Shown here piece by piece: positions 1 through 37,588 of a DNA stretch of 37,588 bases. Every line of letters starts with the position of its first letter. Within the stretch, counting starts at the first letter, position 1. The notes beneath the pieces are model-generated. The model saw only the letters and a list, made by a program, of their open reading frames with translations, had not been told where the DNA came from and made no database searches. The DNA comes from Candidatus Cloacimonadota bacterium (GTDB lineage: Bacteria > Cloacimonadota > Cloacimonadia > Cloacimonadales > JAJBBL01), in NCBI GenBank assembly GCA_019429305.1, contig JAHYIR010000003.1, positions 164,293 to 201,880 of the forward strand, given 5' to 3'. Made by a program: the position numbers and the translations under genes.

Positions 1-2547
1 GCTGGCTGGAGTGGGATCATATGTCACGAAGAATTCTCCAGAGAGTACTTCCCGATTATCTAGTACAGCAAAGGGGTCTTTGTCTCTATTACGTGGAGTT
101 AGCCCTGGGAAAAGATATGTTCCGTCAATTTGGGGTTCAATGTAGGGATTGGCATCAATTAGGTTTTGCCTGTAAAGAAGGCGTGGCATCAACCAAATAT
201 TGCCGATAGGAACTAACAAACCGCTTTCAAATTCAAGTTTATTCCCCAAAGCTGAATATGGCATGGTAGTATTAAATTCCCGTAAGGGATTACCTCCATC
301 AGCTACCAGTCCAGCATAATGAACGGAGGCATCAATCTTGGTACCTTTCCAGACATAAGTTGTTAACTTTGCTTTGATAGCTTGAGTATCAAAAAATTGT
401 ATCTTATCCTGATAGATCTCGCCTTTCTCATAATAGAAATATTCTTCATCGAGTTTTTCACTACCAGAGAATAAATAGCCAATCTCCAGTTTGGTTAGGG
501 GTAAGATATTTGCTTCCATGGTCAGGGATGTCTGACGGGTTGCTCGACTAGTCGCTTCCGTAGCTGTTGCTGAAGCTTTAGCTTGGACAAAGTCTTCGGC
601 ATGAATCAGGGAGTATTTGTATTTATGACTGCCAAAGTCATATTTGAGAATGGCCTTGGGGTTTGCTCCCCAATAGAGTTCGGGTCCAACCAAAAGAGTT
701 AATCCCGGCATAAATTTCTTTCCCTGGAATTCAATTCCATATGGAGCTTTAGCATTCCAGATATCCATGCCTTCCATATCGGTTGCCTCGTACAACAAGC
801 CAAAAAAATCACCTTCATATCCCCAATGATAACGAGGAACATGATAGAAAGTAGTTAGATCAAACTGTTCAGTTCTATAAGAAGCCAGAAAATTGTATAT
901 CTCCACACGCTCAACATCATTGATCTCTCTGGTAGTGTTGACTAGTAACCCGTTCTCATTAAGCTCAGAGACAACTGTTACGTAGGTTTGGCCACGTTTA
1001 CCGTAATATTCTTCGAGCTGTTTATCAACAACGTTACCGAGTATATTCAGTGTGAAATTACCTTCAATACTTCTAATGGGATTAAATTCAAAATCAAGAA
1101 ACAGCATTTCGCCATGAGAGAAGTTTAATCCGTTTTTGCCGTAAGCATCCAATTCTGCTGATCTACCATTAAAAACGAGGTCACCCCGCAAGCTTCCTCC
1201 AGTCATACGGAATGCAAAGGTATCGTGAAAATCGGTTTGCATGAGTCGCATGTCTGCCATTAGTTGTAAGAAATCCATATCAATAGAAGCAAACTTTGCA
1301 TTCATCTCATTTGTATCAACGGTATAGGGATCAATGTTCCAAATATGTGTCATAACATCATAAGCCATTCTTGGTATAGCTATGGAAACTCCATCATCAT
1401 TCGGATACCCCAGACGGCAAATACCAAACCATTCTTCGTTCATATTGTTAAAACCTTCGACATAATCAAAAGCATAACCACCATTACTCCAGGAAGCATT
1501 TTTGTCCTGTACATCCAGATTTACTTCCTGTTTGTACTTCCACCATTCGTCACGCCACTCAAATAGAGTTCCTCCTACAGCGTTTCCTTCTTCACCATGG
1601 CCATAACTCTTATTGTAAATTTCCTGCCAGTTGCCTTTTACGATGTGGGCTTGAGCTGCCTGATCCTCTCTGTATTCCAAGGCATTAAAGGCATCACTGC
1701 CAAATTCTGTAAGCAATATAGGTAGCCCTAATTCTCTGTCAACCGTCGACCACATGTCTGTAAAGCTTATACCACGGTAGGCATTTACACCTATAAGATC
1801 AATTGATTGGCATTTCTCTATTATTAAATCCAGATACTGAATATCACCGTTGACAATAGTAAAAAGATGATTGGGGGCTATCTTCTTGGCTTCTTTTATA
1901 ATATCTTCAAACAGACTGTAAAGATATTTAGCTTTTTCTCTTTGCTGCTCTCCTACAGGTAAATTTTCAATCTCAAAACTAGACCATTCGAGTCCGTAGT
2001 TGCTTTCATTTCCCAGAGCAAAAATAAGTACGCCTGATACATCTTTATACTCGTCTATTAGTTCAAGAATATCTTTTTTCAAAGTTTCCCGCGTAAGTGG
2101 GTCAGCATAATTAGTCTGGGGAATCCAAATCCCACCAACGTTATAACCATATCTGCCCATGAGATGGTTTACGATCGTCATTATACCGTAATTGTGGTAG
2201 ATATACTCTATCCAACGTGGTGGGATTATCCCAAAACTACGGATTGTGTTGATACCCGCCTGCTTCATTAGACTACACTCATAATCTAGAACCTTCATTA
2301 TGAATTCATCCGTATTACCCCAAAGGTTGTAGGAATAATTCTCACCGATTGGGGTATATGCCCAAACTATCCCCTTTACGAAAAAATCCTCATCATTAAC
2401 CTGAATTTTCCAACCATGCTCGTCTCTATGGGTGGTTACTTTCTGTGGTTCTTCAGCCAAGCACTTCGCGGATGCTCCAAACAACAAAATCAATGCTATG
2501 AAACCTATCAATAGATTAGGTTTCTTCACAACAAGGGAATTAATCAT
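1..2547 (-). CDS. Secreted clan GH-A glycoside hydrolase fused to an outer-membrane beta-barrel-like domain (3' end outside the window)
   Basis: Reading from ATG at 2547, the frame stays open for 849 codons to base 1 with no stop, so the gene is partial at its C-terminus. AGGAG lies just upstream of the ATG. Residues 1-31 form a signal peptide ending near KCLA. Residues about 45-420 look like a (beta/alpha)8 glycosidase of clan GH-A: FFVKGIVW near the start, acid/base E181 in FALGNES, and nucleophile E281 in LLTEFGSDAF, the usual 100-residue spacing. GH2-, GH5-, GH72- and GH158-type TIM barrels are the nearest matches I can suggest; I cannot fix the family. From about residue 430 onward there are alternating-residue beta strands rich in Tyr, Phe and Trp with polar loops, resembling an outer-membrane barrel. 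The neighbouring beta-glucan operon suggests a beta-glucan substrate. It lies downstream of the regulator on the same strand and has its own candidate operator at 2594-2605. The hydrolase call is firm; barrel and substrate are inferred. Confidence 0.82.
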   Translation of the reverse strand, partial: MINSLVVKKPNLLIGFIALILLFGASAKCLAEEPQKVTTHRDEHGWKIQVNDEDFFVKGIVWAYTPIGENYSYNLWGNTDEFIMKVLDYECSLMKQAGINTIRSFGIIPPRWIEYIYHNYGIMTIVNHLMGRYGYNVGGIWIPQTNYADPLTRETLKKDILELIDEYKDVSGVLIFALGNESNYGLEWSSFEIENLPVGEQQREKAKYLYSLFEDIIKEAKKIAPNHLFTIVNGDIQYLDLIIEKCQSIDLIGVNAYRGISFTDMWSTVDRELGLPILLTEFGSDAFNALEYREDQAAQAHIVKGNWQEIYNKSYGHGEEGNAVGGTLFEWRDEWWKYKQEVNLDVQDKNASWSNGGYAFDYVEGFNNMNEEWFGICRLGYPNDDGVSIAIPRMAYDVMTHIWNIDPYTVDTNEMNAKFASIDMDFLQLMADMRLMQTDFHDTFAFRMTGGSLRGDLVFNGRSAELDAYGKNGLNFSHGEMLFLDFEFNPIRSIEGNFTLNILGNVVDKQLEEYYGKRGQTYVTVVSELNENGLLVNTTREINDVERVEIYNFLASYRTEQFDLTTFYHVPRYHWGYEGDFFGLLYEATDMEGMDIWNAKAPYGIEFQGKKFMPGLTLLVGPELYWGANPKAILKYDFGSHKYKYSLIHAEDFVQAKASATATEATSRATRQTSLTMEANILPLTKLEIGYLFSGSEKLDEEYFYYEKGEIYQDKIQFFDTQAIKAKLTTYVWKGTKIDASVHYAGLVADGGNPLREFNTTMPYSALGNKLEFESGLLVPIGNIWLMPRLLYRQNLIDANPYIEPQIDGTYLFPGLTPRNRDKDPFAVLDNREVLSGEFFVTYDPTPAS

Positions 2548-2593
2548 ATTATTCTCCTAATTTTTATATATATTAGCTAAATGAATCTGTAAC

Positions 2594-2605
2594 TGCTATA
2601 GAGCA
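2594..2605. promoter_or_regulatory. Candidate operator TGCTATAGAGCA upstream of the GH-A hydrolase gene
   Basis: This 12-mer differs at one position from the perfect palindrome TGCTATATAGCA at 4107-4118. It lies 46 bases before the ATG at 2547. A minus-strand TTGACA (2632-2627) lies 21 bases upstream of it; the palindrome at 4107 has a TTGACA 23 bases upstream. It is most likely a binding site for the GntR/LacI hybrid regulator encoded next door. No binding data can be read from the sequence. Confidence 0.5.
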
Positions 2606-2823
2606 ATTTGCCATTAGTCGATTTCATGTCAAGATTTTTCACTTTCGATGTTCAATAAGAAGTCTAGTTTGGTTAGCCAAATTTGTGATCTCAAAAGATG
2701 TAAACAAATCTTCTTTACTCCTGTTCACTTGAATAGAAACCGGAACAATGTGTATAATATGTGTTTATGATTACGATTTTCAGCTAAAGATAGTATGTTC
2801 TGCTGATTGGGTGAGTGGTAGAA

Positions 2824-3882
2824 TTAACTACCCTTCAAGGGAGTACATGACTCTCTTTTTATTAATTTAGCTTCCATAATCACATGCAGATAATCCTTGT
2901 TTTCTCCTCTTATTTCCGAGAGTAATATTTCCAAAGCTTTCTTAGTCATTTCCTTGATGGGAGCTGCGTTAGTAGTGAGAGCTGGGAAAACCTTGGAAAC
3001 CACTAGAATATCGTCAAAGCCGATGAAACTGATATTTTTTGGTACGTTAAGTCCACTTTCCTGAACTACTTTCATCGCACCAATAGCCATCGAATCATTA
3101 GCACACAAAATTGCTGTAGGGTGCTGGGGAAGTCGTAGAAAATATTTACCACCTCTTTCTCCCGATTCGTATGAATAATCACCTTTAAAGATTAGCGAGG
3201 TATCCAATTTAAGTCCAAATTTATTCAGAGCACTTTTGTAGCCAAGTAGGCGGTCTTTGCAAACATCAGAATTCAGCAGCCCAGAAATGAAACCAATACG
3301 CCTGTGCCCTAATTCAAGGAGATATTCAGTGGAAATTTTGCAGCTGTTAAAATTATCTATAGTTACTGAAGGGATAGACTTGTCAGCAGCAATATTATCA
3401 AGTAAGACAATAGGTAAATATCGCTTTATTTCCTGGATTTTCTCCTCGATCCGAGGAAAACAACAAATTATTACTCCATCAATTTTTTTAAGCTTTTTAA
3501 TGGGGTTCAGATCATCAAAATTAGATAGCAGCAGAAGATTATAACCATTTTTGCGAACTTCTTCCTCCAGTGATTTGAAGACTAGAGAATAATACGGGCT
3601 AGAAATACCATCCTTTATCTCTTTATCAAGAAAAAAGCCAATGTTGTTGGTCACTTTGGAATTTGTCTTCTTGTAGCTAACAAAAGTTCCCTTAGTGGCC
3701 AATTTGTAGAGAATCCCTTCCTCTACTAATTCTGATACTGCTTTGCGAACTGTCATGTAGGAAACGTCGAGTCTCTCTGCCAAAACCCTCTCACCTGGCA
3801 ACTTGTTGACAATTGAACCGTTACTGATGTTCTCCTTGATTTTATCTTTGATCTGGATATATTTATATAATTTCTTGCTCAT
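2824..3882 (-). CDS. GntR/LacI hybrid transcriptional regulator (AraR-like architecture)
   Basis: This is a sugar-responsive regulator. Residues 1-70 are a GntR-type winged helix (KLPGERVLAERLDVSYMTVRKAVSELVEEGILY). Residues about 80-350 are a LacI/periplasmic-binding-protein-type effector domain, with IDGVIICC, GHRRIGFISG, PTAILCANDSMAIGAM and ISFIGFDD all recognisable. This pairing is known from Bacillus AraR and related sugar regulators. I chose ATG 3882 over ATG 3918 because the helix-turn-helix domain begins directly after it and AAAGGAG lies 13 bases upstream. The gene sits between the GH-A hydrolase (same strand) and the GH16-led operon (divergent), so it probably represses both until a glucan-derived sugar binds. 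A related box overlaps its own leader at 3904-3917, suggesting autoregulation. The inducer is unknown. Confidence 0.92.
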   Translation of the reverse strand: MSKKLYKYIQIKDKIKENISNGSIVNKLPGERVLAERLDVSYMTVRKAVSELVEEGILYKLATKGTFVSYKKTNSKVTNNIGFFLDKEIKDGISSPYYSLVFKSLEEEVRKNGYNLLLLSNFDDLNPIKKLKKIDGVIICCFPRIEEKIQEIKRYLPIVLLDNIAADKSIPSVTIDNFNSCKISTEYLLELGHRRIGFISGLLNSDVCKDRLLGYKSALNKFGLKLDTSLIFKGDYSYESGERGGKYFLRLPQHPTAILCANDSMAIGAMKVVQESGLNVPKNISFIGFDDILVVSKVFPALTTNAAPIKEMTKKALEILLSEIRGENKDYLHVIMEAKLIKRESCTPLKGS

Positions 3883-3903
3883 AAATATTCTATAGCTCCT
3901 TTC

Positions 3904-3917
3904 TGTTATATATAGCA
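3904..3917. promoter_or_regulatory. Candidate autoregulatory operator TGTTATATATAGCA
   Basis: This near-palindrome is 22 bases upstream of the chosen regulator start. It shares TATAGCAAT with the palindrome at 4107-4118, but its half-sites are two bases further apart. It is the weakest of the three candidate boxes. Confidence 0.35.
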
Positions 3918-4077
3918 ATCCAATTTATGTTTTATTTCTTGAGTGCGCTTTTGATTACGCATAGCTATAATATAATGTATTCCTTAAAAAATAATTGCAT
4001 ATAGTCGTCAAGAAACTTTTATCGAGAGCTTATAGGTTTTTTTACTGAATGATATATGCAAAAAAAGAGGAAAAAGC

Positions 4078-4083
4078 TTGACA
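4078..4083 (+). promoter_or_regulatory. Possible -35 element (TTGACA) of the glucan operon
   Basis: A perfect TTGACA lies 92 bases before the GH16 ATG and 23 bases before the palindromic operator candidate. No convincing -10 hexamer sits 16-18 bases downstream, where the sequence is an A-run, so its promoter role is uncertain. A matching TTGACA stands in the same position relative to the operator before the GH-A gene. Confidence 0.3.
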
Positions 4084-4106
4084 TAAAAAAGCAGCATACA
4101 AAAAAA

Positions 4107-4118
4107 TGCTATATAGCA
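4107..4118. promoter_or_regulatory. Candidate operator, perfect palindrome TGCTATATAGCA
   Basis: This 12-bp perfect inverted repeat lies 57 bases upstream of the GH16 ATG in the divergent intergenic region. Close variants occur before the GH-A hydrolase gene and before the regulator. Palindromes of this size suit GntR-type winged helix dimers. It is the best candidate for the site controlling the whole plus-strand operon. Confidence 0.55.
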
Positions 4119-4175
4119 ATAATAGTTTAGTTGTTGTTTGATTTGATTATCAAGTTAATAGAAAGGATGGTTTAA

Positions 4176-6362
4176 ATGGCAATTAAAACACTTAATTTGT
4201 TCCTAGGAGCGATAATAGTATTTTTCATCTTTGGTTGTGACAAGATAGCAGCTCCTGACCCTGTAGCAGATCCTTCTGATCCCGTAAATTATGTGTTGGT
4301 TTGGCAAGACGAGTTCAATCAGACTTCGTCTATTCCGGACGAAAACAATTGGAATTATGACCTTGGTTACGGAGATAACGGATGGGGTAATGATGAATGG
4401 CAGCAATATACAAATTCTCCGGAAAATGTTAGGGTAGAAGATGGCAATCTAGTGATTTCAGCAGTCTGGGATTCTTTAAATTATTCTGTTCCCGGTAAAC
4501 GTGATGGTTCCATCACCTCTGCCCGAATCAACACCAAGAACAAATTTTCTTTCAAGTTTGGAAAGATTCAAGCTCGAATCAAAGTTCCCACAGGAACAGG
4601 TATATGGCCTGCTTTCTGGATGTTAGGGAAGAATTTTGACTTTGTTGGTTGGCCACATTGTGGTGAAATCGACATCATGGAAATTAGTACATTGCTACAT
4701 AATAATAAAACGACCATGTGTGCAATCCACTGGTGGGACGAATCAACAGAATCTTATAAACACTATACCCAAACAAAACAGTTGAAAGAACCCTTATCAG
4801 CCGACTATCACATTTACGAAATTGAATGGGATAATCGGAGAATTGTTGGTAAGATCGATAATATCGTTTATTTTGTGAAGGTAATAGAACCGAGTACTAT
4901 GGATGAATTTCTTAAAGAGTTCTTTATAATCTTCAACGTAGCAGTTGGTGGCACTTTGGGGGGGGCTCCGGATTTCACCACCAATTGGCCAGAGAAAATG
5001 TATGTCGATTGGGTCCGAGTTTATCAAAGTGAAGAATCTCTGATTCCGATTAAAACTTTTGGTATCTTTACTGAAGAAACGCCCGTAGATGATGCTCTGG
5101 AGATTGGCGTTAATGCCGAGATTTATGTTTGGGAAAATACTCTTACTACTGGATCGATTCCACCCTATGAAGGGCAGTATGTTATATCTTGGTCTACTAC
5201 CGGACAAGGCTGGTTTGGAGCCGGCATAAAATCAAATTCACCACTTGACCTTTCCAATTTTACCGAAGGTAATATAAAGTTTATGATCAAGATGCCGCCT
5301 AATGTAAGTTTCAAGATAGGTTTAAATGATGCTCTGGGGGTTGAAAGCTACGTATTATTCCCAGCCCATCAAACAGCATTCGGTTTGGTACGAGATGGTG
5401 AATGGGGACAAGCTGTGATACCCGTTGAAGAGATCAGAGGAAATACCGATTTAGAAGTTCTTGATTATGTATTTATCATATTGGAAGAGAATGGTGTTCA
5501 GTGCCAGTTTGCTATCGATGATATTTATTGGGATGACGGAGGAACTTCTGCAAGTAGTATATATTTTGATCAGAACAGTTATTCTGTAGATGCGACTAAT
5601 GCCACAATTATTGTGGATGATATTGCAGCTAGTGGTGAAAATGTATCTGTAGATATTACAAATGGAACTGATACGATTAGTCTTATGATAAATCTTGGTA
5701 GCAATGGTATTGGTCAGGGAACACTTAATTTTGGTCTTACTGATGACGATACGGATACCATTACTATTACTGAGGGTGGTTTTATAACTGCATCTTACAT
5801 TGATAGCAATGGATTATTAAGAACTGATACTGCGAATATTACTAGTGGTAGTAACCTGGAAACTATTGGTATTTATTCGGAAACCCATACTGATCCTATG
5901 CTTGTCTATAGCCAGATCATTAATAGTGCTGATTGGAGTGGAAATTCAGCGGAACCAAACGAACAAAGTACTGCAGTAAAACCAGCAGATGGGATTTATG
6001 TACTTTCGGTTAACTTTACCGATCTTGGTGCCGGCTGGGGTGGGATTGCATTTGACTTTGGAGCTCAAGACATTTCATCATATTCCACTTTTGTGATCAA
6101 TATTGATAGTTCTAATATGCCCAATTTGGCATATTTTGGTATTAAGTTTGAAGATAACACAGGAGGAAGCAAAGAGGTTGATCTGGCATTATATAAACCT
6201 GTGGTTTTTGGTAACTGGTCTCGATACGAAATTCCAATGAGTCATTTTTCAACAGTAGATTTGACCTCTGTGAAATATCTCGGTTTGTGGAACCCTTACA
6301 CCAGCAATAATGACTACATTGTCGGAACCCTATATTTTGATAATATCTACTTAGCAAAATGA
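4176..6362 (+). CDS. GH16 endo-beta-1,3-glucanase (laminarinase) lipoprotein with C-terminal binding modules
   Basis: It should cleave beta-1,3-glucans such as laminarin in endo fashion at the cell envelope. Residues 1-20 are a lipoprotein signal (IFGC, lipid-anchored C21). Residues about 40-287 are the GH16 jelly roll, with the catalytic signature GEIDIMEI giving nucleophile E164, D166 and acid/base E169; the VGGTLGG and VDWVRVYQ elements are typical of laminarinases. Residues about 290-450 and 575-728 are beta-sandwich modules of the CBM/galactose-binding type, each ending in a strand with a D-D-I or D-N-I motif. Residues 455-570 are a Thr/Asp-rich Ig-like stretch between them. At 728 residues it is much longer than a bare GH16 domain (about 250). 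It is the first gene of the operon, with GAAAGGAT before the ATG and 10 bases to the next gene. Family assignment is firm; exact linkage preference is inferred. Confidence 0.93.
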   Translation: MAIKTLNLFLGAIIVFFIFGCDKIAAPDPVADPSDPVNYVLVWQDEFNQTSSIPDENNWNYDLGYGDNGWGNDEWQQYTNSPENVRVEDGNLVISAVWDSLNYSVPGKRDGSITSARINTKNKFSFKFGKIQARIKVPTGTGIWPAFWMLGKNFDFVGWPHCGEIDIMEISTLLHNNKTTMCAIHWWDESTESYKHYTQTKQLKEPLSADYHIYEIEWDNRRIVGKIDNIVYFVKVIEPSTMDEFLKEFFIIFNVAVGGTLGGAPDFTTNWPEKMYVDWVRVYQSEESLIPIKTFGIFTEETPVDDALEIGVNAEIYVWENTLTTGSIPPYEGQYVISWSTTGQGWFGAGIKSNSPLDLSNFTEGNIKFMIKMPPNVSFKIGLNDALGVESYVLFPAHQTAFGLVRDGEWGQAVIPVEEIRGNTDLEVLDYVFIILEENGVQCQFAIDDIYWDDGGTSASSIYFDQNSYSVDATNATIIVDDIAASGENVSVDITNGTDTISLMINLGSNGIGQGTLNFGLTDDDTDTITITEGGFITASYIDSNGLLRTDTANITSGSNLETIGIYSETHTDPMLVYSQIINSADWSGNSAEPNEQSTAVKPADGIYVLSVNFTDLGAGWGGIAFDFGAQDISSYSTFVINIDSSNMPNLAYFGIKFEDNTGGSKEVDLALYKPVVFGNWSRYEIPMSHFSTVDLTSVKYLGLWNPYTSNNDYIVGTLYFDNIYLAK

Positions 6363-6372
6363 GGTATCAAAG

Positions 6373-8328
6373 ATGAAAAAAAATATACACTATAAGACAA
6401 GACCCGAAGATAGGATCTCTCTAAAACAAAAATCTGCCTATGCTGTAGGAATGTTCGTAAACAATCTGCAGGCAGCAGCTCTTCCAGCTATGGTTGTAAT
6501 TCTCAATCTCGGACTGGGCATGGACGTTTTGTTAGTAGGCCTCATTGGTTCAATTCCCCGCATTTTTGACGCTATATCTGACCCACTTGTGGGATATATT
6601 TCAGACAACACTCGTAGCAAATGGGGTCGGCGAAGACCTTTCATTTTTATTGGTGCTCTATTGGCAGGTTTGATCTTTGCTGTGATGTGGCAGGTTCCCT
6701 CCGGTTACATTAATATATTAGGTAAAAACCCGATCATGCATCATCAAACCATAAATTTGGAAACCCAGGATGCGATTATAGATGATAATGGTGGGCTTTC
6801 AATCAACTACGACACAGGAAAAAAAGATGTATCCTATGTACTTTATGGTCCAGAGCTATTATCGACAACAAATGAAATTGGATTTTCTACAGATCTTGAT
6901 GGTTTTCCCCAGTTCGAGATGAATGTAAAGTTTCCTGCTTATGAATCGTTACAGATCGTTATTAAAGAAGCCGAGTCAGATGTCGTGGAGTTTCCTGAGT
7001 CTTATTATCTTGAACTTTCTCTCGAGGATTCAGAAGAGGGTAAAGGTAACTTATATAAATTCAATATTGCGGACTTTCAACAGCTTGATCCAAATCTTGA
7101 ACAGCACGGAAACGGTTTTCTTGATATTCAGTCGATAGAAAGTATCAGAATCAATCTTACTGGAATGGATGACACCGGTACTGCTGTCTTAAGTTCTTTC
7201 AAGATGAGAAAAAGTGAAGACTTCTTTATTAAATATTTTGTTTACTTCCTTGTCATGTCAATCCTTTTCTTTCTTACTTATACAATCTATGCTACTCCCT
7301 TTGTCGCTTTCGGTTATGAAATGACTCCCGATTATCATGAGCGAACAAGACTACATACTTTTGCAAATACAGCAGGTCAGTTAGCCTGGTTAGGGGTTCC
7401 CTGGTTTTATGCGATTATGTCCAGTGCACTATTCCGGGACACAGTACATGGAGCGCGTACACTGGCAATATTTGTTGGTATAATCGTGGCAAGTCTTGGG
7501 GTCATTCCGGCAATTTTCCTAAGAGAAACACAGGTTCTGGAACCTGTGCAGAAAGTTGCCAAAGGATTGTGGAAAAACTTAAGCGAATTTTTCAAGGGGA
7601 TTGGAACCACCTTTAAATGTAAACCCTTTGTTAAGCTATGTGCTGCTACATTTTTAGTGTTTAATGGCTTTCAGTTGGGTACTTCGTTCGCGATTTATGT
7701 GATGATCTATTATTTATTCAATGGTAATGATGGCAGTGCTGGAAAATTGCTTGGCTGGTATGGAATGCTTACTTCCATCGCTACTTTGGGAGTTATCCAA
7801 CTTACCGGTTGGATAGCTACCAGAATAGGAAAGCGAAAAACATTTTTGATTACAATATCCATTTCTATTATAGGATATGCTCTTAAGTGGTTTGGCTACA
7901 ATCCGATTTACCCCTATTGGCTGCTTTTTGCTGCACCACTTGTAGCTTTTGGTTCAGGATCCCTCTTCACTTTGATGGGGGCAATGATCTCTGATGTCTG
8001 TGATTATGACGAGTTGAAGACTCACAAGAGACGAGAAGGTCAATTTGGAGCGATCTATTGGTGGATGGTGAAGATAGGAATGTCTTTGGCTGGACTTCTT
8101 ACGGGAGTACTACTCAAGGTCTCAGGATTTAATCTCGCCTTAGGAGCTGGTCAGGAAGAACGAACTCTCTTTCTCTTGAGAGTTTTCGACGTTGGAATAC
8201 CAATCATAACTTCTGCAATAGCTATCTGGATTATAGCCAAGTATCCCCTTACCGAAGAGAGAGTCTATCAGATCCGAGCAGAGCTTGAGGAACGTCATAA
8301 AAAAGTTCTTGAGAACAAGGAATCCTAA
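6373..8328 (+). CDS. GPH-family (MFS_2) sugar:cation symporter with a periplasmic beta-sandwich insert
   Basis: This is an inner-membrane symporter of the glycoside-pentoside-hexuronide family (MelB-like), probably importing beta-gluco-oligosaccharides. It has the family's loop 2-3 motif SDPLVGYISDNTRSKWGRRR (residues 69-88) and about 12 hydrophobic segments. The N-half loop EMTPDYHERTR and the C-half VCDYDELKTHKRREG are family hallmarks. At 651 residues it exceeds the usual 450-500 because about 175 residues (109-284) are inserted between helix 3 and helix 4. By MelB topology that loop faces the periplasm. The insert is soluble, rich in beta strands, and ends in a strand pattern like small galactose-binding or CBM folds. 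The gene follows the GH16 gene by 10 bases and precedes the GH30 gene by 23, so uptake is co-expressed with depolymerisation. Transporter class is firm; substrate is inferred from context. Confidence 0.9.
   Translation: MKKNIHYKTRPEDRISLKQKSAYAVGMFVNNLQAAALPAMVVILNLGLGMDVLLVGLIGSIPRIFDAISDPLVGYISDNTRSKWGRRRPFIFIGALLAGLIFAVMWQVPSGYINILGKNPIMHHQTINLETQDAIIDDNGGLSINYDTGKKDVSYVLYGPELLSTTNEIGFSTDLDGFPQFEMNVKFPAYESLQIVIKEAESDVVEFPESYYLELSLEDSEEGKGNLYKFNIADFQQLDPNLEQHGNGFLDIQSIESIRINLTGMDDTGTAVLSSFKMRKSEDFFIKYFVYFLVMSILFFLTYTIYATPFVAFGYEMTPDYHERTRLHTFANTAGQLAWLGVPWFYAIMSSALFRDTVHGARTLAIFVGIIVASLGVIPAIFLRETQVLEPVQKVAKGLWKNLSEFFKGIGTTFKCKPFVKLCAATFLVFNGFQLGTSFAIYVMIYYLFNGNDGSAGKLLGWYGMLTSIATLGVIQLTGWIATRIGKRKTFLITISISIIGYALKWFGYNPIYPYWLLFAAPLVAFGSGSLFTLMGAMISDVCDYDELKTHKRREGQFGAIYWWMVKIGMSLAGLLTGVLLKVSGFNLALGAGQEERTLFLLRVFDVGIPIITSAIAIWIIAKYPLTEERVYQIRAELEERHKKVLENKES
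6697..7224 (+). other. Extra domain inserted in the periplasmic loop 3-4 of the GPH symporter
   Basis: These bases encode residues 109-284 of the symporter, between the segment ending FAVMWQVP and the one beginning FFIKYFVYFLVM. The region has no hydrophobic helices. It shows alternating strands (QFEMNVKFPAY, LQIVIKEAE, YYLELSLED) and ends in SIRINLTGMDDTGTAVLSSF, reminiscent of galactose-binding-like domains. It may bind sugar beside the transporter. The fold call is by eye only. Confidence 0.6.
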
Positions 8329-8351
8329 ATTTTCAGTTTAAGGATATTCAG

Positions 8352-10058
8352 ATGTCTGAAAGAAAGTTGTTAACTCAAATATACCCGATTATAATCCTGA
8401 TCTTATTCCTTAATCTCTATGCGTTATGGGGAGATGCAACAAACACCTATTATGGGATCTATTCCACTACCGAAATCTTGTTAACCTCGTCTGCCGGAGA
8501 GAAACTTGCTTTACAGGAAAATGTCGTTTTCACAAAAGGAAAGGCAGAAGGGACGATAGTTCTTGTATATCCTGAGATTTTGAAGCAGACGATTGAGGGT
8601 ATCGGAACATCCTTCACAGAGTCCTCAGCTTTTGTTCTTGCTCATTTAGATAAACAAAAGAGACGAAACGTCATGGAGAACATTTATAGCGTGAAGGGGG
8701 CAAATTTTTCCTTAGCTCGCACTGTTATCGGATCCTGCGATTTCAGCGTGAAAGGAAAGTATTCTTATGCAGACGTTCCCGATGATACTTTGTTGGAAAG
8801 CTTTGATATTGCTCCAGATAAGGAAGGTTTTGATCGCGCTGAATTTCCTGGGATCAAAGATGAGAGCTATGATCTTCTGCCAATGATCAAGGAAGCTCTC
8901 GCCATTAAGAACCAGCAAAGCGACAAAGAATTGAGAATAATATCTTCAGCTTGGACTGCTCCTGCCTGGATGAAGGATATCGAAACTTGGTATATTCCTG
9001 GTTCCCCTGAAAACAACTGGCAAGGTACCGGCGGTACACTAAAAGAACAATATGTCTCGATATATGCTGATTATTTACTCAAATACCTTGATGCCTCCAA
9101 GGATGAGGGAGTTAATATCTGGGGATTGACACCTGTCAACGAACCGCATGGCAATAATGGTCAATGGGAAAGTATGAGTTTTACCCCAAAATCGCAGAAT
9201 GACTTCATCAAATATCACCTGGGTCCTCGATTAAAGTCCAGTGTTCATTCTGATGTAAAACTACTTATCTACGATCAAAACCGTGATGGTTTGGAACATT
9301 GGGCAGATACGATATATAATGATCCAGAAACGACTCCTTACCTTTATGGAGCTGCAGTTCACTGGTATGCAAGTACATACAAGGTGTATGAAGATGTTTT
9401 TGATCGGGTTCATGAAAAATATCCAGATTTCGTGATTCTGCATACCGAAGGGTGTATCGATGATCTGGGTAAAGATGCGCCAGATGGGGTAACCGACCCC
9501 GATGGCTACAAAGAATCAAATTGGTTTGACAATGATGAGTTCTGGTGGAGTAAGAGTGCAACAGACTGGGCATATTCGGTCACTTGGGAAGGTGTGATAG
9601 CTGATGATCATCCTATGTACACTCCAGTTCATAGATATGCCAGAAATATTATAGTAAGTATAAATCACTGGCTTACTGGCTGGATCGATTGGAACATAGT
9701 GCTCGATCGCAATGGTGGACCTAACCATGTGGGGAATTTCTGTGGTGCCCCGATTATGATAGACACAGAAACTCAATACGTTTATTACACTCCTGTATAT
9801 TATATTCTCTCCCAATTCAGTCGAACAATACGCCCTGGTGATAGAGCAGTTCAGACTGATATTATTAGCGGTGGGCTCGAAGAAGATGATCTTCATGCCT
9901 GCTCCACGTTAAATGAGGCAGGGTTGTTGAGCGTTCAAATCTTGAATACTAGCAGTAAACCGATTAAATACAAGTTGCAGATCGGTTATGATCATGCCAA
10001 TATTGAAATTCCTGCAAACTCTGTTCAAACCGTCCGTGTTCAATTACCGAAGGTCTGA
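8352..10058 (+). CDS. GH30 secreted beta-glucanase/glucosidase (likely beta-1,6-glucanase)
   Basis: The first 29 residues are a signal peptide or membrane anchor (hydrophobic IIILILFLNLYALW). The catalytic (beta/alpha)8 domain shows the GH30 pattern: IEGIGTSFTESSA near residues 78-90, SAWTAPAWMKD near 198-208, acid/base E264 in TPVNEPHG, and nucleophile E366 in LHTEGC. The last 90 residues form the beta domain that accompanies the barrel in this family. GH30 includes glucosylceramidases and endo-beta-1,6-glucanases; within a laminarin-type locus, removal or cleavage of beta-1,6 branches is the most sensible role. Its TGA overlaps the first ATG of the GH17 gene by one base, implying translational coupling. 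The family is firm; the subfamily is inferred. Confidence 0.92.
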   Translation: MSERKLLTQIYPIIILILFLNLYALWGDATNTYYGIYSTTEILLTSSAGEKLALQENVVFTKGKAEGTIVLVYPEILKQTIEGIGTSFTESSAFVLAHLDKQKRRNVMENIYSVKGANFSLARTVIGSCDFSVKGKYSYADVPDDTLLESFDIAPDKEGFDRAEFPGIKDESYDLLPMIKEALAIKNQQSDKELRIISSAWTAPAWMKDIETWYIPGSPENNWQGTGGTLKEQYVSIYADYLLKYLDASKDEGVNIWGLTPVNEPHGNNGQWESMSFTPKSQNDFIKYHLGPRLKSSVHSDVKLLIYDQNRDGLEHWADTIYNDPETTPYLYGAAVHWYASTYKVYEDVFDRVHEKYPDFVILHTEGCIDDLGKDAPDGVTDPDGYKESNWFDNDEFWWSKSATDWAYSVTWEGVIADDHPMYTPVHRYARNIIVSINHWLTGWIDWNIVLDRNGGPNHVGNFCGAPIMIDTETQYVYYTPVYYILSQFSRTIRPGDRAVQTDIISGGLEEDDLHACSTLNEAGLLSVQILNTSSKPIKYKLQIGYDHANIEIPANSVQTVRVQLPKV

Positions 10059-11170
10059 TGATGAATAAGTTGGCTATTTTTTTCTCATTTTTTTCAATTG
10101 TAGCTATCTTGCTCTCAGCATGTACAAACAACAGGCAAGATATTGAAACCAACTATAATTTGGAGGAATTACGAAACAAACTCTTAACAGATCAGGAGTT
10201 TGAAAGAGCTACACCTTTTGTGGAGAGGGAGTTTTCATCATGGTTAGATGGTAAATGGATCGGTCAAGCTGTTTCCTATGGTTGCTATAGGGAAGGTCAG
10301 GCACCTGGGAGATTAGGTCCTAGCAAGGATGAAATCTTGGAGGATCTTGAAATCATCATCAAACATTGGAATCTCATCAGAGTGTACAATGCCGACGAAG
10401 ATACCGAGAGGATTTTGGAAGTTATCGAAGAAAATGATCTCCCCATTAAAGTAATGTTGGGTATTTGGTTGGAAAATGAAGAAAACAATATGCAAGCTAG
10501 AAGATCAAACATAGAAAATACTCTTCGCGGGATTGAGCTAACCAACAATTTTCCTGATATCGTAAAAATTGTGAATGTTGGTAATGAAACACAAGTATTC
10601 TGGTCTGGTCATAAGCTGGAAACAGCAAGTCTGATCAGATATATTCGAGCAGTCCGTAATTATACCTCCGTTCCGGTAACCACCGCCGATGACTACAACT
10701 TTTGGAACAAAGCTGAAAGTAAGGTAGTTGCGGATGAGCTTGATTTAATAGTAATCCATATTTATCCTCTTTGGAATGGTAAAACTCTGAATAATGCCAT
10801 AGACTGGTTAGATGAAACCTATAAAATAGCACAAGACGAACATCCACAAAAAAATCTTATTTTAGGAGAAGTGGGATGGGCAACAGATTATGATCCAGAA
10901 AAGAAGGGTGAAGGCGAGCAGGGTACGTTGGTCAAAGGTGAAGTGAGCGTTGATGCTCAGGAGATATTTCTTCTGGAACTTGATCAATGGGTACATAAGA
11001 ATAAAGTTATAACCTTTCTCTTTGAGGTTTTTGATGAACCTTGGAAAGGTGGTGGAGAAGCTTCAGGTCCCAATGATATTGAGAAGAATTGGGGCGTATT
11101 TTTTCAAGATCGTAAACCAAAAATTTCTTTTATCAACTACCAAAGTAGAAAAGAACAAAAAGATTATTAA
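10058..11170 (+). CDS. GH17 beta-1,3-glucanase-like lipoprotein
   Basis: A lipoprotein signal ends in LLSAC, with lipidated C22 when counted from the first of two tandem Met codons. The rest is a bacterial GH17-type TIM barrel: AVSYGCYREGQ at the start, acid/base E177 in VNVGNET, the IVIHIYPLW strand, and nucleophile E271 in LGEVGWATD. GH17 enzymes act on beta-1,3-glucans by hydrolysis or transglycosylation, so this one probably trims laminarin fragments made by the GH16. At 370 residues the length is normal. The start overlaps the GH30 stop by one base (ATGATG; the second ATG at 10061 is equally possible). The next gene starts 20 bases after its stop. Confidence 0.9.
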   Translation: MMNKLAIFFSFFSIVAILLSACTNNRQDIETNYNLEELRNKLLTDQEFERATPFVEREFSSWLDGKWIGQAVSYGCYREGQAPGRLGPSKDEILEDLEIIIKHWNLIRVYNADEDTERILEVIEENDLPIKVMLGIWLENEENNMQARRSNIENTLRGIELTNNFPDIVKIVNVGNETQVFWSGHKLETASLIRYIRAVRNYTSVPVTTADDYNFWNKAESKVVADELDLIVIHIYPLWNGKTLNNAIDWLDETYKIAQDEHPQKNLILGEVGWATDYDPEKKGEGEQGTLVKGEVSVDAQEIFLLELDQWVHKNKVITFLFEVFDEPWKGGGEASGPNDIEKNWGVFFQDRKPKISFINYQSRKEQKDY

Positions 11171-11190
11171 TTCATTAAAAGGAGAGAATT

Positions 11191-13245
11191 ATGAAAATAG
11201 CAATAGTTTCTTTTACCACAGCGTTTATCATGTTGATAAGCTCTGTAGTTTTTGCCCAGTACATGATAGTCGATTTTGAGCCGGCTGGAGTTGGTGCCGA
11301 TTGGAATTGGACAGTAGGGGAAAATGGTGACAATCCACCCCTGGAGTTTATTGCCAACCCAGTAAGTGGGGGTATAAACACCTCCCCAACGGTGGCTCAG
11401 TTTACAGCTCGAAGTTCAGGTCAGAGCTGGGCTTTGTGTTTTACTAGTGATATAGACCCATTTATTTTTGATACCTCCAACACGATAGTCAAGATAATGG
11501 TCTATAAACCAGTCATTAGCAATGTGGGGATAAAATTCGAAGGTGTCAGTGCCCCAGCTGAGATTCTAATTCCTAATAGCGTAATCAACCAGTGGGAGGA
11601 ATTGACTTTCGATTTTTCAGCTTTTATTGGTAATAACTACAATCTCATGGTAATCATACCTGATTTTGCACCAAGAGATCAGGACAATCTGATCTATTTT
11701 GATAACATCCAGATTCCCTCGGAAAACACAACACCTCCTGCTGAACCTACTGAACCCGCACCGACACCAACGGTTGATCCTGCATATGTGATCTCTTTGT
11801 TCAGTAATGCCTATGATGACGTACATGTTGACACCTGGTCTGCTGAATGGGACGATGCAGATGTAACTGATATCCAGATTGAAGGCGTTGATACCAAACT
11901 CTACACCAATCTTGTTTACGCAGGGATAGAATTTGTTTCACAGACCATTGATGCGACAGGTATGACTCATTTCCACATGGATATCTGGACACCTGATCCC
12001 ACCGATCTTCCTGCTGTTTTCAAGATCAAGTTAGTAGATTTTGGTGCTGATGGTGTCTGGGGAGGCGGAGATGACGTTGAACATGAACTGACCTTTGATG
12101 CTACGACTACACCACCCTTGGTAAGTGAATCCTGGATCAGTTTTGACATTCCACTTTCTGACTTTGTCAACTTAACCACTACAGGTCATCTAGCCCAATT
12201 GATCATTTCGGGTGATCCTAATACAGTATATGTGGATAATGTGTATTTTTACAATTACTCGACACCTCCCGGCAGTGATGCCACTCTCAGTGATCTAAAA
12301 TTAGATGGAGTGACCATAGAAGGTTTTTCACCTTTCACTCAAAACTATATTTATGGTATGCAGGAAGGAATTGTGGTAATTCCCCAGATCACAGAGGTCA
12401 CTACTACCGATCCCAATGCCACCTACGAAATTACTCAGGCATCCACTATTCCTGATGCTGCATCTGTGTTGGTAACTGCCCAGGATGGTATCACCACGAT
12501 TACCTATACGGTTTCTTTTGTGATTATGTATCCCAACTCAGTTCCACCTATCCCGTCACATGCTCCTGAAAATGTGATATCATTGTTCAGCGATGCTTAC
12601 ATTGATGTTCCTGTAGATACTTGGCTAACACCATGGTCTGATGGGGTTTTGGAAGAAGTTGAGATCGCGGGTAATCCTGTTAAGAAATATACCTTGGTAA
12701 ACTATGTAGGAATTGAGACTGTTGGCCCTAATCTGATCGATGTATCTGACATGACACATCTTCATATAGACCTTTGGACTCCTGATGCCAATGATTTTAA
12801 GCTTAAGCTAGTTGATTGGGGTGCTGACGGAAACTGGAGCGGTGGCGATGATACTGAACATGAATTGATTTATCCAACACCTGCTACAGGGCAATGGATA
12901 TCTTATGACATACCCTTATCAGACTTCATCAACTTAGATATCACCGGACACATGGCACAATATATATTGTCAAAACCACCATTGGGAACCATGTATATTG
13001 ACAATCTGTATTTCTATGCAATTAGTCTTGATATACCCGCCAATGTAACCATTATTGCTACGACTAACGAGGTAATAATTAGCTGGGATCCTGTTCCTGG
13101 AGCGACCTCATATACGGTATATTCCTCGGATGATCCCTATGGCACTTATGAACCAGTTTCTGATGGCGTTTATGAAAATACAAGCTGGACTTCATCCAAT
13201 ACCGGTTCTGCAAAATTCTATTATGTAACGGCCAATAGTGATTGA
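11191..13245 (+). CDS. Secreted non-catalytic multi-module protein with duplicated putative beta-glucan-binding domains
   Basis: A strong Shine-Dalgarno (AAGGAGAG) precedes the ATG and residues 1-22 are a signal peptide ending VVFAQ. Residues 23-178 form one beta-sandwich, followed by a Pro/Thr linker (about 180-198). Residues about 200-350 and 450-605 are two copies of one module sharing VISLFS-AY, VDTW, MTHxHxDxWTPD, GADGxW and GGDDxEHEL. Between them (355-440) lies a cadherin-like beta-sandwich, and the end (610-684) is a fibronectin-III-like repeat. I see no glycosidase active-site motif. The repeated module resembles domains I associate with laminarin-degrading enzymes and surface glycan-binding proteins of marine Bacteroidota, from memory and unverified. 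The likely role is glucan capture. It lacks both a lipobox and the FlgD-like sorting tail seen in other secreted proteins of the window, so how it stays at the cell is unclear. Confidence 0.8.
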   Translation: MKIAIVSFTTAFIMLISSVVFAQYMIVDFEPAGVGADWNWTVGENGDNPPLEFIANPVSGGINTSPTVAQFTARSSGQSWALCFTSDIDPFIFDTSNTIVKIMVYKPVISNVGIKFEGVSAPAEILIPNSVINQWEELTFDFSAFIGNNYNLMVIIPDFAPRDQDNLIYFDNIQIPSENTTPPAEPTEPAPTPTVDPAYVISLFSNAYDDVHVDTWSAEWDDADVTDIQIEGVDTKLYTNLVYAGIEFVSQTIDATGMTHFHMDIWTPDPTDLPAVFKIKLVDFGADGVWGGGDDVEHELTFDATTTPPLVSESWISFDIPLSDFVNLTTTGHLAQLIISGDPNTVYVDNVYFYNYSTPPGSDATLSDLKLDGVTIEGFSPFTQNYIYGMQEGIVVIPQITEVTTTDPNATYEITQASTIPDAASVLVTAQDGITTITYTVSFVIMYPNSVPPIPSHAPENVISLFSDAYIDVPVDTWLTPWSDGVLEEVEIAGNPVKKYTLVNYVGIETVGPNLIDVSDMTHLHIDLWTPDANDFKLKLVDWGADGNWSGGDDTEHELIYPTPATGQWISYDIPLSDFINLDITGHMAQYILSKPPLGTMYIDNLYFYAISLDIPANVTIIATTNEVIISWDPVPGATSYTVYSSDDPYGTYEPVSDGVYENTSWTSSNTGSAKFYYVTANSD

Positions 13246-13355
13246 TGTTATTTGCTATCTGACAAGTAAAAAGCGGGTATTAAAACCTACATATCCGGCG
13301 TTAAAACTATAAATTCTGGCAGCTATTCAAGGTTCTGCTAAACAAGAAATAATTA

Positions 13356-13387
13356 GATCAGCCGGTACACTAATGTATCGGCTGATC
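13356..13387. terminator. Strong hairpin inside the operon, between secreted and cytoplasmic enzyme genes
   Basis: GATCAGCCGGTACA (13356-13369) pairs with TGTATCGGCTGATC (13374-13387) over 14 bases with one G-U pair and a CTAA loop. No U-run follows, so it is a poor intrinsic terminator. It may be an attenuator, an RNA-stabilising or processing structure. It sits in the only long gap (182 bases) of the operon, 40 bases before the phosphorylase start. Confidence 0.5.
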
Positions 13388-13427
13388 TTACTTAAATATG
13401 TATCATCAGAAATAGAGAGTAAATATT

Positions 13428-16400
13428 TTGAAATTAAGTAAGGAATCTAAGTATCAACTTTTTCCTGATGGTGAGTTCATAATCACTGATTACAACTCGG
13501 TTAAGCCATTTTCCAGTTTCTTTCCAGGCATTGCCGGTAAGAAAGGGATCCCCTTATGGACATTTTATGTAAATCGCGGGCAATGCATATGTAGCATGGG
13601 TATGGAAGGAAAACATCGTCCAATAATGGAATTTCTGCCAGCTAACTGGGCATATAATCTTGTTTCTACTCAGGGATTCAGGACTTTCATTAAATCCCTA
13701 AGTCAATCAAGTTTGGAAATCTATGAACCTTTCCAAAACAATCTGTGGGCTCAAGATAGTGAAAAGATCCAACGCATGATCATCTCACCGGTCAAGTTGA
13801 CCCTTGAGGAAGAAAATATTACATTGGGTCTGAAGTTTATCGTGGAATATTTCAATGTTCCACAAGAAAATTATGCCGCTTTAGTGCGCAGGTTATCCAT
13901 TCTGAATCTTAATACTGAACCCAGAACCCTTCAGGTTATTGATGGCCTGCCACTGATCGTTCCCTATGGTCTTGAAGACTATGGCTTGAAACATATGAGA
14001 CGCCTATTTGAAGCATTTATGGAGGTCACTAATATCGAAAACAGAGTTCCCTTTTATAAATTGAAAGTGGAACCAACTGATCGTCCGGATGTTGTTAAGA
14101 TCAGCAAAGGTAATTTCTATCTTGGCTTTGGACCTGATAACAAACTTGTTCAGCCAATTTATGATCCAGCTAAAATATTCGGTATTCGAGGTGACTATAG
14201 TTATCCGGAAAATATTCGCAATACTGTCTTTGAAGAATTAGCATCCGGTCAGATCTTTGAAAACCGTCTTCCTTGCGCGATGGGTTCTTTTGAAACCACA
14301 ATAGACTCAAAAAGCACATATACATATACTTCAGTAATCGGTCATACAAGTTCTGTTTTGGCACTGAATGAACTGGTATCAGATATAGTTCAACCTGGAT
14401 TTATTGAGAGAAAGGCTAATCAAAATCAAGAAATCGTAGCGGCATTAACCCAAAAGAGCTTTATATGTAGCTCAGAACCGTCATTGGACCATTATGCAAG
14501 GCAGAATTTTCTTGATAATGTACTGCGTGGAGGATTCCCGGAAACTATCAAAGGTCGGCAAACTATTACCACGCTACATCTTTATTCTCGGAAGCACGGA
14601 GATCTAGAACGTGATTACAACGACTTTCGCCTGACTCCCACACCCTTTTCACAGGGAAATGGAAATTTCAGAGATGTGAATCAGAACAGACGTAGCGACC
14701 TTTTTTTCAATCCCGATGTCCTGGCTGGTAATGTAAAACAATTTGCTGACTTGATCCAACTAGATTGTTTTAATCCGTTGGTGATCAAAGAGGTCAGTTT
14801 CAAGATATTAGATCAAAACAAACTCAAAGAGATAGTATCTCGCTACTTTTCTGATAACATTAACTCTATTGTCGAATATCTGCAAGAAATATATACCCCT
14901 GGAGAGTTGTTAATTTACCTAAATGAACATGGCTACATTTTAAAGGGAGATTCTGAAGCTTTTATCGGTGATCTACTAGGAATCAGCGAAAAGATTTATA
15001 GAACCGAACACTCTGAAGGTTTCTGGACAGATCATTGGACTTATAATCTAGACTTACTGGAAAACTACCTTTCTCTTTATCCGGAGAAGCAGAATCATAT
15101 TTTGTTCGAAGATAAGACATTCACTTTCTACGATAACTCACATCATGTCCAGTCTAGAGAAGATAGGTATATGATCCGTGAAGGAAAACCTATGCAGCTG
15201 GATTCAGTAGTTTTAGATACTGAAAAAGAGCAGCTAATCAGGAAACGGGGTGATGATCAGCTCAAGGTTAGGATTTTGTACGGATTAGGCGAAGTCTATT
15301 ACACTACATTATTCGTTAAAATGCTTTCTCTGATTGTGAACAAGCTTGCTTCTCTTGATCCTGAAGGTATTGGTGTAGAAATGGAGGGAGGTAAACCAAA
15401 CTGGTATGATGCTTTGAATGGATTACCCGGTCTGTTTGGTTCAAGCATCTGTGAAACACTTGAGATTAAGCGACATATACTTTTTTTATTGAATGCTATT
15501 AGCTTTAAGGATAATGAGAACGATATTTGTCCAGTTTATGAAGAACTGGGAGAATTCCTTCAAACTATGCAAGATCTTTTAGGAGCACCTTTATCTTCAT
15601 TCGCATTTTGGGATAAAGCTAATCTAGCTAAAGAAAGTTACCGTGAGAAAACCAAGCTGGGTGTCAGTGGAAAAGAGAAAGAGCTCTCTTTCCAAGAGAT
15701 TACCAGTTTCCTAAAAGCAGGACTCAGTAAATTGGATGTTGGGATCAACAAGGCTTTCAATAATGAGTACAAAGTTGTTTCTTCTTACTTTATCAATGAA
15801 GTTATCGAGTACGAGCAGATTAAGAATGCTGGTAGTGATAGCCCCAAACTCAGTGCAAGAGGATTGCCCTGTTTCAGAGCTAAAAAATTCAGGCAAATAC
15901 CTCTACCTCTTTTCCTCGAGGGACCTGTCCACTATCTGCGCTGCACCTCTGACCAGGAAGAGGTCCTTAAGCTTGCTAACAATGTTAGAATCAGTCCACT
16001 CTACGATCAGAAATTGATGATGTATAAGGTCAATGAATCCCTGGAAAGCCAACCTATGGAAATTGGTAGGGCTAGGACCTTCTCTCCAGGTTGGTTTGAA
16101 AATGAATCTGTTTGGTTACATATGGAATACAAGTATATGTTAGAACTCTTGCGAAAAGGGCTATACAGTCAATTTTTCCAAGATTTCAAGCAGGTATTTG
16201 TACCCTTCTTCGATCCGGAATTTTATGGCAGAAGTATTCTGGAAAACTCATCCTTTATAGTTAGCAGTGCCAATCCTGATACCTCGTTACATGGAAATGG
16301 GTTTATGGCACGTCTGAGCGGAGCTACAGCAGAATTTATTAGTATTCTCTATCTGATGACGATGGGAGAAAAACCATTTATCTTAGACCAGGATGGAAAC

Positions 16401-16727
16401 TTGCAGCTTTCCTTCAGACCCGTTTTGCCTGGCTGGTTATTTACAGAAGAATTAAAAACAAGCAGATTGCTGATCCAGGGTAAATGGCAGGATGTGAACT
16501 TTGCGCCCAACACCTTCAGTTTTATGTTTTTAGGAAATATCCTAATTACATATTATAATCCCAATAGAAAGAACACATACGGACCTGACGGAGTATCTCC
16601 CAATCGATGGAATCTCCTTGAACCTGATGGAACTTCACAGATCATCCAAGGCAATTGTGTCACGGGTGAGATTGTTGCCAAGATTCGCGACCGCAAAATC
16701 ACTAATATTAAGATAGAACTATCTTAG
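13428..16727 (+). CDS. Beta-1,3-oligoglucan phosphorylase, GH149-like (GH94/GH161 relatives)
   Basis: It should phosphorolyse beta-1,3-gluco-oligosaccharides to alpha-glucose-1-phosphate in the cytoplasm, which saves ATP. There is no signal peptide. The N-terminal FFPGIAGKKGIPLWTFYVNR, the WTDHWTYNLDLLENYL segment near residue 530, and EGGKPNWYDALNGLPGLFGS near 650 have the look of the GH94/GH149/GH161 phosphorylase clan. The 1099-residue length matches GH149 (about 1100) rather than GH94 (about 800). GH161 is the main alternative. The start is TTG: the next in-frame Met is deep inside the conserved N-terminus, and a weak GAGAG precedes the TTG. A 182-base gap with a hairpin separates it from the binding-protein gene; the GH3 gene follows after 39 bases. 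The neighbouring GH16/GH17/GH30 genes fit a beta-1,3-glucan substrate. Confidence 0.75.
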   Translation: MKLSKESKYQLFPDGEFIITDYNSVKPFSSFFPGIAGKKGIPLWTFYVNRGQCICSMGMEGKHRPIMEFLPANWAYNLVSTQGFRTFIKSLSQSSLEIYEPFQNNLWAQDSEKIQRMIISPVKLTLEEENITLGLKFIVEYFNVPQENYAALVRRLSILNLNTEPRTLQVIDGLPLIVPYGLEDYGLKHMRRLFEAFMEVTNIENRVPFYKLKVEPTDRPDVVKISKGNFYLGFGPDNKLVQPIYDPAKIFGIRGDYSYPENIRNTVFEELASGQIFENRLPCAMGSFETTIDSKSTYTYTSVIGHTSSVLALNELVSDIVQPGFIERKANQNQEIVAALTQKSFICSSEPSLDHYARQNFLDNVLRGGFPETIKGRQTITTLHLYSRKHGDLERDYNDFRLTPTPFSQGNGNFRDVNQNRRSDLFFNPDVLAGNVKQFADLIQLDCFNPLVIKEVSFKILDQNKLKEIVSRYFSDNINSIVEYLQEIYTPGELLIYLNEHGYILKGDSEAFIGDLLGISEKIYRTEHSEGFWTDHWTYNLDLLENYLSLYPEKQNHILFEDKTFTFYDNSHHVQSREDRYMIREGKPMQLDSVVLDTEKEQLIRKRGDDQLKVRILYGLGEVYYTTLFVKMLSLIVNKLASLDPEGIGVEMEGGKPNWYDALNGLPGLFGSSICETLEIKRHILFLLNAISFKDNENDICPVYEELGEFLQTMQDLLGAPLSSFAFWDKANLAKESYREKTKLGVSGKEKELSFQEITSFLKAGLSKLDVGINKAFNNEYKVVSSYFINEVIEYEQIKNAGSDSPKLSARGLPCFRAKKFRQIPLPLFLEGPVHYLRCTSDQEEVLKLANNVRISPLYDQKLMMYKVNESLESQPMEIGRARTFSPGWFENESVWLHMEYKYMLELLRKGLYSQFFQDFKQVFVPFFDPEFYGRSILENSSFIVSSANPDTSLHGNGFMARLSGATAEFISILYLMTMGEKPFILDQDGNLQLSFRPVLPGWLFTEELKTSRLLIQGKWQDVNFAPNTFSFMFLGNILITYYNPNRKNTYGPDGVSPNRWNLLEPDGTSQIIQGNCVTGEIVAKIRDRKITNIKIELS

Positions 16728-16766
16728 AACAACAAGTAAATCATTTATAAATAGGAGAAATCCAAA

Positions 16767-18674
16767 TTGAAAGAAATAGAAGAAAAAGTCACTAAATTAT
16801 TAGCAAAAATGACCTTAGAACAGAAAGTCGGTCAGATAGTACAAGCGGAACGTCAGTTCATTACACCTAATGAAGTCAAACAATATCATATAGGATCAGT
16901 CCTTAGTGGTGGTGGCTCAGTCCCTGGGGATAATAAACCGGAGGACTGGATCAAGATGAACGATGCCTACTGGTCTGCATCGATGGAAGCGGATGCTGAA
17001 CATTTGCCAATTCCCTTGATCTATGGAATTGATGCCATACATGGAAACAACAATGTTATTGGAGCTGTCGTTTTCCCTCACAATATTGGCTTGGGAGCGG
17101 CTAACGATCCCGACCTGCTGGAAAGTATTGCCTCTGTTACTGCCAAAGAGATAGCTGTTACTGGATTAGATTGGACATTTGCTCCAACTTTGGCTGTAGC
17201 CCGTAACGATCACTGGGGTAGAACCTATGAAAGTTATTCTGAAGATCCCAAAATAGTATCCAGTTATGCTTCAAGATTTATTAAGGGTTTACAGGGTAAT
17301 TTTACCCATGACAAGGTGATCGCTTGTGCGAAGCACTGGATCGGTGATGGTGCTACCCTGCACGGTATTGACCAGGGTGATATGTGCATTACTGAGGAAG
17401 AGCTGAGGAGGATTCATTTACCACCTTTCAAAGCAGCCATCGATGCCGGAGTTCTCACTGTAATGGTCTCATTGAGCAGCTGGTGGGGTGTCAAGTGCCA
17501 CGGGCACAGGTTCCTGATAACCGACTTGCTGAAAAATGAGTTAGGTTTTTCTGGTGTTGCAATCTCTGACTGGGACGGGATCGACTACCTTGATAAAGAT
17601 TACCGCGAAGCAGTAGTTATATCCTTGAATGCCGGATTGGACATGTTTATGGTCACTGACAAATGGAAAAAGTTCATCCAAATTGTCCAAAATGAAGTTG
17701 AAAATGGTCGCATTCCATTGGCTAGAATTGATGATGCGGTAAAAAGAGTTTTGCGCATCAAGTTCCTGGCAGGTATGTTTGATAAACCTCGTCCAGCACT
17801 CCGAGAGTTATCATTAGACCGAACTAGCTTTGGAAGTGTGCAACATCGTGAAGTTGCCCGAGAAGCAGTTCGTAAATCTTTGGTTATGCTTAAGAATGAT
17901 GATGATAAATTACCCTTGTCTAAAACTGCCCGTATCCTTGTTGCTGGGAAAAATGCCCATAACCGTGGTTATCAGTGCGGTGGTTTCACTATTGCCTGGC
18001 AAGGTGTAAACGACGATCAACCACTTGATAGTGGTATCTATAAACAAGCTGATGAAGGAAAAACAAGAGAAGCCCCTACCCTTAACCCATCTGCAATAAA
18101 AGAATCATCAATTATTAATGGGACTTCAATTTGGGAAGGTATTAAGGCAATCGCACCCAAAGCAGTCTTAAGCATCGATGGTGCCTGTGCAGATCCTGAT
18201 CAACATGATATAGCCATTGTCGTTATTGGTGAAGTTCCCTACGCTGAAATGCTGGGTGATGTCCGAATTGCAGGATTGGCGAAGAGTTTGAATATTGGTC
18301 GAGGATCCACTACAGAAAAAATACCTATCATGGATAAAGGTCCTTATGGTACGCATCTGGTTTTGCACGAACTACATCCAGAAGACCTGGATACCATAAA
18401 AAACATTACCAGTAAAGGTATTCCGGTGGTCACGGTTATGATCTGTGGACGCCCCTTAGTTATCAATCAAGAACTGGATGAATCCAGGGCTTTTGTAGTA
18501 GCTTGGTTCCCTGGTTCAGAGGGTCAGGGTATAGCCGATGTGCTTTTTGGAGATTATCCCATGCAGGGAAAATTGAGTTTTTCCTGGCCCAGAAAGGACG
18601 ATGATAATTGGAATGTTGGTGATAAGGACTACAATCCTCTATTCCCTTATGGATATGGATTGGATTATAAATAA
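16767..18674 (+). CDS. GH3 beta-glucosidase (exo-acting, cytoplasmic)
   Basis: It releases glucose from the non-reducing end of short beta-glucosides. Residues about 5-345 are the GH3 TIM barrel: LIYGIDAIHGNN, FAPTLAVARNDHWGRTYESY, CAKHWIGDG, and nucleophile D268 in AISDWDG. Residues about 365-635 are the alpha/beta sandwich, including VVIGEVPYAEMLGD, where the acid/base of exo-glucanase-type GH3 enzymes is expected, and AWFPGSEGQGIADVLFGDY. There is no signal peptide and no C-terminal FnIII domain, so the 635-residue protein is probably cytoplasmic alongside the phosphorylase. The start is TTG with AGGAG nine bases upstream. It is the last gene of the plus-strand operon. Together the two enzymes would split imported oligosaccharides by phosphorolysis and hydrolysis. 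Confidence 0.92.
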   Translation: MKEIEEKVTKLLAKMTLEQKVGQIVQAERQFITPNEVKQYHIGSVLSGGGSVPGDNKPEDWIKMNDAYWSASMEADAEHLPIPLIYGIDAIHGNNNVIGAVVFPHNIGLGAANDPDLLESIASVTAKEIAVTGLDWTFAPTLAVARNDHWGRTYESYSEDPKIVSSYASRFIKGLQGNFTHDKVIACAKHWIGDGATLHGIDQGDMCITEEELRRIHLPPFKAAIDAGVLTVMVSLSSWWGVKCHGHRFLITDLLKNELGFSGVAISDWDGIDYLDKDYREAVVISLNAGLDMFMVTDKWKKFIQIVQNEVENGRIPLARIDDAVKRVLRIKFLAGMFDKPRPALRELSLDRTSFGSVQHREVAREAVRKSLVMLKNDDDKLPLSKTARILVAGKNAHNRGYQCGGFTIAWQGVNDDQPLDSGIYKQADEGKTREAPTLNPSAIKESSIINGTSIWEGIKAIAPKAVLSIDGACADPDQHDIAIVVIGEVPYAEMLGDVRIAGLAKSLNIGRGSTTEKIPIMDKGPYGTHLVLHELHPEDLDTIKNITSKGIPVVTVMICGRPLVINQELDESRAFVVAWFPGSEGQGIADVLFGDYPMQGKLSFSWPRKDDDNWNVGDKDYNPLFPYGYGLDYK

Positions 18675-18801
18675 TCAATCATTACCCCTTTTTTGACTAC
18701 AACATTACTAAAGATTTTATGGAGAACTAAAAAAACTGGAGCTGGTTAAATTACTACTAGTAATTGTTTTGACTTTATAAAGTGTTCCCATCATTGTTAA
18801 A

Positions 18802-18936
18802 ATGGATCCGTTAGTGGTAGAGGTATCTAATCTCACCGAACAGTTATTAAAAGCACACGAAAAAATAAAGTTAATTATGACAGGAGATTGGTCGGTTCTA
18901 CTGGATCAGATTATAGATAATCCTAATAAAGAGTAG
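18802..18936 (+). pseudogene. Short 44-residue ORF, possibly the tail of a broken small membrane protein gene
   Basis: From ATG 18802 there is a coding-like 44-residue frame with an amphipathic helix (VSNLTEQLLKAHEKIKLIM). The same frame continues upstream through TAA 18778-18780 into KKLELVKLLLVIVLTL, a membrane-helix-like run. The two parts could be one small membrane protein broken by a nonsense codon. It overlaps the end of the TSUP gene on the other strand by 39 bases, and there is no clear Shine-Dalgarno. This could be chance; I do not recognise the product. Confidence 0.25.
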
Positions 18937-19668
18937 TGTCAGGACAAGCAAAAAGATCGGGCGTATGATTTTCACCCCGTTCTTGATCACTAACCTGGAA
19001 CCGAGATAATTACCTGCAATACCGAAGATAGCAGCCGGTATCCCGATAACCAAGATGATCTTTCCGTTCAGCAGGAAAGTGACCATAGCCGCCACATTAG
19101 AAGCCAGATTGACTATCTTAGCATTGGCGTTAGCCCCAACAAAATCACAACCCAGAATGACAGTATAGCCAAAGATAAGAAATGATCCCGTTCCAGGACC
19201 AAAGAACCCGTCATAGAACCCGATGATCAGTCCGGCAGCAGAGGCAATAATGAGGATCTGCAGTTTACTGATCGTCAGGTCTCTTTTCACCTTCCCTGTA
19301 TTCTTTCGCAGAAAAACAAAAACTGTTATTGCCGGGATCAATACTATCAGAACATAATTCAGGAAATGGGGATCAAGCAGCAGAACAGTTTTCGTACCCA
19401 GATGTGACCCGATAAGAGCGAACAGGGCACCCGGCAGGGCTATCCTGTAATCAGCCATCTTCCGTTTATTATAGCGGTAAGTAGAGAGCAGCGTCCCGAA
19501 AGTAGAAGAGAATTTGTTATTACCGAGCACGAAATGAGGTGGTAACCCAGTCGCCATATAGGCAGGTACAGAGAGCAATCCCCCACCCCCTGCAATAGCA
19601 TCGACAAAGCCAGCCAGAAAAATGACCGGCAGCAGAATCAGATAACCTTCTAACGAAAGAGCTGCCAT
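18898..19668 (-). CDS. TSUP-family (TauE/SafE) membrane permease
   Basis: This 256-residue integral membrane protein has about eight hydrophobic segments arranged as two similar halves. The hallmark motifs are GFVDAIAGGGGLLSVPAY (residues 20-37) and GFYDGFFGPGTGSFLIFG (second half, about 153-170), followed by NANAKIVNLASN. TSUP proteins move sulfite, sulfonates or other small anions; the substrate here is not identifiable. It starts nine bases after the comM stop and is last in the long minus-strand string. Length is normal for the family. Confidence 0.92.
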   Translation of the reverse strand: MAALSLEGYLILLPVIFLAGFVDAIAGGGGLLSVPAYMATGLPPHFVLGNNKFSSTFGTLLSTYRYNKRKMADYRIALPGALFALIGSHLGTKTVLLLDPHFLNYVLIVLIPAITVFVFLRKNTGKVKRDLTISKLQILIIASAAGLIIGFYDGFFGPGTGSFLIFGYTVILGCDFVGANANAKIVNLASNVAAMVTFLLNGKIILVIGIPAAIFGIAGNYLGSRLVIKNGVKIIRPIFLLVLTLLFIRIIYNLIQ

Positions 19669-19677
19669 ATATTTATT

Positions 19678-21219
19678 CTATTCCCAATATTTTGCATCAA
19701 GATTGCGGTAGAGTACTGCTTCCCCTATATGGTTGGCTTGTATGTTTTCAGAATCTTCCAGATCTGCTATCGTTCGGGAAACTTTCAATATTCGGTCATA
19801 AGCTCTGGCAGATAATCCTTTCTTGAGCATTGCCATTTTCAATAGGTTCTTACTATCATCATCGAGCTGACAATATCGGCGCATCAGACGAGAAGTTAAT
19901 TGGGAATTGCTATATATTTCTTCATCTTTATATCTTTCTAACTGTCTTCTACGGGCTTTATTTACACGTTCACGAATATTATTTGATCTGTCTCCGGTCG
20001 GCATAGCACCTAAATCGGAATACTTTACTGCAGGCACTTCTATATGTATATCGATACGATCTAATAATGGACCAGAAATACGTGATCGGTATCTTTGAAT
20101 AGCGGAATATAGGCAACTGCATGAATGACTTTCCAGGTTGCTACCGAAATAACCACATGGACAGGGGTTCATAGAGGCAACAAGCATAAAACAAGCTGGG
20201 AATGAGATGCTATGAGCAGCTCGAGCAACATTGACAACTTCATCTTCCATCGGTTGCCTTAAAACTTCCAAGACAGATTTTTTGAATTCCGGCAGTTCAT
20301 CGAGAAATAATACACCATTATGGGCAAGAGAAACTTCACCCGGCTTAGGGTAACTTCCCCCTCCAATTAGGGCAATATCGCTTATAGTATGATGAGGAGA
20401 GCGGAACGGTCTAATGTTAATTATACCTTCCTTATTTCCTGTAATTAAACCAGCAACAGAATGTATCTTAGTTGTAACCAATGCCTCTTCAAGTGTTAGC
20501 TCCGGCAATATTCCCGGCAAACGACGGGCCAACATTGTTTTTCCTGAGCCGGGAGGTCCGATCATTAAGATATTATGACCACCGGCAGCAGATACTTCTA
20601 AAGCTCTTTTTACTTGAAATTGCCCTTTGACGTCCGCCATATCTTCTAAGATCTCATTGGAAGGTGTGAAAAGACAGCTGTGATCTATTTCCAGTCTATT
20701 GATCTCGAGTTTGTCTTCCAAAAAGAGTACAACTTCACTAAGAGTATCAACCGGAAAGACATTCAACTCACTTATTATAGCTGCCTCTTTAGCGTTTTCG
20801 GGAGGTACCAGTATTCCATCCAGACCATCCTTTCCGGCAGAAACAGCAATAGGTAGAACACCTTTAACAGCTCTCAGTTTTCCATCTAAAGAGAGTTCTC
20901 CGACCAGGGCATATGATCGTAACTTTTTGGAATGAAGTTGTTTTGTCGCCTCTAAAATAGCAATGGCAGTAGGTAAATCTAAAGCAACGCCCTCTTTCCT
21001 CAAATCTGCAGGTGCTAAATTAACCGTACAGTGATAAGAAGGGAAACGAAATCCGGAATTAATGATAGCAGCAGAGACACGATCCCGACTTTCTTTTATT
21101 GAGTTCGAAGGAAGTCCGACAATGATGAATTTACTCAATCCCGGTCGTAAATCTGCCTCTACAGTAATCTGTTCGGCATCAATCCCATTGATAGCATAAG
21201 AAACAGTTTTTCCATACAT
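19678..21219 (-). CDS. comM: YifB/ComM-type Mg-chelatase-like AAA+ ATPase
   Basis: ComM/YifB proteins are AAA+ helicase-like ATPases; in naturally competent bacteria ComM promotes branch migration during transformation. The N-terminal domain (1-180) is the Lon-like ChlI fold, with VEADLRPGLSKFIIVGLP. The ATPase core has Walker A GPPGSGKT (221-228), Walker B GVLFLDELPEF, and MNPCPCGYFG with the Cys cluster typical of YifB. The C-terminal lid ends in SARAYDRILKVSRTIADL. At 513 residues it is full length. ATG 21219 is the conserved start MYGKTVSYA. It lies 82 bases after the lamin-tail gene and nine before the TSUP gene. Confidence 0.96.
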   Translation of the reverse strand: MYGKTVSYAINGIDAEQITVEADLRPGLSKFIIVGLPSNSIKESRDRVSAAIINSGFRFPSYHCTVNLAPADLRKEGVALDLPTAIAILEATKQLHSKKLRSYALVGELSLDGKLRAVKGVLPIAVSAGKDGLDGILVPPENAKEAAIISELNVFPVDTLSEVVLFLEDKLEINRLEIDHSCLFTPSNEILEDMADVKGQFQVKRALEVSAAGGHNILMIGPPGSGKTMLARRLPGILPELTLEEALVTTKIHSVAGLITGNKEGIINIRPFRSPHHTISDIALIGGGSYPKPGEVSLAHNGVLFLDELPEFKKSVLEVLRQPMEDEVVNVARAAHSISFPACFMLVASMNPCPCGYFGSNLESHSCSCLYSAIQRYRSRISGPLLDRIDIHIEVPAVKYSDLGAMPTGDRSNNIRERVNKARRRQLERYKDEEIYSNSQLTSRLMRRYCQLDDDSKNLLKMAMLKKGLSARAYDRILKVSRTIADLEDSENIQANHIGEAVLYRNLDAKYWE

Positions 21220-21301
21220 GACAAACTCTCAAAAACGAATTCTCTAAAAGTATTGCATTTTTGTTTACTATAAGGCATATTAAGGGTAAAAGCGTCAAGC
21301 T

Positions 21302-23698
21302 TTATCTCCCGATTACAACAGTGCTCCGTTCTCTGTATATCTTTTCTGTGTCCCTACCAGTGGCTTCAAGCAAGATAATATATACTCCAACCGGAAGAGT
21401 CATGCCGTCTTCTCTTTTACCGTCCCAAATCATGTTTCCTTTGGCAGCAAAAATCTCCTGATCAATAATGGTATTGACTAATCTACCTTTCAGATCGAAT
21501 ATTCTACAATTAACTCTATTCAATCTCTCCGGTAGTTCAAAACTAATGATTGTTCTCTCTCCTCTAAAGGGAGAGAAAGGATTAGGGGAGAGGGATAGAG
21601 CTGTTTGAGTAGGAATGTATGGAGTAAAAATACTGTTCTGTTTACCTGGTGTGGCTCCATTCGGATTAATAGAATGAGCCCAGTTATCATTTGTTGATGG
21701 CAGGATAGGATTGATCCTCTCTGCTGAAACACCTCGAGTCTTACTCCAATCAGGATCATAAGTAAAATTCTCGAAGATATTACCAGAAGGGTCATATAAG
21801 GTTAACTCTTCTCCGGAAACATAGATTGTAGTTAATCCGGTAACTATCAGGGCATCATCAATAGTATAGTTTTGAATTATAAAAAGTGAATCTGCCGGAT
21901 CATTAACTAGTATAATGTATTCATAATTGGATAATGGAACTTGAACGGTATATCTTTCGGTTTCTAAAGTCACTTTGAACAAATATTTGTAGAAATTGTT
22001 GACCTTGAGTTCAATCCATCTGGGATCACCAACAAAGGGAAGGAACATTATTTCATTGATTACCACGGGGAGCGCATTATTGCTATAATATGAGAAGCTA
22101 TAGTTATTAGACGGATCAAGGTCCTCTACAGCTTCGATAATGTAACGAAATGTAGAGTATTCTGCAGTTGGCATTTCAGTCTGAAAGGAGATTATATCAT
22201 TCTGAAAAAACATAAAGTAGTCTTCATAGAGCAATATTCCTTCGGTAGCTTCATCGTAATAAGCATAGCATCTGAGAGAGAATTCGTTGATATTGTTGTA
22301 TCCGATATTGCTAATTACTAAATTGTGAAGCAGTGAACCATCCTCTTCTTGATAGAAACTATCAATAATTGCCAAATCAAATTGCAATGGTAGTAAACTG
22401 TTTGGAGCTGCCGGGGTTGACATATTGGGATGGACACTTCTATCCCATTCCGATTCATCATCATAAGGGTTTATCCTTTCTAATGAGACATCATGAGGGT
22501 AAGAAGCAGGAGCAGTGTATTCGGTATAATCGAAAATATAACCATATTGATCTGCAATGAATAACGTTTCACGATCATTATTGAGAATTGCCCATGATGT
22601 TGATTCAATAACTTTGTCGGGATCAATATAATGAAAAACATCAAGAAATTGTTGTTTATTTCGCACTATAACCATATATGTTTTAGGTGGTATAACACCA
22701 CTGAAATTGGTTCTTGTTGCAGCAGCGTCTTCTAAGTAAAAATGGTCCATTATTATGGAAGACTCACTTCGGTTATAGATCTCAACCCATTCTTGATTAC
22801 CGGCAGATTGTTTGAACATCAGTTCATTCAACACGAGAGGAGAAGAACCGGCAAGAAATGTAGTACTGAGATGATTATTGGAAAGATCTGGATCAAATTG
22901 ATAAACTAAAAAGATATCCAAAAAGTAATACCCATCAACAAGATCATCAAGAAAAATGATCTCAGTTGAGTGGTATTCAGGGAGTAGTTCGGGTAGATAA
23001 TGATATCCATATAATTCTTCATTAACGACTATTCTCAGATGTGCCTCGTTGTGTGCTATAGGAAAAATGCTTGGATTAACAACTTTTACGGAAATCCTTA
23101 CTCTTCCTCCGATATCACTAACCTCTAAATCCTCCAGAGATAGATCAATAAGATAGTTATTACTATATCCCGGTGTTGGAATTGCACAAGAAAACCAATC
23201 ATGAGCATTATTGTCAGTATCATACCCATCGGCAATACGGGCTAATGAATATCCTGAGGGTGTAGTGAGAGCGAAATAAAATGCTGGAGCAGTAATGTCA
23301 TCGGGTAAGTTATTTATATTAGGTTCACCATAGAGGACTGTGTCAGTATATCCCGTAGTAGATGTTAAACGAATTCCAACCGTATTTTGTTCACCAGCAG
23401 GTAGTTGCAGTTCGGTGTAAATATCGGCACCTTCCACAAATTCTCCACCAATTAGGATAAAACCGTTAGGTTGGATGATTATGTTTGGCAGTGTAAACAC
23501 GGGAATGAAAGATATTCCGGCAGTGAGAATTTGCCATCCTTGAAGATTAACCCCTACATCAGAGTTATTATACAACTCAATCCATTGATGACCGGGTTCG
23601 GTGTTGATAGGATTATACATCACTTCATTGATAACAACTGCAGCAAGACCATTTGTAATTATTAATAACAGGACTAAAGAACTTAGAAATAGCTTCAT
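21302..23698 (-). CDS. Secreted lamin-tail-domain protein with a FlgD-like C-terminal sorting module
   Basis: This is a 798-residue exported protein of unknown function. A signal peptide (MKLFLSSLVLLLIITNGLAA) follows ATG 23698, which has GGGG just upstream; the in-frame ATG 30 bases earlier would only add residues ahead of the signal. Three lamin-tail domains begin near residues 23, 287 and 544, each with INE(V/I)MF/Y and W(I/V)E(L/I). CARDB-like beta segments lie between them. The final 95 residues are a FlgD-type Ig domain: LSPNPFSPF, RIFDLKGRLV, IWDGKREDG, LPVGVYIILLEA. Tails like this act as type-9 or related secretion signals in FCB bacteria. Its own neighbours do not suggest a role. 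Confidence 0.88.
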   Translation of the reverse strand: MKLFLSSLVLLLIITNGLAAVVINEVMYNPINTEPGHQWIELYNNSDVGVNLQGWQILTAGISFIPVFTLPNIIIQPNGFILIGGEFVEGADIYTELQLPAGEQNTVGIRLTSTTGYTDTVLYGEPNINNLPDDITAPAFYFALTTPSGYSLARIADGYDTDNNAHDWFSCAIPTPGYSNNYLIDLSLEDLEVSDIGGRVRISVKVVNPSIFPIAHNEAHLRIVVNEELYGYHYLPELLPEYHSTEIIFLDDLVDGYYFLDIFLVYQFDPDLSNNHLSTTFLAGSSPLVLNELMFKQSAGNQEWVEIYNRSESSIIMDHFYLEDAAATRTNFSGVIPPKTYMVIVRNKQQFLDVFHYIDPDKVIESTSWAILNNDRETLFIADQYGYIFDYTEYTAPASYPHDVSLERINPYDDESEWDRSVHPNMSTPAAPNSLLPLQFDLAIIDSFYQEEDGSLLHNLVISNIGYNNINEFSLRCYAYYDEATEGILLYEDYFMFFQNDIISFQTEMPTAEYSTFRYIIEAVEDLDPSNNYSFSYYSNNALPVVINEIMFLPFVGDPRWIELKVNNFYKYLFKVTLETERYTVQVPLSNYEYIILVNDPADSLFIIQNYTIDDALIVTGLTTIYVSGEELTLYDPSGNIFENFTYDPDWSKTRGVSAERINPILPSTNDNWAHSINPNGATPGKQNSIFTPYIPTQTALSLSPNPFSPFRGERTIISFELPERLNRVNCRIFDLKGRLVNTIIDQEIFAAKGNMIWDGKREDGMTLPVGVYIILLEATGRDTEKIYRERSTVVIGR

Positions 23699-23807
23699 GT
23701 TAACCCCATTTTGTCTGTACTTTAACAAATACCGACAGAAGCCGGTGTTACCCTAAGGAAGACTGTTAAAAGCCCCCTGATTATGAATCTATTGTTTAAA
23801 TATTATT

Positions 23808-25376
23808 TTAATCTTCTTCAAACATGTAATCGATGATATCGGAGGGGGTAATAGCGGGTGTTTGTTTGAATTCGGCACATTTTTCGGCGGTAGTGCCGAG
23901 GAGGTAAGAGCCGGAGACAGCAGCTTCGGCGGGGGAGAGTTTCTGGCCTAAGAAAGAGACGATGATGCCGGAGAGGACATCGCCACTGCCACCGGTTGCC
24001 AGTCCGTCATTGCCGGAGATATCAAAGACCTTTTGAGAGCGGTTGGCAAAGAGACGGGTTACCCCTTTGAGCAGCAGATTAACGTCATATTCGGAGAGGA
24101 ACTTGTTGATGGCTGTCATGCTGTCTTGCAGGACCTCTTGATTAGAGACCTGAGAGATCCGGGCAAATTCTCCGATATGAGGGGTGAGAATGACCGGTCT
24201 CTGTTCGAGCCGTTTCAGCCAGTGAGGATAATGAGCCAGGATATTGAGGGCATCGGCATCATAGAGGGCAGGTTTCTGCCAAACTTTGGTGATCATATTG
24301 ACCAGGGCAATGGAGAGCGGTGTCATTCCCAAGCCGGGTCCGATGAGGAGTACATCGAAGAGGTCAAGGGTTTCTAAAAACTTCTTTATTTCGGGCAGTT
24401 CAACCAGCTCATCGGCAAGGAAATTGTTCTTGATCAGGTCATCTTCTTCAGAGAAGGGTAGTGTTCTGGTCATTACTTCGATGAGGTTGGTCTCGTAGAT
24501 GTTTTCCATACCCTGATGATGAAAGAGGGTGATCAAGCCGCTGCCGGAGTGTAGGGCTGCCTCGGCAGCGAGAACTGCTGCACCGGAAAAGCCGGGAGAA
24601 CCGGCAATGATGGCTACTCTGCCATAATCTCCTTTATGATAATAAGGTTGACGTTCGGGATAGATGACATTGTCATCAGTGACCAGACAGGCAGCCGGTT
24701 GTTTGTCGGTCCAGACATCGAGAGGGATACCGATATCTATCGGGATGACGATACCGCAGTATTCTCTCCCTTTGCCTAAATAGTGTCCATACTTGGGTGC
24801 TGCCATAGTGAGGGTGATATCGGCACGGAAGGCGTGTTCAGTCCAGCCGGAATCGGTATCTAATCCGCTGGGGATATCTATGGCGAACTTGAGGGTATTG
24901 ATATCATTTAGTTTTTCAAGGATCAGGGCGGTCATGTCGGGCAACTTACCCTGGAAACCGATACCGTAGAGGGCATCGATTATTGCCTCAAAGGTGGTCT
25001 CGGAATCATAGAAGTAATCGTCTGTCAGATCCTCCCACTCTTCAAGGTTGGAGATATGATAGACCGGGATCTTCATTTTGGTGAGGAGTTTATAGTTGGC
25101 TGCGGTTTCGGACGACATTTTATCGGTAGAGCCGATCAAGAAAACGATTGGGCAGAAGCCTTTGTTTTTAAGACAACGGGCAACAACGAAACCGTCACCG
25201 CCATTATTGCCGTGACCACAGAAGATAGCGACTTCACCTTTATCAGGTAGTAGTTCATGAATGATCTCGGCAGAGCCGCTGCCGGCATATTCCATTAAAA
25301 TACGGGCATCAAGTCCCCATTCTCTGATGGTGACTGTGTCTATATCAACCATTTCTTGTCTGGACAGAATGTACAT
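23808..25376 (-). CDS. nnr: Bifunctional NAD(P)HX epimerase / ADP-dependent NAD(P)HX dehydratase
   Basis: It repairs hydrated NADH and NADPH. The N-terminal half is the YjeF_N epimerase domain, with IFCGHGNNGGDGFVVARCL and AIDIPSGLDTDSG. The C-terminal half is the ribokinase-like dehydratase, with GSPGFSGAAVLAAEAALHSG, LIGPGLG, ILTPHIGEFARI and NDGLATGGSGDVLSGII. ATG 25376 (MYILSRQEMVDID) is the natural family start. It comes one base after the histidine kinase stop (TGATATG), so the two are translationally coupled. At 522 residues the length is typical of the fused form. Confidence 0.96.
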   Translation of the reverse strand: MYILSRQEMVDIDTVTIREWGLDARILMEYAGSGSAEIIHELLPDKGEVAIFCGHGNNGGDGFVVARCLKNKGFCPIVFLIGSTDKMSSETAANYKLLTKMKIPVYHISNLEEWEDLTDDYFYDSETTFEAIIDALYGIGFQGKLPDMTALILEKLNDINTLKFAIDIPSGLDTDSGWTEHAFRADITLTMAAPKYGHYLGKGREYCGIVIPIDIGIPLDVWTDKQPAACLVTDDNVIYPERQPYYHKGDYGRVAIIAGSPGFSGAAVLAAEAALHSGSGLITLFHHQGMENIYETNLIEVMTRTLPFSEEDDLIKNNFLADELVELPEIKKFLETLDLFDVLLIGPGLGMTPLSIALVNMITKVWQKPALYDADALNILAHYPHWLKRLEQRPVILTPHIGEFARISQVSNQEVLQDSMTAINKFLSEYDVNLLLKGVTRLFANRSQKVFDISGNDGLATGGSGDVLSGIIVSFLGQKLSPAEAAVSGSYLLGTTAEKCAEFKQTPAITPSDIIDYMFEED

Positions 25377-25377
25377 A

Positions 25378-26619
25378 TCATCTCTCCGGTATAGATATTT
25401 CGATAGTCGAACCCTCTCCAACGACGCTATGAATGACGTGGATCTTGCCACCGTGATAATCTTCGACAATACGTTTCGCCAGACTTAAGCCCAAGCCCCA
25501 GCCACGCATCTTGGTGCTGACTCCCGGTTCGAATATCTTGTTAAACATTGATTTGGGAATTCCTTTCCCTTCGTCCTGTACGATTATATAGGTCTTATTC
25601 TTCTCCTGAAAGGCAATGACGATGATGCTGCCACCCTTCTTCTGCATGGCATCAATGGCGTTTTTGATCAGGTTTTCTAAAGCCCATTTGAGTAGATCGG
25701 TATCAACTTTCACAGTAACATCTTTGATCTTGCTGATCATGATGATATCAATTTTATGGGTGAGATGGGGTAACCGTTCTTTGAAATAATCAACAGATTC
25801 TTGAATGACATCATGCAGGATAACCGGCTTCAGCTCTATATCGGAGCCGATCTTGCCGAATCTATGAGCAACCTTACGAAGCTGCTCGACATCATTTTCC
25901 ATAAACATCAGAAGTTTATGAATATCGGAATCTTTGGCATTGACCTCTGCCCTGTTTGACAGGACATCTATCCAGCCAAGCAGGGACGAGATGGGTGTTC
26001 CGAGCTGATGTGCCATCTCTTTTGCCATACCAACCCAAAGGATATCTTTCTCGTTACGCTTGAGATAAAAAATGGCATAAACACCGAAAAGAACAAAAAG
26101 AAGTACAAATATCGCTTCAATATAGGGCATCAGCCGTAACTGCCGCAATGTTCTCGATTCGCTGTAAAAGGCATAGTTGATGATACTGTCGGTTTGGGTT
26201 GTATAATAGAGAGGGATGATATTTCGGTCACTCTCCATTTTTCTCAGATTACGGAGCAGATTGTGCTGATCTTCCACAGCCAATTCATGGAATCGTTTCT
26301 CCTCATCAATGCCGACATTTTTCCAGTAGAGTGGAGTTTTATTACCATCGGTGAGGATGATCGGGTAGTCAATGTTAGTTATGATCTCTTCGAAAATATA
26401 CTGGCTTAGTAAGCTTTCCCAATCATCTTCCGCCGAATAGCTGAAGAATCTAGCAAAGAGATTGGGAACTACCTGAGCTTCGTATCTGAAACCACTGAGC
26501 AGTGTGTTGGTGTATAAAATAAAGAAAATAAAGAGTAATACCGAACCAACAGCAAAATAGAGCTTAATTAGGTTGTTGGGGTATTTAAATATCTTTTTTG
26601 GATGCTTCCCAAAGATCAT
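25378..26619 (-). CDS. Membrane sensor histidine kinase
   Basis: This 413-residue protein has two transmembrane helices (about 19-42 and 166-186) flanking a periplasmic sensor of about 120 residues with no recognisable fold. The kinase core follows: H-box MAHQLGTPISSLLGW with phospho-accepting H204, N-box ENLIKNAIDAM (N320), G1 DEGKGIP, and G2 GWGLGLSLAKRIVEDYHGG. ATG 26619 is supported by GGAG eight bases upstream, although it lies 35 bases inside the end of mazG. No HAMP or PAS domain is visible. The only response regulator in the window is three genes upstream on the same strand, a possible partner. Confidence 0.95.
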   Translation of the reverse strand: MIFGKHPKKIFKYPNNLIKLYFAVGSVLLFIFFILYTNTLLSGFRYEAQVVPNLFARFFSYSAEDDWESLLSQYIFEEIITNIDYPIILTDGNKTPLYWKNVGIDEEKRFHELAVEDQHNLLRNLRKMESDRNIIPLYYTTQTDSIINYAFYSESRTLRQLRLMPYIEAIFVLLFVLFGVYAIFYLKRNEKDILWVGMAKEMAHQLGTPISSLLGWIDVLSNRAEVNAKDSDIHKLLMFMENDVEQLRKVAHRFGKIGSDIELKPVILHDVIQESVDYFKERLPHLTHKIDIIMISKIKDVTVKVDTDLLKWALENLIKNAIDAMQKKGGSIIVIAFQEKNKTYIIVQDEGKGIPKSMFNKIFEPGVSTKMRGWGLGLSLAKRIVEDYHGGKIHVIHSVVGEGSTIEISIPER

Positions 26620-27367
26620 CTAATTTCTCCATTGAACTGTCATATATATTTTCGTTATTATTACGGTGATAATCCTCAATCTTCTGAAACCTCTTTCTAA
26701 ACTTGGCAGATGCCTCTTTTAAAGCAGCTTCCGAATCAACTTCTACCTTACGGGCATAATTAACTACCGCAAAGAGCAGGTCGCCGATCTCTTCTTTGAT
26801 TCTTTTCGGGTCTTGCTCTTTTTCAGCGGCACGTAATTCTCTTATTTCCTCTTCAATTTTGTCAAGAACCTCTTGCGGCTCATTCCAGTCAAAACCAACA
26901 GAAGCTGCTTTTTCCTGCATTCTCTGAGCATAGATCAAGGCAGGCATATTCTTAGGTATTCCTTCCAGGATCGATTTTCTTGTCTCCCGTTTCTCGTGAT
27001 GTTTCAGTCGTTCCCAGTTATTTTTCACCTGTTGGGCACCTATTTTTTCTTTTCCTTTTATTTTATCAAATACATGGGGATGACGACTGACCAATTTTAC
27101 CGTGATAGTCTTCAAGACATCGGCAAGAGTAAACTCTCCTCTTTCATGGGCGATCTGTGCCTGCATCAGAATATGGAGCAGCAGATCACCAAGCTCCTCT
27201 TTTAAGTGTTCCGAATCATTATTGTCAATAGCTTCGATCGTTTCATAAAGCTCTTCGATGAAATTTGGTATCAGAGATTGAGGTGTCTGTTTCACATCCC
27301 AAGGACAACCTTCAATCGGGTCTCTTAATTTTTCGACAATTTGCCGTAAAGAATCAAATTCCTGCAT
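26585..27367 (-). CDS. mazG: Nucleoside triphosphate pyrophosphohydrolase MazG
   Basis: It hydrolyses NTPs to NMP and pyrophosphate, a housecleaning role. Two MazG helical domains are present: CPWDVKQTPQSLIPNFIEEL followed by the EELYETIEAI and EELGDLLLHILMQAQIA metal-binding repeats, then VGFDWNEPQEVLDKIEEE with EEIGDLLFAVVNYARK. The 260-residue length equals the E. coli enzyme class. Its end overlaps the histidine kinase start by 35 bases. Confidence 0.96.
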   Translation of the reverse strand: MQEFDSLRQIVEKLRDPIEGCPWDVKQTPQSLIPNFIEELYETIEAIDNNDSEHLKEELGDLLLHILMQAQIAHERGEFTLADVLKTITVKLVSRHPHVFDKIKGKEKIGAQQVKNNWERLKHHEKRETRKSILEGIPKNMPALIYAQRMQEKAASVGFDWNEPQEVLDKIEEEIRELRAAEKEQDPKRIKEEIGDLLFAVVNYARKVEVDSEAALKEASAKFRKRFQKIEDYHRNNNENIYDSSMEKLDDLWEASKKDI

Positions 27368-27431
27368 TTTATCCTCGCCAAGTTATTATATATCTTTAGA
27401 AAAGATCAAAGAGGTCTTGTAAAGTTCTTTT

Positions 27432-28436
27432 TCAAATAGGGTTTTCTTCGTTTTCCGGATTATCTTCCGGTAAATGAGAACTCTCCTCCTCAGGTTGCTG
27501 TGTATCTTCCCATGTTTGTTGGATCTTTTTATTCAGCCATTTCTTTCTTAGCCAGGCAAGAAGAAGGATAAACGGCAAGAGACTCCAAACAATGCCGGTA
27601 AAAGCGAGTAACATTTCGATACGGAATCTCTTTCTCAGATGTTCTTCAAAGGTACCTGAAAACCTATTGGGGGTCATGCCGAAAGCTCTTAAGAAGGTAA
27701 TATTAAAATCCTTCGGTTCTTTCGAATACTGCCAGAGAGCATAAAATTCGTTTCGCTGATTGGCATAGAGGTATTTAACTGCCAAGCCGGACTTGGCATA
27801 AAAAGATCCCCAACGTATTCTGCTGGTGGGATATCTGCTGATCATTTCATTGAGAGTAAGACTATTTCCCAGCAGATAATCGCGGGCGTAGATAAGTTCC
27901 CGATCAAAAGTGAGATCACCGGAAAAGAAAACTGCCATTCCTTCATGAAACCATAAGGGAACATTGTAGAAATGAGAATCGAGAAAGAGGTGGATATATT
28001 CATGGAGAATTATTTTGCGTAAGCGAGAAAAATCCCTCAGATCTCGGGGATTGCGGATGTAGATCCTCTGGTGGGAAGAGATATAAACGGCTTCACTGAA
28101 CTCGATTATACCCGAATATCCGGAAACAATGTGTTGATAGTATTCTCTGTCGGGAGCAATAATGATCTCGCCTTGGAGTTCCGGATAAAAGCCTAGAGAA
28201 CGTTGAAATTCATAGATATCATTGAGGATCATAGGGAAGAGAGTTTCCATTAATTGTTTGTCTCTGGAGTGATAGCGGATGATAAGACCCTCTTCTGCTG
28301 TAGATTCAAAATCAGATAGATCATAAGAGTGCAATAAGGATAAGAGCAAGGCAATCAGAAAAAAAGAGCAAATAAAACGCGTATTTATATAGAAGGTTGT
28401 CATTATCTGGTATAAATCGAATAAGCGAGAGTTCAC
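27432..28436 (-). CDS. Peptidase MA-like (gluzincin) membrane-anchored metalloprotease
   Basis: It is predicted to be a zinc metallopeptidase of the peptidase-MA family. A hydrophobic N-terminal segment (about 20-36) exports it. The zinc site is ILHEYIHLF (H145, E146, H149), and the third ligand is likely E165 in WFHEGMAVFF. A C-terminal helix (about 275-294) is followed by a basic stop and an acidic Glu/Pro-rich cytoplasmic tail. The start GTG 28436 overlaps the stop of the response-regulator gene as GTGA, a four-base coupling overlap. ATG 28403 is the alternative but lacks a ribosome site. Substrate unknown. Confidence 0.85.
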   Translation of the reverse strand: MNSRLFDLYQIMTTFYINTRFICSFFLIALLLSLLHSYDLSDFESTAEEGLIIRYHSRDKQLMETLFPMILNDIYEFQRSLGFYPELQGEIIIAPDREYYQHIVSGYSGIIEFSEAVYISSHQRIYIRNPRDLRDFSRLRKIILHEYIHLFLDSHFYNVPLWFHEGMAVFFSGDLTFDRELIYARDYLLGNSLTLNEMISRYPTSRIRWGSFYAKSGLAVKYLYANQRNEFYALWQYSKEPKDFNITFLRAFGMTPNRFSGTFEEHLRKRFRIEMLLAFTGIVWSLLPFILLLAWLRKKWLNKKIQQTWEDTQQPEEESSHLPEDNPENEENPI

Positions 28437-28816
28437 TCGATATTAAGTCGCTCCAGAATGAGTTTCACGAGATAGCCGGCATCAAAAGGTTTGAAGAGAA
28501 CATCTTCAGCACCTAATCCTGCGTTGCGGGCATTTACTATAGTATGATTGGGATCATATCCGAAGCCGGTCATCATGATCACCGGCATCTCTTCATTCTG
28601 TTCTCTTGCCCGTAAAAATAGCTCATATCCGTCCATGTCAGGCATAGCAATATCGGTAATAAGAAGATCAATACTACCAGTCATGATCTGTTTGAGAGCT
28701 GAATATCCGCTATCAGTGGTAACAATATCCATTTCCGGGAGCAGCTTCTTGAGATCTTTCTCCAAGAATTCTAAAACACTAAGATCGTCATCGACGACCA
28801 ATATTCTCTTTACCAT
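28433..28816 (-). CDS. Single-domain CheY-like response regulator
   Basis: This 127-residue receiver domain has no output domain. The acidic pocket is D9-D11 (VVDDDLSV), the phospho-acceptor is D55 in LLITDIAMPDMDG, the switch Thr is in IMMTGF, and the conserved Lys is in VLFKPFD. It starts seven bases inside the end of purC and overlaps the peptidase-MA gene by four. A kinase three genes downstream on the same strand may phosphorylate it. Lacking an effector domain, it presumably acts by protein contact or phosphorelay. Confidence 0.94.
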   Translation of the reverse strand: MVKRILVVDDDLSVLEFLEKDLKKLLPEMDIVTTDSGYSALKQIMTGSIDLLITDIAMPDMDGYELFLRAREQNEEMPVIMMTGFGYDPNHTIVNARNAGLGAEDVLFKPFDAGYLVKLILERLNIE

Positions 28817-29700
28817 ACTTTTGCTTCGGTGCCGACTATTGTCTTATATGCCTGATAATACTTTTCGTAAGTTTTTTCTACCACTTCCTTGGGGAGTTCC
28901 GGTGCAGGGGGTTTCTTATCCCAGCCGGCATTGACTATATAATCTCTGATATACTGCTTATCATAGCTTTTGGGAGAGTAGCCGACCGAGTATTCATTTT
29001 TATCCCAGAATCTGGACGAATCGGGTGTCAGAATTTCATCGATCAGAATAATTTCGTTTTTCAGAGTACCATACTCAAATTTCGTATCTGCTAAGATGAT
29101 ATCCTTTTCAAAGAGGTACTTATGACCAGTTTGATAGAGCTCCAGACTGATAGATTTCAGGAATTCAGCGATCTTTTTGTCTGTCATCATCATCATATCC
29201 TGATAGGAGATGTTTACATCATTGCCGACTTCCGCTTTTGTTGATGGTGTAAAGAGTGGGTTCTCAAACTTTTGGCTCTCATTAACGCCTTCAGGTAGGA
29301 TCATTCCACCGACAGTACTCTGTTTCTTGTATTCGCTCCAAGCAGAGCCGCTAATATAACCTCTGACTATACATTCAAAAGGGATAACCCGTGTCTTTTT
29401 GACCAGCATACTTCTATCAATTAACTCTTCTTTATAGGGGTGTAATTCGGGAGGAAACTCTTCTATCTTATCGGTAATGAAATGGTTTTTCACGATTTGT
29501 TCAGTCATTTTAAAGAAGAAAATTGAGATCTGGGTCAAGATCTTCCCTTTATTAGGAATAATAGTCGGGAAAACTACATCAAAAGCCGAGATACGGTCAG
29601 AAGTGACAATCAGCAAAGTATCACCGAGATCATAGATGTCTCTTACCTTGCCCTGGAAGTGTTTTTTTACTAATGGTAAATTACCAATACTTTCTGTCAT
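28810..29700 (-). CDS. purC: Phosphoribosylaminoimidazole-succinocarboxamide (SAICAR) synthase
   Basis: This is the purine-biosynthesis enzyme that joins CAIR and aspartate using ATP. The order of motifs is canonical: GKVRDIYDLGDTLLIVTSDR, SAFDVVFPTIIPNKG, VIPFECIVRGYISGSAW, LFTPSTKAEVG, and ILIDEILTPDSSRFW. The 296-residue length matches the longer PurC type. The ATG overlaps the upstream gene's TAA by one base (TAATG) and the response-regulator start lies inside its 3' end, so the three are probably co-transcribed. Confidence 0.97.
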   Translation of the reverse strand: MTESIGNLPLVKKHFQGKVRDIYDLGDTLLIVTSDRISAFDVVFPTIIPNKGKILTQISIFFFKMTEQIVKNHFITDKIEEFPPELHPYKEELIDRSMLVKKTRVIPFECIVRGYISGSAWSEYKKQSTVGGMILPEGVNESQKFENPLFTPSTKAEVGNDVNISYQDMMMMTDKKIAEFLKSISLELYQTGHKYLFEKDIILADTKFEYGTLKNEIILIDEILTPDSSRFWDKNEYSVGYSPKSYDKQYIRDYIVNAGWDKKPPAPELPKEVVEKTYEKYYQAYKTIVGTEAKVW

Positions 29701-30722
29701 TAAGCCTCCGAACGGAAGAAATTTTTAATGGTTAATAAAGAATTCTCGTATATTTCGTCAATCTTTTCAGGGTAAAGAGCAGAGAATTTTTTAAAGAGGA
29801 TCCACATTTCCCGAAAACTCTCTTTGGGCAAAGCTAATTGTTCTCCCTTTTCATAGTCGTCAAAATAGTTGTTGATAGGGGAAAAGGTCTCGGTGGTAGT
29901 CCCTTCTGTAATGCTCTCCAGAAGACCTTGCCGAACTCTGTATTCAATCCCGTTGAGAGTGAAACTGCCGGTTATATGCTTAGCAGTATGAAAGAAGAGG
30001 AGATATTGATAGTATTTCTCTAAAACTGTAATACTCTCTTCTATTTCCAGTTCTTTCTCAAACTCCAGATTGTTCTGTAGCTCTTTGCGAACTTGATATA
30101 AATTTGCCAGAAGTTCATGATTTTCTGTTATGAGATGTTTTTCAAACAACTCACGAAGATCTTGCTTGTTCTCTTTCAGGCAGTATCCGGGACATCTCTG
30201 TTCCTCGAGTAAATTACAGGGGGAATCGCTGCCCGGACAGGCAGGAGTCTTGACTATTTGGTTAAAAGTGTTGATCACAACTAAAAGGAAAAAATGATCT
30301 GAAAATGGGCCAATGTAGAGCATTTTATCGATAGTATCTTCTTTAGCAGCCAGATATGGTGGTTCTTCAATATTGAGAGATAGATAAGGGTAATGGTCAT
30401 ATAATCTGATCTTCTTATGAAATTCGGGGGTTTCCTGTAATAGGAGACGTTTTTCTGTAATAAGAGCTTGCAATTCATCTTCGACAGGATAGCATACAAG
30501 AGAGTCGTATTTATCCAGCACAGGTTCCAGTGATTTTCTTTGGGGATTTTCTTTTGCTTCTGTCTCTACTAAGACATCTAAGAGCTTCTTTAGATCATTG
30601 GTCCTGATAAAAAACAGTGGTTTATTCTCTTTAAGGAATACCATCACCCCATCTTGAGCAGGGATAAAGATATCCTGACTCCCTTCTATCTCAGAACGAC
30701 TAAATCTTAATATTGATTGCAT
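29700..30722 (-). CDS. UvrC N-terminal-half-like protein with a degenerate GIY-YIG domain and an Fe-S cysteine cluster
   Basis: Read against UvrC, the order of elements matches its first half. Residues 24-110 line up with the GIY-YIG nuclease domain but lack its catalytic residues: GVM for GIY, FFI for YVG, Leu/Lys where the Arg of NLxxR is expected, and Gln at position 85 where the metal-binding Glu of EALLLE is expected. HYPYLSLN matches the KSYPY strand. YIGPFSDHFFLLVVINTF precedes C162, C169, C177 and C181 (CPGYC), with the last three spaced as in the UvrC 4Fe-4S cluster. A helical stretch about 205-240 (NLEFEKELEIEESI) resembles the UVR UvrB-binding motif. The RNase H-like nuclease and HhH domains are absent. 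ATG 30722 is preferred over TTG 30728. Function unknown; a UvrC paralogue lacking nuclease activity is the inference. Confidence 0.75.
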   Translation of the reverse strand: MQSILRFSRSEIEGSQDIFIPAQDGVMVFLKENKPLFFIRTNDLKKLLDVLVETEAKENPQRKSLEPVLDKYDSLVCYPVEDELQALITEKRLLLQETPEFHKKIRLYDHYPYLSLNIEEPPYLAAKEDTIDKMLYIGPFSDHFFLLVVINTFNQIVKTPACPGSDSPCNLLEEQRCPGYCLKENKQDLRELFEKHLITENHELLANLYQVRKELQNNLEFEKELEIEESITVLEKYYQYLLFFHTAKHITGSFTLNGIEYRVRQGLLESITEGTTTETFSPINNYFDDYEKGEQLALPKESFREMWILFKKFSALYPEKIDEIYENSLLTIKNFFRSEA

Positions 30723-31089
30723 AACCAAGAAGCTGATTTAAAGGGGCAAATCATGTCAAATGCTTTTGTGTGATACGTTAGCTTATTGAAGTTTGTCTCT
30801 GAGGAGATCTCTCACCTCCGAAAGAACTTCTTCTTTTTTTCTGTGGTGTATAATTTTTCCTTGCTATTCCTTCCGCTGGAGCATCCGTGTTCATTATTTT
30901 TTAATCTGTGTCTATCCGTGGTTAATGCTTGCTAATTCTACCAATGGACTTGCTATTCTCCCTCTGGCTTTCTCTCAGTCTCTCAGTCTCTCCCTCTCTT
31001 TGTCGATTTTTTCTCCTTCTGCTAGAGCTTCTGTGTAATCATTTTATAATCTGTGTCTATCAGTGGAATAATTAGTGTCTATTCGTGGA
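30723..31089. repeat. Gene-free gap with degenerate GTGTCTATCCGTGG-type dispersed repeats
   Basis: No convincing gene is visible here. The related phrases AATCTGTGTCTATCCGTGG (30903-30921), AATCTGTGTCTATCAGTGG (31048-31066) and GTGTCTATTCGTGG (31075-31088) recur. A CTCTCAGTCTCT low-complexity run lies around 30970-31005. GCTATTCCTTCCGCTG (30863-30878) is found again at 37306-37321, in the gap at the right end. Such phrases are dispersed non-coding repeats in many bacterial genomes; their role is not known. Confidence 0.55.
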
Positions 31090-31815
31090 TCAAGATCTTT
31101 TTACATCAAAGGTGGTCTGAGATACAGCTCTGATATCATCGCAATCTATAGCATATTCCTGCCTGTGAGTATCATAAGAGAAATTGAGTTTCAAATAAGG
31201 ATTATAGACTATATGGATCTCTTCTTCCCAAGGATCAACACCACCTAAGACAATATAAAGAAAATAAATATTTTTATATTCTTTTGCTTTCTCATATTCT
31301 TTAGAAGAAACGAGAATCAGACCATCTGCCTCGATCTTGATCTTGACAAGAACATAGAATACAGTTTTCCTTTTTGAGATACGTAGATCATAACCGATCT
31401 GCTTGTCGGAAAAATCCTCCACAGAATATCCCAGTTTACTTAAATGACGAATAGCTGTCTTGATCGCCTTTTTATCATATTCACGAGCTGCTCCGGATTG
31501 CTCTAATGATTCCCAGACACTCATTTTCTTATGAGCCGGCTCTTCCTCGATAACGACATCATCTTCCGATTCAATTTCTACTTTTGCTCCTCTTCCGATA
31601 AGCAGCAGCATGGTAGCCCTGGCTGTATTTACTGCGGCGAAGATCAATATATAGTTGATTGTTGTAGGCACAGCTTCCAAGACTAACAATAACATGAAAA
31701 GACCATTAGCAACAAACCAAAAGGATGATTCGATGCATCCCGATCTCCATGAAGATGTCACTATTGTTATGTATAAAAATGACACCAAATAAAAGAAAAG
31801 AATTAGTTCGTACAT
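31090..31815 (-). CDS. Membrane-anchored DUF3883-like protein (degenerate PD-(D/E)XK-like fold)
   Basis: This 241-residue protein has two N-terminal membrane segments (about 1-20 and 32-62), an acidic linker, and a soluble C-terminal domain. In that domain HLSKLGYSVEDFSDKQIGYDLRIS is followed by VFYVLVKIK, then SSKEYEKAKEYKNIYFLYIVLGG. This order is characteristic of DUF3883/NO VEIN-type domains, relatives of restriction-endonuclease-fold proteins. The usual E-x-K of the core strand reads L-V-K here, so catalysis is doubtful. It stands alone between two gaps. Function unknown. Confidence 0.65.
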   Translation of the reverse strand: MYELILFFYLVSFLYITIVTSSWRSGCIESSFWFVANGLFMLLLVLEAVPTTINYILIFAAVNTARATMLLLIGRGAKVEIESEDDVVIEEEPAHKKMSVWESLEQSGAAREYDKKAIKTAIRHLSKLGYSVEDFSDKQIGYDLRISKRKTVFYVLVKIKIEADGLILVSSKEYEKAKEYKNIYFLYIVLGGVDPWEEEIHIVYNPYLKLNFSYDTHRQEYAIDCDDIRAVSQTTFDVKRS

Positions 31816-32002
31816 ATCTCTCCTTAATTAACAGGGTTATAAACAATATTCGATTATATCCACATCACAACTCAAAGGTCGGTAGCAGGTTCAACAAGTC
31901 AAGATTTTTAATCAGCGACTTGTCTTCCTTAGAAAAGGCAGGTTAAAACGATATATATATCTTTCAAATAGATAATAAGTTAGCATTCCTATTTGACTTT
32001 GC

Positions 32003-32035
32003 TAAAAAAGAAAAAGCCCTTCCAGAAGAAGGGCT
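32003..32035 (-). terminator. Rho-independent terminator of the small membrane protein gene
   Basis: On the minus strand the perfect 8-bp stem AGCCCTTC/GAAGGGCT with a 5-base loop (32015-32035) is followed directly by a T-rich tract (32014-32003, TTTTCTTTTTT). It lies 24 bases past the stop of the small ORF at 32060. This is the clearest intrinsic terminator in the window. Confidence 0.9.
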
Positions 32036-32059
32036 GAAAACTGATATTGATATTCTAAA

Positions 32060-32239
32060 TCATTCTTTCATACAGACTAATTTGCAGGCAATAGCCAGTA
32101 CGAAGAAACTTATTGCTACATTGAAGAACTTAATAACGCTTGTTATTCCTAAGATAGTAACACCAGGAATAGCATTGATAATCCCGAGAATCATGAGAAT
32201 AACCCCTACTAAGATAAGCAGCTTATTCACCATTTTCAT
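32060..32239 (-). CDS. Small two-helix membrane protein
   Basis: This 59-residue, very hydrophobic peptide has two predicted helices (about 5-24 and 36-54), with a short positive N-terminus and a Cys-containing tail. A near-perfect Shine-Dalgarno, AGGAGGTGA, stands before tandem ATGs. ATG 32239 has GGAGG six bases upstream, while ATG 32242 is too close. A strong terminator follows, so it is a real, independently expressed gene. It resembles no family I can name. Confidence 0.75.
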   Translation of the reverse strand: MKMVNKLLILVGVILMILGIINAIPGVTILGITSVIKFFNVAISFFVLAIACKLVCMKE

Positions 32240-32405
32240 CATTCACCTCCTCTCATTTTTGGATGATAGTCAAAGAAATCCCATAAATGTAACTATAATA
32301 TTAAACAAGAGATCGCATTTATTTGTCAAGGAATAAGTTAGCTTGACGTTACTCATATCTAACAATTCTTTTATTAACTCAGAATTTAACAGCAATAAAA
32401 AACTG

Positions 32406-32433
32406 TTGACGCGGTTTTATACATCAATAGAAT
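32406..32433 (+). promoter_or_regulatory. Sigma-70-type promoter for pfkA
   Basis: TTGACG (32406-32411) and TAGAAT (32428-32433) are separated by 16 bases and lie 32-60 bases upstream of the pfkA ATG. Each hexamer differs from consensus at one position. Confidence 0.6.
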
Positions 32434-32464
32434 CACAAAAATTGATTTCTAATGGAGGTGATCA

Positions 32465-33565
32465 ATGCGTCGAGTACTGGTTTTAACAGGTGGAGGAGAC
32501 TGTCCGGGTTTGAATGCCGTGATCAGGGCGATCGTCAAGAGGGCGGCGAGAGAGAAGGATTGGGAGATCATCGGCAGTTATCAGGCTTTTGATGGCGTAT
32601 TAAGAGAACCGACTGAGGTTATGATACTCGATAAGGTATCAGTAGCCGGCATTCATGTCAGGGGTGGAACGATCTTAGGGACGACCAATAAAGGCGGTCC
32701 ATTTGCCTGGCCAGTCCAGAATTCCGATGGAACATGGAAGTCAGTTGATCGTTCTGATGAATTGATACGTAAATTACAGTACATGGGAATCGATGCGGTT
32801 ATCAATATAGGGGGTGATGGATCTCAGAGAATATCACAAGCACTCTATGAGAAGGGTCTTAACATAATAGGGGTACCGAAAACGATAGATAATGATCTTA
32901 GTGTTACCGATTTTACTTTCGGTTTTCAGACGGCAGTACAGACAGCAACAGAGGCAGTTGATAAGCTTGTTACTACAGCAGCGAGTCATAATAGGATCTT
33001 GATCTTAGAGGTAATGGGACGTTATGCCGGTTGGATAGCTCTTCATGCAGCCATTGCAGGAGGAGCGGAGGTTTGTCTGATACCGGAGATCAACTATGAT
33101 ATAGATCTTGTTCTTAAGAGATTACAGAAAAGATTTTCCCGGGGTAAAGGATTCGCTAATATTGTTATCGCCGAAGGAGCCAAGCCGATAGGTGGTGAAC
33201 GTGTATACCAGCAAAAGAGCAATGAAAAGGGGCAGGAGAAGAAACGGCTTGGTGGAGTAGCACTACGACTGAAAGAAGAATTAATAGCTGCCGGATGTGA
33301 AGGTGAGATCAGAGAAACTGTACTGGGACATCTCCAACGGGGGGGAATTCCCATTGCCTATGATCGTGTATTAGCTACTCAGTTCGGAGTTAAAGCGTTC
33401 GAGATGGTCTTAGAAGGAAAATTCGGCGAGATGGTTGCCTATAAGCATCCTAAGATCATCTCCGTTCCTATCAAAGAGGTGGTAAAGAAATACAACTATG
33501 TCGATAAGGATTCCTATCTGATACACACTGCCCGAGGGATAGGAATATCTTTTGGTGATCAATAG
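32465..33565 (+). CDS. pfkA: 6-phosphofructokinase, group III type with Gly/Lys at the phosphoryl-donor positions
   Basis: It phosphorylates fructose-6-phosphate in glycolysis. Motifs are TGGGDCPGLNAVIR (8-21), GGDGSQ (116-121), PKTIDND (138-144; catalytic D142), EVMGRYAGW and LGHLQRGG. Donor choice in this family is read from two positions: Gly in GGDGS (G119) favours ATP, while Lys in PKTIDND (K139) is shared with PPi enzymes. This Gly/Lys pair is known from ATP-using group III enzymes such as those of Streptomyces, so ATP is the likely donor. A GGAGGTGAT Shine-Dalgarno sits just before the ATG. It converges on the propeller gene with only six bases between stops. Glucose-1-phosphate from the glucan phosphorylase would feed this step. 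Confidence 0.95.
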   Translation: MRRVLVLTGGGDCPGLNAVIRAIVKRAAREKDWEIIGSYQAFDGVLREPTEVMILDKVSVAGIHVRGGTILGTTNKGGPFAWPVQNSDGTWKSVDRSDELIRKLQYMGIDAVINIGGDGSQRISQALYEKGLNIIGVPKTIDNDLSVTDFTFGFQTAVQTATEAVDKLVTTAASHNRILILEVMGRYAGWIALHAAIAGGAEVCLIPEINYDIDLVLKRLQKRFSRGKGFANIVIAEGAKPIGGERVYQQKSNEKGQEKKRLGGVALRLKEELIAAGCEGEIRETVLGHLQRGGIPIAYDRVLATQFGVKAFEMVLEGKFGEMVAYKHPKIISVPIKEVVKKYNYVDKDSYLIHTARGIGISFGDQ

Positions 33566-33571
33566 TTACCA

Positions 33572-34846
33572 TTATTTGATAAGAGTTATTTTTCCTGTCT
33601 GATCTACCCCGTTTTTATTACTGAACTTTAACAGATAAACACCGGGAGCACATAGCTTTCCGGAGCCATCTTTACCATCCCAACTTATTGAAAAGCTGGA
33701 AGTTACGAGTTTTCTGATTCTTTGTCCACGTAGATTATAGATCGTGATCTCAAATTCTTCATCATTTCCATAAGGATCAGAGAATACTTTTATTTCTGCT
33801 TTAGCTTGAAATGGATTAGGATAGACCTTAAACATTTGTGGAGAAATGATAACATCCTCTGCTATGTTAGTTGTGGAAGGTCGAAATGCTATATCAACGG
33901 CACCCATAGCAGTTTGGTATGAGTTAAGAAAGTTTTCCTCCGCATCGTAAATCCTGACAATCGAATTTGACATGAAGTCTCCGGCATCAGCAACAAACAA
34001 TCTATCTTCATAAATCGCTAAAGCCGAGCCACCAGTAGAAAAGAGATCATCAGAATCATATACGATCTCAAAGTCGGGAAGGTCATAGGCAAGTAATCCT
34101 GCCCCGAAAGCATCAGCAATATACACTCTGTTCCATGGTGAGAGGATGATATTGGTAGCATAGGTATTTAGGGGAATCTGTTCAACTATCTCTTGATCAT
34201 CTGTGTTTATTACAACCACTTCTCCCATCACATCAAGATAGTTGCCGGAACAGACCAGATGCAGGAATCCGTCATTATCGACGATCATTCTGTAAGGGCT
34301 AAGAGGGACAGGAATAGTCGTTAGAGTGCTAAAGTCCTCTAGATCAATAACAGTCAATTCACCCGGGAGATAAGAGGGGTATTGATAGCCCGAATTAGCT
34401 ACATAAAGCAGATCATTATAAACGATTAATCCCAAAGGTGCTACCCCGACAGTTAGTTCTGCTACTACAGAGTTTGTTGCCAGATCGATCTTATATACTT
34501 TATCAGTCAGCATGCCCGTAACATAGGCATATTCTTGGTGGATCAATAAATCATAAGGATTAGAATAGTTTTCCAGCTGAATGGTAACAGTTGTCGAACC
34601 ATTTTCTATATCAATAACTTGAATATTACTATCTCCGGAATTTGTCAGATAGATATATCCGTCTTTGATAGCCATTTTGTTGGGGAATAGCCCTGTTAGG
34701 GCAAAAGTATTATTAACACTTTCTGTTGCGAGATCGATCCTTGAGATGGTTTGACTAACGCTGTTCAGCACAAATAGCTCAGCAACCAGACAGGTTATTA
34801 AGGTAGTTAAGATCATTAAACATAATAAGATTTGCATAGCTTTCAT
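33572..34846 (-). CDS. Secreted YncE/YVTN-type beta-propeller protein with a C-terminal sorting domain (BtuG-like candidate)
   Basis: A signal peptide (MKAMQILLCLMILTTLITCLVA) follows ATG 34846, which I prefer to ATG 34858 because GGAG lies seven bases upstream of it. Residues about 23-330 are about seven repeats of roughly 40 residues, each with an IDL or IDIE strand and a (V/L)YVAN or IYIAD-like strand, as in YncE/YVTN propellers. Residues about 335-424 are a FlgD/type-A sorting domain: YPNPFQAKAEI, IYNLRGQRI, SWDGKDGSGK, APGVYLLKF. It follows the TonB-dependent receptor by a few bases. In Bacteroidota a surface propeller (BtuG) next to a BtuB-type receptor binds cobalamin; that role is inferred from layout only. 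Confidence 0.82.
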   Translation of the reverse strand: MKAMQILLCLMILTTLITCLVAELFVLNSVSQTISRIDLATESVNNTFALTGLFPNKMAIKDGYIYLTNSGDSNIQVIDIENGSTTVTIQLENYSNPYDLLIHQEYAYVTGMLTDKVYKIDLATNSVVAELTVGVAPLGLIVYNDLLYVANSGYQYPSYLPGELTVIDLEDFSTLTTIPVPLSPYRMIVDNDGFLHLVCSGNYLDVMGEVVVINTDDQEIVEQIPLNTYATNIILSPWNRVYIADAFGAGLLAYDLPDFEIVYDSDDLFSTGGSALAIYEDRLFVADAGDFMSNSIVRIYDAEENFLNSYQTAMGAVDIAFRPSTTNIAEDVIISPQMFKVYPNPFQAKAEIKVFSDPYGNDEEFEITIYNLRGQRIRKLVTSSFSISWDGKDGSGKLCAPGVYLLKFSNKNGVDQTGKITLIK

Positions 34847-34861
34847 TTTTTTCTCCATTTA

Positions 34862-37138
34862 TCAGTGATTATAGTTGATTTTCAGATTTAAAAGCCAGTT
34901 AAAGCCGGGCTGTGGGGTATAAGCATATATCTCATATCTTGTATCAAAGATATTGTTCAAAGTTAGAGATATTTGCCAATTGAGTTGCAGTTTTTCGAAG
35001 ATAAGGCCAATTTCAACATTAGTCAGATTATAATCGTCAAGTGGCTGAATAAGCTGATCCGGGGTTGACCATTGAACTCCGGTATAGAAGTGGGATAATC
35101 TTACAAAGAATGGTTTGGGACGGATAGCAGCAGTAATATGCCAACTCTCTTCAGGGGTATAGAGGAGCTTTTTATCATAGAGATCAGAAGGGGAACCGTC
35201 TAAATTCCGTGACTTATTCAAAGCAGTAGTTTTCAGCCAAGAAAGAGATAGCTTAAAAAGATCATTAAATCGATAATCTGCAGAGATCTTCCAGTTACTG
35301 ATCTCGGCTGCGGCAATATTTCCCGGCTTCCAACCTGTAATAGAACGATACCAATAGATAAGGTCATCGATCTTGCTCTGATGAAATTCTAGCCTGGGGG
35401 TTAAATTATACATAGTAAATTCACCGAAGGCATTATAATTAGTCGATTTCTCCATTTTCAGGTCGGGGTTACCTGTTGTTTGCGAATCCCCTTTCCAGTA
35501 AAGATCGTAAAAAGAGGGGAGACTGTAATTCTTACTGATCCCACCGCCAAGATTTAACAATATTGGATGAAACAGAGTGATGGCGGTATCATAACGGTAT
35601 GATAAGAAATTATCCTTATTAACGTTGGAAGCACTATTTGTCGTTTCCCTTTGCCAAGTATCCCATCTGGCAGCTAAACTATGTGACCAATCTACATCTT
35701 TGATCGGAATGATAAGTTTAGCAACCGAAGAGAGACTATAATTCTCCTGTCTGATTTCCGGAAGGGAGTTGACTTCATTAGTCAACTCCTGATAGGAAAA
35801 ATCTTCCCGATAGTATTCTGCTTGAAATTTCTGCTCATAATGTATCTGGTCCTCCAATAGATTATCAACAATATAGTAGTTGATCAATTGATTGATCAGA
35901 TGATCAAATGGCGAGTAAATGCTCATTTGCAGCCCCATTTTATCATCAGAGTGTTTACTTATTATGTAATAATAGGAATTAGGTGCTCTGGTATTATCAT
36001 ACTTTGTTCTGTTTCGATGATGATAAAATATCAATTCCGGATTTAGCGAAGAGAATTGCCCAACAAACGAGAAGTAGTTATAGACGCTTAAACCATCTAA
36101 TCGGGCATTTTGATAGAGGATCTCATAATTTGTCGGTCCGGGAAGCTTGTTAGCAAAATCGAAAAATTCCAGTTTATAGAGCGTAGTAAATTGCGAAAAA
36201 TGCCCGCTCAAACGGAGATGCAGGTTTTGATAAAACTTGTCATTATACCTGCGGGTATTTTCGATATCATTGCTATCGTAGTAAACAAAATCATTTTTTG
36301 CTTGATTACGGTCTGCATAAAGACTGATCCCCAACCACTGCCGACGATGATAAAAAGATGCTGCAGTTTTATATGATCCAAAAGAACCAATAGTCTGAGA
36401 AAGAAATATATCATAGGAGTTGACGGGATGTTTGGTGTTGATATTGATCAGACCACCGATCGCTCCGGCTCCTTTGTAAGCAGCAGCACCACCTTTGATG
36501 ATCTCGATACTCTCGATGATATCTGTCGGGATAGCAGAAATATCAAAGGGTTGTCCGCTGCTATTGAGAGGAACACCATCAAGCAGGACAAGGGTATGTC
36601 TGGTATGATGACCCAAAACAGATACAGTCTGCCTTTCCCCTCTCAAACTCAATCCGGTGATACTGATTTCCGGATACTCATTCATGATATCTACCAGATT
36701 CATTCCCCTCATTTCAGGAGTAATAGGAATGAACAGTCTCATCTGAGATAATCCAGAGATATTATCCTGTTCTCTGCGGATAGTAACATTAGGCAACTTA
36801 ACGGCATCTCTCGTTAAAATGATGACCTCTTGTTCCCCTAAATCTCTGACATTTATACTGGCTAAATGATAACCGTAACGATAAAAGGTTAAACTCCATT
36901 CTTCGTGTGCATTCTCCAGATAGAACACACCATCTTCATCGGTGACTGTAAGATACCTCTCTTCACTCAGAATGACTACATTATCTATGGGTATCATCTC
37001 TTCCGAGACGACTCTACCGGATAAAGAAACAACCTCTGCTGAGAGAGTAAACATAAGACAACTAAATAGATAAATCCCAATAACTACTTTTTTGTAGCCA
37101 GTTAGAAAAATATTGATCCAACTTAATATACTTCTCAT
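34862..37138 (-). CDS. TonB-dependent outer-membrane receptor (BtuB/FepA type) with an N-terminal carboxypeptidase-regulatory-like domain
   Basis: It is an energised importer across the outer membrane. A signal segment (about 15-38) leads into a CarboxypepD_reg-like domain (about 40-110: VSLSGRVVSEEMIPIDNV, VTDEDGVFYLEN). The plug follows, with ISITGLSLRGERQTVSVLG, VLLDGVPLNSSGQPFDIS, IESIEIIKGGAAAYKGAGAIGG and ININTKHP. The remaining 500 or so residues are barrel strands ending NLKINYNH; His rather than Phe at the C-terminus is unusual. ATG 37138 is chosen over GTG 37153, though neither has a strong ribosome site. The propeller gene follows directly. Vitamin B12 or another chelate is the likely cargo; it is not a SusC (no SusD nearby). 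Confidence 0.9.
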   Translation of the reverse strand: MRSILSWINIFLTGYKKVVIGIYLFSCLMFTLSAEVVSLSGRVVSEEMIPIDNVVILSEERYLTVTDEDGVFYLENAHEEWSLTFYRYGYHLASINVRDLGEQEVIILTRDAVKLPNVTIRREQDNISGLSQMRLFIPITPEMRGMNLVDIMNEYPEISITGLSLRGERQTVSVLGHHTRHTLVLLDGVPLNSSGQPFDISAIPTDIIESIEIIKGGAAAYKGAGAIGGLININTKHPVNSYDIFLSQTIGSFGSYKTAASFYHRRQWLGISLYADRNQAKNDFVYYDSNDIENTRRYNDKFYQNLHLRLSGHFSQFTTLYKLEFFDFANKLPGPTNYEILYQNARLDGLSVYNYFSFVGQFSSLNPELIFYHHRNRTKYDNTRAPNSYYYIISKHSDDKMGLQMSIYSPFDHLINQLINYYIVDNLLEDQIHYEQKFQAEYYREDFSYQELTNEVNSLPEIRQENYSLSSVAKLIIPIKDVDWSHSLAARWDTWQRETTNSASNVNKDNFLSYRYDTAITLFHPILLNLGGGISKNYSLPSFYDLYWKGDSQTTGNPDLKMEKSTNYNAFGEFTMYNLTPRLEFHQSKIDDLIYWYRSITGWKPGNIAAAEISNWKISADYRFNDLFKLSLSWLKTTALNKSRNLDGSPSDLYDKKLLYTPEESWHITAAIRPKPFFVRLSHFYTGVQWSTPDQLIQPLDDYNLTNVEIGLIFEKLQLNWQISLTLNNIFDTRYEIYAYTPQPGFNWLLNLKINYNH

Positions 37139-37173
37139 TTTTTTATCTTTCACATATATCTTGTTTATCTATA

Positions 37174-37241
37174 GGGCGATTCATGAACCGAGGAAATTTC
37201 CTCGTAGTGGCTGCTTCCGAGCTTGACGAAGTCAATCGCCC
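37174..37241. repeat. Composite palindrome: outer stem with two inner hairpins
   Basis: The outer stem is GGGCGATT (37174-37181) with AATCGCCC (37234-37241). Inside are a perfect 16-bp palindrome CGAGGAAATTTCCTCG (37189-37204) and, on the minus strand, TTGACTTCGTCAA (37235-37223). Together they could fold as a three-way junction. It lies 36 bases upstream of the TonB-receptor ATG. Confidence 0.6.
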
Positions 37242-37420
37242 ATACATAGTTTTTTTCATCCATTTAATCTGATTTTTCTGTTAAATCCGTGTTCCATTTA
37301 TTCCTGCTATTCCTTCCGCTGAAGCGTCTCAATCTTTTCTCAGTGTCTTCTGTGCCCTCTGTGTCTCCATGGTTAATTCTTTTCCTTGCTTGTCTCCGAA
37401 AGCACCCTTTATAGATGCCA

Positions 37421-37563
37421 TATGATAGCCTGCGACTTTAGTCGCAAGTATGGGTCGAATACCCATACTGGGTGGTGGGTGGGAAAAGATCCGTTGAGGA
37501 TATCATCCATAACCAGACACTGAAGTGTCTGGCTATCATATTTCATACCCCTGCGGGGCATGA
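37421..37563. repeat. REP-like hairpin cluster with a shared ATATGATAGCC leader
   Basis: There are four hairpins: TGCGACT/AGTCGCA (37431-37446), AGTATGGGT/ACCCATACT (37447-37469), CCAGACACTGAAGTGTCTGG (37513-37532), and CATACCCC/GGGGCATG (37545-37563, one G-U). The first is preceded by ATATGATAGCC (37420-37430), and the same 11-mer precedes the third on the minus strand (37541-37531). Leader plus hairpin is the layout of REP sequences. Confidence 0.6.
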
Positions 37564-37588
37564 TAAAAGACTTTTTCTTCACCTTGTG

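Follow-up and report, generated by a model that had tools for sequence, protein, structure and literature searches.

Few polysaccharides are as abundant as laminarin and related β-1,3-glucans, and their entry through the outer membrane of bacteria outside the Bacteroidota is poorly known. Can a single polypeptide both cut such a glucan and admit it? The question is raised by a glucan locus of a Candidatus Cloacimonadota bacterium, analyzed here as a window of 37,588 nucleotides (contig JAHYIR010000003.1, positions 164,293 to 201,880). A minus-strand reading frame that is open at the window edge had been read in the initial annotation as a glycoside hydrolase fused to an outer-membrane β-barrel. 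Recovery of the 3′ end from the source contig gave the complete gene, which encodes 1041 residues and has a stop codon (C3:163714-166839; L001:922-4047). The protein ends in NDYEFQTGFYFRYTF, the classic pattern of the last strand of an outer-membrane barrel. The signal peptide, the GH-A motifs GNE (E181) and TEFG (E281), and the single uninterrupted frame described in that annotation were all confirmed. The coordinates of the gene, its predicted parts, and its neighbors are collected in Table 1.

Table 1. The hydrolase-barrel gene, its predicted parts, and neighboring genes (positions in the window).
Feature	Position	Strand	Remarks
Hydrolase-barrel gene, first 849 of 1041 codons	1..2547	-	Remaining 192 codons left of the window (L001:922-1500)
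Predicted outer-membrane β-barrel, first ~405 of ~597 residues (residues 445-1041)	1..1215	-	
Helical linker, residues ~407-444	1216..1329	-	Overlaps the end of the GH domain as drawn
GH-A (α/β)8 catalytic domain, residues ~33-425	1273..2451	-	Nearest GH158/GH157 endo-β-1,3-glucanases
E281, nucleophile	1705-1707	-	
E181, acid/base	2005-2007	-	
Type I signal peptide, residues ~1-32, ending in GASAKCLA before EEPQ	2452..2547	-	From sequence; AlphaFold2 helix 9-28 in a homologue
GntR/periplasmic-binding-type regulator	2824..3918	-	Upstream, same direction; precedes the hydrolase-barrel gene in most Cloacimonadota
GH16 β-glucanase, lipoprotein signal (FIFGC)	4176..6362	+	
MFS_2 sugar transporter, inner membrane	6373..8328	+	
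GH30 with signal peptide	8352..10058	+	
GH17-like lipoprotein	10058..11170	+	PDB GH17, E 8e-18
Exported all-β protein, probably glycan-binding	11191..13245	+	No Pfam family above cut-off
GH161 β-1,3-oligoglucan phosphorylase, no signal peptide (cytoplasm)	13428..16727	+	9qqk, E 4e-222
GH3 β-glucosidase, no signal peptide	16767..18674	+	

In a cross-phylum alignment of 78 rows (77 homologues and the window protein), the two catalytic glutamates never vary. With a sequence profile of the enzyme half, GH158(Pro) (9oro, E 5.6e-7) and BuGH158 (6pal, E 8.6e-7) rank highest among solved structures; the single-sequence match to GH158 is weak compared with the profile search (E 0.01). Foldseek with the full-length model also returned GH158(Pro), BuGH158, and GH157, all β-1,3-glucanases, as its best matches. 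By profile and predicted fold, the enzyme half is nearest to the GH158/GH157 endo-β-1,3-glucanases, with β-1,3-glucan as the putative substrate. The hydrolase-barrel protein shares with GH158 the GH-A TIM barrel, the Asn-Glu acid/base, and the C-terminal Glu nucleophile, and the catalytic residues of BuGH158, N136/E137 and E220, are arranged in the same way (PMC7157763). Another shared trait is a β-1,3-glucan locus in which GH16 and GH3 also occur. The GH158 enzymes are lipoproteins within SusCD loci, with a small Ig-like domain at the C-terminus (PMC7157763), whereas the hydrolase-barrel protein has a predicted 595-residue outer-membrane barrel in place of this domain and occurs without SusCD; in the model, the Ig-like domain that shapes the cleft of BuGH158 is absent, and the linker and barrel stand there instead. 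A study of Woeseiaceae reported GH158 in such loci, with the gene not specified (PMC12175321).

A Pfam search gave a weak match to the GH2 TIM barrel (PF02836) in 28 of 31 homologues, at best 3.8e-10, and a match to GH72 in six; the window protein itself had no PF02836 (Glyco_hydro_2_C) match. Membership in GH2 was rejected, as the match is weak or absent and the N-terminal sandwich domains of GH2 are missing. It is because of this weak match that the Bacteroides finegoldii homologue (WP_022275059.1) is listed by NCBI as ‘glycoside hydrolase family 2 TIM barrel-domain containing protein’. Such names, together with the lack of any model for the barrel half, may have kept the fusion hidden.

The barrel half was modeled by AlphaFold2 in a homologue that is 72% identical to the window protein (L035), with a 78-row alignment (pLDDT 88.8, pTM 0.78). 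The model consists of a TIM barrel up to residue ~410, helices at 411-441, and then ~26 antiparallel strands at 445-1039, mostly 7-17 residues long. The barrel-like region, first put at more than 400 residues, is thus predicted to span ~595 residues in ~26 strands, and the model places no CBM or sandwich module from residue 430 onward. The linker is 38-47 residues in all homologues, a nearly constant length, and its sequence is the most variable part of the protein (entropy 2.63). Strand amphipathicity in the barrel half exceeds that of shuffled sequences (Fisher p 1.3e-7 over strands). On a strand-free measure of alternation, the window protein scores z = 3.1 and the family averages 2.6, against 2.9 for LptD, 1.5 for LamB, -0.4 for the protein’s own enzyme half, and mostly ~0 for soluble controls, one of which, MalM, reaches 1.7. 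The shuffle tests are free of circularity, whereas the inward/outward composition is partly circular because the phase is set by hydrophobicity.

Turns of 2-6 residues alternate with long loops along the barrel, with two exceptions, 843-862 and 991-1001; the former is 20 residues long at a position that should hold a short periplasmic turn. Most of the long loops are conserved across phyla, in contrast to ordinary porins, and several of them strongly so, with a mean entropy of 0.4-1.6 bits (568-601, 623-629, 745-768, 794-832, and 967-977). Such conservation is unusual for surface loops and suggests a function. The terminal aromatic/hydrophobic strand is kept in every complete homologue and, together with the signal peptide and the amphipathic antiparallel strands, provides the features of an outer-membrane barrel that is a client of BAM. 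The barrel half has no sequence match in Pfam, NCBIfam, or the PDB, and hhalign against LptD, LamB, OmpC, FhuA, PgaA, and the window’s own TonB receptor gave probabilities below 1%; we therefore claim no known barrel family. The full-length fold search is uninformative on this half, since all of the top 50 Foldseek matches fall on the TIM barrel. From secondary structure, we predict that the C-terminal half is an outer-membrane barrel of ~24-26 strands, which would close in the membrane.

Both halves travel together. A scan of species genomes found at least 579 relatives in one collection, 80 of which were kept for analysis. Along nearly their full length, the homologues show 36-76% identity, and each is one open reading frame, three being cut by contig ends. 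The fusion occurs in more than ten phyla, with hosts among the Gammaproteobacteria (Woeseiaceae, Thiotrichales, Hahella), Geobacteraceae, Myxococcaceae, Gemmatimonadota, Krumholzibacteriota, Eisenbacteria, Zixibacteria, Delongbacteria, Ignavibacteriota, and Bacteroidota. Within the Cloacimonadota, full-length homologues (63-76% identity) are present in 18 of 125 genomes of the phylum, and no barrel without a hydrolase was found there, the apparent half-proteins all lying at contig ends. The search for homologues that keep both halves gave a uniform answer: separate profiles of each half had one strong match per genome, in the same reading frame, in 40 of 40 genomes from many phyla. The tree of homologues largely follows the phyla. 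The presence of both halves in one frame across phyla and the shape of this tree argue against a chance or assembly fusion; as judged from sequence comparison, the hydrolase-barrel fusion is real and old. An in-frame join of a P-type ATPase-like fragment to a barrel half at one contig start (L010 1-80; G012:C16) looks like an assembly chimera.

The genes around the fusion are those of glucan breakdown. In the flanks of the 80 loci, GH16 is found in 54, GH149/GH161-type phosphorylases in 27, GH30 in 22, and GH1 in 10. GH161 is a β-1,3-oligoglucan phosphorylase, and the phosphorylase of locus L054 is a GH149 (PDB 6hq6, E = 0), an entry that the PDB also names β-1,3-oligoglucan phosphorylase. A phmmer test, which is a weak one, found no TonB receptor in the homologue flanks. 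The source genome encodes two TonB receptors, both more than 30 kb from the hydrolase-barrel gene, and no SusD, in agreement with the earlier description of a glucan locus without SusC/SusD. The exported all-β product of the window, 684 residues with repeated halves, is possibly a glucan-binding surface protein. Between its gene and that of GH161 lies a near-perfect inverted repeat (13355-13388, 15-nt arms, 4-nt loop) that is terminator- or operator-like. Farther on, at 21302-23728, the window encodes an 808-residue protein that has a pair of lamin-tail domains and, at its C-terminus, a weak match of FlgD_ig/CHU_C type.

A possible partner is encoded directly downstream, outside the window, where a gene for a 206-residue lipoprotein begins 12 bases past the stop codon (L001:289-909). 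Its lipobox cysteine is invariant. The lipoprotein gene adjoins the fusion gene in 36 of the 80 loci, generally as a single copy, in Cloacimonadota, Delongbacteria, Gammaproteobacteria, Geobacteraceae, and all Myxococcaceae sampled. The Bacteroidota lineages lack it and have instead a larger downstream lipoprotein that clusters with GH16/CBM-type proteins. The small lipoprotein is predicted to be helical (pLDDT 90) and possibly TPR-like; searches by sequence and by fold found no relative in the PDB. The genome of locus L065 encodes an 806-residue paralogue (L122:1631-4048, +) in which the lipoprotein domain precedes a divergent barrel copy. This domain, which is 39-49% identical to the lipoproteins (E 2e-29), occupies the place of the hydrolase, and several GH-A enzymes are encoded separately nearby. 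Such a ‘Rosetta stone’ fusion argues that lipoprotein, barrel, and hydrolase act jointly on one side of the membrane. In a second reading frame of the same genome (15913-17931), a GH-A domain is combined with a domain that weakly resembles the lipoprotein (E 1.5e-4).

Which side of the membrane is this? Known outer-membrane barrels have a periplasmic C-terminus, and counting turns back from it places both barrel ends on the periplasmic side. The enzyme would then be periplasmic, except in the case that the linker passes through the pore in the manner of autotransporters. The surface enzyme first proposed was not established. The C-terminal strand and the pattern of short and long turns put the barrel ends on the periplasmic side; by this default topology, the enzyme half is most likely periplasmic. 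It is the gene neighborhood that suggests that the barrel admits oligosaccharides. Computation shows the fusion, the conservation of its catalytic residues, a predicted barrel, the locus, and the pairing with the lipoprotein. On these grounds, we consider it probable that the protein is a single-polypeptide outer-membrane endo-β-1,3-glucanase, a hydrolase-channel for laminarin-type glucan, of which we infer the substrate, channel function, and sidedness, as well as the role of the lipoprotein.

In the proposed mechanism, the BAM machinery would insert the C-terminal barrel of ~24-26 strands into the outer membrane, and the helical linker of fixed length would hold the GH-A domain at its mouth, with the small helical lipoprotein from the adjoining gene as a partner in many lineages. 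Fragments produced by surface GH16 and binding proteins would traverse the barrel and be cut on entry by the attached enzyme, most likely at the periplasmic face. GH17 and GH30 may then trim the fragments, the MFS carrier may move them into the cytoplasm, and the GH161/GH149 phosphorylase and GH3 would complete the breakdown. A broader reading, in which the family is an unnamed and widespread glycan importer of the outer membrane, formed by an obligate hydrolase-channel and a dedicated lipoprotein, independent of TonB and SusCD, and cutting β-1,3-glucan while admitting it in more than ten phyla, is offered tentatively and with less confidence.

The same parts could build a self-anchored surface enzyme of the autotransporter kind, in which the hydrolase is exported through or with its own barrel, the helix remains lodged in the pore, and the barrel serves for anchoring instead of sugar passage. 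The order of signal peptide, enzyme, helix, and C-terminal barrel is shared with type V systems, as in type Va autotransporters with enzyme passengers such as EstA, whose barrel also ends in an aromatic residue. The near-constant linker is long enough to span the membrane, and many conserved long loops lie on the presumed outer face. We nevertheless regard an autotransporter as unlikely: the barrel, with 24-26 strands, is twice the size of an autotransporter domain, none of the 31 members searched matches the 12-strand Pfam family (PF03797), and the gene has a fixed place in glucan loci. The variability of the linker is odd for a helix packed in a pore, and the lipoprotein domain can stand in for the enzyme at the same N-terminal place. 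Although the constant linker length fits both readings alike, the large barrel and the exchange of hydrolase for lipoprotein favor the hydrolase-channel.

Export of a self-made polysaccharide, with a barrel that secretes glucan and an enzyme that edits it, would resemble PgaA/PgaB or BcsC. Exporters of the PgaA/BcsC type are likewise built from an N-terminal periplasmic domain and a carbohydrate-related C-terminal barrel, and some hosts of the fusion are autotrophs, such as Thiomicrorhabdus (L059). Their N-terminal domain, however, is a TPR domain rather than a hydrolase, and the barrel of PgaA has no profile similarity to the one described here. The neighbors are degradative enzymes, phosphorylases, sugar importers, and regulators of LacI/GntR/ROK type, with no recurring glycosyltransferase cluster in the flanks, which makes export very improbable. 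We give even less credence to a soluble all-β module, either a sandwich array or a propeller, in the C-terminal half. That half has no sequence relation to any known barrel, but ~26 consecutive antiparallel strands, turns of 2-3 residues alternating with long loops, the lipid-like alternation, and the terminal strand of every complete homologue speak against such a module, and no CBM or sandwich family is matched.

The hydrolase-channel resembles SusC/SusD in pairing an outer-membrane barrel with a helical lipoprotein in a glycan locus, but it has no TonB plug and no homology to either protein, and its enzyme is built into the barrel protein. Pfam finds no Plug or TonB match in it, and the N-terminal half is a glycoside hydrolase. 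Corallococcus GluM, by description, is another outer-membrane β-barrel protein with glucanase activity, a β-1,6-glucanase (PMC10971235). The parts of the hydrolase-channel are known in kind: a GH-A glucanase, an outer-membrane barrel, and a lipoprotein. GluM, an Oar-type protein, is not known to have a GH-A domain. Our searches of the open-licence literature yielded no account of a glycoside hydrolase joined to a barrel of the outer membrane. As judged from the libraries and open-licence papers searched, this combination appears to be new, as do the barrel and lipoprotein families.

If the hydrolase-channel is real, it would be a passive, one-gene alternative to SusCD, spread over Gammaproteobacteria, Geobacteraceae, myxobacteria, Gemmatimonadota, Cloacimonadota, gut Bacteroides, and others, and perhaps an overlooked route for algal and fungal glucan into the cell. 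Cultured hosts include Leucothrix, Thiomicrorhabdus, Flavobacterium, and Bacteroides. The gut homologue of B. finegoldii (L115, NZ_OY725931.1) has GH16 and GH3 nearby and no SusC/SusD annotated near it. This sequence is labelled plasmid 29 and carries valyl-tRNA ligase and rpsA; it is probably chromosomal rather than a plasmid.
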